A stretch of DNA of 64,000 nucleotides from Opitutaceae bacterium (lineage in GTDB: Bacteria > Verrucomicrobiota > Verrucomicrobiia > Opitutales > Opitutaceae), in assembly GCA_003164715.1 (NCBI GenBank), contig PLTZ01000009.1, forward strand, positions 1-64,000. The letters are read 5' to 3'. The translations under genes were made by a program, and so were the position numbers. Under the pieces are notes generated by a model. The model searched no databases. It was not told where the DNA came from and saw nothing but the letters and a program-made list of their open reading frames with translations. Shown piece by piece: positions 1-64,000 of this stretch. How positions within the stretch are numbered: position 1 is the first letter of the stretch; each line of letters opens with the position of its first letter.

Positions 1-129
1 GCCCCTGCTTAGCAGAAGACCGTGAAGGGGGCGGCCGCGGCCGCCGTTTATGCTTCCCTTTTGGGTCGAGGATTGGTTGACCTTTGGACTCGCCGCGCCC
101 TGGGTTCAGCCCTGCGCACGGCACCCATC

Positions 130-600
130 ATGCTGCACACCATCTCAGTCCTCGTTGAGAACAAGTTCGGAGTCTTGGCCCGCGTGGCCGGAATGATTTC
201 CGGCCGCGGCTTCAACATCGACTCGCTCAACGTCGCGCCGACCCATGACGCCGCGCTCTCGAGGATCACGATGGTGCTCAAGGGGGACGACGCCGCGCTC
301 GACCTGTGCACCAAGCAGCTGCGCAAGCTCGTGAACGTCGTGGAGGTCAGGGACTTCAAGGAGGGCCAGACTATCGCGCGCGAGCTGGTCCTCGTCCGGG
401 TCCGCGCGGACGGCAAGACGCGCCCGGAGATCCTGCAGATCAAGGAGGTTTTCCGCGCCAGGATCGCCAACATGGCGCAGGACTCGCTCATCATCGAGCT
501 GACGGGCGACGAGGACAAGGTCGCCGCCTTCCTCGGGCTACTCGAGCCGTTCGGTATCATCGAGATCGCCCGGACCGGGCGGCTCGCCCTCACCCGCTGA
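130..600 (+). CDS. ilvN: Acetolactate synthase small (regulatory) subunit
   Basis: A 156-residue ACT-domain protein that binds valine and regulates the catalytic acetolactate synthase subunit in isoleucine-valine-leucine synthesis. The family N-terminus ISVLVENKFGVLARVAGM starts right after this ATG, followed by the GRGFNIDSL motif of the ACT fold. The C-terminal half carries the usual regulatory-subunit domain ending GIIEIARTGRLALTR. The frame is open upstream to a GTG at 22, but those 36 residues are Ala/Arg-rich and unlike the family, so ATG 130 is chosen. No clear ribosome site is seen. ilvC follows after 30 bases. Bases 1-12 read Ala-Pro-Ala-stop in frame 1 and could be the end of an upstream ilvB, but that is too short to call. 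Confidence 0.93.
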   Translation: MLHTISVLVENKFGVLARVAGMISGRGFNIDSLNVAPTHDAALSRITMVLKGDDAALDLCTKQLRKLVNVVEVRDFKEGQTIARELVLVRVRADGKTRPEILQIKEVFRARIANMAQDSLIIELTGDEDKVAAFLGLLEPFGIIEIARTGRLALTR

Positions 601-630
601 CGCCCGGCGCGCCCTTCAGAGAATTTAACC

Positions 631-1656
631 ATGCCTGCAAAAGTGTACACCGACAGGGACGCCGACCTCGGCGCCTTCAAGAACAAGACGCTCGCCGTGC
701 TGGGCTACGGCTCGCAGGGCCACGCCCACGCGCTTAACCTCAAGGACAGCGGCTGCAGCGTCATCATCGGCCTCTATCCCGGCTCAAAGTCGCGCGCCGT
801 CGCGAGGCAGCACGGCTTCAAGGTCTACGACACCGCCGAGGCGGTCCGCCGCGCGGACGTGATCATGGTGGGCCTTCCGGACATGAAGCAGGCGGGCGTG
901 TACAAGACCGACATCCTCCCGAACCTCTCGAAGGGCAAGACGCTCCTTTTCAGCCACGGCCTCTCCGTCCATTTCGGGCTCATCAAGCCGCACAAGGACA
1001 TCGACGTCATCATGGTCGCGCCCAAGGGACCCGGGCACATGGTGCGCCGGCTCTACGTCGAGGGCAAGGGGATGCCGGCGCTGGTCGCGGTCTTCCAGAA
1101 CCGCTCGGGAAAGGCCAAGCAGGCCGCGCTCGCCTGGGCGAAGGGCATCGGCTCAACGCGGGCCGGCGTCCTTCAGACCACCTTCAAGGAGGAGACGGAA
1201 ACCGACCTGTTCGGCGAGCAGGCTGTCCTCTGCGGCGGCGCGAGCGCGCTCGTGCAGGCCGGCTTCGAGACCCTAGTCGAGGCGGGCTACCAGCCCGAGA
1301 TGGCCTACTTTGAGTGCCTCCACGAGCTCAAGCTCATCTGCGACCTGATGTACGAGAGCGGCATCGCCGGGATGCGCTTCTCGGTGTCCGAAACCGCGAA
1401 GTACGGCGACATCACGCGCGGGCCCCGCGTCGTCAACGCGGCGACGAAGCGCGAGATGAAGAAGATCCTCAAGGAGATCCAGACCGGGAAGTTCACCCGC
1501 CAGTGGGTCGCGGAATACAAGGGAGGCCTCAAGAAGTACAACCGGCTCCTGAAGAAGGGCGCCGCGCACCAGATCGAGAAGACCGGCCAGCGGCTGCGCA
1601 GCATGATGCCCTGGATGACGAAGAAGAACCTGAAGGGCGTTCAGGCCGCCTACTAA
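631..1656 (+). CDS. ilvC: Ketol-acid reductoisomerase (NADP+)
   Basis: Converts acetolactate or acetohydroxybutyrate to the dihydroxy acid in branched-chain amino acid synthesis, using Mg2+ and NADPH. The 341 residues fit the short class I enzyme. An N-terminal Rossmann domain has [14 protein letters not shown] (from about residue 24) with a following SKSR loop typical of NADPH binding. The all-helical C-terminal domain has the metal-binding [10 protein letters not shown] and the helix [15 protein letters not shown]. It lies 30 bases behind ilvN and 28 before hemC on the same strand, so it is probably in one transcript. Confidence 0.97.
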
Positions 1657-1684
1657 CCGCCCGCTGTCCGCGGGACGCCCGAGA

Positions 1685-2542
1685 ATGGGAAAGAGACTCG
1701 TCCTCGCGACCCGCAAGAGCCCGCTCGCGCTCGCCCAGGCTGAGCTCGCCGCGGCGTACCTTAGCGAGCGGACGGGGGCCGACTGCGAGCTCCTGAAGCT
1801 GGTCACCACGGGCGACCAGCAGGCGGAATGGTCCCTTCAGGAGAAGGGGGGCAAGGGCCTGTTCACCCGCGAGCTCGAGGCCGCGCTGCTGCGCAAGGAT
1901 GCGGATCTGGCCGTGCACAGCGCGAAGGACCTCCCGGGCGACTTGGCCCCGGGGCTCGGGATCGCGGGCTACCTTCCCCGCGAGGACGCGCGGGACACGC
2001 TCATCCTGCGCTCGGGCGTCGCCGCGCCGAGGACGCTCGCCACGGGCAGCCCGCGCCGCCGGCAACAGGCGGCGCTTATCTATCCGAAGCTCGAATTCGT
2101 GGAGATACGCGGCAACGTCGACACGCGGCTCAAGAAGATCGCCGACCGGAACGCGGCCGACGGGACCGTCCTCGCAGCCGCGGGCCTGAAGCGACTCGGA
2201 ATCGGGTCCTGGCCCGGCGTCGAGTTCCGCGCGATCGCCTTCGAGAGCATGGTCCCGGCGGTCGGCCAGGGGGCGATCGCGATCCAATGCCGTTCTGAGG
2301 ACGAGGCTCGCTTTGCAGGTGTGTTCAACGCCCTGACAGCACGGAGCCTCGGCATCGAGCGCGCCCTCCAGTCCGCGCTCGGGGGCGGATGCCACACGGC
2401 GCTCGGCGCCCACGCGACCCGCGACACGCTCTTCTTCTACCACGAGGGGGTGGGCGTGAGGACGATCGCCCTCTCCGAGGACGACTTTGCCTGCCCAGTC
2501 GCCGCCGCCGCGAGGATCCTCGGGCAACTGGGGCTGAAATAG
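1685..2542 (+). CDS. hemC: Hydroxymethylbilane synthase (porphobilinogen deaminase)
   Basis: Polymerises four porphobilinogens into hydroxymethylbilane for heme and other tetrapyrroles. Family motifs: LATRKSPLALAQ near the start, HSAKDLP with the catalytic Asp at about residue 82, the arginine-rich ATGSPRRRQQ near 120, IRGNVDTRLKK near 142 and the dipyrromethane-anchoring Cys at about 236 in GGGCHTALGAH. At 285 residues it is somewhat shorter than the usual 305-315, with the shortening in domain 3 after the cofactor loop. hemD follows after 13 bases. Confidence 0.95.
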   Translation: MGKRLVLATRKSPLALAQAELAAAYLSERTGADCELLKLVTTGDQQAEWSLQEKGGKGLFTRELEAALLRKDADLAVHSAKDLPGDLAPGLGIAGYLPREDARDTLILRSGVAAPRTLATGSPRRRQQAALIYPKLEFVEIRGNVDTRLKKIADRNAADGTVLAAAGLKRLGIGSWPGVEFRAIAFESMVPAVGQGAIAIQCRSEDEARFAGVFNALTARSLGIERALQSALGGGCHTALGAHATRDTLFFYHEGVGVRTIALSEDDFACPVAAAARILGQLGLK

Positions 2543-2555
2543 GCCGCGCACCCCC

Positions 2556-3347
2556 ATGGCTGACACAACCAAAGGCGCGCTTGAGGGCAGGCGGATCGTG
2601 GTGACCCGGACGCGGGACAAGGCCTCCGAACTCGCGGCCAAACTCTCGGGACTAGGGGCGAAGGTGATCGAGCTGCCGGTGATCCGCATTTCCAAGGAGG
2701 TCTCGAACCAGGCGCTCGCCGACGTGATGCTGGAGCTCGGCGGCTACGACTGGCTTGTGTTCACGAGCGGCAGCGGAGTCCATTTCTTCTTCGAGGAGTT
2801 TTTCCGCGTCCTGGACGACATCCGGGCGCTCGGGCTCATCCGCATCGCCTGCGTCGGGGAAACCACGGCAAAGGCCGTGGGCGCGCTGCACCTGAAGGTC
2901 GAATGCCTCCCGAAGACGGCCACGGCGGAGGGGCTGGCCGGCGAGATGATCGACACGGGAAGCATGGACAACGCGAAGGTCCTCGTCATCACGGGCAACC
3001 TAAACCGCGACGTCCTGGTCACGAGGCTTGAAGGGGCGCGGGCGATCGTCGACTGCCTGCAGGTCTACAAGACCGAGGGTGTGGACCTTTCGTCGGATCC
3101 TGCCGCCGCGGATTTCCGCCGGCGCGGCGCGGACGCCGTCCTCTTTGCAAGCTCCTCCTCCGCCCAGTGCTTCGTCGACCAGGGGGATACGCTCAGGATT
3201 GGGGGGGGCGGCACGAAGCCGATTCACGGGAGCATAGGGCCCCAGACGAGCGAGACCATGCGCCGGGTGGGCCTCAGCGTGGACTTCGAGGCGCCGACGC
3301 CCGGGATCGACCCGCTCATTGCCGAACTCGTGAGGGCCCTAAAGTGA
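2556..3347 (+). CDS. hemD: Uroporphyrinogen-III synthase
   Basis: Cyclises and inverts ring D of hydroxymethylbilane to give uroporphyrinogen III. The 263-residue protein has the expected two-lobed HemD layout: an N-terminal GRRIVVTRTRDKASELAAKL, the loop DWLVFTSGSGVHFF, then VLVITGNLNRDVL and a C-terminal half with VLFASSSSAQCF and SIGPQTSETMRRVGL. HemD proteins diverge strongly, so the hemC neighbour supports the call. Its stop codon overlaps the GTG start of the next gene (bases GTGA at 3344-3347), suggesting translational coupling. Confidence 0.9.
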   Translation: MADTTKGALEGRRIVVTRTRDKASELAAKLSGLGAKVIELPVIRISKEVSNQALADVMLELGGYDWLVFTSGSGVHFFFEEFFRVLDDIRALGLIRIACVGETTAKAVGALHLKVECLPKTATAEGLAGEMIDTGSMDNAKVLVITGNLNRDVLVTRLEGARAIVDCLQVYKTEGVDLSSDPAAADFRRRGADAVLFASSSSAQCFVDQGDTLRIGGGGTKPIHGSIGPQTSETMRRVGLSVDFEAPTPGIDPLIAELVRALK

Positions 3348-4441
3348 AGGTCCCGTTCCTTGACCTGGCGCCCCAGCACCGGGCGCTGCGGGACGAGGCG
3401 CTCGCCGCCCTGGCTGCCACGTACGACGCCACCCGCTTCTGCCTCGGCAAGGACGTCGAGGATTTCGAGCGGGCCTTCGCGTCCGCGCTGGGATACCCGG
3501 GGGCCCTCGGGATGAACAGCGGCACGTCCCCGCTTCACGTCGCCTGCATGGTAGCCGGATTCGGGCCCGGCGACGAGGTCATCGTGCCGCCCTTCACCTT
3601 CATCGCGTCCGCGTGGGGCGCCACCTACGTGGGGGCGAAGCCCGTGTTCGCGGACATCGAGGAGGCGACGTTCAACCTCGATCCGGCCGCGCTTGAGGCC
3701 GCGATCACGCCGCGCACGAGGGGCGTGGTCGTCGTGCACCTTTTCGGCCTGCCGGCCAGGATGGACGAGATCCTGGCGGTCGCGCGCAGGCACGGGCTGT
3801 TTGTGATCGAGGACTGCGCGCAGGCGGTGGGGGCGACGTACAAGGGGACGCCAGTCGGCCTGCTGGGCGACGCGGGGACCTTCAGCTTCTATCCCACGAA
3901 GAATCTAGGCGGATGCGGCGAGGGCGGGGCATTCGTGTCCCGGAGGCCGGAGGTTGAGTCCAGCGCCAGGCTGGTGCGCGTCCACGGGATGGGGCAGCGG
4001 TACCACCACCAGATCGTCGGCGGAAATTTCCGGATGGACGGGTTCCAGGGCGCGCTGCTCAACGTGAAGCTGCCCCATCTCGGGTCGTGGACTGCGCGGC
4101 GCAGGGCGATCGCGCGGGCCTACCTCGAGGGAATCCGGCTCGAGGGCGCGAGGCTTCCGTTCACGCCTGCGTACGGGGAGTCGGTCTACCACCAGTTCAC
4201 GATCACCCACCCCCGCCGCGACGCGCTGCGCGAGCACCTGGCGGCGCGCGGGGTCGGCACGGACCTCATATATCCCGTGCCGCTGCACCTTCAGGAGTGC
4301 TTTGCGGGGCTCTCCTATCCCAAGGGCTCGTTCCCCGTCGCCGAGAAGGCGGCCGAGACCTGCATCAGCCTTCCGATCTTTCCGGAACTCACCGACGAGC
4401 AGGTGGGCTTCGTGGTGGAGGCCGTCAACGCCTTCGGCTAG
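3344..4441 (+). CDS. DegT/DnrJ/EryC1/StrS family PLP aminotransferase
   Basis: A 365-residue fold-type I aminotransferase of the sugar/AHBA type, which usually transfers an amino group to a nucleotide-linked keto sugar. It opens VKVPFLDLAPQ from a GTG that overlaps the hemD stop. Motifs are the phosphate-binding NSGTSPLHVA, VIVPPFTFIASAWG, the cofactor-binding Asp in FVIEDCAQAVGA and the Schiff-base Lys in SFYPTKNLG. The tail (LPIFPELTDEQVGFVVEAV) is also family-typical. No nucleotide-sugar genes lie nearby, so the substrate cannot be inferred. An in-frame extension to 3167 would run through hemD and is rejected. Confidence 0.9.
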   Translation: MKVPFLDLAPQHRALRDEALAALAATYDATRFCLGKDVEDFERAFASALGYPGALGMNSGTSPLHVACMVAGFGPGDEVIVPPFTFIASAWGATYVGAKPVFADIEEATFNLDPAALEAAITPRTRGVVVVHLFGLPARMDEILAVARRHGLFVIEDCAQAVGATYKGTPVGLLGDAGTFSFYPTKNLGGCGEGGAFVSRRPEVESSARLVRVHGMGQRYHHQIVGGNFRMDGFQGALLNVKLPHLGSWTARRRAIARAYLEGIRLEGARLPFTPAYGESVYHQFTITHPRRDALREHLAARGVGTDLIYPVPLHLQECFAGLSYPKGSFPVAEKAAETCISLPIFPELTDEQVGFVVEAVNAFG

Positions 4442-4450
4442 CCTGGGGCC

Positions 4451-5104
4451 ATGATCGACGGAATCCAGATCAAGGTCTGCGGCCTGACCTCGCTTGTCGA
4501 CGCCGAGGTTGCCGGCGGCTGCGGGGCGGACTGCCTGGGGTTTGTCCTGCACGCCAAGTCTCCGAGACACGTCTCCATGGCGCAGTTCCGGTCGATGGCG
4601 GGGCGCCTTTCGGGGCGCCACAAGGTGGCCGTGGACGTCGAGCCGGCGGCCGACGCGCTCCTCGCGATGCGGGACGCCGGGTTCGACCGGTTCCAGGTGC
4701 ACTTTCGGCACGACCTGCCGATCCAAGCGATCGAGGCCTGGTCGAAGGCGGTCGGGGCGGGGAACCTCTGGCTTGCCCCGAAGCTGCCGCCCGGCGTCGA
4801 CGTCCCCGAGGCGTGGCTCGGGCTAACTCAGTGCATCCTGATGGATACGTTTGACTCGACGCTTTTCGGCGGGACGGGCCGGACGGGCGACTGGCCGAAA
4901 TTCAGGCTGCACCTCGAGCGCAGCCCCCAGACGACGTGGATTCTCTCGGGGGGCCTCAGCCCGGAGAACGTCGGCGAGGCCCTGGCGGGAACCGGAGCTC
5001 GGTTCGTTGACGTGAGCAGCGGCGTCGAGTCGGCGCCGGGCGTCAAGGACCATGCCCGGCTGAAGGCGTTCGCCGCCGCGGTCCACAAGGCCGCCGGCGC
5101 ATAG
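4451..5104 (+). CDS. trpF: Phosphoribosylanthranilate isomerase
   Basis: Catalyses the Amadori rearrangement of phosphoribosylanthranilate in tryptophan synthesis. The 217 residues form a TIM barrel with the catalytic Cys at residue 10 in KVCGLTS, then GADCLGFVLHAKSPRHVS, and the C-terminal phosphate-binding ILSGGLSPENV and DVSSGVESAPGVKDHARL. It sits alone from the other trp genes; trpC lies at 50-51 kb on the other strand. It ends one base before the stop of the convergent ogt gene. Confidence 0.95.
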   Translation: MIDGIQIKVCGLTSLVDAEVAGGCGADCLGFVLHAKSPRHVSMAQFRSMAGRLSGRHKVAVDVEPAADALLAMRDAGFDRFQVHFRHDLPIQAIEAWSKAVGAGNLWLAPKLPPGVDVPEAWLGLTQCILMDTFDSTLFGGTGRTGDWPKFRLHLERSPQTTWILSGGLSPENVGEALAGTGARFVDVSSGVESAPGVKDHARLKAFAAAVHKAAGA

Positions 5105-5105
5105 G

Positions 5106-5594
5106 CTAGGCCCTCTCAATGTCGAGGAGCCGCTGCTTGCGCCTCACGCCAAACGCATATCCGGTGAGGGAGCCGTCGGACCCGATCACGCGGTGACACG
5201 GGACGATGAGGCATATCGGGTTGGTGGCGTTGGCCCTTCCGACCGCCCGGGGTGAGCTCCCAAGCGCCCGCGCCATCTCCCCATACGACCGGGTCTGCCC
5301 GCAGGGTATCCTCCGCAGGGCGGCCCACACCCGTCGCTGGAAGGGGGTTCCCCGGGGGGACAGGCCCAGGGAGAACTCCCGCCGCTTCCCACGGAACCAC
5401 TCCTGGACCTGACGGCGCGCCGCGTCGGTCCCGGAGGCATCCCCGACCCGGACGCCGCGTCCGAGGCGGCCCTGGAGCGCGGCCTTCCCGCCGAACGCGG
5501 TCGCGACAACCGAGCCGGCGGCGTCGACCGCGACGGAGAACGTGCCCTCCGGCGTATTGAAGGAGGCATAGTGGAACAGGTTGGAGGATGTCAT
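5106..5594 (-). CDS. ogt: Methylated-DNA--protein-cysteine S-methyltransferase
   Basis: A suicide repair protein that takes the methyl group from O6-methylguanine. The 162 residues have the diagnostic acceptor site IVPCHRVIG (Cys at about 133), the helix-turn-helix GTPFQRRVWAALRRIPCG and the arginine-finger region YGEMARALGSSPRAVG. Its ATG overlaps the stop of the upstream Ada-AlkA type gene as ATGA, so the two are probably translated together. The open frame continues far upstream, but that part is a shadow of the partner gene. Confidence 0.95.
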   Translation of the reverse strand: MTSSNLFHYASFNTPEGTFSVAVDAAGSVVATAFGGKAALQGRLGRGVRVGDASGTDAARRQVQEWFRGKRREFSLGLSPRGTPFQRRVWAALRRIPCGQTRSYGEMARALGSSPRAVGRANATNPICLIVPCHRVIGSDGSLTGYAFGVRRKQRLLDIERA

Positions 5595-7030
5595 GGGGGG
5601 GGACGGTTGATCTGCCAGAGATGCGCGGTAGCGAGGCTTCGATACGGGGAAAAGACGGACATGAGGCGTCGGGTGGCATCCGCATCGGGGCGCTCCTCCA
5701 GCTTGAAGAGGGCCTGCAGCCCGCTGGTGACGCCGGTGTCGCCGATGGGCACGCAGTCCGCGAACCCGAGCGAGCGCATCATCAGGTAGTTCACCGACCA
5801 GGGACCCAGGCCCCGCACCGCCAGGAGCGTGCGCTCGGCGCGCGTGGCGGACGTCATCGAAAGCGCGCCGAGGTCGAGGGTCCCCGCCGCGACGAGCCGG
5901 GCCGCGCCGATGAGGTACTCGGCCTTCTGCCTGGAGTACTGCCACGGGCGCATCGCGGAGGGCTCGAGCCGGGCGATCGCGGCGGCCGTGGGCAGCGAGA
6001 AGAGCCCCGCCGGGAGCGCCGTGCCCGTGTTCTCGATCAGGCGCCGCTTGAGCACGCATGCGAAGGGCAGGTTAATCTGCTGACCGATGATTGACCACAG
6101 GAGCCCGTCCCAGGGGCTTGGGGTGCGGATGAGCCGCAGACCCGGGCGCCCGGACACGAGGCGGCCGAGGCCGAGGCGGCGGGCGAGTCGGGTGAAACCG
6201 GCGGCGTCCTGGTCCAGCCCGACCAGGCCGGCGACGAGGCGGTGCGCGGCGAGCCTCTGGTCGGCTCCGATCTCGGAAGGCGCGTCCAGGGACACCCGTG
6301 CGCAGTCCTGCGAAAGCTGGACCTTCATGATCGCCGGGACGCCGGCCAGGTCCGCCGAGGTCTCGTAGAGCGCGCCGGTGAGGCGCTCCGTGATGCTCAC
6401 CGGGTCGCGGCCCAGGCTCCGGAGGAGGTGGGCGAGCGGGTAGCCCGGAGGAAGGTCGACCTTGAACGGTCCGTCCGACCCCAGGTCGCGGTAGGCTGAG
6501 GGCGTCATCCCGTTGAGTTCGCGGAAATGCTCGTGAAAGGCCGACATCGACTCGAATCCGGCGTCCGCCGCGATGTCGGTGAGGGGCGATTGCCGGGTTG
6601 CGAGCAGGCGCTTGGCGGCCTCCATCCTCGCCCGCAGGAGCAGGTCCCCCGGGGTGGAATGGTAGTGCTGGCGGAAGAGCTCGAAGCAGCGGGTGGCGCC
6701 GAAGCCGGAGCGCCTCACGATCGACCGGGCGTCGCTGAAGCGCGCCGGGTCCGCCCGCACCTCGGCCACCAGCGTCTCGACCGACTCCAGCACCGGGTCG
6801 GCGCCCCGGGCGAAGTCATCGGGGTGGCATTTCAGGCAGGGGCGCAGCCCCGCGGCCCGGGCGGCGTCGCAGGAGGGGAAGAACCGCACATTCTCGGCCC
6901 TGGGCTTCTTTGCCCTGCACGACGGCAGGCAGTAGATCCCGGTCGTCAGGACCCCCGTGAAGAAGCGGCCGTTCCATGCCGGGTCGCTGCCCAGGAACCG
7001 GGAGTACATTTGTGCATGGGTCATTCTCAT
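5591..7030 (-). CDS. Ada-type sensor / AraC helix-turn-helix / AlkA DNA-3-methyladenine glycosylase fusion
   Basis: A 479-residue alkylation response protein with three parts. Residues 1-75 are an Ada-type zinc domain with Cys at about 34, 38, 65 and 68 (GIYCLPSCRAKKPRAENV and LRPCLKCHP), which in Ada senses methylphosphotriesters. Residues 85-185 are an AraC-type DNA-binding domain (GFGATRCFELFRQ, DIAADAGFESMSAFHEHFRE). The rest is AlkA: a helix-hairpin-helix LAVRGLGPWSVNYLMM followed by the catalytic Asp in PIGDTGV. It likely both senses alkylation and excises alkylated bases. The ATG at 7030 is preferred over one at 7024. The downstream ogt overlaps by 4 bases. Confidence 0.92.
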   Translation of the reverse strand: MRMTHAQMYSRFLGSDPAWNGRFFTGVLTTGIYCLPSCRAKKPRAENVRFFPSCDAARAAGLRPCLKCHPDDFARGADPVLESVETLVAEVRADPARFSDARSIVRRSGFGATRCFELFRQHYHSTPGDLLLRARMEAAKRLLATRQSPLTDIAADAGFESMSAFHEHFRELNGMTPSAYRDLGSDGPFKVDLPPGYPLAHLLRSLGRDPVSITERLTGALYETSADLAGVPAIMKVQLSQDCARVSLDAPSEIGADQRLAAHRLVAGLVGLDQDAAGFTRLARRLGLGRLVSGRPGLRLIRTPSPWDGLLWSIIGQQINLPFACVLKRRLIENTGTALPAGLFSLPTAAAIARLEPSAMRPWQYSRQKAEYLIGAARLVAAGTLDLGALSMTSATRAERTLLAVRGLGPWSVNYLMMRSLGFADCVPIGDTGVTSGLQALFKLEERPDADATRRLMSVFSPYRSLATAHLWQINRPPP

Positions 7031-7115
7031 GGGAGGTCGGGCAGGGTGGGCGCATCCTAGCAAAGGCGGGCCCCCGTGTCGTCCGCATTTTTCCGGAGTA
7101 ATTTTACGCGTGCGC

Positions 7116-7145
7116 TTGCTCAAGGTGCGGGTGCATTGGTACGAT
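7116..7145 (+). promoter_or_regulatory. Candidate sigma-70 type promoter of the GH13 gene
   Basis: TTGCTC (7116-7121) and TACGAT (7140-7145) are separated by 18 bases. The expected transcription start is about 12 bases before the ATG at 7164. It lies in the 133-base divergent gap between the alkylation-repair operon and the pullulanase gene. The spacing is acceptable but both boxes are imperfect. Confidence 0.35.
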
Positions 7146-7163
7146 TACAGCTTCACGCCCACT

Positions 7164-9611
7164 ATGCCCACTTCAGCCCCACGACTCGCACGCGCGTGGC
7201 TCGATTCGCTGTCCTCGGGGATCGTCGAATTCGACCGAGACTGGGTGTCGGCGGCGCCCCCGGCCATCGCCCTGTCGGGGGCCATCGAGGTGGTGGCGTT
7301 CAAGAGGGCGCCGGACATCGCCGCGGCCAAGCGGTACCGCTATTTCCAAACGCCGCCGTCCACCTTCACCTTTGCGCTTCCGCTGAGGCGAGGGCCGGGC
7401 ATCGACCCCGTGAACGACCGCGTCTACATCGCGGGTCAGTTCAACGGCTGGCAGGCGGTGGGCAACGAGGAGTGGCGCCTGAAGCTCGGCGAGGTTGACG
7501 GCGAGAAGATGCTGGTCTGGACGGGGCCCGCGGAGAAGGTGCTCAAGGGCGGGGACATGATGTTCAAGTTTGTCACGGGAGAGAACCAGTGGCTCCATCC
7601 GCGGGACGAGGCGCCGAACTGCGTCCGCGACGACATGGGGGTCGTGAACCGCTATGTAGATCCGGGAAGGACGGGGGCCCACCTGTGGCGCTTTGAGCTT
7701 TCCGCGTCGCTCGACCTTGCGGGCGCCTGGACGGTGGCCGCGGGGGCGGACGTCAACGGCACCCCGCTTCCCCTCGAGCCCGGAGACTTCTTCTTCGACC
7801 TCGGGACGGACCTGCCCCTCGGCGCGATCGTCTCCGCAAAGTCGACCACGTTCAGGATCTTTGCGCCCAGGGCCGAGTCCGTCACGCTGCACGCCTGCCA
7901 CGACCTCGCGGCCCGCAAGACGGCCGACGCCTTTCCCCTGGCGCGGCGGGGGGACGCGCACGGGGCCGCCGGGGTCTGGGAGGTGGAACTCGACCGGAAC
8001 CTGCACGGCTGGTTCTACTGGTACTCGATCGAGAGCGTGTCCCGGGGGACGGGAAAGGCCCTCGCGAGGACCGACATCCTCGACCCGTACGCATTGGCGT
8101 CCGTCGGGTATTCCGGGCCAGGAATCGTTCTCGACCGGGCCTGGATCGGCGGGGGCGACACCGAGTTTCGCACGCCGGCCTGGCAGGATCTTGTCATCGC
8201 CGAGGCCCATGTCCGCGACCTGGCCGCGAAGGCGCCGACGAACGCAACGGCGGCGGAGCGGCGCGGGTTCTCGGGCCTGCTCAAGTGGGTGGAGGACCCG
8301 GACTTCTACCTTCACCACCTCGGCGTCAACTGCGTGGAGCTCCAGCCGGTGCAGGAATCCGACAGCAAGACGGCCGAGGAGTACCACTGGGGCTACATGA
8401 CGAACGCGTACTTCGCGCCCGCGAGCGGCTACTCGCGCTCGCCGGCCGAGGCCTCGGGCGTGCGCGAGCTCCAGCAGCTTGTGCGGGCCTTCCACGAGCG
8501 CGGAATGGCGGTCGTCCTCGACGTCGTCTACAACCACGTGGGTGTGCCGCCCCACCTCATGGCGATCGACAGCCTCTACTACTTCGAGCAGGACTCCGCT
8601 GGGAACCTGGCCAACTGGAGCGGCTGCGGCAATGACGTGCGCGCGAGCGCGGCGATGGCCAAGAGGCTGATCATCGACAGCTGCTCGCACCTGATCGAGG
8701 CCTACGGGGTCGACGGCTTCCGGTTCGACCTTGCCGAGCTGATCGGGGTCGAGGTGCTCAAGCAGATTGAGTCCGAGCTGAAGCGGGTGAAGCCCGGTGT
8801 GATCCTGATCGCGGAGCCCTGGAGCTTCCGCGGGCACATCGCCGGTGCGCTGCGCGACACCGGCTGGGCGTCTTGGAACGACGGGTTCCGCAACTACGTG
8901 AGGGACTACGTCCGTGGCGGCGTGCCGGCCGAGCGGCTCGAGTATTTCATGCGCGGGTCGCCGTGGTACTTCGCCAAGTGGCCCGCCCAGACGGTCAACT
9001 ACACCGAATCCCACGACGACAGGACGTGGCTCGACTCGATCACCGAGAACCAGGGCTTTGACGGCACGAACCCGACGCCGAACGACGTGAGGCGAACGCA
9101 TTTGATGGCCTCGATCGTGTTCATGTCGGTGGGCATCCCGATGCTCGCCGCCGGCCAGGACTTCCTGCGGTCAAAGCGGGGCCTTGGAAACACGTACCAG
9201 CGCGGCGACGTGAACGCCCTGGATTACCGGAGGCTGTACCGCAACCTGTCGACCCACTCGTATTTCTCGGACTGGATCGCATTCCGCAAAGGAGTCCGCG
9301 GCAGGCTCCTGAGGCACTTCAGCCGTCCGTCGGAGGGGTTCTTCCGCTTCTTCAACGGGGGCGGCGCGCCGCTTGCGGTCCTCCTCAATGCGGACCTCTC
9401 GAAGGGGTCGGAGCGCCTCCTCTACGCCGTGAACCCGACGACCGTGGATGCGACGATCCCGATCGGGGACGTGGCCGGGCTGGGCAGCTGGCGCCAGATT
9501 GCCGACCATGAACGGTTCATTCCGGCCGCGAGCCGGGCCGCGACCCGGAGCGTCGAGCCCGGGCTCGAGGTGCCGGCACTCGGATGCGGCCTCTGGCTCG
9601 CGGGAGCCTGA
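7164..9611 (+). CDS. GH13 pullulanase-type alpha-1,6-glucan debranching enzyme
   Basis: An 815-residue starch or glycogen debranching enzyme. An N-terminal region holds a carbohydrate-binding-like segment (VYIAGQFNGWQAVGNEEW). A CBM48-like domain starts near LGAIVSAKSTTFRIFAP. The barrel has GH13 motifs VVLDVVYNHVG, GFRFDLAELIG (nucleophile Asp about 522), ILIAEPWSF (acid/base Glu about 551) and VNYTESHDD. EYHWGYMTNAYFAP replaces the YNWGYDP motif of classical type I pullulanases. No signal peptide is seen, so it is probably cytoplasmic. ATG 7164 is chosen because the upstream open frame is the antisense of the neighbouring gene. It is convergent with the epimerase gene, with a 7-base gap. 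Confidence 0.88.
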   Translation: MPTSAPRLARAWLDSLSSGIVEFDRDWVSAAPPAIALSGAIEVVAFKRAPDIAAAKRYRYFQTPPSTFTFALPLRRGPGIDPVNDRVYIAGQFNGWQAVGNEEWRLKLGEVDGEKMLVWTGPAEKVLKGGDMMFKFVTGENQWLHPRDEAPNCVRDDMGVVNRYVDPGRTGAHLWRFELSASLDLAGAWTVAAGADVNGTPLPLEPGDFFFDLGTDLPLGAIVSAKSTTFRIFAPRAESVTLHACHDLAARKTADAFPLARRGDAHGAAGVWEVELDRNLHGWFYWYSIESVSRGTGKALARTDILDPYALASVGYSGPGIVLDRAWIGGGDTEFRTPAWQDLVIAEAHVRDLAAKAPTNATAAERRGFSGLLKWVEDPDFYLHHLGVNCVELQPVQESDSKTAEEYHWGYMTNAYFAPASGYSRSPAEASGVRELQQLVRAFHERGMAVVLDVVYNHVGVPPHLMAIDSLYYFEQDSAGNLANWSGCGNDVRASAAMAKRLIIDSCSHLIEAYGVDGFRFDLAELIGVEVLKQIESELKRVKPGVILIAEPWSFRGHIAGALRDTGWASWNDGFRNYVRDYVRGGVPAERLEYFMRGSPWYFAKWPAQTVNYTESHDDRTWLDSITENQGFDGTNPTPNDVRRTHLMASIVFMSVGIPMLAAGQDFLRSKRGLGNTYQRGDVNALDYRRLYRNLSTHSYFSDWIAFRKGVRGRLLRHFSRPSEGFFRFFNGGGAPLAVLLNADLSKGSERLLYAVNPTTVDATIPIGDVAGLGSWRQIADHERFIPAASRAATRSVEPGLEVPALGCGLWLAGA

Positions 9612-9618
9612 GGGCCGC

Positions 9619-10764
9619 CTACTTGACCGAGAAGCGGTAGATCGTGGTGCTCCTGAAGGTCTCGCCCGGGCGCAGCAGGGTGGAGGGAAACCCGGGCTGG
9701 TTCACCGAATCGGGATAGTGCTGCGTCTCCAGGCAGAATCCCGCGTGGCGCGGGTAGGCCTGGCCGTACTTCCCGACGATCGTCCCGTCGAGTCCATTGG
9801 CTGTGTAGAGCTGGACACCGGGCTGGTCCGTCGACACCTCCAGCGCGCGGCCCGTCGCCGGGTCCTGAGCGCGGGCCGCGAGGACGAGGCCGCGTCCGCC
9901 GCCTTCGATCACGAAGTTGTGGTCGTAGCCGTTCGTCTTGCCAGGGACCTTTTTGATGTCCCTGCCGATCGGCTTGGGCTGGGTGAAGTCGAGCGGGCCG
10001 CCGGCCACGTCGGCGATCACCCCCGTCGGGATCAGGCCGTCGTCCGTCGGCGTGTACTTGCTGGCCTTGATCTGGAGAACCTGCCCAAGGACGTCGCCCT
10101 TGCATGAGAGGTTGAAATAGCTGTGGTTGGTCAGGTTGACGGCCGTCGTCTTGTCGGTCGTGGCCTCGTAGTCCATTCGGACCTCGTTGCCGTTCGTCAG
10201 CGTGTAGGTCAACTTGACCTTGAGTGTGCCCGGGAAGCCCTCGTTGCCGTCCGGGCTCACGTGGTTGAGGACCACGGACGGCCCGTTGGGCCCGTCCACG
10301 GCCTCCGCCGTCCACACCACCTTGTCGAAACCCTTGATCCCGCCGTGAAGCGTGTTGGGCGGGTTGTTGATCGCGAGGGTGTAGGTCCTTCCGTCGATCG
10401 TGAACTTGCCCCTGGCTATCCGGTTGGCGACCCGTCCAACCACCGCCCCGAAGCACGGGTTGTAGCCGAGGTACTGCGCCAGATTGTCAAACCCGAGGAC
10501 GACGTCGCCCATCCGCCCGGTCCGGTCCGGGACATGGAGCTCGGTGATCACCGCCCCGTAGGTGATGATCTTGCAGACCAGGCCGTCGGCGTTGGTCAGG
10601 GTGTAGAGGTCGACTGCGGTGCCATCCGGCAGCGTTCCGAATGCGGACTTGGATATGCTTGCGGCCATAAGATTGGGGGTGATAAGCGCGGCGGCTAGCG
10701 AGAGGATCAGCACGGCCCTGCGCGGGTACTGGGTGGGGGTCAGGGGACCCATGGAGCCCATCAT
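9619..10764 (-). CDS. galM: Aldose 1-epimerase, exported
   Basis: A 381-residue galactose mutarotase. An N-terminal hydrophobic segment (AVLILSLAAALITPNLMAAS) after two arginines looks like a signal peptide, so it probably acts in the periplasm. Family motifs: GRVANRIARGKF, the catalytic His in NTLHGGIKGFD, the second His in NLTNHSYFNLS and the catalytic Glu in GFCLETQHYPDS. It is the last gene of the amino-sugar operon, 38 bases behind the sugar porter, and may equilibrate anomers of released sugars before uptake. A second ATG four codons in is an alternative start. Confidence 0.92.
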   Translation of the reverse strand: MMGSMGPLTPTQYPRRAVLILSLAAALITPNLMAASISKSAFGTLPDGTAVDLYTLTNADGLVCKIITYGAVITELHVPDRTGRMGDVVLGFDNLAQYLGYNPCFGAVVGRVANRIARGKFTIDGRTYTLAINNPPNTLHGGIKGFDKVVWTAEAVDGPNGPSVVLNHVSPDGNEGFPGTLKVKLTYTLTNGNEVRMDYEATTDKTTAVNLTNHSYFNLSCKGDVLGQVLQIKASKYTPTDDGLIPTGVIADVAGGPLDFTQPKPIGRDIKKVPGKTNGYDHNFVIEGGGRGLVLAARAQDPATGRALEVSTDQPGVQLYTANGLDGTIVGKYGQAYPRHAGFCLETQHYPDSVNQPGFPSTLLRPGETFRSTTIYRFSVK

Positions 10765-10802
10765 TGGCCGTGCGGCCCGGCCAATCGATCAAAAACGCTG
10801 GC

Positions 10803-12599
10803 TCATTGCCGCGGACGCCGCTCGAAGAGCTGCTCGATCTCCTCCAGGGTCTTGCCCTTGGTCTCCGGCAGGAAGAAGACGGCGGTGACGAAATAGACCA
10901 CGGTGCAGCCCGCAAACAGGAAGAACATGGTCGAGTAGCCGTACTTGCCGACGGTCGGCAGGAAGACGGCGGCGATGGTGGTGGAGACCGCCTGGTTGAG
11001 GGTGAGCGCGACGCTCATCCCATTCGACCGGATTCGCGTCGGCATCAGCTCGGAGAGCGCGAGCCAGACGACAACCCCGGGGCCGATCGCAAAGAACGCC
11101 ATGAAGGAGAAGGTGAACGCGGCCGTGAGCCAGCCGTTCCCCTGGCTCGGAACCGGCGTGATCAGGGCATTCTCGATCCTCAGGGGGGCGGTCCTTGCCT
11201 CACCCAGGCTGGCGAGCGGGTTGGAAATGAACGCGCTCACCTTGTTACTCGGAAGGCTGGCCTCGCGGCTGATCTCAAGCGGCGGGGCGGCGGGGTCGTC
11301 CGAACGGACGACGGCGGTGGCGGAGCGGAACCCGCCGTAGGAGTAGATCACGCTCAGGGTGAGCGGCCTTCCCGCCAGCGCCCGGTCCGCCTCGCCGGCG
11401 GTCGCCAGCAGCCGCTGCGCCGACTCCGCGTTAAAGACAATCCTGGCGTCCTGGCCCGGGCCCACCGCGGCTTGGACGGCCTCCCTTGCGTCGACACGGA
11501 GCCTTTCGGTGCGGTGGAAGAGCACGCCGACGGCAATCAGCGAGGCGATGATGCCCGCGGTCCCAATGGAAAGCAGGAACTTGCGCCCCTTGCGGTCGAC
11601 GAGCATGACCGCGACCATCGTCATCAGGAAGTTGACGAGCGTGAACAGCAGGTTCCCGTAGTGGGCCTGGACGTCGGAGAGGCCGCCCTGGATGAAGATG
11701 TCGGCGTTGTAGCCGATGATGGAGTTGACGCCGGTCGCCTGGTTGCAGGCGAGGATGACGCAGGCGAGGACGAACGGGATCACGTACCTGCGGCTCAGGA
11801 GGGGCTCCTTGGCCCCCCCGGCGCGCGCGGAGTCCTTCGCGTGCTCCGCCGCCGCGTTTGCCTCCATCTCCCTCACCTCGAGGTCGGCCTGCTCCGCGTC
11901 CCGCGAGCGCAGAAGCGCCCGGCGGGCATCCTCCCTCCTGCCCCGCAGAAAGAGCCAGCGGGGAGACTCGGCGACGATCAGGCTGCCGATCACGAACAGG
12001 ATGCCGGGCGGCAGCGACACCCAGAAAATGCTGCGCCACGCCGAGTCGTTGACGGCAAAGAGCTTGGCCGGGTCGCCCAGCTTGGCAACGCGGTCGACCT
12101 TGTAGCTGAAGTAGAGGGCGACGATCGCCGCGACGACGAAGCCGAACACGAGCATCCACTGGAACACGCCCGTGCCCTTGCCCCTGTTCGTTGAACCGAG
12201 GCACTCGGCCAGGTATAGGGGGATCACTACGCCCACGAGCCCGCCGCTGATTCCCTGGAGCAGGCGCCCGAGGACAAGGGGGGTGTAGCCGTGCGACAGC
12301 GCGATGATGGGAATGCTCGCGACGAAGAGGAGGCCGCTCAGCGTCATCAGCCACTTGCGCCCCATCCAGTCGGCCAGCATCCCTGCGGCGAGTGTGGAAA
12401 CGGCGCTGCCGAGGAGGACCGCGGCGACGACGAACGACAGCTGGCCCGCGTCCAGGCCCGAGGTCGCCTTCAGGTAGGGGAACGCGCCCGCGATGATCCC
12501 CACGTCGATGCCGTAGAGGAGGCCGCCGAGGCCGGCGACGAAGAGCAGCAGGCGGTTGTACGCGGTCTTATCGCCTAGGGGGATCGCGGTTGGGGGCAT
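10803..12599 (-). CDS. MFS sugar porter with a large periplasmic insertion
   Basis: A 598-residue major-facilitator sugar:H+ symporter of the XylE/GLUT family. Signatures are DVGIIAGAFPYLK in helix 1, ADWMGRKWLM, GRLLQGISGGLVGVVIPLYLAE, ESPRWLFLRGR in the central loop, VNSIIGYNAD in helix 7 and FFLPETKGKTLEEIE at the C-terminus. Ordinary members are about 450-500 residues. The excess is a soluble insertion of roughly residues 362-490 between predicted helices 9 and 10, facing outward. Its place behind the GH20 gene suggests it imports the released N-acetylhexosamine, which is inference. The long upstream frame to 12848 lies inside the GH20 gene and is ignored. Confidence 0.9.
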   Translation of the reverse strand: MPPTAIPLGDKTAYNRLLLFVAGLGGLLYGIDVGIIAGAFPYLKATSGLDAGQLSFVVAAVLLGSAVSTLAAGMLADWMGRKWLMTLSGLLFVASIPIIALSHGYTPLVLGRLLQGISGGLVGVVIPLYLAECLGSTNRGKGTGVFQWMLVFGFVVAAIVALYFSYKVDRVAKLGDPAKLFAVNDSAWRSIFWVSLPPGILFVIGSLIVAESPRWLFLRGRREDARRALLRSRDAEQADLEVREMEANAAAEHAKDSARAGGAKEPLLSRRYVIPFVLACVILACNQATGVNSIIGYNADIFIQGGLSDVQAHYGNLLFTLVNFLMTMVAVMLVDRKGRKFLLSIGTAGIIASLIAVGVLFHRTERLRVDAREAVQAAVGPGQDARIVFNAESAQRLLATAGEADRALAGRPLTLSVIYSYGGFRSATAVVRSDDPAAPPLEISREASLPSNKVSAFISNPLASLGEARTAPLRIENALITPVPSQGNGWLTAAFTFSFMAFFAIGPGVVVWLALSELMPTRIRSNGMSVALTLNQAVSTTIAAVFLPTVGKYGYSTMFFLFAGCTVVYFVTAVFFLPETKGKTLEEIEQLFERRPRQ

Positions 12600-12615
12600 C
12601 GTGGGCGGCCGGGGG

Positions 12616-14763
12616 TTACTTGGAGGGATCAACCGGCGGCTTGGGGGACGCGGTCGAGATGACGAGCATGCGCCACTGGTCGTCCGAGAGGCCCTTGCGC
12701 CCGGCCTGGCGGGCCGCCGCGGCCGCGAGCAGCCGCATGGACTTGAGGGCCGGAAGCTCCGTGGCCGACTCGTTGGGCTCGGCGGCCCGGTCGAGCACCG
12801 CGAGGCCCGCGGCAAGCCTAGGGTCCGCCAGCGGGACGCCCGAGGCAATCGAGCCCAGGGCCTCCACCCCCACGGCGCCCGCGTCCACGAGCGCCCGCCC
12901 GGCAGGAATCGCCTCCCTGACGGCCGGATAGATTCCGGCGAGTCGGTCGGCGACCTCCTTGCCCGCGGCGCTCCACGCCCTCAGTTGTCCCTCGATCGCA
13001 TCGGCTTGGGCGCGGTCGATCCCGCCGGGGGCGAACAGCATGCGGTCCACCGCGTCGGCGAATTCCCGGGAGGGGGCGCTTTCCGGAAGCGCCGCGTCCG
13101 CCAGGCCGACCAGAGGCACCAGCTGGTTGCCCCAGATCTGGAGTGCCCCGCGCTGATAATGCTTCACGGGTTCGAGCAGGCCGATGACGGTCCTCAGGGA
13201 ATCGTCCCCCGGGGCTCCGAGGTTCTCGCCGACCAGGTGGCGCAGCATGATGTCGCGGTTGCGCTCGTGTAGGGCGCCCGCCTCGCTTAGCCGCGCGCTG
13301 ACGATTGCGAGCCTGCGGTACATCTCCGCAACGTCCCTGACGGCGGCCGGCGACCAGAGGCGCTCGGCGATGGCGGCCGTGCGGGGCCAGATGCGCGAGT
13401 CGATCGTCTCCGGGGAGACCCACTCCGACCACATGGTGGCCTCGCCGCCGAGGACGTGGGCCCGCTGCGGGGCCGTGAGCGGGGACGAGTCCGGGAGGGG
13501 CTCGACGGAGTAGTGGTCCGACGCGGGGTAGCACAGGTCGATGTAGAACCCGTTTGAAAGGATGCCGTCGAATCCGAGCACGGCCGAGTCCGCGAGGGCC
13601 TCGGTGCCGCGCCACGAATCGATCACGCAGTCCCTGGGGAGCTCCGGGTTCTCGATCTCGTCCCAGCCGACGAGCCGCTTGCCGGCGCGAGCGAGGATCG
13701 CGTTGATCCTCTTGTTGAAGAGCGCATGAAGCGCCTCGTTGTCCTTCAGGCCGTGCTCGCGTTTGAAGGCCTGGATCCTGGGGCTGGCGTTCCACTGCAC
13801 GCCATTGTTCTCGTCGCCCCCGATGTGGATGAACCTGTCGGGAAAGAGGGCCGCCATCTCCCCGAGGAAGTCGCCAAGGAGCGCGTAGGTCGCCTCGTTG
13901 GTGGGGTCGAGCACCGGGTTGAACACGCCCCACTGGCGCTCGATCCCATACGGCCCGGGCAGGCTCGCGAGCTCCGGGTGCGAGACGACCCAGCTCGTGG
14001 CGTGGCCCGGGATGTCGAATTCCGGGACCACCCGGATCCCGCGCTCGGCCGCGTAGCGGATGACCTCGCGCATCTGCGCCTGGGTGAAGTACCTCCCGTC
14101 GGAGCCCTTGGCGGTGAGCTCGGGATGGGTGAGACTCTCGATCCGGAACCCCTGGTCGTCCGTGAGGTGCAGGTGCAGGACGTTCAACTTCACCACGGCC
14201 ATCGCGTCGAGGTTGCGCTCGATCACCTCGATCGGCTGCCAGTGGCGGGCCGCGTCGATCATGAGGCCGCGCCACGGAAACCTCGGCTGGTCCCGGATCT
14301 CGACGGGCGGAAGGAACCACCCGTCCCTGTCCCGCTGAAGGAGCTGGAGGAGGGTCTCGAGGCCGTGCATGGCCCCGAAGTCGTTCGGGGCCCTCAGCAC
14401 CGCCTGCGACCCGCCCACCTCGAGCGTGTAGGACTCGTCCTCGCATTCCGAGGGGACCGCCGCCCCGGCGCCGGCGCAGTCCACCAGCAGCCTGAACCCG
14501 GCCGCATTGCCGCCGCTGGCGGGCCCGCCGGTTCGCGAGCCCCACCGTCCCACGGCGCGCGCGATCGCGGAGCTAAGGCGGGGCCCCGCCGGCCTTTGGG
14601 CGGAGACCTCGAGTCCTCCGCCCGCGGGAACGCGGCCCGCCTCCACGCGCGCCTGCGCCGGCGCGGGCATCAAGTCGGCCGGAAGCGGGGCGGCCCCCGC
14701 GGGGGCCATCGCCCCCACGGCGGCGCTAAAGAGGCAGATCGCGAAGGAATTCCTCTGGGGCAT
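12616..14763 (-). CDS. GH20 beta-N-acetylhexosaminidase, exported
   Basis: A 715-residue exo-enzyme releasing terminal GlcNAc or GalNAc from glycans or chito-oligomers. It starts with a signal peptide (FAICLFSAAVGAMAPAGAA), followed by a GH20b-like N-terminal domain. The TIM barrel begins at FPWRGLMIDAARHW and has LNVLHLHLTDDQGFRI, VVPEFDIPGHATSW and the catalytic Asp-Glu pair in IHIGGDENN. The last 200 residues are an extra helical domain. Its start overlaps the end of the NagB-PIG-L gene by 38 bases, and the porter gene follows after 16 bases. Confidence 0.94.
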   Translation of the reverse strand: MPQRNSFAICLFSAAVGAMAPAGAAPLPADLMPAPAQARVEAGRVPAGGGLEVSAQRPAGPRLSSAIARAVGRWGSRTGGPASGGNAAGFRLLVDCAGAGAAVPSECEDESYTLEVGGSQAVLRAPNDFGAMHGLETLLQLLQRDRDGWFLPPVEIRDQPRFPWRGLMIDAARHWQPIEVIERNLDAMAVVKLNVLHLHLTDDQGFRIESLTHPELTAKGSDGRYFTQAQMREVIRYAAERGIRVVPEFDIPGHATSWVVSHPELASLPGPYGIERQWGVFNPVLDPTNEATYALLGDFLGEMAALFPDRFIHIGGDENNGVQWNASPRIQAFKREHGLKDNEALHALFNKRINAILARAGKRLVGWDEIENPELPRDCVIDSWRGTEALADSAVLGFDGILSNGFYIDLCYPASDHYSVEPLPDSSPLTAPQRAHVLGGEATMWSEWVSPETIDSRIWPRTAAIAERLWSPAAVRDVAEMYRRLAIVSARLSEAGALHERNRDIMLRHLVGENLGAPGDDSLRTVIGLLEPVKHYQRGALQIWGNQLVPLVGLADAALPESAPSREFADAVDRMLFAPGGIDRAQADAIEGQLRAWSAAGKEVADRLAGIYPAVREAIPAGRALVDAGAVGVEALGSIASGVPLADPRLAAGLAVLDRAAEPNESATELPALKSMRLLAAAAARQAGRKGLSDDQWRMLVISTASPKPPVDPSK

Positions 14764-16693
14764 ATCGTTTGAAGGCCTCGATTGCCTCGTATTCCGCGAG
14801 GCCCAGCGCGTTGTACGTCTCGGCCAGGCGTCTGCTGCGGTCCTCCGAACGCTGCCAGAATTCCCTCCGGTCGTCCCCGAGGAAGAGCGCTATGTCCTTC
14901 TGGGTCTCGTGGCAGAATATCGCCCGCCGGCGGCGCAGCACTTCCTGGGGGCTGAGCGGGACGGCCAGGTCGATCTCGTCCGCGGACCACTCGGACCACG
15001 CGCCCCGGTAGAGCCAGAGCTCGCTCTCGCGCACCCACGGCTCGCCGGAGTGCCTGGCAAGGGCGTCGCGAAGGGCGTGCAGGCAGAGCCGATGGGTGCC
15101 GTGGGGATCGTCGAGGTCGCCCGCCGCGAAGATCAGGTGCGGGCGGATGGCCCCCAGAAGCTCCCGCATGACCGATCGGTCCCTGTCCCCGAGCTGGCGC
15201 CTGCTGCCGGGCCTCGCGTGGTAGAACGGCATGTCGAGGAAGTGGAGGCGCCCCGACGGGACGCCGCACACGCGGGCGGCTGCGATGGCCTCCTGTCGGC
15301 GGACAAGGCCCTTCCAGTTGTGGACCTCGGGCGTCTCGGGGAGGGAGCCCGTGGACTCGTGCGCATCGCACAGCGCGCACAGCCTTTCGACGTTTGCCGG
15401 GCCCGCGAGGCCCGAGTCGCCCACGAAACGCAGGGCGCGGGCGAGCGCCTCGTCGGAGACGGCATTCGCCCCCGACACCTGGTAGGCGACATGGACCTCG
15501 TGGCCGTGCTCGGCCAGGCGGCAGAGGGTGCCGCCCATCCCGATTACGTCGTCATCGGGGTGGGGGGAGAGCACGAGGACCCGCTTCGGGAACACGCCGG
15601 CCGAAAGGGCGCGCAGCGGGCGAACCGGGGCGTCGCCGGGCTTCGTGCGCCTCGGGTCCCGCCCCCCCGGCCATCCCGTGATCGTGTGCTGGAGTTGGTA
15701 GAAACCCGCCAGGTTGACCTCGTAGGCCGAGCCCTGGGTCCTGAGGAGGTCCTGGAGCCCCGCCTCGTTGTAGTCGTCGTCGGTGAGCTTCAACACGGCC
15801 TTTTTCCTGAGCTGGGAGAGCCAGATGATCGCGCGGCGCACCATCGCGGCGTCCCACTCGAGGCCGAGGTCGCCGAGGGCCCCCAGCAGCCACGGCGTAC
15901 GGTAGCGGGTCAGCGCGCCGGCCGCGGCCCGGTCGATGACGAACTGGGTCTGGTCGTGCTCCTGGAGGAAGGACGCGGTGACCTGGGGCGTGACGGGCCC
16001 CTCGGCCGCCGCGCGCACGATCTCGGCCTTGTGCTGGCCCCAGGCCAGCAGGACGATCCTGCGGGCCTCGAGGATCGTGCGCACACCTATGGTGATCGCG
16101 TATTTCGGCGTGTGCTCCTCGCCCCCGAAGTCCCCCGCGGCGTCGCGCCGCGTCAGGGAGTCGAGAGTCACCAGCCGCGTGCGCGAGCGCCGGGGGCTCC
16201 CGGGCTCGTTGAAGCCGATGTGGCCGGTGCGCCCGATCCCGAGCACCTGGAAATCGATCCCGCCCGCGGCCTGGATCCGCTCCTCGTAGTCGCGGCAATG
16301 CGCGTCGAGCGACGCTGACGGCGCCGTACCGTCGGGCAAGTTGATGCTGGTGGGAGGGATGTCGACGTGGTCGAACAGGTGCGCCTGCATGTAGTGGCGG
16401 TAGCTTCGCGGGCTCGACGGCGCGATCGGGTAGTACTCGTCCAGGTTGAACGTGACGACGTTCGAGAAGCTGAGCACCTCCTCACGGTGGATCCTGACCA
16501 GCTCGGCGTAGAGCGCCAGGGGAGTGGAGCCGGTGGCCAGGCCGAGCACCGCGGTGCGCTTCGCCTTCTGCCTGTCGCGGATGAGCGCGGCGATTTCGCG
16601 GGCGACGGACTGGGAGGCCTCGGCGCTGCTCGCGAACACAGCGAGCGGGACGTGCTCGAACCTGCTGGTAGCTGGGGTCGGCGGGCCGGTCAT
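14726..16693 (-). CDS. nagB: Glucosamine-6-phosphate deaminase fused to a PIG-L/LmbE deacetylase domain
   Basis: A 655-residue fusion. Residues about 20-280 are NagB, converting glucosamine-6-P to fructose-6-P and ammonia: LGLATGSTPLALYAEL, FNLDEYYP and GIGRTGHIGFNEPGS with the active-site Asp/His/Glu. Residues about 370-640 are a PIG-L domain with the zinc motif LSPHPDDDVIGMGG. The same fusion is known from Bacteroidetes NagB proteins. A fused N-deacetylase could supply glucosamine-6-P from GlcNAc-6-P; no nagA is in the window. It is the first gene of the operon and starts 46 bases from a -10-like hexamer next to the conserved operator. Confidence 0.93.
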   Translation of the reverse strand: MTGPPTPATSRFEHVPLAVFASSAEASQSVAREIAALIRDRQKAKRTAVLGLATGSTPLALYAELVRIHREEVLSFSNVVTFNLDEYYPIAPSSPRSYRHYMQAHLFDHVDIPPTSINLPDGTAPSASLDAHCRDYEERIQAAGGIDFQVLGIGRTGHIGFNEPGSPRRSRTRLVTLDSLTRRDAAGDFGGEEHTPKYAITIGVRTILEARRIVLLAWGQHKAEIVRAAAEGPVTPQVTASFLQEHDQTQFVIDRAAAGALTRYRTPWLLGALGDLGLEWDAAMVRRAIIWLSQLRKKAVLKLTDDDYNEAGLQDLLRTQGSAYEVNLAGFYQLQHTITGWPGGRDPRRTKPGDAPVRPLRALSAGVFPKRVLVLSPHPDDDVIGMGGTLCRLAEHGHEVHVAYQVSGANAVSDEALARALRFVGDSGLAGPANVERLCALCDAHESTGSLPETPEVHNWKGLVRRQEAIAAARVCGVPSGRLHFLDMPFYHARPGSRRQLGDRDRSVMRELLGAIRPHLIFAAGDLDDPHGTHRLCLHALRDALARHSGEPWVRESELWLYRGAWSEWSADEIDLAVPLSPQEVLRRRRAIFCHETQKDIALFLGDDRREFWQRSEDRSRRLAETYNALGLAEYEAIEAFKRYAPEEFLRDLPL

Positions 16694-16738
16694 TGGGGGT
16701 GATTGCGGAAAGGTTGCGGGTCTTTAGGGAAGGTTCCG

Positions 16739-16792
16739 ATGATATTCTTGGCGGCTCCGTTAAAAAATGGCAGAAATGACGATGTTTTTAAC
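16739..16792 (-). promoter_or_regulatory. Operator/promoter of the nagB operon (site 1 of a two-site regulon)
   Basis: Bases 16762-16792 match a second site at 20066-20096 at 27 of 31 positions, with the shared ends AAAAAATGGCA and GATGTTTTTAAC. Here the site also forms a perfect inverted repeat, GTTAAAAA (16759-16766) and TTTTTAAC (16785-16792). CAGAAATGAC at 16771 recurs as CAGAAATGTC at 16792, 21 bases on, a spacing suited to AraC-type binding. On the minus strand the T-tract is followed, after exactly 17 bases, by TATCAT (16744-16739), a -10 box. The same geometry is seen at site 2. Confidence 0.65.
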
Positions 16793-16796
16793 AGAA

Positions 16797-17690
16797 ATGT
16801 CAGAAACGCCGAACGCCCGCATACTCTCCCTCGAAAAGCTCGCCAACCTGCTGCCCTCTCCGCTCAGGCCGCTGCACGGCAAGCGCGTGGCTCCTCTCGC
16901 GCTTCCCGACAACATCGTCTGCTTCTGCCGCCGCTCGGCGACCGACCTGAACCGGCCGCAACGCGGCCGCGCGCTCCACCACCGCTTTGTGCTGATACTC
17001 GCCCTGGAGACCGCGGTGACCGTCGCCGTGGACGACCGCGCGATCCGGCTCAAGCCCAGCGAGGGTCTGCTTGTGCTTCCCTTTCAGTTCCACGACTACA
17101 TCCAGCCGGCGCGCGAGGACCTGATGTGGCTCTTCATCACGTTCGACATGATCGACGCCGCGCCGCTCCAGGCGCTCCGGTTCCGCCCGTTCGTGATCAC
17201 ACAGGTCGTGCGCCAGACCTGCGCGGAGCTGGTGGAGGCCTACCTGACGCGCGGCGAGGGGGACCTCGCAAGCCTCCTGCTCTCCGTCCTGCTGCAGAGA
17301 ATCCGGCAGGCCGAGCCGATACTCAGAAGGCACCAGAGGCCGCCGGTTTCGCCCGGACTCATCATGCAGGTCAACCAGCTCGCCCAGAACAAAGAGGAGC
17401 CCTTGAGCGTCAATGAGATCGCGCGGTCGCTCGGTATCAGCGCAAGCCATCTCAGGGCGCGTTTCCGGGCCTCCTGCGGGGTGAGCCTGGGCCGCCACTT
17501 GAGGAGGCTGCGCCTGGAGAAGGCCTGCGGCCTCTTGCGCCTAAGCCAGAGGCGCGTCACCGAGATCGCGGAGCTCTGCAGTTTCTCCTCGATCTACAGC
17601 TTCAGCCGGGCGTTCCACACGGCGTACGGGGTGTCCCCGATGGCTTACCGCCACGGTGACAGGGCGCACAGGGCATCGGATCTGGCCTAG
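16797..17690 (+). CDS. AraC-family transcriptional regulator
   Basis: A regulator of about 297 residues. The N-terminal half is a cupin-like sensor region (ALHHRFVLILALETAVTVAV, LLVLPFQFHDYIQP). The C-terminal 100 residues are the double helix-turn-helix: LSVNEIARSLGISASHLRARFR and VTEIAELCSFSSIYSFSRAFH, followed by YGVSPMAYR. ATG codons at 16767, 16776 and 16782 fall inside the predicted operator, so ATG 16797 is preferred, though nothing else decides it. It is divergent from the nagB operon and is the obvious candidate to bind both conserved sites. Its stop shares the CTAG at 17687-17690 with the stop of the convergent PIG-L gene. Confidence 0.88.
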   Translation: MSETPNARILSLEKLANLLPSPLRPLHGKRVAPLALPDNIVCFCRRSATDLNRPQRGRALHHRFVLILALETAVTVAVDDRAIRLKPSEGLLVLPFQFHDYIQPAREDLMWLFITFDMIDAAPLQALRFRPFVITQVVRQTCAELVEAYLTRGEGDLASLLLSVLLQRIRQAEPILRRHQRPPVSPGLIMQVNQLAQNKEEPLSVNEIARSLGISASHLRARFRASCGVSLGRHLRRLRLEKACGLLRLSQRRVTEIAELCSFSSIYSFSRAFHTAYGVSPMAYRHGDRAHRASDLA

Positions 17691-18538
17691 GCGAACGCGT
17701 TCAGCCGCCGCAACACGTCCTCCGCGAGCCGCGCCACAAGTGAAGCGGTGAGGTCCTGGACCGAGGGGCTCCCGTCGCGGATGACCGGGGTCAGGTCCAT
17801 CGCCCAGGTTATTCCGGCGAGGTTGTCGGTGGCGTGGGAGGCGTGAAAGGTCGCGTTGGACGCCCGCCGGCCGACGGTGGCGAGGTCGTAGCGCTTGCCC
17901 CCGGCGATTTGCGAGTCGAAGGCGGCCAGCAGCTTGCGCGAGAGCTCGGGGTGCCGCCCTGAGTCGAGCGCGACCTTGTCCGCGTCCGGAAGCCAGTCGA
18001 GGTTCCGCCACACCTCGCATCCGAACACCCTGCCGGGCCTGTCGGCCGCGGGCAGTAAACGGATCGCCTCGAGGCAGCGCAGGAGCACGGCGACGTGGGT
18101 GTCGTGCTTGTCCGCGGGATTGTGGAGAAAGACGACTTGCGGCCTGCAGCCCGAGAAGACCGCCCTCAGGTCGCCCGCGACCCCGGGGTGGCCCGGGCGC
18201 TTCACCTCGGCGCTCGTGTACCCAAGCTGTAGCTGGATCGAGTACTGGCCGAGTCGGGCTGCCTCACGCTGCTCGCTGCGCCGGACGGCGAGCATCTGCT
18301 CGTCCGTGTACGAGGCGTATCGGCCGGTTCTCGGCGATCCCGCCCCGTTCGTGACGACAACCCCGCCGAAGGCGTTGCCCGGCACGCCGATGCAGTCGCT
18401 AATGCCCGACTGGGCCATGATCTCGATGTCGTCCTGGTGGGCCGTAACGCAAAGGTGCGTCACCCGCCCGAGCGCCTCGTCCGGGGAGAAGGACGAGTCG
18501 GGAACAAAGATATCCGCTGCCGGGTTCGAGAGCTTCAT
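17687..18538 (-). CDS. PIG-L/LmbE-family N-deacetylase
   Basis: A 283-residue zinc-dependent deacetylase-like protein. The metal site is seen as THLCVTAHQDDIEIMAQ near residue 30, in place of the usual PHPDDxE, and a downstream HxxH-like HDTHVAV. PIG-L enzymes remove the acetyl group from GlcNAc moieties. It lies four bases behind the ROK kinase gene and shares the proposed regulon, so a role on GlcNAc or GlcNAc-6-P is plausible but not shown. No signal peptide is apparent. ATG 18538 is chosen because the upstream frame lies in the ROK gene. Confidence 0.82.
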   Translation of the reverse strand: MKLSNPAADIFVPDSSFSPDEALGRVTHLCVTAHQDDIEIMAQSGISDCIGVPGNAFGGVVVTNGAGSPRTGRYASYTDEQMLAVRRSEQREAARLGQYSIQLQLGYTSAEVKRPGHPGVAGDLRAVFSGCRPQVVFLHNPADKHDTHVAVLLRCLEAIRLLPAADRPGRVFGCEVWRNLDWLPDADKVALDSGRHPELSRKLLAAFDSQIAGGKRYDLATVGRRASNATFHASHATDNLAGITWAMDLTPVIRDGSPSVQDLTASLVARLAEDVLRRLNAFA

Positions 18539-18542
18539 AGGA

Positions 18543-19973
18543 CTATCTTGGGTCCGACCGCAGCGCATGCGAGCCCGCAGGCGCGCCAATGGAGGGAAGG
18601 CTCGCGGCGGCGATCGCCTGCCCGTGGCGCTTGTCCTTTTCGTCGGGCATGCGCACGCGCACACGCGAGGCGACGGCCGGGAACTCGGTGGCGAGCACCT
18701 CCCTGGCGCGCTGGAGGATCCTCTCCCCGCCGTGCCCCGAGGTCACCCGCCCCATGACGAGCACGTGCTTCAGTTCGTAGAAGTCCGCGTAGTGCCCGAT
18801 CGAGTATCCAAGGTAGGACCCCACCGAGTCGTAGATCCTCTCGGCCCTCGGGTCGCCGGCGGCCATCGCCTTCTGGACGGCGACAAGGCGCTCGGGCGCG
18901 GGCATCGAGGCGTCGAATCCGAAGCCCGCCCGGTCAGACAGGCGGGAGACCGCCTGCTGCGAGAAGTATTGAACGCCGCAACCGACGTCGCCCGACCATT
19001 CGTCGCTCGGGGCGTCCGTACGGTAGTCGATCGGGGCAAACGCGAGTTCATTGAGCCAGGGGGTGATGTCCCCGCCGGGCCGAACGTAGCCGGCGGCCTG
19101 GCTCGTGCCCATGGAGATCCCCAGCACCGCGTTGTCGCCGAGCGACATCGACCCCGCGAGCGCCGCGACCTCCCCGTCGTTCGCCACCACGAAGGGGACG
19201 CCACCCCACCGCTCCTGGAGCGTGAAGAAGAGCCTGCGCACGCGGCTTGCGAACAGGTCCAGGGGGATCCCCCTGAAGATGGAGGCGACCCTGACCTCGT
19301 TGTTGACGTAGATGCCCGCCGCGCTGCCCCCGATCGTGTCCACCCTAGGCATGTGGGCCGCCGCCTTCAGCAGCGACTCGTGGATGCCCTCGATGTGGTA
19401 GGCCGGATCCTTCTGGAAGTACGGGTCCCATGGCGTCTCCTCGGAGTAGACGACTTTGCCGTCGACGACCGCGGCGGCCTTCCGGTCGCTTCCGCCGATA
19501 TCGAATCCGATCCGGCATCCGTCGAGGTGGCGGCCCAAGGGCAGCCCCGGGGTGCGTTCCGTCGGAAGCACCTCAACATCAACGGCTTCAATATTAAACG
19601 TCCTCCGGTAAACCTTCTCGCCCATGAACCCGTGGTCAAAGGACCTTGCGCCTGTCGCGCTATAGACGACCCCGAGGTGCGCCGCGATTTCGGGCGCGCC
19701 GGCGACGCGCACCGTGCATCCGCCCTTCTGCCAGAGGAGGAACTTGAGCAGGCGCTCCGCATATCGAAGGCTGAGGGGAGCGTCGGCGTGATCGGCGGCC
19801 AGAACCCGGCTCTGGTGCCGCGAAACGCCGGCGTCCGGCCGCTCGAGCGTGAGGGTCAGCGTGCGCGCCTTCGGATCCGTGGCCACAATGGCGCGGTACG
19901 CGCGGTTCCACAGGGCGGCGGGGACAAACTCGGGGTCTAGCGGGGGGCGAAAGAATGGGGAGATGTTTAACAT
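18543..19973 (-). CDS. ROK-family sugar kinase with an extra N-terminal domain
   Basis: About 476 residues. The C-terminal 320 are a ROK kinase: GCRIGFDIGGSDRKAAAVVDG at about 152 is the ATP phosphate loop and FVVANDGEVAALAG contains the likely catalytic Asp. SGDVGCGVQYFSQQA occupies the place of the ROK zinc loop. The first 150 residues are not part of the ROK fold and I do not recognise them. Given the neighbours, GlcNAc or a related amino sugar is the likely substrate (inference). In-frame ATGs at 20018 and 20015 are alternative starts. No ribosome site decides between them. Confidence 0.82.
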   Translation of the reverse strand: MLNISPFFRPPLDPEFVPAALWNRAYRAIVATDPKARTLTLTLERPDAGVSRHQSRVLAADHADAPLSLRYAERLLKFLLWQKGGCTVRVAGAPEIAAHLGVVYSATGARSFDHGFMGEKVYRRTFNIEAVDVEVLPTERTPGLPLGRHLDGCRIGFDIGGSDRKAAAVVDGKVVYSEETPWDPYFQKDPAYHIEGIHESLLKAAAHMPRVDTIGGSAAGIYVNNEVRVASIFRGIPLDLFASRVRRLFFTLQERWGGVPFVVANDGEVAALAGSMSLGDNAVLGISMGTSQAAGYVRPGGDITPWLNELAFAPIDYRTDAPSDEWSGDVGCGVQYFSQQAVSRLSDRAGFGFDASMPAPERLVAVQKAMAAGDPRAERIYDSVGSYLGYSIGHYADFYELKHVLVMGRVTSGHGGERILQRAREVLATEFPAVASRVRVRMPDEKDKRHGQAIAAASLPSIGAPAGSHALRSDPR

Positions 19974-20042
19974 GAGCGGTCGGGCTTGGGCGCGGAGGAT
20001 GGGAGTGATGCCCATCAACGCGGCGGGGAGCTCACAGGGAAC

Positions 20043-20096
20043 ATCCTACCGACCAAAGCACGGACAAAAAATGGCACAATCGATGATGTTTTTAAC
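20043..20096 (-). promoter_or_regulatory. Operator/promoter of the ROK-PIG-L genes (site 2 of the regulon)
   Basis: Bases 20066-20096 repeat the site at 16762-16792 at 27 of 31 positions. On the minus strand the T-tract is followed, after exactly 17 bases, by TAGGAT (20048-20043), the same spacing as TATCAT at site 1. The operator therefore covers the -35 region, as expected for an activator that touches polymerase. The left arm of the inverted repeat is degenerate (GACAAAAA instead of GTTAAAAA). The site lies in the gap between the ROK gene and the divergent PfkB gene. Confidence 0.62.
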
Positions 20097-20212
20097 GAAA
20101 TTGACAGTATGGCGCCCCAATGCCCGCGGATTCCCGTGCGCCGCTACCCCCGGAATGATGTTTCCCGTGCGGGCACATGCGCCATAATGGTGCGCCCGAG
20201 CCCGCTTTCCCC

Positions 20213-21151
20213 ATGCCCGCCCCTCAATTGCCGAGCACCGCAAACGTCTACCTCTACGGAATGATCGTCTTATCGACGGTCCACCGGATCGTGGGGGATT
20301 TCCCGGAGGCCGACGGCTACGGCGAGATCGAGGAGACCCACGTGGTGCCGGGCGGCGAGACGGGAAACTCCGCGCTCGTCCTGGCGCGATGGGGGCACCG
20401 CGTGAAGGTCGCCGGGCCCTTTCTCGGCCGGCAGACCCGCGAGGAAATACTCGGGTTCCTGGCGCCGCGGGGAATCGATTGCTCGGGCCTGCGCTATGAC
20501 CCTTCCTTTGACGGCGTCCGCGACTTGGTCGTTGTGGGCGGCAAGTCGCGGGCCGTGTTTGGCCGCTTCGGGCACTACTTCAGCGGGTCGAGGCGGTGGG
20601 CGGATCCGGAGCGCGCCGACATCGCGGCCGCCGACATCGTGGGTATCGACCCCTTCTTCGGCGCGCAGTCCGCGGAGGTTGGAAGGCTCTGCATCGAGCT
20701 CGGCCGTCCTTATGTGACAATCGACTGCGAGCCGGAAAGCGCCCTCCATAGGTGCGCAGCAGCGACCGTCGTTTCCGCCGAGTATCTGCGCGGCCGCTTC
20801 CCGTCCAGGGATCGCAGGGAGCTGCTGCGGCTCTATGCCGCGCAGACCGCTGGCCTGGTGATCATGACCTGCGGCTCGGAGGAGATCCTCTTCGCCAGGG
20901 GACGCGGGCGGAAGCGCAGCCTGAAGCCGTTCACCATCGTTCCGAAGAGCACCCTCGGGGCCGGCGACACCTTTCGGGGCGGGGTGGTGCACGCCCTCCA
21001 TAACGGGCTGAGCGACGAGGGCGTCGTCCGGTTTGCGGCGGCGACGGCAGCGTGCGTCTGCCGCAGGTTTCCGGTGGCCCTCGACCCTCCCGGCTTGGAG
21101 GAGATCCGCGCGCTTGCGGAGGGTGGCGCGCAGCCCGGGCCCGAGCTCTGA
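20213..21151 (+). CDS. PfkB-family carbohydrate kinase
   Basis: A 312-residue ribokinase-fold kinase. The N-terminal VVPGGETGNSALVLARWG is the sugar-binding region. The C-terminal STLGAGDTFRGGVVHAL is the PfkB signature with the catalytic Asp and anion hole. The substrate is not evident. Its position, divergent from the ROK gene across operator site 2, suggests a sugar in the same pathway. ATG 20213 is preferred, with ATG 20177 twelve codons upstream as the alternative. A glutamate-synthase-like gene follows after 51 bases. Confidence 0.85.
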   Translation: MPAPQLPSTANVYLYGMIVLSTVHRIVGDFPEADGYGEIEETHVVPGGETGNSALVLARWGHRVKVAGPFLGRQTREEILGFLAPRGIDCSGLRYDPSFDGVRDLVVVGGKSRAVFGRFGHYFSGSRRWADPERADIAAADIVGIDPFFGAQSAEVGRLCIELGRPYVTIDCEPESALHRCAAATVVSAEYLRGRFPSRDRRELLRLYAAQTAGLVIMTCGSEEILFARGRGRKRSLKPFTIVPKSTLGAGDTFRGGVVHALHNGLSDEGVVRFAAATAACVCRRFPVALDPPGLEEIRALAEGGAQPGPEL

Positions 21152-21202
21152 ACCGCTCTGCAAACTCGCATTGCCTGCGTGTTGCGCCTCGGATAGGATG
21201 CA

Positions 21203-22624
21203 ATGCGGATGAGCGCGGCACCGACCAGCTGTTGGAATCCCAAGTACGCGTGGTTGCTCATTGATCGGGCGAGCCCGCCGAAGAGGGCGGCGCACGAAAG
21301 GGTCCGCGACTTTGGTGAGATCTACCTCAGCTATGACGAGTCGGCGGTGCGCGACCAGGCGAGCCGCTGCATCCAGTGCCCCAATGCGGGGTGCGTCGTC
21401 GGTTGTCCCTTGGCCAACCGCATCCCGGAGTGGCTCGCCCTCGCGTCGGAGGGCGATTTTCTCGGTGCGGCGGACGTCTCGGGCTCGACAAGCAACATGC
21501 CGGAAATCTGCTCGCGCATCTGCCCCCACGAGCGGCTGTGCGAGGGCGCGTGCATCCTCAATGGGCGCGCCGAACCGGTGGCCATCGGAGCCGTCGAGTG
21601 CTTCATCAACGAATACGCGCTCAGGCGTGGCGCGGTGACGGCCGCGACAGGGCCTCCGAACGGCTTGAGCGTTGGCGTGGTCGGCTCGGGGCCCGGCGGG
21701 TTCGCCTGCGCGGATGAGTTGGCCAAGCAGGGCTTCGCGGTGACGGTCTTCGAGTCGCAGTCCACACCCGGCGGGCTCCTGGCCAACGGCATCCCCGGGT
21801 TCAAGCTGGACAAGGCCGTTGTGGCCCGCCGCATCGGGCTGCTCAGGAGGCGCGGGGTTCAGCTGTGCCTCGGCGTGCGCGTCGGCTGGGACCTGTCGCT
21901 GCGCGAGCTGCAGGAACGGTTCGACGCCGTGTTCATCGGCACCGGGGCCCAGCAGGGCAAGGTGCTCGATGTTTCGGGCGCCGATCTGCAGGGGGTGATC
22001 CAGGCGCTGCCCTTCCTCGTGGGCGCCAATGCGCCGCATTCTCCCGGCGGCCCTTCGGTCGACTTAGAGGGGAAGCGTGTCGTGGTGCTGGGCGGGGGCG
22101 ACACGGCGATGGATTGCCTGCGTACGGCGATTCGCTGTGGCGCCCGGGAGGCGCTGTGCCTTTACCGCCGCGACCTGGCCAATATGCCGGGCGCCCGCCA
22201 GGAGTACGCCAATGCCCTGGACGAGGGCGCCGCGTTCCAATTACTGGCGAAGCCCGTTCGCCTTGAGGGGACGCAGACCGGCGGCGTCATCCGGGTGCAC
22301 TGCGTGCGCATGGAACTTGGGCCGGCCGGCGCCGGGGGTCGGCGTATACCGCGCCCCGTGGCAGGCTCGGAGTTTGCCGTGCCGGCCGACGTCGTGATTG
22401 TCGCCTACGGCTTCGATCCCGTTCCGTTCCCACCCGGAAGCGACTTTTGCTGCGTGGAAACGAACGAGTGGGGCGGCATCGTGGTCGACGCGGACCAGAT
22501 GACCCGCACGGCTGGGGTCTTTGCCGGCGGCGATTCAACGCGCGGCCCGAGCCTCGTGGTCCACGCGGTCCGGGACGGTCGCCGAGCCGCCTCCGGGATC
22601 ATGCGCTACCTCGGGGCGCAGTGA
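21203..22624 (+). CDS. GltD/NfnB-like FAD-NAD(P)H oxidoreductase (paralogue 1)
   Basis: A 473-residue protein like the glutamate synthase small subunit and NfnB. The N-terminal domain binds [4Fe-4S] clusters through CIQCPNAGCVVGCP and ICPHERLCEGAC. FAD binding is seen in VGVVGSGPGGFACADEL and NADPH binding in VVVLGGGDTAMDCLRTA. No glutamate synthase large subunit is near. It faces the end of the hydrogenase operon, with a paralogue (30014-31444) at the other end. That suggests both pass electrons between NAD(P)H and that complex (inference). A TTGCCT-N17-TAGGAT promoter-like pair sits at 21171-21199, which would favour the ATG at 21209 as a leaderless start. Confidence 0.88.
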   Translation: MRMSAAPTSCWNPKYAWLLIDRASPPKRAAHERVRDFGEIYLSYDESAVRDQASRCIQCPNAGCVVGCPLANRIPEWLALASEGDFLGAADVSGSTSNMPEICSRICPHERLCEGACILNGRAEPVAIGAVECFINEYALRRGAVTAATGPPNGLSVGVVGSGPGGFACADELAKQGFAVTVFESQSTPGGLLANGIPGFKLDKAVVARRIGLLRRRGVQLCLGVRVGWDLSLRELQERFDAVFIGTGAQQGKVLDVSGADLQGVIQALPFLVGANAPHSPGGPSVDLEGKRVVVLGGGDTAMDCLRTAIRCGAREALCLYRRDLANMPGARQEYANALDEGAAFQLLAKPVRLEGTQTGGVIRVHCVRMELGPAGAGGRRIPRPVAGSEFAVPADVVIVAYGFDPVPFPPGSDFCCVETNEWGGIVVDADQMTRTAGVFAGGDSTRGPSLVVHAVRDGRRAASGIMRYLGAQ

Positions 22625-22665
22625 GCAAAGCCGCGAAGCTCCCGAAAACCCTGGGGCTTCCGTGT

Positions 22666-23154
22666 TCACGCGCCGGGACCGGCAAGGCCGAGAGCGAGCG
22701 TGGTTATGCGGCCGGCGGCAACGCCGACTGCCTGCTGCACTTCGGGGGTGAGCGAGACGCTCAGGGTGAGCGCGTCCTTCACCTCGATCGCAAAGATCCG
22801 GACGTCCCGCGGCATCGCGAGCCCCAGCGTCCGGCCGAGCGCGAGCGTCTCGACGACGCCGACGAAATGAGGCGCGGCGATCCGCCGTCCCGCCAGCGCG
22901 TCGGCGTCAAACTCGTGGATGTGCCCGGGCGGCGCCTTCCCGGTCTCGATGGCGTCGACGAGGATCAGGTGTTCGCAGCCCACGATCTCGTCGAGCAGCG
23001 CGAGGCCCATCTCCATTGTTTCCCGCACCGCGCAGCCCGCCGCCCCGGCAAGGCGCGATCGGACGTCCCGCGCGACATGAAGTCCGACAGCGTCGTCGCC
23101 CAGTAGGTCATTGCCCAGGCCGAGGACGAGGACGCTTGCGCATGCGGCTGTCAT
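22666..23154 (-). CDS. Hydrogenase maturation protease
   Basis: A 162-residue HycI/HyaD-family endopeptidase that removes the C-terminal peptide of the [NiFe] large subunit after nickel insertion. VLVLGLGNDLLGDDAVG carries the nickel-sensing acidic residue. LILVDAIETGKAPG-like residues at about 62-75 hold the second metal ligand, and a His is present in AAPHFVGVVE. It is the last gene of the hydrogenase operon, 30 bases behind the large subunit, whose cleavable tail is present. Confidence 0.9.
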   Translation of the reverse strand: MTAACASVLVLGLGNDLLGDDAVGLHVARDVRSRLAGAAGCAVRETMEMGLALLDEIVGCEHLILVDAIETGKAPPGHIHEFDADALAGRRIAAPHFVGVVETLALGRTLGLAMPRDVRIFAIEVKDALTLSVSLTPEVQQAVGVAAGRITTLALGLAGPGA

Positions 23155-23184
23155 GGTCGGGGAGGCCGCGCCCGCGGGTTCTCC

Positions 23185-24711
23185 TCACTCCTGAACGAGC
23201 TCGCGGACAAGGGCGCCTGCGGAGTCGCGGATGCGCACCCGCAGCGGAAGGTGCCCGGGCAGCGAGTGGGTCGCGCAGCCGAAGCATGGGTCGTAGGCCC
23301 GGAACGCCATCTCGACCATGTTCAGGAGGCCCTCGGTGACCTTGTGCTTGCTGATCAGTCCCTTCGCGGCCTTCTCGACGCTCATGGCGATCCTCGCGGC
23401 ATTGTTCTGCGTCGCGACGATCAGGTTCGCCTTGGTGACCAGCCCGCGCTCGTCCGTCTCGTAGTGATGGAACAGCGTACCGCGCGGAGCCTCGACAACG
23501 CCTACGCCGATCGAGGGCTTCTTCGTGGGCAGCACCCGGATGTCCGAGCCGGTCAGCCCGGGATCGGCGGTGAGCGCGACCATTGTCTCTGCGGCCTGGA
23601 TCATCTCGACTACGCGCGCCCAGTGGTTCGCGAGGGTGTGGTGCACGGGCTTGCCGCCCAGGGCGTTGAAGTACTCCTCGTAGGCCTGCTGGGCGAGCGG
23701 AGTCGCCATGCCGTCCGCGACGTTGAGGCGCGCGAGAGGGGCGACCGCGTAGACGCTGGTCTGCGGCCCATCGGAGAACCCGTTCCAGCCGAGCGGGCGC
23801 AGATAGCAGAACTTCATGTAGCTCCATGGCTCGGTGCGCTCGGCGATGAAGTCGCGGTACCGCGACGCCGGGAAGCTCGCATACTCCTTTCCGGTCGGGT
23901 CGACGACGCGGATCTGCCCGTCGTAGAAGTTCACCCGGTTCTGCGGATCGACAAGGCCCATGTAGCACGTGCGGTGCGTATAGGTGTCGGATGTGATCAG
24001 CTTCACGTAGTCGGCGTTCTTAAGCACAAGGTCGTGGAAGACCTGGTTTGTGAACATCGCGAAATCGAGCGCGTCCTTCGCGAGCTCCTGGAAGCGCGGC
24101 AGGTCGGCGGGCGCGAGACCCTTGGCGACGCCGCCGGGCAGGCCCATCACGGGGTGTATCACCTTGCCGCCAAAATACGTGATCAGCTCGCGCACGCGCC
24201 GGCGCATGGCGATGACGCTTTTGCCGACCTCGACCCCGACCTTGCCGATCACGCCTACGAGGTTGCGCTCCGCGGCCGGCGCCTGCGGGCCGACGATGAA
24301 ATCCGGGCCGCCGAGCACATAGACGTGAAGCGCGTGGTCCTCGAGGATGAACGCGTTGTACACAAGCTCGCGGATCTTGCGCGCGGTCGGGGTGGGCTCG
24401 ACCTTGTACAGGTCGTCGAGCGCCTTGGTCGCGGCCATGTGGTGCGCCGTCGGGCAGACACCGCAGATGCGGCTGGTGATCTGGGGCATGTCCTCGGCCG
24501 GCCGGCCGAGGCTGAAGACCTCGAAACCCCGGAGTTCCGGGATTTGCAGATACGCGTGTTCGACGTCGCCATCGCCGTTGAGGAAGATCTCGATCCGGCC
24601 GTGGCCCTCGAGCCGGGTGATCGGCTCGATGGTGACGCGGCGGCGCTGATCATGTGCCTCGGCCGCTGGGGCGGCGGATTCGTTCGTGACCTGATCGATG
24701 ACCGCGTTCAT
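23185..24711 (-). CDS. mvhA: [NiFe] hydrogenase large subunit, MvhA type (group 3c-like)
   Basis: The 508-residue catalytic subunit that oxidises or produces H2 at the NiFe centre. The first cysteine pair is in SRICGVCPTAHH and the second in DPCFGCATH near the C-terminus. About 26 residues follow the final His and would be cut off by the maturation protease encoded next. The MvhD and HdrABC neighbours place it with the cytoplasmic F420-non-reducing type that docks on heterodisulfide reductase. Its ATG overlaps the small subunit stop as ATGA. No hyp maturation genes are in the window. Confidence 0.94.
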   Translation of the reverse strand: MNAVIDQVTNESAAPAAEAHDQRRRVTIEPITRLEGHGRIEIFLNGDGDVEHAYLQIPELRGFEVFSLGRPAEDMPQITSRICGVCPTAHHMAATKALDDLYKVEPTPTARKIRELVYNAFILEDHALHVYVLGGPDFIVGPQAPAAERNLVGVIGKVGVEVGKSVIAMRRRVRELITYFGGKVIHPVMGLPGGVAKGLAPADLPRFQELAKDALDFAMFTNQVFHDLVLKNADYVKLITSDTYTHRTCYMGLVDPQNRVNFYDGQIRVVDPTGKEYASFPASRYRDFIAERTEPWSYMKFCYLRPLGWNGFSDGPQTSVYAVAPLARLNVADGMATPLAQQAYEEYFNALGGKPVHHTLANHWARVVEMIQAAETMVALTADPGLTGSDIRVLPTKKPSIGVGVVEAPRGTLFHHYETDERGLVTKANLIVATQNNAARIAMSVEKAAKGLISKHKVTEGLLNMVEMAFRAYDPCFGCATHSLPGHLPLRVRIRDSAGALVRELVQE

Positions 24712-25700
24712 AGCGAGAGGGTTTCAGCCCGCGCCGCCTGGCTCACGTTTCGCTGCAGGATCGAGTGGGGCAGCGCGTAGCGGTAGAAGGTGCCGAGGGG
24801 GTCCGGGATGCCGTCGAGCGCGAGGTTGATGCCCGCCTCGTCCTTTGCGGCGATGTTCGCGCAGAGGGATGAGAGCAGCTTCGCCCCCTGGTCCCTGACG
24901 CGCGAGGTCGGCCCGAAGCATCCGGAGCAGGGCATGTTGCCGCCGACGCAGAGCGCTCCGCAGCCTCCACGCGTCCCCGGGCCGCAGCAGACGACGCCCT
25001 GGGCGAGCAGGCATTTTTCAGGATCCAGTAGAATCTCGTGCGGGCGTCTGAACCCGGCGAAGCTCAGGTCCGACGGCTTTGAGGACTTTCGCGGGCACTC
25101 GTCGCACAGCGCCGTGTCCGGGGCGAGAACGCTGCCGCGCGGGGGCGGATTGCTCGAGAGCAGCATGGCGAGCGCCTCCTGCGTCAGTTTCGGAGTGGGA
25201 GGGCAGCCCGGGACGTAGTAGTCGACGGGCACGACTTGGTCGAGGGCGCGCACGGCCTGGTGCAACCTCGGCAGCTCGAGCTCATGGCCGTTGGCCTCAG
25301 ATTCGAGCTGGGGGCGCGACCTTCCGTCTTCGCCGAGAGTCGGAGCCTCCTCGTAGACGAAGCGCAGCAGCTGCTCCCGCGAGAACTGATTGGCGAGGCC
25401 CGGGACGCCGCCATGGCACGCGCACGCGCCGTAGGCGATCAGATGCTGGCTCTTCCGGCGCAGGAGCTGCGCCATCTCCTCCTGCTCGCTGGAGCGGATC
25501 GCTCCGTTCAGCAGGGTGGCGAACAGGGCGCCGTCGGGCAGGGCGGTTATGTCGCTCTTCTTGAAATCCATCGCCACCGGCCAGAACACGATGTCGACCG
25601 CATCGAGCACGCCGAGGATATCCTCGGCGAGGTCGACGACCGCCTCCTCGCAGCCGCCGCACGCGGCGCACCAGTAGAACGCGATCTTGGGCTTAGACAT
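24708..25700 (-). CDS. mvhG: [NiFe] hydrogenase small subunit, MvhG type
   Basis: The 330-residue iron-sulfur subunit carrying electrons from the NiFe site to MvhD. The proximal cluster ligands are seen in FYWCAACGGCEEA, GACACHGGVPG and YVPGCPPTP. Further cysteines (LCDECP, VVCCGPGTRGGCGALC, MPCSGCFGP) bind the medial and distal clusters. There is no Tat signal, which fits a cytoplasmic enzyme. A strong GGAGGT ribosome site lies 7 bases before the ATG, which overlaps the end of mvhD by 8 bases. Confidence 0.93.
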   Translation of the reverse strand: MSKPKIAFYWCAACGGCEEAVVDLAEDILGVLDAVDIVFWPVAMDFKKSDITALPDGALFATLLNGAIRSSEQEEMAQLLRRKSQHLIAYGACACHGGVPGLANQFSREQLLRFVYEEAPTLGEDGRSRPQLESEANGHELELPRLHQAVRALDQVVPVDYYVPGCPPTPKLTQEALAMLLSSNPPPRGSVLAPDTALCDECPRKSSKPSDLSFAGFRRPHEILLDPEKCLLAQGVVCCGPGTRGGCGALCVGGNMPCSGCFGPTSRVRDQGAKLLSSLCANIAAKDEAGINLALDGIPDPLGTFYRYALPHSILQRNVSQAARAETLSL

Positions 25701-26202
25701 GGGCGACCTCCGTTTCTTGCTTTGCCTCGCCTAGCGCGACTGAAACGGGCTGCCCGTCGGCAACCTCCCTGCCCCATTCCTTGAACTGCTCGCGCAGCGC
25801 GAGCGCCCCGAGCGGGCGGAGCTGCTCGACCATCTCGTTGATGACGCTGCGGACCTTATCACCCTCGGAGGCCGAGATCCACTCGAGCCGCACCCGCTGG
25901 TCCTCTATACCGAATTCGGCGAGCATCCGCTTGAGCATCTGGAACCGCCGGAGCGTCTTAAGGTTGCCCTCGACGTAATGGCAGTCGCCTATGTGGCACC
26001 CGCCGATGAGCACGCCGTCGGCGCCGCCCGCGAGCGCGGCCAGGATGAACTGCGGGTCGACGCGCCCCGAGCACATGAGGCGCACAATCCTCACGTTCGG
26101 CGCGTACTTCAGCCGAGAAACGCCGGCAAGGTCGGCGGCGGTGTAGGTGCACCAGTTGCAGAAGAATGCCACGATCCGTGGTTCCCAGTTCGCGTCATGC
26201 AT
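25693..26202 (-). CDS. mvhD: MvhD-type [2Fe-2S] electron-transfer subunit
   Basis: A 169-residue protein that links the hydrogenase to HdrA. The MvhD cysteine pattern is complete: FFCNWCTYTAADLAG, VRLMCSGRVDPQF and GGCHIGDCHY. It starts inside the last codons of hdrA (8-base overlap), with an AAGGAG ribosome site 9 bases before the ATG. A longer open frame upstream reads through hdrA and is rejected. Its presence is the key sign that the hydrogenase and Hdr proteins form one complex. Confidence 0.94.
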   Translation of the reverse strand: MHDANWEPRIVAFFCNWCTYTAADLAGVSRLKYAPNVRIVRLMCSGRVDPQFILAALAGGADGVLIGGCHIGDCHYVEGNLKTLRRFQMLKRMLAEFGIEDQRVRLEWISASEGDKVRSVINEMVEQLRPLGALALREQFKEWGREVADGQPVSVALGEAKQETEVAHV

Positions 26203-28195
26203 GGGTGAGCACTCCTTCGATTTCGCTGAAGATCTCATCGTCCTCGAACAGATGTTGGCGGATGGAGCCCGACGGGCACGCCGCCACGCAGGTGCCGCAG
26301 CCCTTGCAGAGCGCGGCGTTGATGGTCGCCTTCTGGGTCGTGCCATCCAGGGTGATCGCCGTGTACGGACAGAGTGGCAGGCAGGACTTGCATCCCGAGC
26401 AGTCCTCCTCGACGACGTATGCGGTGTTTGGCTCCTGCTCGATGTAGCCGCGGTCGATCAGCGCCATGGCCTCCGCCGCGGCCGCCCCGGCCTGTGCGAT
26501 GCTGTCGGGGATGTCCTTCGGCCCCTGGCAGCAGCCCGCGATGAACACACCGTCGGTGAAGGTGCTGACCGGCGCCAGCTTCGGATGCTTCTCCAGAAAC
26601 CAACCTTCGCTTCCGCAGCTCATGTTGAAGAGCCGGCGTACCGCCTGCGAGTCGGCCTGCGGCTCCATGCCGACGGCGAGGACAATCATGTCGACGGGTA
26701 TCCGGCGGACGACGCCTGCGAGGGTGTCCTCGGCGCGGATGACGAGCTTTCCCTCCTCCTCCGGGGTGAGCGCCCAGTCCGTTACCTCGGCCACGCGGCC
26801 GCGAACGAACTGGATGCCGTCCTTCAGCGACTTATCGTAGAACTCCTCGCAGCCCTTGCCCGGAGCGCGAATATCGAGGTAAAAGACCGTCACGTCGGCG
26901 CCGGTGTGCTCGCGCACGAGCTGGGCGAGCTTCATCGAGTGCATGCAGCAGGTGCGGGAGCACCAGCGGTTCGTCCTGAAGTCACGCGAGCCCACGCAGA
27001 GGACGAACGCCACCGACTGCGGGGTGCGCCCATCGCGCATGATGATCTCGCCACCCGTCGGCCCCGAGCTCGTCACGAGCCTCTCCAGCTCAATCGAGGT
27101 GACGACGTTTGGGTAGAGACCGTAGCCATACTGCGGGATGCGTTTTGCGTCGAAGAGCTTGAATCCCGTGGCGACGATGATGTTGCCCACCTTGATCTCA
27201 GCCATCTCCTCCTTCTGCGTGAAATCGATCGCTTGCCGGTCGGCGCACGCCTCGACGCACGTCTTCTTGCAGCGCCCGGACTTCAGCTGCAGGCATCGTT
27301 CCGGGTCAATGACGACGACCTGCGGCACGGCCTGCGGAAATGGGATGTAGATCGGCTTCCGTTTGCTCAGGCCCACGTTGAATTCGTCGGGGTACTTTCC
27401 CTCCTTGAATACGCACGCCTCGATGCACTCCTGGCAGCCGATGCAAAGCTCCTCGTTCACGTACCGCGGCTTACGCCTCACGGTCACGGTGTAGTTGCCG
27501 ACGTAGCCATCGACCTTCGCGACCTCCGAATAGGTCCAGAGCTTGATGTTCTTGTTCGCCCGGACAGCGGACATCTTCGGGGTCAGAATGCAGGCGGCGC
27601 AGTCGAGGGTCGGAAACGTCTTGTCGAACTTCGCCATGTGCCCACCTATGCTTGGGTCGCGCTCGACGAGGTAGACCTTCTTCCCGGCGTTCGCCAGGGT
27701 GAGCGCGGCGTGAATGCCCGAGATGCCGCCCCCGACGACGAGGACATCCGGATGGATCGCCACCCGCGTCGTCTCGAGCGCGCGATGGAACCGCACGCGA
27801 AGGACCGCGGCGCGCGCCAGCGCGACGGCCTTCGTCGTCGCCTTGGCGTGGTCGGTGTGCACCCACGAGTCGTGCTCGCGGATGTTCACCATCTGGAAGA
27901 AGTACCGGTTCAGACCGCCGGCCTCGACGGCGTTGCGAAACGTGTGCTCGTGCAGGAGGGGCGAGCAGGACGCGACGACGATGCGGTTGAGCGCGTGCTC
28001 TCGGATGTCGTTGCGTATGAGCTCCTGCCCGGGATCGGAGCACATGTACTTGTAGTCGCGCGAGACGACCACGCCCGGGAGCCCCGTGATTTCATGGGCC
28101 ACGGCCGTGCAATCGACCACGCCCCCGATGTTGTGGCCGCAGTGGCAAATGTAGAATCCGATGCGGATGTCGCCGTTCGTGAGATTCGTTTTCAT
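26195..28195 (-). CDS. hdrA: Heterodisulfide reductase-like subunit A (flavin, iron-sulfur)
   Basis: A 666-residue FAD protein, the electron-bifurcating core in methanogens. The order is an N-terminal cluster motif GFYICHCGHNIGG, then FAD binding VLVVGGGISGIHAALTLANA. The HdrA-specific cysteines follow in TLDCAACILTPKM, with an inserted ferredoxin-like region (CIGCQECIEAC, CKKTCVEAC). A second flavin-domain part (WCSRTCCMHSMK) precedes two C-terminal ferredoxin motifs, CSGCKSCLPLCP and CKGCGTCVAACP. The length matches canonical HdrA. No Sec codon is needed at any of these sites. ATG 28195 fits the family start, and hdrB ends 20 bases before it. Confidence 0.94.
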   Translation of the reverse strand: MKTNLTNGDIRIGFYICHCGHNIGGVVDCTAVAHEITGLPGVVVSRDYKYMCSDPGQELIRNDIREHALNRIVVASCSPLLHEHTFRNAVEAGGLNRYFFQMVNIREHDSWVHTDHAKATTKAVALARAAVLRVRFHRALETTRVAIHPDVLVVGGGISGIHAALTLANAGKKVYLVERDPSIGGHMAKFDKTFPTLDCAACILTPKMSAVRANKNIKLWTYSEVAKVDGYVGNYTVTVRRKPRYVNEELCIGCQECIEACVFKEGKYPDEFNVGLSKRKPIYIPFPQAVPQVVVIDPERCLQLKSGRCKKTCVEACADRQAIDFTQKEEMAEIKVGNIIVATGFKLFDAKRIPQYGYGLYPNVVTSIELERLVTSSGPTGGEIIMRDGRTPQSVAFVLCVGSRDFRTNRWCSRTCCMHSMKLAQLVREHTGADVTVFYLDIRAPGKGCEEFYDKSLKDGIQFVRGRVAEVTDWALTPEEEGKLVIRAEDTLAGVVRRIPVDMIVLAVGMEPQADSQAVRRLFNMSCGSEGWFLEKHPKLAPVSTFTDGVFIAGCCQGPKDIPDSIAQAGAAAAEAMALIDRGYIEQEPNTAYVVEEDCSGCKSCLPLCPYTAITLDGTTQKATINAALCKGCGTCVAACPSGSIRQHLFEDDEIFSEIEGVLTHA

Positions 28196-28215
28196 GGGGC
28201 GGACGTCGTTTGGAT

Positions 28216-29088
28216 TCAGGCCCTGGCAGGCAAGGCGGGCAGAGGCTTCATGCGCACGAAGTTGCGCCTCAAGCCGAGCTGTGACTCGGGCAGGCCGAAG
28301 GCGAGGCCCATCAGCTGGGTGAAATAGACGGTCGGTATCGGCACGGGCCCCCATTGGCGCGTCAGCTGGTCGTGATACGCGTCTAGGTTGAACTGGCAGA
28401 GCGGACAGATCGTCGCGATGACGTCCGCTCCGCGCCTGACCGCTTCCTTCAGGAGGATGTAGGTGAGACGCAGGCCGGTATCGGGAAGGGTGCCGGTCAG
28501 GCTGCCCCCACAGCACTTCGTCTTGAGCGGGTACGGGACCACCTCGGCACCGAGCGTCGCGAGCAGCCGGTCCATCGTGGTCGGGTTCCATGCGTCATCG
28601 AAGGTCGCGTAGGGGCGCACCACTTGGCAGCCGTAGTAGGGCGCGACCTTCAATCCGGTGAGCGGCCTCACGACCTTCTCCCGGATTACGTCGAGTCCGA
28701 CATCGTGGACCAGGATGTCGAGAGGATGGCGCACCGGCATCTCGCCGCTGTACCGAAGCCCGGCGCCCTCGAGCGCCCTCTGCACGGACCCCCGGATCTC
28801 TGGCGAGTCCTTCAGGTAGTGCTTCGTCTTGTTGAGCACGAGGTAGCACGCGCTGCACGGCGTGACCAGGTCGCGCGAGCCGGTCTTCTCCGCGATGGCG
28901 AGGTTCCGGGCGGCGAGAATGCAGGCCTTTGTCTCATCGACCGACATGTAGGCCGTCGCGCCGCAGCAATTCCAGTCGTTGAGCTCGACGAGCTCGACAC
29001 CGAGCTTCTCCATCACCGGCAGCAGCGATTCCTCGTAGGCCCGTCCGAGGCCCTTGAGCGAGCATCCTGGAAAATATGCGTATTTCAT
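28216..29088 (-). CDS. hdrB: Heterodisulfide reductase-like subunit B
   Basis: A 290-residue protein with both CCG domains complete. The first has PGCSLKG, WNCCGATAY and TPCSAC; the second has YYGCQVVRP, TKCCGGSLTG and ICPLCQ. In methanogens these bind the noncubane [4Fe-4S] clusters that cleave the CoM-S-S-CoB disulfide. This organism is not expected to have that substrate, so the acceptor is unknown. An excellent AAAGGAGG ribosome site precedes the ATG, which overlaps the hdrC stop by 4 bases. Confidence 0.94.
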   Translation of the reverse strand: MKYAYFPGCSLKGLGRAYEESLLPVMEKLGVELVELNDWNCCGATAYMSVDETKACILAARNLAIAEKTGSRDLVTPCSACYLVLNKTKHYLKDSPEIRGSVQRALEGAGLRYSGEMPVRHPLDILVHDVGLDVIREKVVRPLTGLKVAPYYGCQVVRPYATFDDAWNPTTMDRLLATLGAEVVPYPLKTKCCGGSLTGTLPDTGLRLTYILLKEAVRRGADVIATICPLCQFNLDAYHDQLTRQWGPVPIPTVYFTQLMGLAFGLPESQLGLRRNFVRMKPLPALPARA

Positions 29089-29690
29089 GCGGCCTCCTTT
29101 GGAGTGATGCGCCGTTCGTCGTGCAGGTCCGAGTCGAGCATGCCCGCCAGCTGGGCGCGGTTCTCGATGCGCTCGTGGCGAAGGACGAAGCGCCCCGTGC
29201 GGATGAGCCCAATGCCCTGGCGCCAGGAGCTGAGCACGGCCCGCCAGTTCGCCCGCAGGAAGAGCCGCATCACCAGCAGCGTCTCCGTGATTCGGCCCTT
29301 GCTGTGGACCATCTTGAAGAACTCCTTCGCGAGGATCGGAATGGGGAAGCGCTTGGGATATATTCCCTCGAGTATCGCCCGCTGCTTGAGCGCGTACATG
29401 ATGTCTGTGATCCGGATCTCGCGTGGGCACTCGACCGTGCAGGCATAGCACGAGGCGCAGAGCCAGATGCTCCGGCTGCGAAGGACCTCGTCCTTGAAGT
29501 CGGCGCGCACCAGCGCCATGATCTGGCGTGGCGAGTGCTCCATATACACGCTAAGCGGGCATGTTCCGGAGCAAGTACCGCATTGAATACAGCGCATTAG
29601 CTGCTCGCATCCCGGCACGCTCATTATTTCTCTGCCGAAGCCTTTTACTCGCTCAGCTTCGTACTTAACGGTCCGTGGGACTTGGATCAT
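29085..29690 (-). CDS. hdrC: Heterodisulfide reductase-like subunit C
   Basis: A 201-residue iron-sulfur protein that carries electrons from HdrA to HdrB. It has two [4Fe-4S] motifs, CIQCGTCSGTCP and CASCYACTVECP. The remaining helical part (PRQIMALVRADFKDEVL) is typical of the family. It is the first gene of the hydrogenase operon. A GGAGG site 9 bases before ATG 29690 supports this start over the longer frame to 29762. Confidence 0.93.
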   Translation of the reverse strand: MIQVPRTVKYEAERVKGFGREIMSVPGCEQLMRCIQCGTCSGTCPLSVYMEHSPRQIMALVRADFKDEVLRSRSIWLCASCYACTVECPREIRITDIMYALKQRAILEGIYPKRFPIPILAKEFFKMVHSKGRITETLLVMRLFLRANWRAVLSSWRQGIGLIRTGRFVLRHERIENRAQLAGMLDSDLHDERRITPKEAA

Positions 29691-30013
29691 CGGGGTAAGC
29701 CTCCACTGCCAACCAACGGCACTATCGGGGTTATGGTGTCGGGGGAACAGACCCCCCGACATCCGTCTTTATATTGGGTGCACGAATGAACTACGAGGAA
29801 ATAATATAGCGGTGCGCTTCTGGCTTCGCTGGCGCGCCAGCGAAGCTAGGCGGCTGCGCGCCCAAATAATTTTGACACTCGGGCGACGCGGAATTAGGAG
29901 GGTGCTTCGGCAAAGTAGAACCGCCACCAGGCGGAGGCTGATTTTGAAACGGTTCTTGCAATCGGGTCGGCCGGCTAGGGTCTGGCGGCGATAACCATAC
30001 AGTCGCTCCCACC
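29691..30013. other. Divergent intergenic region between hdrC and GltD-like paralogue 2
   Basis: A 323-base gap without a convincing gene. It must hold the promoters of both the hydrogenase operon and the second GltD-like gene. It is AT-richer than its surroundings around 29765-29815 and 29860-29900. A TTGACA hexamer is at 29872-29877, but no good -10 box follows it. The clearest element is a perfect 24-base palindrome at 29823-29846, listed separately. Confidence 0.6.
29823..29846. repeat. Perfect 24-base palindrome
   Basis: GCTTCGCTGGCG is followed directly by its exact reverse complement, with no spacer and no mismatch. It sits in the middle of the divergent hdrC / GltD-like promoter region. 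It could be a binding site for a dimeric regulator or a short extragenic palindrome. No T-tract follows, so it is not a convincing terminator. Confidence 0.75.
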
Positions 30014-31444
30014 ATGGATCCGCAACCCGCCCCTGGACGGAATCCGAAATACGCTTGGCGCGACGTCGCGCGTGCCGATGCCCCGAAGCGCCCGGCCCGG
30101 GATCGCATAGCGGATTTCCGCGCCACCTACCAATCCTACAATGATGCGGCCGCAAGCGAGCAGGCGAGCCGGTGCATCCAGTGTCCGACCCCGACTTGCG
30201 TCGAGGCGTGCCCGCTGACCATGCCGATCCCAGACTTGCTTCGCCTGACGGCCGACGGCCAGTTCGAGGAGGCCGCACGGCTGCTCAATTCGAGCCAAAG
30301 CATGCCCGAATTGTTCGTCCACGTCTGCTCGGCCGAGCGGCAGTGCGAGGCCGCGTGCATCCTTGCCGACCAGTCCGAACCGGTGTCCATCAGCTCAATA
30401 GCCCGCTTCCTGCTGGACTACGGCTGGAACCACGGGCTCTTCGATCCGCCCGCAAGCGCGCCCACCGGCAAGCATGTCGCGATCATCGGGGCCGGCCTGT
30501 GCGGGCTCGTCGCCGCAGACGGGCTCTCGAGGATGGGCCACACCGTCACGGTGTTCGATGCGTGCCGCAAGCCTGGCGGGCGGCTCGTGAACGGGCTGCC
30601 GGGGTTCCGTGTTGATCGCGATCTTATCGAGCGGCGGGTCCGCCTGCTCACCCAGCGAGGGGTGACGTTCCGAACCGGGATGATATGCGGCCGCGACCTG
30701 AAGCTCGGCCAGTTGCGCCGGGACTTTGACGCCGTGTTCTTCGGGCTTGGCCGCGCAAATCCGGTGCGGCTCGAGACCCCCGGCTCAAAGCTTCGCGGGG
30801 TGAGGCAGGCCTATTCATTCGTCGTGCGAAACACCACCAATGTCGCGCTCACCTCGCCGCCCGTCTACGTCCACAACCGCCGCGTGGTGGTGCTCGGCGG
30901 CGGCGAGACGGCCGTCGACGCCCTGCGGGTGGCGATCCGGTGCGGCGCAAGCGAGGCCGTCTGTGCCTACCGCCGGGACATCGCCGACATGACGGCGAGC
31001 TCCCGGGAGATCGACAACGCCATAGAGGAGGGCGCCCGCCTGCTCACGTTCACCCAAGCGGTCAAGGTGATCGGCAACGCCGAAGGCGACGTGACGGCCG
31101 TGCGCTGTGTGCGCACGGTGCCCGACCAGCCCGACGCCTCGGGACGCCGGAGGGTCTCCCCGGTCGCCGGCTCGGAATTCGAGATTCCGGCGGACGTGGT
31201 GCTGGTCGCCTACGGCTTCGAGGCGCCGAAACTCACGCAGATGGACGAATTCTCGGAGCTCGCCTTCGACAGGCAGGGATTCCTTATCGTCGACAAGGAC
31301 CTGATGACGAATCTTCCGGGCGTCTTCGCGGGCGGCTCGGTCGTCCGCGGCTCCGTGCCGCTGGTGACGATCGTTGGCGACTCAGCCGTCGCGGCTGCGT
31401 CAATCGACCGATACCTCGCGGCGCGCCACGCGCACGCCGCCTAG
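30014..31444 (+). CDS. GltD/NfnB-like FAD-NAD(P)H oxidoreductase (paralogue 2)
   Basis: A 476-residue paralogue of the gene at 21203. It shares the opening NPKYAW, the cluster motifs CIQCPTPTCVEACP and VCSAERQCEAAC, the FAD loop IGAGLCGLVAADGL and the NADPH loop VVVLGGGETAVDALRVA. The FAD loop has Leu-Cys where paralogue 1 has Pro-Gly. No glutamate synthase large subunit is nearby. It is divergent from hdrC, so the two paralogues bracket the hydrogenase-Hdr operon. A role as its NAD(P)H-linked partner is inference. Confidence 0.88.
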   Translation: MDPQPAPGRNPKYAWRDVARADAPKRPARDRIADFRATYQSYNDAAASEQASRCIQCPTPTCVEACPLTMPIPDLLRLTADGQFEEAARLLNSSQSMPELFVHVCSAERQCEAACILADQSEPVSISSIARFLLDYGWNHGLFDPPASAPTGKHVAIIGAGLCGLVAADGLSRMGHTVTVFDACRKPGGRLVNGLPGFRVDRDLIERRVRLLTQRGVTFRTGMICGRDLKLGQLRRDFDAVFFGLGRANPVRLETPGSKLRGVRQAYSFVVRNTTNVALTSPPVYVHNRRVVVLGGGETAVDALRVAIRCGASEAVCAYRRDIADMTASSREIDNAIEEGARLLTFTQAVKVIGNAEGDVTAVRCVRTVPDQPDASGRRRVSPVAGSEFEIPADVVLVAYGFEAPKLTQMDEFSELAFDRQGFLIVDKDLMTNLPGVFAGGSVVRGSVPLVTIVGDSAVAAASIDRYLAARHAHAA

Positions 31445-31590
31445 ATGGAGACTGGTGCCGGGTCTCGCTAGGGCGGGCGCTATGGGTCCACCGGCCGCGG
31501 AGCGACCGCTTTCTTGTTGCGGGGAGGTGGGCGGTCGCCCAAGTCACCAGTGCCCGACTAAGACGCCGAACCCCGCCCACTGAAAGAAGC

Positions 31591-33045
31591 ATGATCACCC
31601 CAAACCTATCCCGTCGCGGGTTCCTGAAGGCTTCCGCGCTGACCGGCGTCGGAGCGTCCCTCGTGCGCCTCGCTGGCGCGGGCCGGGCCGCCGAGCCTGC
31701 GCCAGCAAGCGGGGCTTCGGCCGAAAGCGACCTCGGGAGCGCGCCCCCAAGGCCGGAGGGCCAGATGCCGGTGCACACGCTCTCGACCCCGCCGCTCGAA
31801 CGCGTACGCGTGGCGGTCATCGGCCTCCACCGGGGCCTGGAGCACGTGCGCTCGTGCCTTGGTACCGAGTTCGCGGAGGTCGTCGGGGTCTGCGACTTGC
31901 GGGACGACCGGGCGCAGGCGGCCGCCGGGGCGTGCGTGACGCAGCGCGGCCGGCAGCCGTCCGTCTACAGCGGCTCGGAGAGCGTCTGGGAGAAGCTGGT
32001 TGATCGCGACGACATCGATGTCGTCTATATCGCCACGCCCTGGGCCTGGCATGTGCCGATGTGCCTGCGCGCGATGGAGCGGGGCAAGCACGCATTCGTC
32101 GAGGTCGCCGCCGCGATGACCGTGGAGGACTGCTGGAAACTCGTGAACACGAGCGAGCGCACCCGACGCCACTGCGTCATGCTTGAGAACTGCTGCTACG
32201 GCGAAAACGAGCTGCTCGTCCTGAACATGGCCCGGCAGGGCGTCTTTGGCGAGCTCACCCACGCGGAGTGCGGCTATATCCACGACTTGAGGGAGGTCCT
32301 CTTCGAACTCGGCTCCGAGGGAGATTGGCGGCGCGACTACCACCGGCAGCTCGACGGCAACCTGTATCCGACACATGGCCTGGGTCCCGTCGCGCAGTAC
32401 TTGGGGATCGGCCGCGGCGACCAGTTCAGGCTTCTGGTCTCGGTGAGCTCCGGTGAGGGCGGCCTCACCCGCTACCGCGACCTGAAGCAGCCGAACGGCG
32501 GCAGGCACGCCGGGGAGAAGTACGTCTGCGGCGACATGAACACCTCGGTCATCAGGACCGAGCTGGGGCGCACCATCATGCTCCAGCACGACGTGGTGAA
32601 CCCGCGCCCCTACAGCCGGATCAACGCCCTCTCCGGCACGGGCGGCACCTTCTTCGACTACCCGGCAAGGCTGGCTTTGGATGCGCCGGCTCGGTACGGC
32701 CTTGAGGCCACGGGGCCCCACGAGTGGCTGGGGGAGAAGGACCTGGAGAAAATGCGCCGGAGGTTCACGCATCCGCTCTGGAGCAGGCTTGCCGAGCGCG
32801 CGGCCGGAGCCGGCCACGGCGGCATGGACTATGTGATGAACTGGCGCCATCTGGACTGCCTCCGCCGGGGCGCGACGCCCGACAGCGTCGTCTATGACGC
32901 CGCCTCCTGGAGCTGCATCGTCGAACTCTCCGCCCGCTCGGTGGCCGCCGGCAGCATGCCAGTGGCTATTCCGGACTTCACACGGGGTCTCTGGAAGGCG
33001 ATGACGCCGCTCGGGATTGCCGAGGCGCCTGTGCGTGGGGCCTGA
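31591..33045 (+). CDS. GH109-type NAD-dependent alpha-N-acetylgalactosaminidase, Tat-exported (Gfo/Idh/MocA fold)
   Basis: A 484-residue protein with a twin-arginine signal (SRRGFLKASALTGVGASLVR), a Rossmann domain starting VRVAVIGLHRGLEHV, and YIATPWAWHVPMCLRAME typical of the Gfo/Idh/MocA family. The segment MLENCCYGENELLVLNMARQ followed by GVFGELTHAECGYIHDLR is characteristic of GH109 glycosidases. These cleave terminal alpha-GalNAc by a transient NAD+ redox step. With the GH20 gene it suggests use of host-type or microbial N-acetylated glycans. ATG 31591 gives the Tat motif at the very N-terminus. The longer open frame runs inside the previous gene. Confidence 0.87.
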   Translation: MITPNLSRRGFLKASALTGVGASLVRLAGAGRAAEPAPASGASAESDLGSAPPRPEGQMPVHTLSTPPLERVRVAVIGLHRGLEHVRSCLGTEFAEVVGVCDLRDDRAQAAAGACVTQRGRQPSVYSGSESVWEKLVDRDDIDVVYIATPWAWHVPMCLRAMERGKHAFVEVAAAMTVEDCWKLVNTSERTRRHCVMLENCCYGENELLVLNMARQGVFGELTHAECGYIHDLREVLFELGSEGDWRRDYHRQLDGNLYPTHGLGPVAQYLGIGRGDQFRLLVSVSSGEGGLTRYRDLKQPNGGRHAGEKYVCGDMNTSVIRTELGRTIMLQHDVVNPRPYSRINALSGTGGTFFDYPARLALDAPARYGLEATGPHEWLGEKDLEKMRRRFTHPLWSRLAERAAGAGHGGMDYVMNWRHLDCLRRGATPDSVVYDAASWSCIVELSARSVAAGSMPVAIPDFTRGLWKAMTPLGIAEAPVRGA

Positions 33046-33438
33046 GCCGGGCGGCCGGAAGCGACCGCGGGCGGCGCAAGGAGCCCTTGCCCGGCGGGGC
33101 GGGAACCTGTGCGCCCTGCTGAGAGCGTCATGTTCTGCGTCCCCGACATGGCGACCAAGGAGGTCATGGTGTCCGCCCCGATGGTCGTGCTGCTTCTTGG
33201 CCGGCTGTGCGGCCGCCGCCAGTAGGCTCACGGCCCCGGCATCTAGGCGCCATACAGAGATGCGACAGAGCCATTAGGCCACGGATCGTCTGGAAGCTCT
33301 TAGCGTCGGCTGTGACGACGGGCGGGCCGGTGACAAGAGCAGTCGCAGCAATCCAGGACCATTTTCCCCCCTTGGGTTTGCCACACCGCCCGATAACGTT
33401 GCTAGGATTAGGGGAATCTGAATGGTCGTCATCCTCAC
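33046..33438. other. Gene-free stretch containing a toxin remnant
   Basis: A 393-base gap between the GH109 and lipase-maturation-factor genes. The first 200 bases show no convincing gene on either strand; a 31-codon + strand frame from about 33130 has no support. Bases 33260-33388 encode, on the minus strand, the decayed end of a PIN-domain toxin, listed separately. No terminator is obvious. Confidence 0.6.
33260..33388 (-). pseudogene. Remnant of a PIN-domain (VapC-like) toxin gene
   Basis: A 43-codon stretch matches the C-terminal part of the intact PIN toxin at 36183-36575 at 27 of 43 residues, with WIAATALVT and PVVTA identical and FQTIRGLMALSH versus FQKIRGLRVLSH. The conserved GEND segment with the catalytic Asp is replaced by GGKWS. 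There is no start codon, no N-terminal half and no antitoxin, and the frame runs on past the homologous end. It is therefore a decayed fragment. It indicates that this neighbourhood has received PIN toxin modules more than once. Confidence 0.7.
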
Positions 33439-35013
33439 ATGGGTGTGCATCGATTTCTCTGGAGACAGCTGAAGGACTTTTCGGGCTTCGGGGGCGGTGC
33501 CACCTACCTCTTGCCGCGTTGGATTCTTTTGCGGTGCGTGGGGGCCATCTTCGTCATCGTCTTTGCTGGGATCATCGACGAGAGCAAGGCGCTGATAGGC
33601 GCCCGCGGAATATGTCCGGTCGCCGATTTCTGCACGGCCCTGCTCAAGGTCTTCCCCAATCCCGCCGAGAGGTTCCTCCGTGCGCCGAGCCTCTTCTGGA
33701 TAAGCAGCGGCCCAGGGATGATCGCGTTCCTCGAATGGGGTGGGCTGCTGGCCGCTGTCGCGTTGGTGCTCAACCTCTGGCCGAGGATGGCCCTTTTCTG
33801 CTGCTGGGCCTTTTTCCTGTCGTTTGTGTCCACATGGCAGCTGTTCACGTCGTCGATCGACGACCAGCTCATGCTGGAGACGGGTCTGCTTTTCATTGTC
33901 CTCGCCCCATCGGGCCTGCGCCCCGGGCTCGGCGCCGCGTCGCCCCCGCTCCCCATTGCGGTGTTTGCGGTGCGCTGGCTGCTGTACCGCATCATGCTCG
34001 AGTCCGGGCTGTGCAAGATTCTTCTCGGGGAGACGCACTGGCGCAATTTCACGGTGATGAAGGTGCTCTACGAGACCAGCCCTTCGCCGACCATTCTGGG
34101 TTACTACGATCATCTGCTGCCGGACGCCTACCACGTCTTCGAGATCGCGCTTACGTTCGCTGCCGAGCTGGCGGCGCCCGTGCTGGCGGTGTTCGGCGGC
34201 CGCCGCGGCCGGTGGATCGCAATCGGGCTTTGGACCGCCTTCCAGGCGGGCATCCAGCTGACGCTCAACTTCGGGTGGCTGAACACCGCGGCACTCGCGC
34301 TGGGCCTAGTCTTTCTTGACGACCAGATGCTTGCGGCGGCGGCGGCCAGGGTTGGGCTGCCGCGTCGCGCCGGCGCCCCAGCGCCGGCGGCGGGCCCCGC
34401 GAAGGCGTCCTCCACTTGGCGCGTCCGCGTGCTGAGCACCCTCGTCGCGGCCCAGTTCATCGTGGCTGCCTATACGTTCATTCGGGCCTGCACGCGAACC
34501 ACGGAGCACGGCATCCCGCACGCAGTGTCCAGGCCCGTGGAGTTTCTATCCATGAACTTCAAGAGCGCCAACGCCTACATCCCCTTTGCGGGGTTCGCCC
34601 CGGCCAAGGATGAGGTGGAGTTCACGGGATCGAACGATGGCGGCAGGACCTGGCGCACGTATGGCTTCCGCTTCAAGCCGCAAAGCGAGGGTCGCATGTT
34701 GCCCTTCGTCGCACCCTGGTTCCCGCGCTTTGAGGCGACGCTCCAGCTCGCGGTCTTTTATCCGTTGCCACCGATCATAACGACCGTGGCGCGGCTCCTG
34801 GTCCAGCGAAACCCCGATGTCACGGGCCTGTTCGCGAGCGACCCCTTCCCGGACAGGCCGCCCACGATCATCCGGATGCCGGTGTATCACTTCACGTTCA
34901 CGGATCTCGAAACGCAGCGGCGGACCGGCCGGTTCTGGAACAAGACCTACATCGGCGACTATGCGCCGCCGGTATCCCTCGAGCGAGACGGACAGGGCGC
35001 AGTCGGGAGATAG
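33439..35013 (+). CDS. Lipase maturation factor family membrane protein
   Basis: A 524-residue polytopic membrane protein of the LMF1/LMF2 family, found in animals (where it helps lipases fold) and in many bacteria with unknown function. Hydrophobic helices occur at about residues 30-45, 95-140, 165-190 and 230-300. Family motifs include TWQLFTSSIDDQLMLETG, RIMLESGLCKIL followed by WRNFTVM, and a C-terminal soluble region with VEFTGSNDGGRTWRTYGFRF. It is convergent with ffh and the toxin-antitoxin cassettes; 121 bases separate its stop from the third ffh tail. Confidence 0.87.
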   Translation: MGVHRFLWRQLKDFSGFGGGATYLLPRWILLRCVGAIFVIVFAGIIDESKALIGARGICPVADFCTALLKVFPNPAERFLRAPSLFWISSGPGMIAFLEWGGLLAAVALVLNLWPRMALFCCWAFFLSFVSTWQLFTSSIDDQLMLETGLLFIVLAPSGLRPGLGAASPPLPIAVFAVRWLLYRIMLESGLCKILLGETHWRNFTVMKVLYETSPSPTILGYYDHLLPDAYHVFEIALTFAAELAAPVLAVFGGRRGRWIAIGLWTAFQAGIQLTLNFGWLNTAALALGLVFLDDQMLAAAAARVGLPRRAGAPAPAAGPAKASSTWRVRVLSTLVAAQFIVAAYTFIRACTRTTEHGIPHAVSRPVEFLSMNFKSANAYIPFAGFAPAKDEVEFTGSNDGGRTWRTYGFRFKPQSEGRMLPFVAPWFPRFEATLQLAVFYPLPPIITTVARLLVQRNPDVTGLFASDPFPDRPPTIIRMPVYHFTFTDLETQRRTGRFWNKTYIGDYAPPVSLERDGQGAVGR

Positions 35014-35134
35014 CCGGTCTGCCTTTTCACACATAATCGCGGGCCCGCTCGCGTCCATCCTTCACGACGTCCAAATCGACTCTCCGAGCGGCTCGAATCG
35101 GCGGAATCGCGCCAACGTTACCTCGCGGCACAAG

Positions 35135-35221
35135 TCAGAATCTTTGTCCGAGCTTTTGCATCGCTTCCAACTGACGCATGAGCTCTTGCGGGTTTCCTCC
35201 GCGCGTCATCTTCATTTTCTG
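35135..35221 (-). repeat. ffh 3'-end copy 3 (most diverged, probably oldest tail)
   Basis: On the minus strand this encodes an Ffh-like C-terminus, QKMKMTRGGNPQELMRQLEA, then MQKLGQRF and a TGA stop at 35137-35135. Nine of 16 residues match the native Ffh tail in the GN..LMRQ.EAM region. It begins immediately at the mazF stop codon, out of the mazF frame, at a CAGAAAATG that corresponds to CAGAAGATG in the native gene. No other part of ffh is attached. Its distance from the convergent lipase-maturation gene (121 bases) is what an original ffh end would show. Confidence 0.68.
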
Positions 35222-35223
35222 TA

Positions 35224-35556
35224 TCACCCCAATGCGAGCCACCGACGCAATGCTTCATCCACTGCACGCAAATCGCGTACCGACAAACGGCCGATTGAGC
35301 TTCCGAACCTTTCGCGTCGCATCGAACTCAGCTTGTCGACCATGATTTCCGATGGCTCGTTGAGGCCGTTGTGTTTGTCCGGAGCGACCGTGATGCGAAA
35401 GAGGTGCAATCCTGTCAGATGGGTGGTCAATGGACAAACGGTGACCGACGCATGATGCTCCACGAACACATCCGCCTGCACGATGACAACGGGGCGGGGT
35501 TTCCCAAAATCGCCGGGGACCACCCATGTGACCAAGTCTCCTCGAATCCAGGTCAT
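35224..35556 (-). CDS. MazF/PemK-family toxin
   Basis: A 110-residue type II toxin, probably an mRNA endoribonuclease. Family features are RGDLVTWVVPGDFGKPRPVVIVQ-like residues 4-26 (RGD, then the RPVVIVQ strand) and the SVTVCPLTTHLTG strand holding the catalytic Thr. Its ATG overlaps the stop of the antitoxin gene as ATGA. Its stop codon lies directly on the start of the third ffh tail. Base composition is lower in GC than the surrounding chromosome, in line with transfer. Confidence 0.85.
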   Translation of the reverse strand: MTWIRGDLVTWVVPGDFGKPRPVVIVQADVFVEHHASVTVCPLTTHLTGLHLFRITVAPDKHNGLNEPSEIMVDKLSSMRRERFGSSIGRLSVRDLRAVDEALRRWLALG

Positions 35557-35801
35557 TGCCCAGGGAAGTCGCGTTCGACCATCTTGTCCCAATCGGTGTC
35601 TGGAGAGTCGAGCTTGGCGGCCAACTGCGATTGGTGGCGCGCATCGGTCTCGTAAGCCGCTTGTTCGTCCTCCCGAAGGTAGGATTCCAATGCCTTAATG
35701 ATGACTCGATTCCTTCCGCAGCCCGCGGAGGCTGCCTTGCGTTCAACCTTTCGCTTCAGGTCACGAGGCAACCGCACACTGGTGGTAACTGACTTCTGCA
35801 T
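35553..35801 (-). CDS. Ribbon-helix-helix antitoxin
   Basis: An 82-residue antitoxin. The N-terminal RHH fold is seen in SVTTSVRLPRDLKRKVERKA with ALESYLREDEQAAYE following. The C-terminal part (LDSPDTDWDKMVERDFPGQ) is the type of acidic toxin-wrapping tail expected. It is the upstream partner of the MazF gene with a 4-base overlap. No strong ribosome site precedes the ATG. Confidence 0.83.
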   Translation of the reverse strand: MQKSVTTSVRLPRDLKRKVERKAASAGCGRNRVIIKALESYLREDEQAAYETDARHQSQLAAKLDSPDTDWDKMVERDFPGQ

Positions 35802-35959
35802 GTCTGAAAATCAGCTTGTGTTTCAATGTGTTGCAAGTGCATTTTGCCTCCGGCTCCTATCATTTTGGTGACGAGGTGCAAACAGCCTATCCATCAGGCC
35901 ATTAATCATTTAGCGGAATACGCAAGGTCGTGGCCCAACTTGGGCGCTCGCAAAGGAAG

Positions 35960-36064
35960 TCACATCCCCGGAAATCCGCCCTTACCCTTCATCGCCTCCA
36001 TCTGGCGCATGAACTTCTTCTGGTTCCCGCCCTTCATCATGCGCATGACCTTCTGCATCTGCTG
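35960..36064 (-). repeat. ffh 3'-end copy 2
   Basis: The last 34 codons plus stop of ffh are repeated here in the same orientation: 95 of 105 bases and 30 of 34 residues match the native end at 36922-37026. The copy reads QQMQKVMRMMKGGNQKKFMR then QMEAMKGKGGFPGM and stop. Homology stops abruptly on both sides, at the stop codon and at the first CAG codon. Upstream the frame runs into unrelated sequence, so it is not part of any gene now. It lies between the PIN toxin gene and the RHH antitoxin gene. Confidence 0.9.
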
Positions 36065-36182
36065 CGGATATTGGCAGGCCAACGTGTTATGCATTCCAGG
36101 CTATTGAGACTCGCTAGGGGCAATAGAGATTATAGTGGCACATCATGGCACGATCCTTGGAGCGGCAACGCCCGGACTCGAT

Positions 36183-36575
36183 CTAGCCACTTGACGAATG
36201 TGATAGAACACGAAGGCCGCGGATTTTTTGAAAATCCTTTGAGTTGGCCGTGACCACTGGCTGGTCGGTGACCAAAGCCGTAGCTGCGATCCATAGATCG
36301 TTCTCCCCGGTGGGTTCACCACGTTTCCTTAGGTCCTGGAAGATCTCTGCGGCCTTCCACAGTACTTCTTCATCAAGGGGATGGACGGTGAAGCCCTCGC
36401 AGAAATCTTCCCAATCCGCCCGGCGAGAGAACCCACGCGCTAACTCGCCTCTCGTGACCACACTCATTTCAATCTTCTCAGCGGCATGCGCCTGGAGAAA
36501 AAGATGCGCTGGTCCCTCCTGCCGTCGCCGACGCTCCCGATCGAGCGCCACAAAAAGAGTCGAGTCGCAGATCAT
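36183..36575 (-). CDS. PIN-domain (VapC-like) toxin
   Basis: A 130-residue ribonuclease toxin. The four acidic active-site positions of a PIN domain are present: Asp in MICDSTLFVAL, Glu in TRGELARGF, Asp in ENDLWIAATAL and Asp in ANSKDFQKI. ATG 36575 overlaps the antitoxin stop as ATGA; a GTG at 36584 is possible but less likely. It is transcribed away from ffh in the same direction, and the second ffh tail lies 118 bases behind it. Confidence 0.87.
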   Translation of the reverse strand: MICDSTLFVALDRERRRRQEGPAHLFLQAHAAEKIEMSVVTRGELARGFSRRADWEDFCEGFTVHPLDEEVLWKAAEIFQDLRKRGEPTGENDLWIAATALVTDQPVVTANSKDFQKIRGLRVLSHSSSG

Positions 36576-36841
36576 GAGTCCCACGGCGAGCGCGCCGCCT
36601 TCTTTGTCCGCGCCCCGGCCTCGATCCTATCCGCGCCCTGGGCAGAGAATAGTCCTTTTCCGGGCCGAAGACGGCCCAACCTAGCAAGGAGATCTGAGCC
36701 CGTCATTCCGGGGCCCTCTCTCGTGAAGACAAAGACGCCGTCCGGAGATGAAATGCGCACCTTCTCACCAAGGGAGGCTATCCTGCGGTAGCGCGCAAAA
36801 TTGCGAGCGAATTCCCTAGTGTTAGCTTCCATGGCAGACAT
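36572..36841 (-). CDS. Phd-like antitoxin
   Basis: A short protein of 86-89 residues preceding the PIN toxin. MEANTREFARNFARYRRIAS followed by GEKVRISSPDGVFVFTREG resembles the Phd/YefM DNA-binding fold with its beta-hairpin. The C-terminus is basic. Either ATG 36841 or ATG 36832 could start it. A perfect inverted repeat overlaps this start region, as expected for autoregulation. Only 80 bases separate ATG 36841 from the native ffh stop, so co-transcription with ffh is possible. Confidence 0.8.
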   Translation of the reverse strand: MSAMEANTREFARNFARYRRIASLGEKVRISSPDGVFVFTREGPGMTGSDLLARLGRLRPGKGLFSAQGADRIEAGARTKKAARSPWDS

Positions 36842-36852
36842 TTGTCTGCCAT
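36831..36852 (-). promoter_or_regulatory. Inverted-repeat operator of the PIN toxin-antitoxin pair
   Basis: ATGGCAGACA (36831-36840) and TGTCTGCCAT (36843-36852) are perfect inverted arms around a TT spacer. The element overlaps both candidate start codons of the antitoxin. Palindromes in this position are the usual binding sites through which antitoxins repress their own operons. Confidence 0.65.
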
Positions 36853-36921
36853 CTGTCAGGAAAGTCAATCAGGAGTTCCGGCAAATCGATGATTTCGCAT
36901 AAGGTTCAGGGCCGGAAATGC

Positions 36922-37026
36922 TCACATTCCCGGGAATCCGCCCCGACCCTTCATGGCCTCCATCTGGCGCATGAGCTTCTTCTGGTTCCCAACCTTCATC
37001 ATGCGCATCATCTTCTGCATCTGCTG
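36922..37026 (-). repeat. ffh 3'-end copy 1 (in the intact gene)
   Basis: These 105 bases are the functional end of ffh and the unit shared with the copy at 35960-36064 (10 mismatches). The matching part starts at the CAGCAGATGCAGAAG that codes for QQMQK and runs to the stop codon. Beyond it on both sides the two loci have no similarity. Confidence 0.9.
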
Positions 37027-38259
37027 GAACTGCTTCAGGAGCTGGTTGACGTCGGCGAGCTTCACGCCGGCTCCCTTCGCGATCCGCTGGCGCCTGCTCC
37101 CGTTGAGCAGGTCCGGCTTGCGGCGCTCCTGGAAGGTCATGGATTTGATGATCGCCTCGGTCCGCGCCATCTGGCGCTCGGCGCCGTCGCCCAGCTGGAC
37201 GCCGCTCATCCCGGGCATCATCCCCAGGATGCTCTGCATAGAGCCCATCTTCTTAACCGACTGAAGCTGCGCGAGGAAATCCTCGAGGTTGAAGTCGGCC
37301 TTGCGCATCTTCTCCGCCATCCGCTCCGCTTCGTTCTGGTCGATCGACTCCTGCGCCTTCTCCACCAGGGACACGACATCGCCCATCCCGAGGATCCGAG
37401 ATGCGAGCCTGTCCGGGTAGAAGGGCTCGAAGTCCTCCGTCTTCTCGCCGGTTCCCGCGAACTTGATGGGGATGCCGGTAATCGACTTGATCGACAGGGC
37501 CGCCCCGCCTCGCGCATCGCCGTCGAGCTTCGTGAGGACGAGGCCCGTGAGCTGCAGGGCATCATGGAACGCCTTCGCGACGCTGACGGCCTCCTGGCCG
37601 AGCGCGCCGTCCGCCACAAGGAGGATCTCCTCGGGGCCGACCGCTGCGCCGAGGCGCCTGACCTCGTCGACTAGCACCTCGTCGATCTGAAGGCGTCCGG
37701 CCGTGTCAAACAGGATCGCGTCGGCCCCCTCGGCCGCGGCGAGACCCGCCCGGCCGATCGCGGGCACATCCTTCGATTCGCGGTCCGCATAGAAGCCGAG
37801 CCCCTCCTGGCGCGCCAGGATCTCCAGCTGATCGATGGCCGCCGGCCGCTGCACGTCGCAGGCGACGACAAACGGCCGGTACCCGCGCTTCTTGAGAAGC
37901 CGGCCGAGCTTAGCGGTCGAGGTCGTCTTTCCGGAGCCGTGAAGTCCCACCATCATGACCTTCAGCGGACGCGCGCCGCTCAGCTCCGTCGAACCCTCCC
38001 CCAGGAGGCGGACAAGCTCGTCATGGATGATCTTTACGATCTGCTGGCCCGGCGTGACGCCCTTGAGGACCTCCTGGCCGGCGCACTGGGCCTGGACCCG
38101 TTCCACGAACTCCCGGGCCACCTTGAAATGCACGTCGGCCGAGAGGAGGGCGGCGCGGACCTCGCCCAGGGCCGCCGCCATGTTCTCCTCGGAGAGCTTG
38201 CCGACCCCGCGGAGGTTTCTCAGGGCGGAGGAGAGCTTTTCGGTCAGGGAATCAAACAT
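36922..38259 (-). CDS. ffh: Signal recognition particle GTPase Ffh
   Basis: The 445-residue SRP54 protein that binds the 4.5S RNA and delivers nascent membrane proteins to FtsY. The N domain ([17 protein letters not shown]) is followed by the G domain with [36 protein letters not shown] and [14 protein letters not shown]. The M domain is methionine-rich ([26 protein letters not shown]). The final 34 codons are duplicated downstream in two more copies separated by toxin-antitoxin pairs, so this tail may have been acquired with a cassette. ATG 38259 is the family start. Confidence 0.97.
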
Positions 38260-38286
38260 GGGAGTCCACCGCATGTAGGAACCGGC

Positions 38287-38315
38287 CCCGGGACGCAATC
38301 CCGGGAATTGTTTTT
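38287..38315 (+). terminator. Hairpin followed by a T-run
   Basis: CCCGGGA (38287-38293), a five-base loop CGCAA and TCCCGGG (38299-38305) form a perfect 7-bp stem, followed by AATTG and five T. It looks like an intrinsic terminator on the + strand, but no + strand gene precedes it. It would lie in the leader of the Lrp-type gene or, read from the minus strand, in the ffh leader. It could act as an attenuator or limit antisense transcription. The function is unclear. Confidence 0.4.
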
Positions 38316-38359
38316 GGGATGGCTAAGCCACGCGAACCTATGCGACGCTGGCACCCCTT

Positions 38360-38842
38360 ATGAACCCTGTCCTCAAGCTCCTGATCGAAGGCGGCTACCT
38401 CACTACGGCGCAGATGGCGCAGGTGGCGGGCCTTCCCGAAGCCGAGATCAACAAGCACCTCGAGCAGCTCAGGAGCGACAAGGTGTTCCTCGGATGGCGC
38501 CCGGTGCTGGACCTCTCCAGGGAGTCCGCGGCCGCCGTCCGCGCCGTGATCGAGGTCAAGATCACGCCCGAGAGGGGCGGGGGCTTCAACCGGCTGGCCC
38601 AGCGCCTGAGCCGCTTCGACGAGGTCGAGTCCTGCTACCTGATGTCGGGGGCGTACGACCTGCTGATCTTCGTCAACGGCCCGAGCCTGCAGCGGGTCGC
38701 CGCGTTCGTCTCCGAGAAGCTCTCGACGCTCGAGGGCGTGCTCTCCACGAGCACGCACTTCATGCTGCGCTCCTACAAGGAGGGCTCCTTCCTGATCGAC
38801 GCCCCCGCCGGGGAGGCGGACCGGCTGAAGGTGTCGCCGTGA
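38360..38842 (+). CDS. Lrp/AsnC-family transcriptional regulator
   Basis: A 160-residue regulator. The N-terminal winged helix (LTTAQMAQVAGLPEAEINKHLEQL) is followed by an RAM/ACT-like effector domain (VIEVKITPERGGGFNRLAQR, VESCYLMSGAYDLLIFV) and THFMLRSYKEGSFLI. Its stop overlaps the GTG start of the aminotransferase gene (GTGA at 38839-38842), so it may regulate that gene or sense its substrate. Confidence 0.88.
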   Translation: MNPVLKLLIEGGYLTTAQMAQVAGLPEAEINKHLEQLRSDKVFLGWRPVLDLSRESAAAVRAVIEVKITPERGGGFNRLAQRLSRFDEVESCYLMSGAYDLLIFVNGPSLQRVAAFVSEKLSTLEGVLSTSTHFMLRSYKEGSFLIDAPAGEADRLKVSP

Positions 38843-40023
38843 AGCGTTTCATCGCTCGCCACGTCTCCGGCCTGCCCAAGTCGGGCATCCGCGACTTCTT
38901 TGAGATCGTCTCGAAGATGAAGGACGTCATCTCGCTCGGGATAGGCGAGCCGGACTTCGACACGCCCTGGCACATCCGCGAGGCCGCGATCTACGCCCTT
39001 GAGAAGGGCAAGACCCACTACACGTCGAACCTGGGGCTGATCGAGCTGCGCCGGGCGATCGCGACCTACGTCGGGAAACACTACGGGCTCGGCTACCGCC
39101 CCGACGACGAGGTCATCGTGACGGTCGGGGTGTCCGAGGCGATTGACCTGGCGCTCAGGGCCCTCCTGAACCCTGGGGACAAGGTGCTTTACCACCAGCC
39201 CTGCTATGTCTCGTACCACCCGGGCGTGGCCCTGGCCCACGGGGTCGCGGTTCCCGTGCCGACCCGCGCCGACGACGGGTTCGCGCTCAACGCGCAGGAC
39301 ATCGCGAAGGCATGGCAGCCGGGGTGCAAGGTGCTCATGGTCAACCTCCCATGCAACCCGACGGGCGGGACCTGCGACCGCGCGCGCCTCGAGAAGATCG
39401 CCCAGTTCGCCGTGGAGAAGGACCTGATCGTGCTGAGCGACGAGATCTACTCGGAGCTCCTCTACGACGGCACCCACACCAGCATCGCGGTCTTCCCGGG
39501 CATGCGGGAGCGCACCATCTTCCTCCACGGCTTTTCGAAGGCGTTTGCGATGACCGGATTCCGGGTCGCGTACGCCTGCGGCCCGTCCGAGCTCATCGAC
39601 GCAATGATGAAGATCCACCAGTACTCGATGCTCTGTGCGCCGATCCTTTCGCAGGAGGCCGCCGTCGAGGCGCTCGCCCGAGGCGGGGACGGCGTGCAGT
39701 CCATGCGCGAGCAGTACCACCGGCGGCGGGATTTGGTCGTCGGCCGGCTCAACGCCGCGGGGCTCGCCTGCCACTTGCCCCGGGGCGCCTTCTACGCCTT
39801 CCCGAGCGTGGCGTCGACGGGCCTGAGCGACCGCGACTTCGCCTACGGTCTCCTCAATTCGCAGAGCATCGCGGTCGTCCCGGGTTCCGCGTTCGGCGAA
39901 AACGGCCGGGGATTTGTCCGCGCCAGCTTTGCGACGGGTTTTGACCAGCTTGTCGAGGCCTGCGACCGGATCGAACGGTTCGTGAACACCGCGACACCAT
40001 GTTCCGCTCCGTCGTCATCGTAG
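38839..40023 (+). CDS. Class I/II PLP-dependent aminotransferase
   Basis: A 394-residue fold-type I aminotransferase of the aspartate/PatA group. Features are [41 protein letters not shown], the cofactor-binding IVLSDEIYSELLY and the Schiff-base Lys in HGFSKAFAMTGFRVAYA. It starts at GTG 38839 overlapping the Lrp-type gene. The upstream frame to 37939 lies antisense to ffh and is discarded. The substrate is not apparent. Its last 25 bases overlap der. Confidence 0.9.
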   Translation: MKRFIARHVSGLPKSGIRDFFEIVSKMKDVISLGIGEPDFDTPWHIREAAIYALEKGKTHYTSNLGLIELRRAIATYVGKHYGLGYRPDDEVIVTVGVSEAIDLALRALLNPGDKVLYHQPCYVSYHPGVALAHGVAVPVPTRADDGFALNAQDIAKAWQPGCKVLMVNLPCNPTGGTCDRARLEKIAQFAVEKDLIVLSDEIYSELLYDGTHTSIAVFPGMRERTIFLHGFSKAFAMTGFRVAYACGPSELIDAMMKIHQYSMLCAPILSQEAAVEALARGGDGVQSMREQYHRRRDLVVGRLNAAGLACHLPRGAFYAFPSVASTGLSDRDFAYGLLNSQSIAVVPGSAFGENGRGFVRASFATGFDQLVEACDRIERFVNTATPCSAPSSS

Positions 40024-41432
40024 GCCGTCCGAACGTCGGCAAGAGCCGGCTCTTCAACCGCCTCGCGCGGAAGAGGATCTCCATTGTCCACGACCAGCCG
40101 GGCGTGACGCGCGACGTCATTTCGGCGCAGGTCGACGACGGCTACACCCTCATGGACACGGGAGGCCTGGGGCTCAAGGAGGGTGAGACCTCGAGCGCGG
40201 CGATCATCGCCGCCTCCGAGCGTCAGGTGGGCTTCGCCATAGACACCGCGGCGCTCATCCTCTTCATCGTCGACGGCCTCGACCGCGTCACGGCGCTCGA
40301 CGACCGGATCGCGAGGCGCCTGCGGCAGGGCGGCAAGCCGGTCATCCTCGTCGTCAACAAGGCCGATTTCGGGGACGAGAAGGCCGACCACGAGGGCGTC
40401 TCGCGCCTCGGCCTCGGGGAGCCGATTTTCGTGTCCGCCGAGCACGGCCGCGGCGAGGGGGAGCTCCGCCAGGCCATCCTGGAGCGGATCGGCGGCGCCC
40501 CGGAGCGGCCTGCGGAGGCGGCGCCGGACGCGCCCGCCGGCAAGCGGCCTCCGGGCCCAATCTGCATCAGCTTCATCGGGCGACCGAACGTCGGCAAGTC
40601 GTCCCTCGCCAACCGGCTTCTGCGCAGCGACCGCCTGATCGTGAACGACCTGGCGGGCACGACCCGCGACGCGATCGAGCTGCCCTTTGACTTCAAGGGC
40701 CGGGACGGGAAGCGCTACCCCTTCAGGCTGATCGACACGGCCGGCATCAAGGCCGCCACGAAACTCTCGTCGTCGGTCGAGTATTTCTCGCGCCTGCGCT
40801 CGCTCGAGGCGATGCAGAGGTCCGACGTCGTCTTCCTGGTCCTTGACGCGATGGATGGGGTCACGCAGCAGGACAAGGCGATCGCCGGCGAGGCGGTGAA
40901 GGACCGCAAGCCGATCGCGGTCATCGTCAACAAGTGGGACCTGGTGCACAAGGCGTTCGCCAGGGACGGGGGGATCCAGGGCTACACGAGCGAGCGCGAC
41001 TACCGCGAGAAGTACGAGAGGGCGCTCTTCGACAGGCTCTTTTTCACTCCGGGGGCGCCGCTCATCTTCGTGTCCGCCCTGAGCGGATTTGAGGTCGACC
41101 GGATGCTCAACGCCGCGGTGAAGCTACACCGCACCCTGGACAAGAAGCTGCCCACGGCCCGGCTGAACGAGACGCTGGCCCGCCTCGCGGAGCGCACGCC
41201 GCCTCCCGCCATAGGCGCGCGCCGCTTCAAGATCTACTACGCCACGCAGACCGGAAACCGCCCCTTCCGGATCAAGATCTTCTGCAACCGCGAGGAGCGG
41301 CTGACGGAGAGCTACCGCCGCTACCTCGAGGCGGGGCTGGTGAAGGAATTCGACCTGAGCGGTTGCCCGGTCGAGTTCGAGCTTGTCGGCAAGCCGCGCG
41401 GAGACGAGGTCGACCGCAGCGGATGGAGGTAA
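39999..41432 (+). CDS. der: Ribosome assembly GTPase Der (EngA)
   Basis: A 477-residue protein with two tandem GTPase domains and a C-terminal KH-like domain, needed for 50S subunit maturation. Both P-loops are visible, IVGRPNVGKSRLFNRL and FIGRPNVGKSSLANRL, together with the NKAD and NKWD base-specificity motifs and the switch DTGG and DTAGI. The C-terminal part (FKIYYATQTGNRPFRIKIFC) is typical. It starts inside the aminotransferase gene. Confidence 0.97.
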   Translation: MFRSVVIVGRPNVGKSRLFNRLARKRISIVHDQPGVTRDVISAQVDDGYTLMDTGGLGLKEGETSSAAIIAASERQVGFAIDTAALILFIVDGLDRVTALDDRIARRLRQGGKPVILVVNKADFGDEKADHEGVSRLGLGEPIFVSAEHGRGEGELRQAILERIGGAPERPAEAAPDAPAGKRPPGPICISFIGRPNVGKSSLANRLLRSDRLIVNDLAGTTRDAIELPFDFKGRDGKRYPFRLIDTAGIKAATKLSSSVEYFSRLRSLEAMQRSDVVFLVLDAMDGVTQQDKAIAGEAVKDRKPIAVIVNKWDLVHKAFARDGGIQGYTSERDYREKYERALFDRLFFTPGAPLIFVSALSGFEVDRMLNAAVKLHRTLDKKLPTARLNETLARLAERTPPPAIGARRFKIYYATQTGNRPFRIKIFCNREERLTESYRRYLEAGLVKEFDLSGCPVEFELVGKPRGDEVDRSGWR

Positions 41433-41437
41433 TCTCG

Positions 41438-42430
41438 ATGGCGGAACCGATGCGCCTCGTCTTCATGGGTTCGGATCCGGTGGCCCTCCCGCTCCTGGAC
41501 TGGCTGGCGGGCGAGGGCCGCGCCGTCGCGGATCTCGTGGGCATCTTCACGGGTCCCGACCGGCCCTCGGGCCGGGGACAGGCCGTCGGCCCCAACTGCG
41601 TCAAGAAGTGGTCCCAAGGGCGCCCGCTCGGGGTCCACCAGCCGGAAAGGCTCGACGGCTCCTCGATCGCCGCCCTGGCCGCACTGCGCCCCGACGTGGC
41701 GCTCGTCGTCGCCTACGGCCACATCCTGCGCGATGAGGTCATTTCGGTCCCGCGCCTCGGCACGCTCAATCTTCACGCGTCATTGCTCCCGAGCTACCGC
41801 GGCGCCTCCCCCATCCAGTCGGCGGTCGCCTCGGGGGACAGGGAGACCGGCATGAGCCTCATGCGGATCGTGCGCGAGTTGGACGCTGGCCCGGTCGGGG
41901 ACGTCGAGCGGGTTCCGATCTCGCCGCTGGACACCGCGGCCGACGTCGAGAAGAGGCTCGCGCTCGCCGCGGTCGTTCTCTGCGCGAGGGCCCTCCCCCT
42001 TGTTGCGCTGGGGGAGCTCGTCTTCCGGGCGCAGGACCGAGCGCAAGCGAGTTTCTGCCGGCGCCTGTCCAAGGCCGACAGCGCCCTGGATTTCTCGGCG
42101 CCCGCACCCGTGCTCTCGGCCCGGATCAACGCGCTCCATCCCTGGCCGTCGGCCGTCATCCCTATCGGCGGCGCCGACATCAAGCTCGGCCTGGCCGACG
42201 CGATGGTGGGGGGCACCGTCGGCAGTCCGGGCTCCGTCCTCGGCTCCGGACCCGACGGCCTGCTCGTCGCCGCCGGCTCGGGCCTCCTGCGCGTGCGCAG
42301 GCTCCAGCGCCCGGGCGGCAGGATGCTTCCCGCGCCCGAGTTCCTGCGGGGTTTCCCCGTCGTCGCGGGCACCGTCATCCCGTCGCGTCCCATGGCGGCG
42401 CTCGTGGCCTCGGAGCCTTTCAGGCGCTGA
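41438..42430 (+). CDS. fmt: Methionyl-tRNA formyltransferase
   Basis: A 330-residue enzyme that formylates initiator Met-tRNA. The N-terminal MRLVFMGSDPVALPLLDWL, the catalytic core LNLHASLLPSYRGASPIQ, and GDRETGMSLMRIVRELDAGP are all present. The C-terminal OB-like domain begins near SARINALHPWPS. ATG 41438 is chosen because GGAGGT lies 7 bases upstream, only a few bases after the der stop. Confidence 0.95.
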   Translation: MAEPMRLVFMGSDPVALPLLDWLAGEGRAVADLVGIFTGPDRPSGRGQAVGPNCVKKWSQGRPLGVHQPERLDGSSIAALAALRPDVALVVAYGHILRDEVISVPRLGTLNLHASLLPSYRGASPIQSAVASGDRETGMSLMRIVRELDAGPVGDVERVPISPLDTAADVEKRLALAAVVLCARALPLVALGELVFRAQDRAQASFCRRLSKADSALDFSAPAPVLSARINALHPWPSAVIPIGGADIKLGLADAMVGGTVGSPGSVLGSGPDGLLVAAGSGLLRVRRLQRPGGRMLPAPEFLRGFPVVAGTVIPSRPMAALVASEPFRR

Positions 42431-42487
42431 GCGCGGCCGCCACATGCCGCTTGTTTTCACCGGGCCTTTGGGCAAGATTCCCGCCCG

Positions 42488-43093
42488 ATGCCTGGCAGGT
42501 CCGCCCTTTGCAGTCTCCTGATCGCGGTTGCCGCGGTCGGCGCGCCGCGCGCCACAGCCCAGACGGACGTCGCCGACATGCGCGAGGACGTCCGGGGCCT
42601 TACCCAGCGCGTCAACGAGCTGTCGCTGCGCGTCGAGCAGCTTGAGCACGAGAATTCGGAGCTGCGGGCGAAGGTCGCCAGCGTCGAGGGCAGCAGGGAC
42701 ACGGTGAGCGTGGCGCAGCTCAACAGCGCCGTGGCCGAGCTGAACGCGGCGATCAAGTCCGCGGTCGCGTCCTCCCGCGGCGAGATCCTGGAGCAGGTCG
42801 GCACGCAGATGGAGAAGCTGGCGAAGCAGACGAACGCGGCCCTCGACTCGATCGCGAAGCCAAGCGCCGCCGCGCAGGCCCGGCCGGCGCCGCAGGGGCC
42901 GCCGGCGAAGCCGGCCTTCGGCGACTCCTATCCCAAGGAGGGCATGAGCTACACGGTCCAGAAGGGCGACACCGTCGGCCTCATCGCGAAGAAGACAGGC
43001 GCCAAGACGCAGGACATCATCGACGCGAACAAGCTCCTGGACCCCTCGCGGATACAGGCCGGGCAGGTCCTTTTCGTCCCGGGCGGCAAGTAG
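42488..43093 (+). CDS. Exported coiled-coil protein with a C-terminal LysM domain
   Basis: A 201-residue protein with a signal peptide (ALCSLLIAVAAVGAPRATAQ). A coiled coil of about residues 28-75 (VRGLTQRVNELSLRVEQLEH) follows, then an Ala/Pro-rich linker. The LysM peptidoglycan-binding domain is at about 152-201 (SYTVQKGDTVGLIAKKTGAK, QAGQVLFVPGG). It probably sits at the cell wall. No enzymatic domain is seen. The gene lies between fmt and parB without an obvious functional tie. Confidence 0.85.
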   Translation: MPGRSALCSLLIAVAAVGAPRATAQTDVADMREDVRGLTQRVNELSLRVEQLEHENSELRAKVASVEGSRDTVSVAQLNSAVAELNAAIKSAVASSRGEILEQVGTQMEKLAKQTNAALDSIAKPSAAAQARPAPQGPPAKPAFGDSYPKEGMSYTVQKGDTVGLIAKKTGAKTQDIIDANKLLDPSRIQAGQVLFVPGGK

Positions 43094-43122
43094 GCCGGAT
43101 CCGGATCGAAGCGTTTTCCATA

Positions 43123-44043
43123 ATGGCACACCCACAAAAATCCAGATTGGGCCGCGGTCTCGGCGGCCTGATATCCGCGGCCAAGCCGCTCGCGCCCGAA
43201 ACCTTCGCGGCCGGCGCCCACATTGCCCAGGCCCAGGGGTTCCTCGAAATCCAGGTGCACCTGATCGAGCCGAGCCCCTATCAGGCGAGGCGCGAGTTCG
43301 CTCCGGAGCAGCTGGCGGAGCTGGCCGAGAGCATCCGCAGCGAGGGCCTCCTTCAGCCGGTGGTCGTGCGCAGGCACGGCGACAAGTTTCAGCTGATTGC
43401 CGGGGAGAGGCGCTGGCGCGCCTTCCAGCAGCTCAAGATCAAGGCGATCCCTGCGCGGATCGTCGAGGCGAGTGATGCGTCCGCCGCCTCGATCGGGCTG
43501 ATCGAGAACCTCCAGAGGGAGGGCCTGAACCCGATCGAGGAGGCGCAGGGATTCGCGAGCCTGCTGCGGGATTTCGACCTCACCCAGGAGACGGCCGCGG
43601 AGCGGGTGGGGAAGAGCCGTGCGTCGGTGGCCAACGCCCTGCGTCTGCTCTCGCTCGATGCGGAGATACAGGGATACATCGCCAAGAACCTCCTGAGCGT
43701 CGGGCACGCGAAGATCCTCCTCGGTGTCGAGGACGAGGCGGTGCGAACGGTCCTGGCCCGCCGGGTGATCGAGGAGGGCCTGAGCGTCCGGCTGACGGAG
43801 AAGCTCAGCAGGACCATCAAGGCGCCGGGGGCGTCGCGGTCCAAGGCCCGGAGGGCGGGGCTCTCCGAGAGGGATGCGGCGGCTGTCGAGAGCATCCAGA
43901 AGCGGCTCGCCTCGCATCTCGGGGCTAGGGTGGCCGTGATCCACACCGCGAAGAGGGGCAGGATCGTCATCGAATACCGGGGCAATGACGACCTGCAGCG
44001 CCTGCTGGAGAAGCTCGGCATAGAGCGCGCGGACGCCCTTTGA
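43123..44043 (+). CDS. parB: Chromosome-partitioning protein ParB
   Basis: A 306-residue ParB/Spo0J CTPase-type partition protein. The N-terminal QKSRLGRGLGGLIS region is followed by VHLIEPSPYQARREF and the CTP-binding IAGERRWRAFQQL. IGLIENLQREGLNPIEEAQG and a central helix-turn-helix (TQETAAERVGKSRASVANAL) bind parS, and a dimerisation C-terminus closes the protein. parA is not within the window. I did not recognise a parS site here. Confidence 0.95.
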   Translation: MAHPQKSRLGRGLGGLISAAKPLAPETFAAGAHIAQAQGFLEIQVHLIEPSPYQARREFAPEQLAELAESIRSEGLLQPVVVRRHGDKFQLIAGERRWRAFQQLKIKAIPARIVEASDASAASIGLIENLQREGLNPIEEAQGFASLLRDFDLTQETAAERVGKSRASVANALRLLSLDAEIQGYIAKNLLSVGHAKILLGVEDEAVRTVLARRVIEEGLSVRLTEKLSRTIKAPGASRSKARRAGLSERDAAAVESIQKRLASHLGARVAVIHTAKRGRIVIEYRGNDDLQRLLEKLGIERADAL

Positions 44044-44114
44044 CCCCTCGCGGGGCCCCGTCGCGCGGCGTTGACAACAACGGGGCCGGTCTGCTTCGCT
44101 GACCCTTCACCGAT

Positions 44115-44492
44115 ATGAGCATCCTCCTAGGCATCTTCACGTTCGTACTCATCCTGACGTCCGTCATCCTTATCCTGTTGGTGCTCGCCCAGAAGGCGAA
44201 GTCCGACGGGGGCATGGGGGCCGCCATGGGCGGCGGCATGGCCGAGGCCACCTTCGGGGCGGACACGGGCAACGTGCTTAGCAAGGCCACCATCAACGCG
44301 TCGATCGTCTTCTTCGTGCTCAGCTTCGCGCTCTATCTTGGACGCATCTACGAGGGGAAGCACGCGGCCTCCTCCGCCGGGGCCCTGCCGACGATCTCGG
44401 TCCCCGTCTCCGCGGCGCCGACGTCACCGCCTGCCGGCCTCGCGCTTCCGGCAAAGGCCGCCCCGACACCGGCTCCGGCGACCAAGCCCTGA
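44115..44492 (+). CDS. secG: Protein translocase subunit SecG
   Basis: A 125-residue membrane protein of the SecYEG channel. Two transmembrane helices (about 5-25 and 58-77) flank the glycine- and methionine-rich loop MGAAMGGGMAEATFGADTGN with the following VLSKAT, which is diagnostic. The C-terminus is an Ala/Pro-rich extension not found in short SecG proteins. Confidence 0.93.
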   Translation: MSILLGIFTFVLILTSVILILLVLAQKAKSDGGMGAAMGGGMAEATFGADTGNVLSKATINASIVFFVLSFALYLGRIYEGKHAASSAGALPTISVPVSAAPTSPPAGLALPAKAAPTPAPATKP

Positions 44493-44499
44493 TCGGCTT

Positions 44500-45375
44500 T
44501 TGAAGAGCTCGGTCGAGCTTTCTCCGCGACCGGTTCGGGCACGCGCGATCGCCGCGGCCGTCGTCGCCCTCATCGCCTCGGGTCTCGCGGCGGGGGCGTC
44601 GGGAGCCCCGGCGCCCCAGCCAGACCGCGCGTCGGCCGCCGCGCTGCTTGAGCAGTTCAGGCGCTCCATATGGGCCGAGCCCGTGTACGCGGAATTCGAC
44701 CTCCGGCAAATGCCGCGGCGGGGCCCTGAGCGCGCGTACCGCGGCCGTTTCTGGGGCGCGAGGAACGACCAGGGGCCGGCGACCCGCATCGAGCTCGACA
44801 TTGGACACGGCGGCTTCACGCACCGCTTCCTGGTGCAGGGCGGCCCCTTCGGCGCGGTCTGGACGTCGGACGGGGCCGGGGCCGGTACCCTCAGCGAGGA
44901 CGCCGCGGCCACGCCGCTGGTGCCCGGAGTCGAGATGACGCCCTTTGACGTCCTGCCCATGCCCTTCCTGTACTGGCTCGACTACAAACCGGCGGGCGCC
45001 GAGCGAATCCGGGGCCGGCCGGCCAATATTTACGTTTTTCTGCCATCGGCGGACTTCACCGCCCGGAACCCGGGGATAAGGTCCGTGCGCGCGTACTTGG
45101 ACGCCCAGTACGATGCGCTGGAGCAGTCCGAGATCATCGGGAGCACCGGCCGCGTATCTAAGACCCTCACCCTATTGGAGCTAAGGAAGGTAGGCGACCG
45201 ATGGATACCCAAGGACTTAGACGTCCGAAACGAGTCCACGCGCGACAAAACCCGGCTCTCGCTGACGGCGGTGGCCGTCGGCGTCCAGCCCAACGCCGGG
45301 GCCCTCGATCCCTCGCAGCTCGGGCTGCCTCTCGCGCCACCGCCTACGTCCCATGTCCTGCGGATGACCCCGTAG
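44500..45375 (+). CDS. Exported LolA-like / outer-membrane lipoprotein-sorting domain protein
   Basis: About 291 residues if translation starts at TTG 44500, eight bases after secG. A cleavable signal (AIAAAVVALIASGLAAGASG) follows that start. The body has the beta-rich pattern of a lipoprotein-sorting-type domain, for example VYAEFDLRQMPRRGPERAYR, GVEMTPFDVLPMPFLYWLDY and the closing LRKVGDRWIPKDLDVRNEST. I infer an envelope role only. No ATG lies before the signal peptide, so the start codon is uncertain. Confidence 0.65.
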   Translation: MKSSVELSPRPVRARAIAAAVVALIASGLAAGASGAPAPQPDRASAAALLEQFRRSIWAEPVYAEFDLRQMPRRGPERAYRGRFWGARNDQGPATRIELDIGHGGFTHRFLVQGGPFGAVWTSDGAGAGTLSEDAAATPLVPGVEMTPFDVLPMPFLYWLDYKPAGAERIRGRPANIYVFLPSADFTARNPGIRSVRAYLDAQYDALEQSEIIGSTGRVSKTLTLLELRKVGDRWIPKDLDVRNESTRDKTRLSLTAVAVGVQPNAGALDPSQLGLPLAPPPTSHVLRMTP

Positions 45376-45453
45376 GGGCGAGTTGAAGAATTTCGTTGCG
45401 GCGAAGCCGTCTCGAGTGCCTGCTCATGGGCCGTTCCGGTTCCACACATTGCC

Positions 45454-45762
45454 ATGGCCACACGTTCAGCATCGGCTCCGCTCACGTTCGATCTGCCGAT
45501 CTCCCTGATCGCCAAGATCGAGAGCCACCGCCGCAGGTACGGCCTCAAGACGGCGAGCGAGGTCGTTCGGCTGGCCATCGACAAGTTTGATTTTGAGAGC
45601 TGCCATCCGGCCCGCGACCCGCACCGCCAGGTGTCGGTGCGTCTGGGGGCCAACCAGCGCGCCATGCTCAGGCGCTACGCGAAGAAGAAGGACGCGAGCG
45701 TGGGAGAGCTGCTGCGCTTGGCGCTCGAAAGCCTTCCGGCCAAGAAGTCCAAATCCCGCTGA
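45454..45762 (+). CDS. Small protein with two ribbon-helix-helix-like segments
   Basis: A 102-residue basic protein. Residues 8-48 (APLTFDLPISLIAKIESHRR, then KTASEVVRLAIDKFD) and 57-95 (HRQVSVRLGANQRAMLRRYA, then SVGELLRLALESL) both have the strand-helix-helix pattern of RHH DNA-binding domains, in tandem. A single-chain RHH pair could bind DNA without dimerising. It is not next to a toxin gene. Just after its stop a short palindrome, GACCGG-A-CCGGTC, is seen. The function is unknown. Confidence 0.6.
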   Translation: MATRSASAPLTFDLPISLIAKIESHRRRYGLKTASEVVRLAIDKFDFESCHPARDPHRQVSVRLGANQRAMLRRYAKKKDASVGELLRLALESLPAKKSKSR

Positions 45763-45857
45763 CCGGACCGGTCGGGGGGATCTGCACGCGAAGTTCAGGT
45801 CGCTCCCTTCTTGCGTTCGGCGCCGTCGGTTCCTTTTGATGGGTTCCCCTGCACCAG

Positions 45858-47054
45858 ATGTCCTCCGCACCCCTCCCCGCACTCTCCACATGGGCCCGAA
45901 ACCTGGCCCCGTCACCCACGCTCGCCGTCGACGCGAAGGCCAAGGCGCTCATGGCCGCCGGCGAGGACGTATGCAGCTTCGCCGCGGGCGAGCCGGATTT
46001 CGACACGCCGCAGCATATCAAGGACGCCTGCGCCTCGGCGCTGCAGGCCGGCAAGACCAAGTACGTTCCGACTCCCGGCATCGAGGACCTGCGAAAGGCG
46101 ATCGCCGAGTCCTACGCCGGGACGTACGGCCTCAAGATCTCCCCCAGCCAGGTCGTCGTCAGCCCCGGAGGGAAGTTCTCGTGCTACCTGGCCATCATGG
46201 CCACGTGCTCGCCCGGCGACGAGGTCGTGATCCCGGCGCCGTACTGGGTGAGCTATCCCGAGATGGCGAAGCTCGCGGGCGCCGTCCCCAAGGCGGTCCT
46301 CGCGACCGACAAGACCGGCTTCAAGCTGAAGCCGGAGCAGCTGGAGGCCGCGGTCAACAGCCGGACCAGGCTCCTCATCCTCAATTCTCCCTCGAACCCG
46401 ACCGGCGTCGTCTACACGCGCCTCGAGCTTGAGGCGGTCATGGACGTCGCGGTCCGCAACAACCTCTATGTCCTGTCGGATGAGATCTACGAGAACCTCG
46501 TCTATGACGGGCTCACGTCCACCTGCCTGGCGACCCTGAACTCCGAGGCGCAGGCGCGGACGATCGTGGCCTCCGGCTTTTCAAAGACGTACTCGATGAC
46601 CGGGTGGCGGCTGGGGACGCTTGTCGCCCCGCCCCAGATCGCGAAGGCGGCCGCGGAGCTCCAGAGCCAGATGTCCTCGAACGCGACGAGCTTCGCGCAA
46701 TACGGGGCGCTGGCCGCCCTGCGGGAGCGGGAGAAGACCCGGGCCTCCCTCGCGAAGATGCTCGCCGCGTTCGACAGGCGCCGCCGAATGCTCCACGGCG
46801 CGCTGTGCGCCATTCCGGGCGTCACCTGCGTCCTCGCCCAGGGGGCGTTCTACCTATTCCCCAACATATCGAGCTTCGGGCTGAGCTCCATGGAGTTTTG
46901 CGAGCGCCTGCTTGAGAAGGAGAAGGTGGCGGCCGTCCCCGGGTCCGCTTTCGGGGCCGAGGGCTACCTCAGGCTGAGCTACGCCACGAGCGACGAAATC
47001 ATCACAAAGGGCGCCGCGAGGCTCGCGAAATTCTGCAAGGGCCTAAAAGCTTGA
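45858..47054 (+). CDS. aspC: Aspartate aminotransferase (class I, Ib type)
   Basis: A 398-residue PLP enzyme. [59 protein letters not shown] and the Schiff-base Lys in [16 protein letters not shown] are all as in bacterial aspartate/prephenate aminotransferases. It connects oxaloacetate with aspartate. The icd gene follows closely, with its ATG 33 bases after this stop. The name aspC is by function and does not imply the E. coli subtype. Confidence 0.92.
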
Positions 47055-47086
47055 GGCCGCTCAACCAATCCGATCCAGCATTCCCC

Positions 47087-48403
47087 ATGGCCTACAAAGA
47101 CGCAAAACCGCCCGCGGGCGGGAAAATCTCCATCTCAGCCGGCAGGCTCAACGTTCCGGACCATCCGGTCATCCCCTTCATAAGGGGCGACGGAACGGGG
47201 CCCGACATCTGGGCCTCGGCGGTCAGGGTGCTCGATGCGTCGGTCGAGAAGGCCTACGGCGGAAACCGCAAGATCGAATGGTTCGAGGTGTTCGCCGGGG
47301 AGGAGAGCTTCAAGCGCTTCAACAACTGGCTGCCTGACGACACGGTCGAGGCCTTCCGCGAGTTCACCGTGGGCATCAAGGGCCCGCTGACGACCCCGGT
47401 CGGCGGCGGCATCCGCTCGCTCAACGTGGCCCTGCGGCAGATGCTCGACCTCTACGTCTGCCTGAGGCCCGTGCAGTGGTTTTCCGGCGTCCCCTCGCCG
47501 GTGAAGCGCCCGGAGCTCGTGAACATGGTGATCTTCCGGGAAAACACCGAGGACATCTACGCGGGCGTCGAGTTCGCGGCCGGCACCCCGGAATCCCAGA
47601 AGGTCCTGGATTTCATCGCCAAGGAATTCCCCAAGTCATTTGAGAAGATACGCTTCGGGACCAAGGCCAAGGCCGAGGCGTTCTGGAGTGACGTGGGGGC
47701 CAAGGGGTTCCCCTGCGACGTCCAGGTGGGGATCGGCATCAAGCCCGTCAGCTACTCCGGCAGCGTGCGCCTTATCCACAGCGCGATCGCGTACGCCGTC
47801 CGCAACAAGCGCAAGAGCGTCACGATCGTCCACAAGGGCAACATCATGAAGTTCACCGAGGGTGCCTTCCGGGACTGGGGTTACCGGGTCGCCAAGGAGT
47901 TCTTCGGAGCCGTCGAGATCGACGGCGGCCCCTGGTGCAAGATCCCCGAGGGCAAGCCCGGCGCGGGCATCGTGATCAAGGACTCCATCGCCGACATCAC
48001 GCTCCAGCAGGTCCTGACGCGGCCCACCGACTTCGACGTGATCGCCACGCTCAACCTCAACGGGGACTACCTCTCGGACGCCCTCGCGGCGCAGGTCGGC
48101 GGCATCGGAATCGCTCCGGGCGGCAACATCAACTACATCACCGGCCACGCTATATTCGAGGCCACGCACGGCACGGCCCCGAAGTACGCCAACAAGGACG
48201 TGGTCAATCCCGGTTCCGTGGTGCTTTCCGGGGAGATGATGCTGCGCTACCTGGGCTGGAACGAGGCGGCCGACCTGGTACTGAAGGGGCTGAACGGGGC
48301 GATTGGCGCGAAACGCGTCACCTATGACTTCGCCCGCCAGATGGAGGGGGCCACCGAGATCAAGTGCTCCGCCTTCGGCGACGCGGTCATCGCGCACATG
48401 TGA
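47087..48403 (+). CDS. icd: Isocitrate dehydrogenase (NADP+)
   Basis: A 438-residue TCA-cycle enzyme of the E. coli type. It has [17 protein letters not shown] near the start, [12 protein letters not shown] with the substrate-binding, phosphorylatable Ser region, [18 protein letters not shown], and the C-terminal NADP-binding [21 protein letters not shown] 47087 starts MAYKDAKPP, matching family N-termini. An upstream in-frame TTG at 47051 is less likely. Confidence 0.95.
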
Positions 48404-48424
48404 GCGGCCGTGCGCGGCAGGGCT

Positions 48425-48673
48425 TCACTTTCGGACGAAGCCCAGGAGCCAGGTGAAGAGGAGCGCCCCCACGACCGCGAAGAGGAGTCGGCCGATAAAG
48501 CCGATTGCCACGATGCCGAGGAGGCCGAAGCAGAAGCTGCCCAGGAAGGCGCCTATGATTCCGACGATGATGTTGCCGGCGGCGCCAAAGCCGCTTCCCT
48601 TCGTGATGATCCCCGCGAGCCAGCCCGCGAGGGCGCCGATCAGCAGGAACGCGATGAAGTGCCCGAGCGACAT
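48425..48673 (-). CDS. GlsB/YeaQ/YmgE-family small membrane protein
   Basis: An 82-residue hydrophobic protein with three predicted helices and the Gly-rich family pattern: FLLIGALAGWLAGIITKGSG, GAAGNIIVGIIGAFLGSF. Such transglycosylase-associated proteins are linked to stress in other bacteria; the mechanism is unknown. It is convergent with icd and 29 bases downstream of the next minus-strand gene. Confidence 0.88.
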   Translation of the reverse strand: MSLGHFIAFLLIGALAGWLAGIITKGSGFGAAGNIIVGIIGAFLGSFCFGLLGIVAIGFIGRLLFAVVGALLFTWLLGFVRK

Positions 48674-48702
48674 TGAGATTCGGATCCCGGAGCCGGCCGG
48701 GG

Positions 48703-49365
48703 CTATTTCGGCGGCGCGGGCTTGATGAACACCATCTTCTTAATGATGTCGACCAGCCGGCTGCGCAGGATCTGGTTCTCCTCTTGCGGCGTGCTCTTCC
48801 ACTGGGAACCCTCGGTCACCTTCTCGGAGAGCTCGGTGCTGATGACGAAGGTGAAGCCGTTCCTGACAAAGAGCAGGTTACCCCGCTTCGCGACCGCGGG
48901 CGTCGTGCGGGGCCCGAACACCGGCGGGCTGTCGAACATGGACCCTCCGGGCAGCAGGACGTACGCAAACATCGACCCGTCCAGAAAATCCGCCGCGTAC
49001 CCCGCGTTCTCGACGTGGGCTCCGGGGGTGAACCGCTTGAAGTCGGGTAGGACGAACGACGTGAAGAAATAGACCAGGTAGTCCTTCATGCCCTGCGTCG
49101 ACAGCTCCCAGCGCTGCGTGGCGTCCTGGGGAAACGCGGCGACGCTGATGTGGACGCCGTAGCTGTCGTGAAACGTGACGACGTTCTTGGTGTCGCTGAT
49201 TACGCCCCCGAGCGTGGGGAGCACGGGGACCGTTACCTTGAAGGCTCCCGTAGGGGACGAGTACACCCCTGCGTCTATGGAACCCAAAAGTCCGGCGGCT
49301 CCATCTTGGGCCTCGGCCGTGAGGGCCGCCGCGGATAGGAGAAGAAACGGGATGGTTCTGAGCAT
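48703..49365 (-). CDS. Exported protein of unknown function
   Basis: A 220-residue protein with a clear signal peptide (RTIPFLLLSAAALTAEAQ). The mature part is beta-rich (GAFKVTVPVLPTLGGVISDT, VTFHDSYGVHISVAAFPQDA). It ends in a charged helix (ENQILRSRLVDIIKKMVFIK). I do not recognise the family. It follows rsmA on the same strand after 50 bases. The longer open frame upstream overlaps rsmA and is not used. Confidence 0.7.
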   Translation of the reverse strand: MLRTIPFLLLSAAALTAEAQDGAAGLLGSIDAGVYSSPTGAFKVTVPVLPTLGGVISDTKNVVTFHDSYGVHISVAAFPQDATQRWELSTQGMKDYLVYFFTSFVLPDFKRFTPGAHVENAGYAADFLDGSMFAYVLLPGGSMFDSPPVFGPRTTPAVAKRGNLLFVRNGFTFVISTELSEKVTEGSQWKSTPQEENQILRSRLVDIIKKMVFIKPAPPK

Positions 49366-49415
49366 TTTGTGTCCCAAGAGGATGGATGACTGCGCGGGTG
49401 CTTTCAAGCCGGGCT

Positions 49416-50246
49416 TCAGCGCGCCTGAACGAGCCTTATCCAGGTGGGCACCGGTACGGCCTCGGCCCTCACCGCCGGTGAGAATCCCTCGGAGCCAAGA
49501 AGTTCCCTCCATTGCCGCTCCCGGTCGGGTATCCGCTCCCTGATGACAGCCCCCATCTGCTTGCGGCGCTGCTGGAAGCAGCTGCGGATGAGCGCCTTGT
49601 CCGCCGGGGAGAACACGAAGGGGGCCGCCTTCCTGATCAGGTTCAGGAGGGCCGAATCCACGTCTGGCCTCGGATAGAAGCACGAGGCGCTCACGCGGTG
49701 CCCGGGGGCGATCTCGTAGGCCGCCTGCAGGAAGATGGAGATCGCCCCGAAACTCTTCGTGCCCGGGGAGGCGGCGTAGCGCTCCGCCGCCTCGCGCTGG
49801 AGCATGAGCACCATCCGGCCGGGCAGAGGGCCCGAGAGCACGGCGTCCATCCACGGCGTTGAGATCGCGTAGGGCAGGTTGGCCACCACCTTGCAGCCCG
49901 GGGCGCGCGCGTCGGGCAAGGAGGCCAGGGGCCTCTCGACGGCGTCGCCCTCGACCAGATGGAGCGCCGACGGATAGCGGGCGGCGAGGTCCGCCTCGAG
50001 GTGGGCGTGCAGGGTGCGGTCGCGCTCGACGGCCCACACTTCGGCTCCAGCCTCGAGAAGGGCGCCGGTCAGCGTGCCGAGCCCGGGCCCTATCTCCACG
50101 ACGGCGTCCCCTGCGGCGACGCCGGCAAGCTCGAGCGACTTGCGGACGATGTTGCCGTCGACCAGGAAGTTCTGCCCGAGGAACCGCTTCGGCGTGTGGC
50201 CCAGCCGGGCGAGCAGCTCGCGGGTGGCGGTGGGGGTGAGGGCCAT
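49416..50246 (-). CDS. rsmA: 16S rRNA (adenine(1518)-N6/adenine(1519)-N6)-dimethyltransferase
   Basis: The 276-residue KsgA methyltransferase dimethylates two adenines in the 16S rRNA 3' hairpin. It has LGQNFLVDGNIVRK near the start, the SAM loop VVEIGPGLGTLTGALLEAG, the catalytic VVANLPYAIST and a C-terminal helical domain with FYPRPDVDSALLNL. It lies 11 bases behind trpC and starts at ATG 50246. Confidence 0.96.
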   Translation of the reverse strand: MALTPTATRELLARLGHTPKRFLGQNFLVDGNIVRKSLELAGVAAGDAVVEIGPGLGTLTGALLEAGAEVWAVERDRTLHAHLEADLAARYPSALHLVEGDAVERPLASLPDARAPGCKVVANLPYAISTPWMDAVLSGPLPGRMVLMLQREAAERYAASPGTKSFGAISIFLQAAYEIAPGHRVSASCFYPRPDVDSALLNLIRKAAPFVFSPADKALIRSCFQQRRKQMGAVIRERIPDRERQWRELLGSEGFSPAVRAEAVPVPTWIRLVQAR

Positions 50247-50257
50247 CGGATGCCGTC

Positions 50258-51058
50258 CTAGGCTGCGCGGAACGAGGCGACGAGCGCGGCCGGGTCGGGG
50301 GAGCGCATCAGGGCCTCACCGACGAGCACGGCGTGCGCGCCCGCCCGGCGGGCGCGGGCGGCGTCCCGGGCGGTGCAGATGCCGCTTTCGCTGACGGCGA
50401 CCACCCCGAAGGGGAACTTGGCGATCAGGCGCTCGCTCAAGCCGAGGTCCGTCGTGAAGGCCGCCAGGTCGCGGTTGTTGACCCCGATCAGCTCGGCGCC
50501 GTGCCCCCGGGCGCGCTCGATCTCGTCCTCCGCATGCACCTCGAAGAGGGCGGCGAGACCCGCGGACCTTGCCGCCCCGTGGAGGATGCGGATCTCGTCC
50601 TCCGCAAGGGCCCTGACGATAATCAGAATCGCGCTCGCCCCCGACTCGCGGGCCTCGAGCACCTGGATCGGATGGACCATGAAGTCCTTCCGCAGGCAAG
50701 GGAGGCAAGGGGCCATCGTGCGCATCCGCGCCGCGACGCCCCTCAAGTCCTCGATCGAGCCCCCGAAGTACCTCGCATCGGTCAGGACCGAGAGGGCGTC
50801 GGCGCCCGCGGCCTGGTAAACGGCGGCCTGGCCGACGGACGAGGCGTTCACGGCGATCTCTCCGGCCGAGGGCGAGCGCCGCTTGATTTCCGCGATGACG
50901 GCGAGCCTGCCGTCGGCCCTGCGGAGCGCGGCGGCGAACGGGGGCGGCTTCGGCAGGGAGGCGTCCAGGCGCGCGAGCTCGCGCTCGGAGACGGGCCTCA
51001 CCCTTTGGGCGATTTCCCCGCGCTTCCACTCCATGATCTCGCGAAGCTTGTCGTGCAC
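50258..51058 (-). CDS. trpC: Indole-3-glycerol-phosphate synthase
   Basis: A TIM-barrel enzyme of about 266 residues closing the indole ring in tryptophan synthesis. Motifs are the catalytic Lys in VIAEIKRRSPSAGEI, LSVLTDARYFGGSIEDL, LRKDFMVHPIQVLEAR, IGVNNRDLAAFTTDL and VSESGICTARDA. The family N-terminus (HDKLREIMEWKRGEI) points to a GTG at 51058. ATG 51034 would remove the first helix. It is divergent from mazG with about 80 bases between. Confidence 0.92.
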   Translation of the reverse strand: MHDKLREIMEWKRGEIAQRVRPVSERELARLDASLPKPPPFAAALRRADGRLAVIAEIKRRSPSAGEIAVNASSVGQAAVYQAAGADALSVLTDARYFGGSIEDLRGVAARMRTMAPCLPCLRKDFMVHPIQVLEARESGASAILIIVRALAEDEIRILHGAARSAGLAALFEVHAEDEIERARGHGAELIGVNNRDLAAFTTDLGLSERLIAKFPFGVVAVSESGICTARDAARARRAGAHAVLVGEALMRSPDPAALVASFRAA

Positions 51059-51141
51059 GACCACCACGAAGCATACCCGGCGCGCGAAAACCAGACCAGA
51101 ATCCTTGTCACGGGCGTCCAAAGGGCCCCATTCTCGGCGCA

Positions 51142-51819
51142 ATGAGCGCAATCGACGAACTGCGTCGCACCATCGCGCGCCTGCGCGGGCCCGGGGGCTG
51201 CCCCTGGGACCAGGAGCAGACGCACCAGAGCCTTGCCCGCTGCCTCATCGACGAATGCAGCGAACTGCTCGACACGATAGACCGGCTCGACCTGCCGCAC
51301 ATGCGCGAGGAGCTCGGGGACGTACTGATCCAGGTGATCTTCCACGCCCAGCTCGCCGAGGAGGCGGGGCATTTTGACCTCGAGGCGGTTGCCCGCGAGG
51401 TGAACGAGAAGCTCGTGCGCCGCCATCCTCACGTCTTTGGCGAGGGCAAGCTCGAGACGTCCGAGCAGGTGCTCGTCCAGTGGGAGAAGATCAAGGCCGG
51501 AGAGAAGCGGCCGCAGGGCGCCCCCCGCCCGTCCCTCTTCAAGGAGCTTCCCCCTAGGCTTCCGGCGCTCATGTACGCCGAGGCCGTCTGGAAGCAGATC
51601 GGCAAGAAGGGCCTTGTGCGCGAGTCGGGCGTCGACCCGGAGCGCGTCGCGCGGCTCGCGGCCGAGCTCGACCCCGAGTCGCTCGGCAGGATTCTCTTTG
51701 AGATCGCCGCCGCCGCCCAGTCAAGGGACATGGATCCGGAGGGCCTGCTGCGCAGGCACGCGGACGGGCTGATGCGCCATGTCGAAGGACGCGCCCCAAA
51801 GACACCCGCCACTGCCTGA
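51142..51819 (+). CDS. mazG: Nucleoside triphosphate pyrophosphohydrolase MazG
   Basis: A 225-residue house-cleaning enzyme hydrolysing (d)NTPs to monophosphate and pyrophosphate. GPGGCPWDQEQTHQSLARCL is the family N-terminus, with metal-binding acidic residues in DECSELLDTIDRLD and REELGDVLIQVIFHAQL. RRHPHVFGEGK and the second, reduced MazG half follow. It is shorter than the E. coli enzyme (263). It overlaps the recombinase gene by 41 bases and has no link to a MazEF toxin here. Confidence 0.93.
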   Translation: MSAIDELRRTIARLRGPGGCPWDQEQTHQSLARCLIDECSELLDTIDRLDLPHMREELGDVLIQVIFHAQLAEEAGHFDLEAVAREVNEKLVRRHPHVFGEGKLETSEQVLVQWEKIKAGEKRPQGAPRPSLFKELPPRLPALMYAEAVWKQIGKKGLVRESGVDPERVARLAAELDPESLGRILFEIAAAAQSRDMDPEGLLRRHADGLMRHVEGRAPKTPATA

Positions 51820-52729
51820 GGACGTCGTCGCGGCCTGGTGGGCGCCGTTTGGCGAGCACCTGGCCCGCGAGCGCCGGTGCTCGCCCTACACGGTGCGCAA
51901 CTACCGCGCGGCGTTCGAGGACTTCTACCGCTGGCTTGCGACGGCCGGCCTCTGGGAGAGGGGGATCGGCGCCCTGGGGCCGCGCGAGATCCGGGACTTC
52001 GTGATCGAGGCGCAGCGCCGCTACGGCCGGCGCACGCTGCACAACCACGTGTCCGGCCTCAGGTCGCTGTGCCGCTTCTGGATGAGGAGGGGCCGACTCA
52101 AGAGGAACCCGTTCTCCGGGGCCCCCCTGCCGAAGCTCGAGAAGCGCCTGCCCCAGTTCCTAACCGAGGACCAGGCGAGGGCCCTTCTCGCGAGCCCCGT
52201 GCGCCTGCTGGAGAACGGGGGCTGCGACGCCTTCACGGCGTGCCGCGACCGGCTCGCGATGGAGCTTCTCTACGGGGCCGGCCTGCGGGTCAGCGAGCTG
52301 GTCGGCTTAAACCACGGGGCGGTCGACCTTGCGGAGGGTGTTGCGCGGGTGACGGGAAAGGGCCGCAAGCAGCGCCTGTGCCCCCTCGGCAGGGTCGCGT
52401 GCGCCGTCTTCGCCCGGTTCAGGGACGAGTTCACGCCGGGCGTCGGGCCCGGGGACCCGGTCCTCTGCAACCCGGGCGGAGGGCGCATAACGGTCCGCTC
52501 GGTCCAGCTCATGATCAAGCGGCACCTGGCCCTGGCCGGCCTGCCGCTCGACCTCACCCCCCACAAGCTTCGCCACTCATTCGCGACCCACCTGCTCAAC
52601 GCCGGCGCGGACCTGCGGATCGTGCAGGAGCTCCTCGGCCACGCGCAGCTCGTGACGACGCAGGTCTACACCCACGTGAGCATCGCCCGCCTGAAGGACG
52701 TCTACAACAAGGCCCACCCGAGGGCCTGA
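51779..52729 (+). CDS. xerC: Tyrosine recombinase XerC/XerD
   Basis: A 316-residue site-specific recombinase, probably resolving chromosome dimers at dif. The N-terminal SAM-like domain (FGEHLARERRCSPYTVRNYR) is followed by the catalytic domain. Its catalytic residues are Arg in GAGLRVSELVGL, Lys in TGKGRKQRLCPL, HKLRHSFATHLLNAGADLR, the second His in LLGHAQL and the nucleophile Tyr in TQVYTHVS. Length and housekeeping context argue for a core Xer rather than a phage integrase. C versus D cannot be told. Confidence 0.9.
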   Translation: MSKDAPQRHPPLPEDVVAAWWAPFGEHLARERRCSPYTVRNYRAAFEDFYRWLATAGLWERGIGALGPREIRDFVIEAQRRYGRRTLHNHVSGLRSLCRFWMRRGRLKRNPFSGAPLPKLEKRLPQFLTEDQARALLASPVRLLENGGCDAFTACRDRLAMELLYGAGLRVSELVGLNHGAVDLAEGVARVTGKGRKQRLCPLGRVACAVFARFRDEFTPGVGPGDPVLCNPGGGRITVRSVQLMIKRHLALAGLPLDLTPHKLRHSFATHLLNAGADLRIVQELLGHAQLVTTQVYTHVSIARLKDVYNKAHPRA

Positions 52730-52741
52730 AGGCCCCCGCCT

Positions 52742-55084
52742 TTAGAGGCCGAGGCGCCGGGTCGAGCCGTTGCCGGCCGAGTCGTAGAGCGTCATCTCGA
52801 CCGAGGTGGCCCCCGAAAGGCGCTCCGCCGGCAGCTCGAGGACGAAGGTCTCCTGCCGGCCGTCAAGGATGCCGTCGGCGGGCTGCTCCACGGTCTCGTG
52901 CACGCCGTTGTTGAAGGTGAACTCCGCGCTGTCGAGAAGCGAGAGCGCGTCGCGGCCTCGGATGCTCACGATCACCTTGCCCGGCTCGCGGCGCACGAGC
53001 GCCTCCTCGATCACGGGCGGCGTGTGGTCGACCACGAGGTCGTCGGTGTCAAACGTTACGGAGAGGCGCTCGGCCTCGGGCCGGGGAGCGGCCTGCGTCG
53101 CGACCAGCCGCGTGAACCAGGTTCCCTCCTGAAGGTGCAGGGTGTCGAACTGGACGTAGGACTCCGTGGCGCCCACGGCGAGGTCGGTCCATGCCGCATC
53201 CCCTTCGTGGCGGATCGAGAACGTGTAGACGAGGTTGTCGCCGTCCGGGTCCGTCACCGTCCAGAAGACGACGCGCGTGCCGGGCGAAGCCACGACCTGG
53301 CTCCCGAGGAAGGAGGACTTGCGGCGCTCGCCGTCGTGGTCGCCGGCCTGCAGGAGCTGCCCGACCGTCGTCACGACCGGCGGCGGCATCTCCGGGGGCA
53401 CCACGATCGCGAAATTCGGGGACAGCACCCTGAAGTCCTGGAGCTGGGGCCGGTGGTTCTGCGCGAGGAAGTAGAGCGACGCCTTGTCGAGCTCGAGCGA
53501 CGGGGCCGACAGGGCGGGCAAGGAGAGCTTCACCTCGGCGTAGCGGCCGACGGGCGCGGCGGCCCTCCACCCGTCGTTGTCAGCCATCGCGATCCATGGA
53601 CTCCACCCCTCGGGCTCACCCGAGCCGTTCGTCGTGCGGATCCAGACCGACAGCTGCGCCGGGTCGACGTCCCTGAGCCGGTTGAACCTCAGGGCGCCCA
53701 GCCGTGCGGGCGCGCCCAAGTCCACCCGCTTCGTCTGGGCCGTCCGCGCCGAAGCGGCGTTGAAATCCAGGATCGAGAAGCCCGGCGCATTGTTGCGGAT
53801 GGCGAAGAACCGGCCGGGCGAACCCGGGACGGGCTCGAGCGCGTTCACCTGGGACGACACGCTGCCGGAGAACGTGAGGGCGAGGCGGCTCTTCAGGTCA
53901 AACCCGGACATCTCCCCGAGTTCGCCCCCGGAGAGGACCAGGGTGTCGCCCGCCCGGCCCATCCTGTAGAAGGCGACTCCGGAGCGCGAGGTGAGCGTCT
54001 CGGGAAACCCCTCGGCCGAGAACCAGGTGAGGGCGCTCCGCCCAGGGAAATGCTCCACCTGCGGCTGCGCGTTGATCACCTCGACCGTGTTCTCCTTGGG
54101 CTTGCGCGCGACGCCGTTTGGCGCCGGGGTCGGCGACGGGCCCGGGCTGGGCGTGGGCCCTAGGGTCACCGCGGCCTCGGCGCCCTCGGCGGCCTCGGTC
54201 ACCTGGATCGTAGCCTGCACCGGGTGGATCTCCCCGCCTGAGAAGACGACCGCGGCGTAGTAGCCTCCCTTGGCGTCGGAGAGAAGGTCGGTCACCTCGG
54301 CGTCGTGGTTCTCCTGCGCGATGTACGGGGAGCCCCCGTCGGCTTGGAAAAGGTAGATGTTCCCGGACGGGGCCGATCCCGCCGCGACCCTTCCGTCGGA
54401 CAGCCTCGCCAGCCGGCGCAGGTTGCGGTCGGTCACCTCGCCGAACAGCGTGACGCCCCTGGCGGCCAGAGCCTTCGCGTCCGTCGTCCGCTCCTCCGAA
54501 ACCCCGGCGGCCTTGAGCTTGGAGAGGTCGATCTTGTAGATGCGCCCCGGGTTCCCCGTCGCGGCGAGCGCGCTCTTGCCGTCGTCCCCGAGGATCAGGT
54601 CGAAGACGGAGTCCGCGGGAAGGCCCGTGCGCGCGGCGACCTTGCCGTCCCGCACCAGGTAGATCCCGCCCCGCGGCGAGGTGCCGGCCAGGACCGCCCC
54701 GTCGGCAAGCGCCTTGATCGCGTAGACCTGGACGTCGCCGATCCTGGCCAGGTCCCTGGACGAGAAGGTTCCGGCCTGGAGGTCCGCGGTGACCTCCATG
54801 ATCCGGCCGCCGGGGCCGCCACCCACGAGCCATGTTCCGCCCGCTTCGGGCTCAAGGCACCACAGCAGCTCGCACGGGGCGTGGCCCTTCAGGTCGGTGA
54901 GGACGGGGCCGGCGACAAGGCGCCCGTCCGAGCGCGTCGCAAGGCCGTGCAGGTCGCGGCTCGGCACGTCGCGGTAGAAGTCGACGTCGGCCTTCTTGGA
55001 GAGGGGGTCCGCCGACGCGCCGCACGCGGCCGCTAGGGCGAGAGCGAATGCGATGGCCCGCCGGGCGTGGTCTTCTGTGGGCAT
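52742..55084 (-). CDS. Exported beta-propeller protein with C-terminal Ig/FN3-like domains
   Basis: A 780-residue protein with a signal peptide (AIAFALALAAACGASA). Residues about 45-310 contain repeated propeller-like blades (SDGRLVAGPVL, ADGAVLAGTSPRGGIYLV, SDGRVAAGSAPSGNIYLF). A Pro-rich linker follows near 315-330 (PTPSPGPSPTPAP), then more beta-sandwich regions ending in FN3/Ig-like DGDNLVYTFSIRHEGDAAW and VDHTPPVIEEALV. No enzymatic site is recognised. It lies 22 bases behind the S55 peptidase gene, suggesting a joint role. Confidence 0.72.
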   Translation of the reverse strand: MPTEDHARRAIAFALALAAACGASADPLSKKADVDFYRDVPSRDLHGLATRSDGRLVAGPVLTDLKGHAPCELLWCLEPEAGGTWLVGGGPGGRIMEVTADLQAGTFSSRDLARIGDVQVYAIKALADGAVLAGTSPRGGIYLVRDGKVAARTGLPADSVFDLILGDDGKSALAATGNPGRIYKIDLSKLKAAGVSEERTTDAKALAARGVTLFGEVTDRNLRRLARLSDGRVAAGSAPSGNIYLFQADGGSPYIAQENHDAEVTDLLSDAKGGYYAAVVFSGGEIHPVQATIQVTEAAEGAEAAVTLGPTPSPGPSPTPAPNGVARKPKENTVEVINAQPQVEHFPGRSALTWFSAEGFPETLTSRSGVAFYRMGRAGDTLVLSGGELGEMSGFDLKSRLALTFSGSVSSQVNALEPVPGSPGRFFAIRNNAPGFSILDFNAASARTAQTKRVDLGAPARLGALRFNRLRDVDPAQLSVWIRTTNGSGEPEGWSPWIAMADNDGWRAAAPVGRYAEVKLSLPALSAPSLELDKASLYFLAQNHRPQLQDFRVLSPNFAIVVPPEMPPPVVTTVGQLLQAGDHDGERRKSSFLGSQVVASPGTRVVFWTVTDPDGDNLVYTFSIRHEGDAAWTDLAVGATESYVQFDTLHLQEGTWFTRLVATQAAPRPEAERLSVTFDTDDLVVDHTPPVIEEALVRREPGKVIVSIRGRDALSLLDSAEFTFNNGVHETVEQPADGILDGRQETFVLELPAERLSGATSVEMTLYDSAGNGSTRRLGL

Positions 55085-55106
55085 AGGGGGCTCCTTGTCG
55101 GGGGGG

Positions 55107-56861
55107 CTATTCGACGACGCGCACGGTCTTTTGGAAATCGGAGAACGAGACCTTGCCCTCGAGGATGCGCGTCTCCCAGAGCGGGACGAGCGCGTCGCGC
55201 CTCTGGTAGCGCGCGGAGTCCGCGGCGCCGGCGATACGCGCGATCGAGGCGGGCGCGTCCGGCGTGGCGGAGGCCTGGTCGAAGAACAGGGCCGACTTCT
55301 CCACGACGGCGATGCACAGGCCGTCCACGGGCCTGCCGCCGTTCATCGCGTCCAGATAGGCGTCAAAGCTCCGGAGCTGCCCGGGCCTGAACGTCCGCCC
55401 GTGCCCGGTGAGCTCGTCCAGGACGCGGCCGGGCACCACCAGGACCTCGAGGGTCTTGCCCGTCCACGAGGGGTCGACGGGAATGTCCACGGTTCTCGAA
55501 TCCTCCGCACCTTGGAAACTCCTCCAGCCCAGCGTGACCTGGAGCGTCTCCCCGGCGCGCACGGTTGCGCGCGACACCTGGAAGCGCTCCACCGTGACAG
55601 CCGGGTTCTCTTCGAGCGGCTCGACCCGGAACTGGACCGCCGTCGGCAGGGCCTTCTCGAACGGGTTCTGGAGCTCGGCGGACAGCGCGGCCACGAAGTC
55701 GAACATGCCCAGCAGGAAGCCCTGCTGCCCGGCGTAGACCGACTCCCGGGAGACCTGGCGCGTCGGCGAGAAGGTCACCGTGCTGACGATCCGGAAACCC
55801 TCCCCCTGCTCGCTGTCGTTCGACCCGAAGACCGCCTCGACGATCCCCGTGAGCATGATCATCGGCGCGAGCCGCTTGTCGCGCACGGACTGGAAGTGGA
55901 GGATCCTGCGCGGCGCGCCGGCGCGGCCCGCGACGACCTCGACGTCGGTCATCTCGGGTCCGGGCCCGAGGAGGCCGGACACGGCGGACATCCGGTCCTG
56001 GCTGATGCAGCCGATGACGGGGCCTATGTTCGCGATCTTGAACGACTCCATCGTGGAGGGCAGGATGGCGACGACCTCCGCCGAGCACATCGGCAGCTGC
56101 ACGTCGCCCAGGCCGAGCATGGGGTGTCCGAACGCGACCACCCGGTTCCCGTCGACGCGCGAAACCGTTCCGGTCCCTGCAATGGTTATGTCGCCCGTCG
56201 TCAGGGCCACCGACACCGCGTCACCGGGCCGGACCTCGGCGGCCCCGGACGCCGCGGCCTGCTGCCCCTGGGTGCTGCCGCCGACGGCGACGACCGAGAG
56301 GCCTAGCGACTCGAAGCAGGGCGCCATGATCGACGCCGTCCGCGGGGAGACCCCGCCCAGGGCAAAGACGGGCCTCATGGCGCTGAGCGGGGACGCGGAG
56401 GTCTCCCCGGGCGCGGGTCCCTCGGAATCCGGCTGCCGGCCGGACGGGGGAGCGGAAGCGCCCACACGCTCCGCGACCTCCTCCATGTCTGCGGCGGGCG
56501 TGAAGCCGGCGTACCGGACCGTCTCGAAGTGCTGCAGCTGGTAGCTGAGCGCGCCCGCGAACCTGCCGTCGATGTAGAGCGGGCTTCCGCTCATTCCGGC
56601 GACGGCCCCCATGTCCTGGACCCGCGGGTCGGTGAGCCTGCAGAGAATGATCGACTTGCCGGGCCCGAGCGCGTTCAGGACGACGCCCGACACCTCAACC
56701 GCAAACGCCTCGGGCTTCACGCCCCGGAACACCGTCCACACCTCCCCGCGCTGCCCGGCCCTGATCTCGGAAAGGGGCATGATGTCGCCCGGCGCGGGCT
56801 GCGCCGCGGCCGCGGCGCACGCGCACGCCATGAGGCAGAGGGTCAGTGGCATTCGGCCCAT
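55107..56861 (-). CDS. Exported SpoIVB-type S55 peptidase domain protein
   Basis: A 584-residue protein with a signal peptide (LTLCLMACACAAAAAQPA). The S55 domain begins MPLSEIRAGQRGEVWTVFRG and has the serine-protease motif AGMSGSPLYIDGRFAGALSY. A PDZ-free C-terminal half carries Ig-like sequence (VTVERFQVSRATVRAGETLQ). In Bacillus, SpoIVB signals across the forespore envelope. No sporulation genes are in the window, so another envelope role is likely. It precedes the beta-propeller gene and follows hemL by 28 bases. Confidence 0.82.
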   Translation of the reverse strand: MGRMPLTLCLMACACAAAAAQPAPGDIMPLSEIRAGQRGEVWTVFRGVKPEAFAVEVSGVVLNALGPGKSIILCRLTDPRVQDMGAVAGMSGSPLYIDGRFAGALSYQLQHFETVRYAGFTPAADMEEVAERVGASAPPSGRQPDSEGPAPGETSASPLSAMRPVFALGGVSPRTASIMAPCFESLGLSVVAVGGSTQGQQAAASGAAEVRPGDAVSVALTTGDITIAGTGTVSRVDGNRVVAFGHPMLGLGDVQLPMCSAEVVAILPSTMESFKIANIGPVIGCISQDRMSAVSGLLGPGPEMTDVEVVAGRAGAPRRILHFQSVRDKRLAPMIMLTGIVEAVFGSNDSEQGEGFRIVSTVTFSPTRQVSRESVYAGQQGFLLGMFDFVAALSAELQNPFEKALPTAVQFRVEPLEENPAVTVERFQVSRATVRAGETLQVTLGWRSFQGAEDSRTVDIPVDPSWTGKTLEVLVVPGRVLDELTGHGRTFRPGQLRSFDAYLDAMNGGRPVDGLCIAVVEKSALFFDQASATPDAPASIARIAGAADSARYQRRDALVPLWETRILEGKVSFSDFQKTVRVVE

Positions 56862-56889
56862 CTTCAGGCTCCTTCGCGCGGTCGGGGCA

Positions 56890-58167
56890 TCAAAGGCTCC
56901 GGATGACCGACGCCATGACCTCGCACGCGCGGTCGATCGCCGCGCCCTCGTGGGCCGTGCTGATGAACGCCGTCTCGTAGGCGCTGGGCGGCAGGTAGAC
57001 GCCGGCCTCGAGGCACCCGCGGAAGAAGCGCGCGAAGAGCTTCGCGTCCCCCGTCAGCGCGCCCGCATAGTCGTGCACGGCCCGCGGCGTGAAGAAGATG
57101 CTGAACATCGAACCGGTCTGCGGGACCTGGGCCGGCAGGCCCTTCTCCTTGCACGCTCCCGCGAGGGCGTCGCGCACCCTGCGGCCGAGCGCGTCCAGTC
57201 CCCTGTAGGGCATGGACTCCTCGAGCAGCTCGAGCGCCGCGATCCCGGCCGCCAGCGCCAGCGGGTTGCCGCTCAGCGTGCCCGCCTGGTAGACGGGCCC
57301 GAGCGGAGCGACGAGGTCCATGATCTGCGCCCGCCCGCCGAACGCCCCCACGGGAAGCCCTCCGCCGATGATTTTGCCGAGGGCGGTCAGGTCCGGGACG
57401 ATCCCCTCGATCTCCTGGACGCCGCCCCTCGCCAGCCTGAACCCCGTCATCACCTCGTCGAAGATCAGGAGGGCGCCGTTCGCGGTGCAGGACACCCGCA
57501 GGTGCGCGAGGAATCCGGGCCGTGGAAGGATGAGCCCGACGTTGGCGGGATACGGCTCCACGATGACCGCGGCAACCTGGCCGGGGTTCGCCGCGAACGC
57601 GGCGTCGAGCGACGCCGTGTCGTTGAACGGCAGGACGACCGTCTCCCGCGCGAACGAGGCCGGAATGCCCGCGCTGTCCGGATGTCCGTGCGTGAGCGCG
57701 CCCGACCCGGCCTTGATCAGGAGCGAATCCGAATGGCCGTGGTAGCAGCCCGAGAACTTGATGATCTTGTCGCGCCGCGTGTAGCCCCGGGCCAGCCGCA
57801 CGGCCGACATCGTCGCCTCGGTCCCGCTGTTGGTCATCCGGACCTTCTCCACCGAGGGGACGAACCTGCAGATGAGCTCGGCCATCGTCACCTCGAAGCG
57901 GTTCGGCGTCCCGAAGCTCGTCCCGTCCTCGAGGGCCGCCGCGACGGCTTTCCGGATCAGGGGATGGTTGTGGCCGTGGATCGCGGGCCCCCAGGTGCAC
58001 ACGAAGTCGATCAGCTCGCGGCCCTCCACGGTGACCAGCGTGGCGCCGTGGGCGGACCTGACGTAGAAGGGTGCGCCCCCCACCGAGCGGAACGCCCGCA
58101 CCGGGGAGTTCACGCCGCCGGGGATACGCCTGAGCGCGCGGGCGAAGAGGGTTTCGGAGGATTCCAT
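56890..58167 (-). CDS. hemL: Glutamate-1-semialdehyde 2,1-aminomutase
   Basis: A 425-residue PLP enzyme making 5-aminolevulinate in the C5 heme pathway, feeding hemC and hemD at 1.7-3.3 kb. [55 protein letters not shown] and the Schiff-base Lys in [19 protein letters not shown] are diagnostic. Its start overlaps the nadE stop by one base (TGATG). Confidence 0.97.
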
Positions 58168-59834
58168 CAGCTGATGTATTTCTGGACGATGGGTATGCGG
58201 CGCCCGACGCCGAAGGCAAGGGGGGTGATCTTCAGGCCCGGCGCCGCCTGCTTGCGCTTGTATTCGTTGAGGTCGACCTTGCGGGCCACGTCGGCTACGA
58301 CCGCCTCGGAGAAGCCCTGGGCGACCAGGTCGCGGCGCGAGAGCCCCTCCTCCACATACCCTTTGAGCACGGCGTCGAGCACGTCGTACGGGGGGAGGGT
58401 GTCCTGGTCGGTCTGGTTCGGGCGCAGTTCGGCGCTGGGAAGCTTGTCGATGCTCGACTGGGGAATCGGGGGGGTGCGGCCGGAGCGTCTCGCGTCCGCG
58501 TTGATCCAGTTCGCGAGCGCGTAGACTTGGGTCTTATACACGTCGGAGATCACCGCGAGCCCCCCGCACATGTCGCCGTAGAGCGTGCAATAGCCGACCG
58601 CCATCTCGCTCTTGTTGCCCGTCGTCAGGAGGAGCGACCCGAATTTGTTCGACATCGCCATCATGAGGACACCCCGGACGCGGGCCTGGATGTTCTCCTC
58701 CGTGACGTCGCGGGGCTTGCCCGCGAAGATCGGGGCGAGCGCGGCATCGCAGGAGGCGACGACGTCCGCGATGCCGATCGTCTCAAGCCGGATCCCGAGG
58801 TTCGCGGCGAGCAGCCGCGCGTCGTCGCGCGAATGCTGGGACGAGATTTCCGAGGGCAGCGAGACGCCGATCACGTTCTGGGGCCCGAACGCGGCCGCCG
58901 CGATCGTGCCGACGACGGCCGAGTCGATTCCGCCCGAGAGCGCGACCAGCGCGGTGCGGAAGCCCACCTTCTGGGCATAGTCCCGAAGCCCGAGCGTGAG
59001 GCCCGAGAGGATGTCGGCCATCTCGGACTGCTCGAAGCTCGGCGCGAGCGCGCCCGGGGCGTGCCCCGGCGCCGTCTCGGCCACCGCAAGGTCCTCGGCG
59101 AACGCCGCCATTCCGGTCACGACGCGGCCGGACGGATCGCTCACGAGCGACCGGCCGTCGAAGATCAGCTCGTCGTTGCCCCCGACCGCGTTTACGTACG
59201 CGACCGGGCACCCGAGGGCGCGCGCCGCGTCCGTCACCAGCGTCTGGCGGACGCCCGCCTTGCCGTGATTCCAGGGGCTGGCCGACAGGTTGACCATGAG
59301 GTCGCACTTCTGCGACGCCAGCTGCCTCACCGGATCCAGCCCGTTGTACAGGCGCCGGGTGCTGATCATGGGGTGGGTCCAGATGTCCTCGCAAATCGTG
59401 ACGCCAATCCTCGCGCCGGCGTGGGTGATGACGGTGGTCTGGGCCGCGGGCTCGAAGTAGCGGTCCTCGTCGAAGACGTCGTACGTTGGCAGCAGGCACT
59501 TGCGCGCGAACCCGGCGACACGTCCCCGGTGGCAGAACGCGGCACTGTTGAAGAACGACCGTCCCGTCCCGCTCAGGTTCGACTCGACGGTCCCGACGAG
59601 CGCGGGAACCTCCCCGATGGCGGCGGCCAGGACCGCCAGAGACTCCTCAACGTCCGGAACAAAGCGGCGCTTGAACAAGAGATCGCGCGGCGGATAGCCG
59701 CACGTCACGAGCTCCGGGAAGACGACCAGCTCGGCGCCGCGGCCCACGAGGATCTTGTAGGCGTCGAGGATGCGCCGGCGGTTGCCCGCGATGTCGCCGA
59801 CCGTCGTATTGATCTGTGCAAGTCCCAGACGCAT
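58167..59834 (-). CDS. nadE: NAD+ synthase, glutamine-hydrolysing
   Basis: A 555-residue two-domain enzyme. The N-terminal nitrilase-type glutaminase has Glu in [17 protein letters not shown], Lys in [13 protein letters not shown] and the nucleophile Cys in [11 protein letters not shown]. The C-terminal synthetase has the ATP loop [19 protein letters not shown], then [32 protein letters not shown] and a closing Lys/Arg-rich tail. It carries out the last step of NAD synthesis using glutamine. Confidence 0.96.
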
Positions 59835-59901
59835 TCGTTTGGATGTAAGGGGTTACCATGGACGCCAATGGCATTTCTTTCAACATATTCGACAGCCTGC
59901 T

Positions 59902-60522
59902 ATGCCTCCGACCGTGACCCGACCCTGCCGCCTCATACTTGCATCAGCCTCCCCCAGGCGCCGCGAGCTGCTCGCCCAGCTCGGCGTGCCCTTCGACGTC
60001 GTCGTGGCGGAGGTGACCGAACATGAGGATCCCTCGACGGATCCCCGCGCCATGGTCGCGCACAACGCGGCGCTCAAGGCCGACTGGGTCGCCGTGCGCC
60101 ATCCGGATGCGATTGTCCTGGGCGCGGATACGACGGTGTTCCTGGACGGCCTTGCGATCAACAAGCCGCGCGACCTTGACGAGTCCCGCTCCATGCTCCG
60201 CAGGCTGTCGGGCCGCGAGCACATCGTCTTCACCGGCGTCGCCGTGAGGCGGCGGTCGGCGGGGCTCAAGGTCGACGAGGGCGTCGCAAGCCAGGTCGTG
60301 TTCAAGCCCTTCGGGGATGCGGTGATCGAGGACTACCTGCGCCTAGTCAACACGCTCGACAAGGCGGGCGCCTATTCGATCCAGGAGCAGACCGAGCTGA
60401 TCATCGCCGGCTACCGCGGCTCGTTCACGAACATCATGGGCCTGCCGATGGAAGCCACGAAACAAATTTTGACCAGGGGCGTCCTACTGGGTTCACTCTT
60501 ACCTCCTTCCGAATCCGCCTGA
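59902..60522 (+). CDS. maf: Maf-family nucleotide pyrophosphatase
   Basis: A 206-residue house-cleaning pyrophosphatase. LILASASPRRRELLAQLG near the start, VLGADTTVFLDGLAINKP in the centre and the C-terminal DKAGAYSIQEQTELII followed by GSFTNIMGLPM are family hallmarks. ATG 59902 is chosen because the family motif starts ten residues later. Its TGA overlaps the next ATG by one base. Confidence 0.94.
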   Translation: MPPTVTRPCRLILASASPRRRELLAQLGVPFDVVVAEVTEHEDPSTDPRAMVAHNAALKADWVAVRHPDAIVLGADTTVFLDGLAINKPRDLDESRSMLRRLSGREHIVFTGVAVRRRSAGLKVDEGVASQVVFKPFGDAVIEDYLRLVNTLDKAGAYSIQEQTELIIAGYRGSFTNIMGLPMEATKQILTRGVLLGSLLPPSESA

Positions 60523-61625
60523 TGACGCATTCCCTCACCGCACCCTCCCCCGGCTCCTCGCTTAGGAGCGCCGCCATGCGCTTCTGGCGAGATCCGGACA
60601 ACCGCTCGGTGCTGGTCGGGATCGCGGCCGTCCTGCTCGTCCACCTTTTTCTCTTCGCGTTCGCCCCGTACCTGCTGCGCACCGACGAGGTCCATGCTTC
60701 GGCGAAGGACAAGCTGGCCGCCCGCCAGTTCAACATCGAGATCGCCCCCGACGCCTTCATCCCGCTGCCCAAGCCCCCGCCGCCGAACAAGTACGTCGAG
60801 GCGAATCCAAACGCCCCGGACATTGTCCCCGACAAGACGAACAACTTCAGCTCCAAGAACCAGGTGCTCGCCCAGGAGAAGCCCCAGCTCGACCAGCACA
60901 ACGACAAGCCGAAGCTCGAGGGCAAGAAGGACATCGAGTCCAACCAGACCGTGAGCGGACAGCTGACAAAGCCCATGGAATCCGTGCCGGTCGTCCCGAG
61001 CGTGGCGACGCCGTCAAAGACCATGACCGCGCCGAAGCAGGCGCAGGATCCGCTCGCGGGATTCGAGAAGCTGAAGGAGGGCAACGACGGCATCGGCAGC
61101 AACATGGGGAAGGTGCCCGACGTCGCGAAGCCCATGCCCGACAAGGTGGACGGGGCGAAGAACGCCCCGATCGTTGAGGGCGCCAACAGCATGGAGCCCT
61201 CCGTAGACCCGAAGAAGCCCAGGGCCCGGCCGGTCCTGGAGCAGGAGCACACGCGGCCCGCGGTCTTTGAGGAGAACAACTTTGGGACGAGCAACATCGG
61301 CCCCGTCGCCTACAGCGCCAAGTGGAGCAGCTACGGTGCGTATCTTCACAAGATGATGGAAGCCATACAGATACAGTGGGACCGAATCCTCCTCGACAGC
61401 CGGACGGAGCCCCCGGCGGGAACCTACGTCACGGTCAAGTTCACGATGGACTCCAAGGGCAAGATCACCGAGATCATCGACGTGGAAAGCACCTCGAGCG
61501 AGCAGGGCAAGCAGAGCTGCATCTCAGCCATCACCATGACCGCGCCCTACGGCGATTGGACCGACGACATGATCGCCGTCCTCGGCAATTCCCAGGAGCT
61601 GACGTTCAGATTCTACTACGAATGA
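60522..61625 (+). CDS. TonB/TolA-like membrane-anchored protein
   Basis: A 367-residue protein with one N-terminal transmembrane helix (VLVGIAAVLLVHLFLFAFAP). A long Pro/Lys/Asn-rich periplasmic stretch follows (PLPKPPPPNKYVEANPNAPD and on to about 260). A compact C-terminal domain (about 275-367, with AGTYVTVKFTMDSKGKITEI) resembles TonB/TolA C-termini. It probably spans the periplasm. No ExbBD or TolQR genes are nearby. It overlaps maf and the pseudouridine synthase gene by one and four bases. Confidence 0.72.
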   Translation: MTHSLTAPSPGSSLRSAAMRFWRDPDNRSVLVGIAAVLLVHLFLFAFAPYLLRTDEVHASAKDKLAARQFNIEIAPDAFIPLPKPPPPNKYVEANPNAPDIVPDKTNNFSSKNQVLAQEKPQLDQHNDKPKLEGKKDIESNQTVSGQLTKPMESVPVVPSVATPSKTMTAPKQAQDPLAGFEKLKEGNDGIGSNMGKVPDVAKPMPDKVDGAKNAPIVEGANSMEPSVDPKKPRARPVLEQEHTRPAVFEENNFGTSNIGPVAYSAKWSSYGAYLHKMMEAIQIQWDRILLDSRTEPPAGTYVTVKFTMDSKGKITEIIDVESTSSEQGKQSCISAITMTAPYGDWTDDMIAVLGNSQELTFRFYYE

Positions 61626-62383
61626 AATCACCGGGCGAAGCCTTCCGGTCCGACATCCCCTTCGGCCCCGGGGTCAGGACGGCGGGTTTCGATGCGAATG
61701 GCCTGGTCGCGCTGGACAAGCCGGAAGGGGTGCTCTCCCATCCGAACGGCCCCGGCGACGAGAGCCGCTCCCTGATCCGGGCCCGGTACGACGAAAGGGA
61801 GGAGCGCTTCGAATGGTCCGACGCAAAGGGCGCCGTGAGCAGGCTCTGGCTCGTCAACCGCCTGGATTCGGCGACATCGGGGCTCATCCTGGCGGCGACG
61901 GACGGGGCGCTCGCCCACGAGGTTCGCGCGCAGTTCCAGCGCAGGCTGGTGCGAAAGACCTACCAGGCGCTCCTGTTCGGCAAGCCGAGGCACACCACGG
62001 AGACCTGGAAGGATGTGCTCAACGTGAGGAAGCTGGGGGGGCAGATCCGGGCCGCGGCGGGCGGGGGCAATCTCCACGCCGAATGCGTGATGACGCTGGT
62101 GCGCTGCGGTTCGGATCCGGTGCGCCTGTCTCTGGTGCGGCTCGAGCCCCGGACCGGCCGCAGCCACCAGCTCAGGGTCCAGTGCGCCAAGCGGGGGCTC
62201 CCGATCGTCGGCGACAGGACCTACGGCGATTTCGCGGCCAACCGCGAGTTCGCCAGGGGGGGCAGGCCGAAGCGGATGTTTCTCCACTCTCTCGCCATCG
62301 CCTTCAAGTACGACTTCGGGGGCAAGGAATTTGAGTTCTCGGCCACCGCGCCCCTTCCTCCCGAGTTTGGGATCATCGGTTGA
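61622..62383 (+). CDS. RluA-family pseudouridine synthase
   Basis: A 253-residue enzyme isomerising uridine in rRNA or tRNA. The catalytic Asp is in LVNRLDSATSGLILAA. Family motifs VALDKPEGVLSHPNG, RRLVRKTYQALLFG and LEPRTGRSHQLRVQCAKRGL are present. There is no S4 domain, so it resembles the shorter RluA-type enzymes. The RNA target cannot be told. Its ATG overlaps the preceding stop (ATGA). Confidence 0.9.
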   Translation: MKSPGEAFRSDIPFGPGVRTAGFDANGLVALDKPEGVLSHPNGPGDESRSLIRARYDEREERFEWSDAKGAVSRLWLVNRLDSATSGLILAATDGALAHEVRAQFQRRLVRKTYQALLFGKPRHTTETWKDVLNVRKLGGQIRAAAGGGNLHAECVMTLVRCGSDPVRLSLVRLEPRTGRSHQLRVQCAKRGLPIVGDRTYGDFAANREFARGGRPKRMFLHSLAIAFKYDFGGKEFEFSATAPLPPEFGIIG

Positions 62384-62450
62384 GATCTTCATGGACGGCT
62401 AGGCCCGTTTTTGGCAGGGTCGACGCTCCCGTTCGCGCGCCAATCCCTCC

Positions 62451-63491
62451 ATGATCCTGCCCAAGTCCAACCGCCTCACTCCCGAACAGATTGCGGAAGT
62501 CACCACGATCGTCAGCGAGTTTGGGTGCTCGATCCAGCCCATCGTGGGAGCCGTCCGGACGATCTATGCGATTGTGGGCGACGAGCGGGATGAGTTGATG
62601 ATCAACCGCCTGGAGGGGCTCGACTACGTCGAGCGGATCGACCGGATCCAGTCCCCCTTCAAGCTGATGGACCGCAGGTCGGACCTCGCGAGCCACCGGA
62701 TCACGATCGGAGGGGTGACGCTTGGCGAGGAGCTGGTGGTCATTGCCGGCCAGTGCACCATCGACCCTAAGAATCCCAATTACTTCCTGGAGACCGCGGC
62801 GGCGGTGAAGGAGGCGGGCGCCCATGTCCTGCGCGGCGGCGTCTGGAAGCCCCGGACCAATCCCTACACCTTCCAGGGCGACAGCAAGTCGATCGAGATC
62901 CTGATGGAGGCCTCGCGCATCACCGGACTGCCGGTCGACACGGAGGTGATGGACGAGGAGCAGCTCAAGGTCGCGCTCGGGGCCGGCGTCCAGATGCTCC
63001 AGGTCGGGGCCCGCAACGCGCTCAACTACTCGCTCCTGCGCTCGATAGGCCGCGCCGTCGCGAAGCGCGGAACGATCGTCCTTCTCAAGCGCAGCCTGCA
63101 CATGGGCTCCCTGAGCGAGTTCATCTCCGCTGCGGAGTACGTCGCGGCCTTCGGCAACCCGAACATCGTCCTCTGCCCGAGGGGCACGGCTCCGGCGCTG
63201 GACGGATACCGCAACCAGCCGGACGAGAGCATCACGCCCCTGCTCAAGGAGAAGACCTGGGCGCCCGTGGTGGTCGACCCGTCGCATTCGGTGGGCAGGG
63301 CGTCCTACGTGCCCGCCTGCGCGCTCGCCGCGGTCGCGTACGGTGCGGACGGCCTGTTGATCGAGGCGCACGTGGAGCCGAGCCACGGGATCGGCGACGA
63401 TCCCAAGCAGGCGCTGACGCCCGCCGTGCTCGCCGAGACGGTGGCCCAGGCGAAGCAGATCTGGTCCCTTCGTCACCGTGCGGTCGCTTAG
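62451..63491 (+). CDS. aroF: 3-deoxy-7-phosphoheptulonate (DAHP) synthase
   Basis: A 346-residue first enzyme of the shikimate pathway, of the short Thermotoga/Bacillus type. Residues 1-70 form a ferredoxin-like regulatory domain (SIQPIVGAVRTIYAIVGDER) that probably gives feedback control by aromatic amino acids. The barrel has VVIAGQCTIDPK, HVLRGGVWKPRTNPYTFQG, VGARNALNYSLLR, CPRGTAPALDGYRNQ and VVDPSHSVGRASYVP. The DUF5069 gene begins 14 bases before its end. Confidence 0.95.
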   Translation: MILPKSNRLTPEQIAEVTTIVSEFGCSIQPIVGAVRTIYAIVGDERDELMINRLEGLDYVERIDRIQSPFKLMDRRSDLASHRITIGGVTLGEELVVIAGQCTIDPKNPNYFLETAAAVKEAGAHVLRGGVWKPRTNPYTFQGDSKSIEILMEASRITGLPVDTEVMDEEQLKVALGAGVQMLQVGARNALNYSLLRSIGRAVAKRGTIVLLKRSLHMGSLSEFISAAEYVAAFGNPNIVLCPRGTAPALDGYRNQPDESITPLLKEKTWAPVVVDPSHSVGRASYVPACALAAVAYGADGLLIEAHVEPSHGIGDDPKQALTPAVLAETVAQAKQIWSLRHRAVA

Positions 63492-63978
63492 ACGACCCGA
63501 CGAGAAGCTTGCCGGCTGCATGTGGCTGGCGCGCTTCATCGACAAGGCGCGCCGCCATTCTGACGGGACGCTGCCGGCCGATTTCCAGGGCGCGTTCTGC
63601 AGCCCGATGGGGATCGACGGCGTGTTCTTCGCGCATTTCAAGCTGACGAAGGAGGAGATCCTACCCGCCATCGAGCGCGAGGGATCGGACGAGGCAATCG
63701 GCCTTTGGTTCTCGCGCCGCCCCGATTCGGGCGAGGAGAGGATCCGGGAGTGGAACCTGCTCGCGCCGAAGATCGGAATGCCCGGCCAACCCTCCCATCG
63801 CATCTTTGCGTGGGGCCTGAAGCACCTGTACGCCGGCTGCACCGACCCCAGAGTCAACAGCGGGTTCACGGCCATCGCCTGGGACGAGGGTTTCCTCGAC
63901 GAGGTGTGCCCCGAAGGGGCTGTCCGGCCGCCGGATCCTGCTATGTCGGACTCGGGCAAGCCTCCCGTGGGACACTAG
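63478..63978 (+). CDS. DUF5069 domain protein
   Basis: A 166-residue protein of unknown function. The DUF5069 pattern is seen in LRRPDEKLAGCMWLARFIDK followed by ARRHSDGTLP, then CSPMGIDGVFFAHFKLTKEE and a closing Trp/Asp-rich region. Such genes are common in Verrucomicrobiota, Planctomycetota and related phyla. It starts at GTG 63478 within the end of aroF, so it is translationally linked to it. The last 22 bases of the window hold nothing. Confidence 0.78.
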   Translation: MRSLRRPDEKLAGCMWLARFIDKARRHSDGTLPADFQGAFCSPMGIDGVFFAHFKLTKEEILPAIEREGSDEAIGLWFSRRPDSGEERIREWNLLAPKIGMPGQPSHRIFAWGLKHLYAGCTDPRVNSGFTAIAWDEGFLDEVCPEGAVRPPDPAMSDSGKPPVGH

Positions 63979-64000
63979 GGCATCCGACGGCGCCATGGAA

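Follow-up and report, generated by a model that had tools for sequence, protein, structure and literature searches.

In E. coli, the class II promoters of araBAD (half-sites I1 and I2), melAB and rhaBAD are served by AraC-family proteins with a C-terminal double helix-turn-helix (HTH), which bind adjacent half-sites in an operator running into the -35 region, and the regulator gene lies beside its target operon. NagC of the enterobacteria, a ROK-family regulator, has amino-sugar targets. The two-state I1/I2 mechanism of E. coli AraC is reviewed in PMC4486848, and PMC3223726 describes a GlcNAc regulon of Shewanella under the LacI-family protein NagR, comprising an outer-membrane component, a porter, a hexosaminidase, NagB, a kinase and a deacetylase. 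Among the literature matches listed, neither titles nor the first lines of abstracts mention an AraC-family GlcNAc regulon of Verrucomicrobiota or a GlcNAc regulator of Opitutaceae.

The window (the whole 64,000-nucleotide stretch of Opitutaceae DNA that was analysed) contains two copies of a repeat that are very likely the operators of one local AraC-type amino-sugar regulon, in which the AraC-family protein would bind and activate genes of uptake and catabolism. The locus comprises the following features:

9619..10764, minus strand, aldose 1-epimerase gene
10803..12605, minus strand, MFS sugar porter gene (start chosen by us; the longest ORF opens at 12848)
12616..14763, minus strand, GH20 beta-hexosaminidase gene
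14726..16693, minus strand, NagB-PIG-L fusion gene, first behind site A (NF002557/PRK02122, glucosamine-6-phosphate deaminase-like)
16739..16744, minus strand, -10 box of site A, TATCAT, 17 nt past the T-tract
16762..16804, minus strand, site A operator, 42-43 bp with core 31-mer 16762-16792, in the predicted promoter of the NagB-PIG-L operon
16797..17690, plus strand, gene of the AraC-family regulator, 297 aa (PF12833, PF00165, weak PF02311)
17687..18544, minus strand, PIG-L family deacetylase gene, second behind site B (start chosen by us; the longest ORF opens at 18664)
18543..20018, minus strand, gene of a ROK-like protein, first behind site B (PF00480, E 5.6e-4, below the curated cut-off)
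20043..20048, minus strand, -10 box of site B, TAGGAT, a TANNNT hexamer likewise 17 nt past the T-tract
20066..20108, minus strand, site B operator, in the predicted promoter of the ROK/PIG-L pair

The locus shares with araBAD, melAB and rhaBAD the type of regulator, the predicted adjacent half-sites, the reach of the operator into -35 and the placing of the regulator gene beside a target operon, but differs in its half-site sequence, in its amino-sugar targets and in an operator that lies over the likely start codon of the regulator. In gene content it resembles the Shewanella NagR regulon, but its regulator is of the AraC family where Shewanella has a LacI-family repressor, PIG-L domains stand in the place of NagA, and the operator is a direct repeat. 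Amino-sugar targets and a ROK protein within the regulon are shared with NagC, but Pfam finds no HTH domain in the ROK-like protein here, which makes it more likely to be an enzyme.

The C-terminal double HTH that defines the AraC/XylS family is present in the regulator (with the ORF opened at 16767, residues 218-296 contain the matches to PF12833, E 6e-19, and to PF00165, E 1e-16), and the PDB matches of this part are RamA, Rob, MarA and SoxS. Being an AraC-family protein, it belongs neither to the NagC type (ROK) nor to the NagR type (LacI), with their N-terminal HTH. A putative N-terminal cupin-like domain is a weak match (PF02311, 22.1 bits against a cut-off of 21.1), and the sensor domain gives no ligand information because the AlphaFold prediction is poor (mean pLDDT 51; residues 1-185 below 50), being usable in the HTH part only.

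The original prediction was of a 31-base operator at two operons with identical spacing to the -10 box. On recount, the 31-mer at 16762-16792 has 27 of 31 positions in common with the one at 20066-20096, and on the minus strand 17 bases separate CCATTTTTT from a downstream hexamer, TATCAT (16744-16739) at site A and TAGGAT (20048-20043) at site B, both sites standing 5' of minus-strand amino-sugar genes with the AraC-family gene between them, all as had been stated. The site itself is real, but its extent was underestimated: the likeness covers 42 nt (16762-16803 and 20066-20107, 81% identical) and ends beyond them, and the conserved -10 box is also involved. In three order-1 Markov windows generated as a chance control the best direct 31-mer pair agrees at 25 of 31 positions, and the remaining pairs with at least 27 of 31 in the real window are confined to two repeated stretches (35.97-37.03 kb against itself; 21.35-22.42 kb against 30.16-31.22 kb), presumably related coding sequence. 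With up to three mismatches, AAAAATGGCAN8GATGTTTTTAAC matches the 3.79-Mb genome exactly twice and its reversed control not at all. A 43-column profile likewise detects only sites A and B (E 3e-11 and 4e-9); the third match in a search to E 10 has an E value of 1.7 and abuts site A. Thus the genome-wide scan that the original prediction called for returned two sites only, both at the expected operons.

Across 51 sites (55 less those of G077 (L084:3492) and G012 (L089:73), L079:15828 and L098:686), a TANNNT -10 box stands at one offset (position 49) in 49, and elsewhere in the range 33 to 69 no offset has more than three; an operator at a fixed distance from -10, replacing the -35 box, is the arrangement of AraC-type class II promoters. 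The half-site consensus on the promoter strand is TGkCATTTTT-GTTAAAAACATCGTCATTTnTGCCATTTTT, and the best direct repeat has an offset of 21 bp (17-column score -0.32, next best -0.60), giving two direct half-sites about two helical turns apart, as in class II. This repeat is imperfect, and its score is closely approached by an offset of 30 and by a partly inverted arrangement (10-column scores: 0.77 at 21 bp, 0.58 at 30, 0.66 with the best inverted arms). The boxes TGNCATTT/TGCCATTT and the block GTTAAAAAC belong to the 43-bp sites A and B.

A dimer of the regulator (16797-17690) would occupy both direct half-sites of each operator, which are spaced by 21 bp. The proximal one takes the place of -35, 17 bp from a TATnAT -10 box, and the bound protein would bring in RNA polymerase in the manner of AraC, MelR or MarA/SoxS at class II promoters. 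The activator role is suggested by this architecture: the operator covers the -35 region, and a search of 16500-20400 found no sigma-70-like -35/-10 pair. The likely signal is an amino sugar or a chitin oligomer, and the genes activated would serve the uptake and catabolism of amino sugars (chitin-derived GlcNAc). Predicted targets in the window are the NagB-PIG-L/GH20/MFS porter/epimerase operon and the ROK/PIG-L pair, joined in relatives by TonB receptors. Occupied site A probably represses araC as well, because it covers the 5' end of the araC ORF.

Alternatively, the AraC-type protein could act through the same operator as a repressor released by sugar, which we consider unlikely: with no sigma-70-like pair found in 16500-20400, the promoter would be weak without an activator, and the operator is positioned relative to -10 as in class II AraC activators, for which we take the araI1/I2 positions of E. 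coli as reference. An operator extending to the -35 region would also obstruct polymerase, the overlap with the 5' end of araC fits repression of araC itself, and GlcNAc releases NagR of Shewanella from its operator (PMC3223726), all of which would suit a repressor.

As an activator-controlled regulon, the locus would be a sequence-defined and testable system for amino-sugar use in Opitutaceae, joining the NagB-PIG-L fusion, the divergent ROK protein, the GH20 enzyme and TonB receptors in one response, and it offers a natural experiment in which copies of the operator can be followed through loss, retention or recombination during operon rearrangement. The local sugar-sensing control looks real, but of an ordinary kind.

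The comparison with relatives, also called for, found the same site at orthologous promoters: the element recurs 5' of NagB-PIG-L, ROK/PIG-L, GH20 hexosaminidase or TonB-receptor genes. The window-derived pattern has 35 sites in 25 of 150 family genomes, against none for the reversed control in the same 150. Over the first 41 regions, NagB-PIG-L is the leading gene of its unit, with the site ahead of it, in 29 of 31 cases, and ROK in 8 of 15 (five of the other seven lie inside a NagB or MFS operon), and PIG-L is internal to its unit in 17 of 17; this count omits genes whose alignment begins only at residue 61. A weight matrix of 41 sites (40 distinct, L076:10751 and sites with more than three mismatches being left out as well) still detects the site when built without the tested genus, in a test that omits eight regions of AraC-positive genomes (L092, L115, L164, L165, L167, L168, L169 and L171), all negative by the matrix (-34 to -58). 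Some NagB-PIG-L genes of AraC-positive genomes have no site upstream (scores -34 to -58), namely those in G019, G123 and G140 and the second copy in each of G034, G037 and G046, and G134 has a good site at its NagB promoter (50.8) but not at its araC locus (-5.6). PfkB (20177-21151, plus strand) was rejected as a target of site B: in G114 about 8.6 kb separate its orthologue from the ROK site, and no site precedes either of the two PfkB genes encountered. The araC-side site of G114, left out of the T set, has a degenerate -10 box (CTTCAT), a weak operator and no TonB gene found behind it, which favours the operator reading. Outside the family, the order search gave weak profile matches in 5 of its 223 genomes, each 0.7-0.9 Mb in size, with E values between 3e-5 and 7e-4; we take them as chance or composition, although the best, in G320, covers 35 of 43 profile columns.

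Site presence is tied to the AraC gene. Profile matches occur in 39 of 43 family genomes with the AraC orthologue and 6 of 107 without (150 genomes; Fisher 5e-25), an association that is partly physical linkage because many sites abut araC; the orthologue is present in 21 of 25 genomes with the window-derived pattern versus 22 of 125 without it (Fisher 3e-10). Among carriers of NagB-PIG-L the match is found in 36 of 40 AraC-positive versus 4 of 38 AraC-negative genomes, and within-genus permutation, with 14 genera holding both states, gave 0 of 20,000. The four AraC-positive genomes without a profile match (G006, G019, G029 and G056) have sites in place that the matrix scores as weak (15.5-44). 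The AraC-negative genomes with a match are G088 (site at the first bases of a contig), G062 (site 5' of NagB-PIG-L, with only an araC fragment, about residues 5-70, in the 884 bases past it), G100 (E 2.7e-6, 5' of GH20), and G012, G076 and G084 (E about 1e-3).

This co-occurrence points to the AraC-family protein as the binder, and the scan, the relatives and this tie support the predicted local AraC/operator pair for both operons. Co-occurrence cannot itself identify a binder, and the four unmatched AraC-positive genomes, together with G062, would suit some other factor, such as the ROK protein or a distant regulator; yet the coupling of site and gene within genera, the absence of a Pfam HTH domain from the ROK protein and a site form fitting a tandem AraC-type dimer make such a factor quite improbable. 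The idea that duplication of the araC 5' end left site B behind, the repeat being conserved coding sequence, can be practically dismissed: extending the araC frame to ATG 16767 (MAEMTMFLTEMSE) does take in site A, and site B allows a similar reading, but the site also occurs 5' of NagB-PIG-L, ROK, GH20 and TonB genes without an adjoining araC, conservation takes in the -10 box outside the frame, and six congeners have a stop in the extended frame just inside the site (ATGGCATAA).

The position of the likely araC start suggests autoregulation. The ORF can open at 16767 as well as at 16797, where the ATG falls in the distal half-site of site A, and a matching ATG, in frame and open for 100 codons, lies inside the operator in 26 of 28 araC-side sites. 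Site A appears to be a hybrid, its two ancestral operators having been fused when a deletion took out a TonB receptor. A broader scenario, possible though we hold it only tentatively, is that of a family-restricted AraC regulator of chitin/GlcNAc use with its own start codon in its operator (built-in autoregulation) and scattered operators serving as recombination points; in the window genome, exchange between araC/TonB and NagB operators would have deleted the TonB receptor and its neighbours and left NagB-PIG-L under a hybrid operator directly divergent from araC. A concatenated AraC, PIG-L and ROK tree of 13 genomes recovers a clade of G014 and its eight closest genomes with 100% support; because the nodes placing the window genome have support of 27-59, assignment of the deletion to the window lineage rests on G058 and on six congeners that share the TonB arrangement and still have the receptor.

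Comparative sequence evidence makes it probable that an AraC-type regulator binds a predicted operator of 42-43 bp and activates the amino-sugar genes at the following locus:

16762-16804 (minus strand): site A, followed by genes for a glucosamine-6-phosphate deaminase-like/PIG-L fusion protein (NagB-PIG-L; NF002557, 892 bits), a GH20 beta-hexosaminidase, an MFS sugar porter and an aldose epimerase
16797-17690 (plus strand): AraC-family gene (araC), between sites A and B and on the opposite strand
20066-20108 (minus strand): site B, followed by genes for a divergent ROK protein (20.0 bits, below the Pfam cut-off of 22.9) and a PIG-L deacetylase

The 31-base repeat of the original prediction (16762-16792 and 20066-20096, identical at 27 of 31 positions) was confirmed and extends to 42 nt, where the likeness ends. 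The equal spacing to the -10 box also held, with CCATTTTTT at the end of each site on the minus strand followed after 17 bases by TATCAT or TAGGAT. In three Markov-simulated windows the best direct 31-mer pair agreed at 25 of 31 positions at most, and the remaining pairs of at least 27 of 31 in the real window are confined to two repeated stretches, taken to be related coding sequence. Throughout the genome (3,788,902 bases), the pattern with up to 3 mismatches matches only sites A and B (control, 0), as does a 43-column profile made from 40 sites (E 3e-11 and 4e-9), of which the next-best match (E 1.7) adjoins site A.

Among 150 genomes of the family, the window-derived pattern identified 35 sites in 25 genomes (reversed control, 0 in all); an AraC orthologue (E <= 1e-50) is encoded in 43, the NagB-PIG-L fusion in 78, and the operator profile (E <= 0.01) is matched in 45. 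The profile is present in 39 of the 43 genomes with the AraC orthologue versus 6 of the 107 without it (36 of 40 versus 4 of 38 among carriers of NagB-PIG-L only). Both AraC states are found within 14 genera, and when AraC labels were permuted inside genera, 39 was never attained in 20,000 permutations (mean 30.6, maximum 37). Because the sites used to train the profile came almost wholly from genomes with the orthologue, which carries a risk of circularity, the table based on the pattern only (21 of 43 versus 4 of 107 genomes, Fisher 3e-10) and a leave-genus-out matrix deserve more trust. The latter gives 54 of 55 regions of AraC-containing genomes (counting two from G062 and G088, discussed below) scores of 11.8 to 92.3, the lone exception being the araC locus of G134 (-5.6; the NagB promoter of G134 scores 50.8). 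For 36 genomes without AraC, the full matrix was applied to 38 regions upstream of NagB-PIG-L and gives 21.2 in G097, 3.2 in G005 and negative scores in the rest. Most of the AraC-containing regions exceed the AraC-less ones in length (maximum 20 kb versus 2.8 kb), which matters little given the best scores in random DNA, -25 at 65% GC and 1.9 at 44% GC (30 x 64 kb each).

Four genomes possess the AraC orthologue and no profile match (G006, G019, G029, G056), and six have a match and no orthologue (G012, G062, G076, G084, G088, G100). The G088 site lies at the very start of its contig, and that of G100 precedes a GH20 gene. G062 (L085 717-926) has a good site (score 76.7) upstream of NagB-PIG-L, on the other side of which araC is a fragment of about residues 5-70 in two pieces, with 884 bases of contig beyond; this looks like either retention of the operator after loss of an intact araC or a misassembled contig. 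No site was found upstream of NagB-PIG-L in the AraC-containing genomes G019, G123 and G140, or upstream of its second copy in G034, G037 and G046, also AraC-containing. G062 and these NagB-PIG-L genes slightly lower the confidence in AraC-type activation. The G005 site (L130 2417-2484) is a weak variant before NagB-PIG-L with TACACT at the usual place, and the gene divergent from NagB-PIG-L there encodes a more remote AraC-family protein (38%); regulator and site may thus have been paired for longer than the orthologue threshold captures.

Within the first 41 regions fetched, a site precedes 29 of 31 NagB-PIG-L genes, 8 of 15 ROK genes and 3 of 11 GH20 genes. Of the 7 other ROK genes, 5 belong to a NagB or MFS operon, and 6 GH20 genes are internal to an operon; the second PIG-L gene never has a site of its own (internal in 17 of 17). 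Additional sites precede genes for GH20, ROK and TonB receptors. Several genera have a variant, GTCAAAAAGTTCATCATTTCTGACAATG, between araC and a large gene of the same direction as araC; all six of these large genes that were scanned encode TonB receptors, relative to which the operator is reversed in orientation. One site, in G135 (L076 10751-10790), lies upstream of a gene for acetyl-CoA synthetase; such a target would suit consumption of the acetate released by GlcNAc deacetylation.

The matrix consensus of 40 distinct sites is TGkCATTTTT GTTAAAAACATCGTCATTTnTGCCATTTTT, then a neutral spacer and TATnAT. Of 51 sites, 49 have TANNNT at position 49, and no alternative offset between 33 and 69 has it in more than 3. 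The exceptions are G058 (TATACT one base earlier) and the araC-side site of G114 (CTTCAT; L061 11622-11690), a weak operator (score 66 versus 93 and 81 at the other two sites of G114) behind which no TonB receptor like that of its congeners was found; it looks like decay following loss of the target. The best-scoring direct-repeat offset is 21 bp, and the repeat is imperfect. By position, comparable with that of araI1/I2 in E. coli, the operator would extend from about -70 to about -30, which by analogy is read as class II activation. AraC class II activators provide the nearest known mechanism, and the two-site mechanism of AraC is treated in PMC4486848.

An ATG in the distal half-site that shares the araC frame and is followed by 100 codons without a stop is present in 26 of 28 araC-side sites (ATA replaces it in G103 and G080) and reads ATGNCA in 24 of 28; in six congeners the long araC frame is ended by a TAA within the operator. 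The operator likely covers the start of araC in most genomes with araC-side sites, a location that suggests autoregulation of araC.

In G094, G131, G150, G151, G153 and G154, araC and the operator face a TonB receptor gene (products 63-90% identical to that of G094, with that of G154 in two pieces); G058 has a similar layout (45% identical). In G094, G114, G131 and G153, NagB-PIG-L has an operator of its own, at a distance of 4-10 kb from that beside araC. No such receptor was found in the window genome (best match 29%). Site A matches the araC/TonB type at 18 of the 19 type-separating positions as far as position 12, and the NagB type at 14 of the 16 such positions from 20 onward. Since the outermost positions compared belong to araC coding sequence on the left and to the NagB leader on the right, it is the switch of type within the operator that carries the information, and few positions underlie it. 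This switch fits a deletion through exchange between an araC/TonB operator and a NagB operator, which would have generated site A. Insertion in the congeners instead is possible, as the place of the window genome in the tree is not firm and araC and NagB-PIG-L are likewise divergent about a single site in other genera.

Among 12 named records with a relative of the AraC protein, the first seven (86-91% identical) are Opitutaceae MAGs by title. The nearest known system in content is the NagR (LacI-family) regulon of Shewanella (PMC3223726), and no AraC-type GlcNAc regulon in Verrucomicrobiota was found, judging from literature listings.

Neighbouring features of the window are:

21203-22624 (plus strand): Fer4_20/pyridine nucleotide oxidoreductase gene, beside the hydrogenase row
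22666-29762 (minus strand): hydrogenase row, with genes for a NiFe hydrogenase large subunit, Oxidored_q6 proteins, FlpD/MvhD, an HdrA-like flavoprotein, CCG-domain (HdrB-like) and Fer4 (HdrC-like) proteins, and a hydrogenase protease
35960-36064 and 36922-37026: 105-nt direct repeat, 90% identical, 962 bases apart

The row at 22666-29762 has the look of a cluster of the Mvh/Hdr type, here in a genome of the Opitutaceae, the Hdr and Mvh names being in part presumptive, and a stretch near 30.2-31.2 kb is similar to 21.35-22.42 kb.
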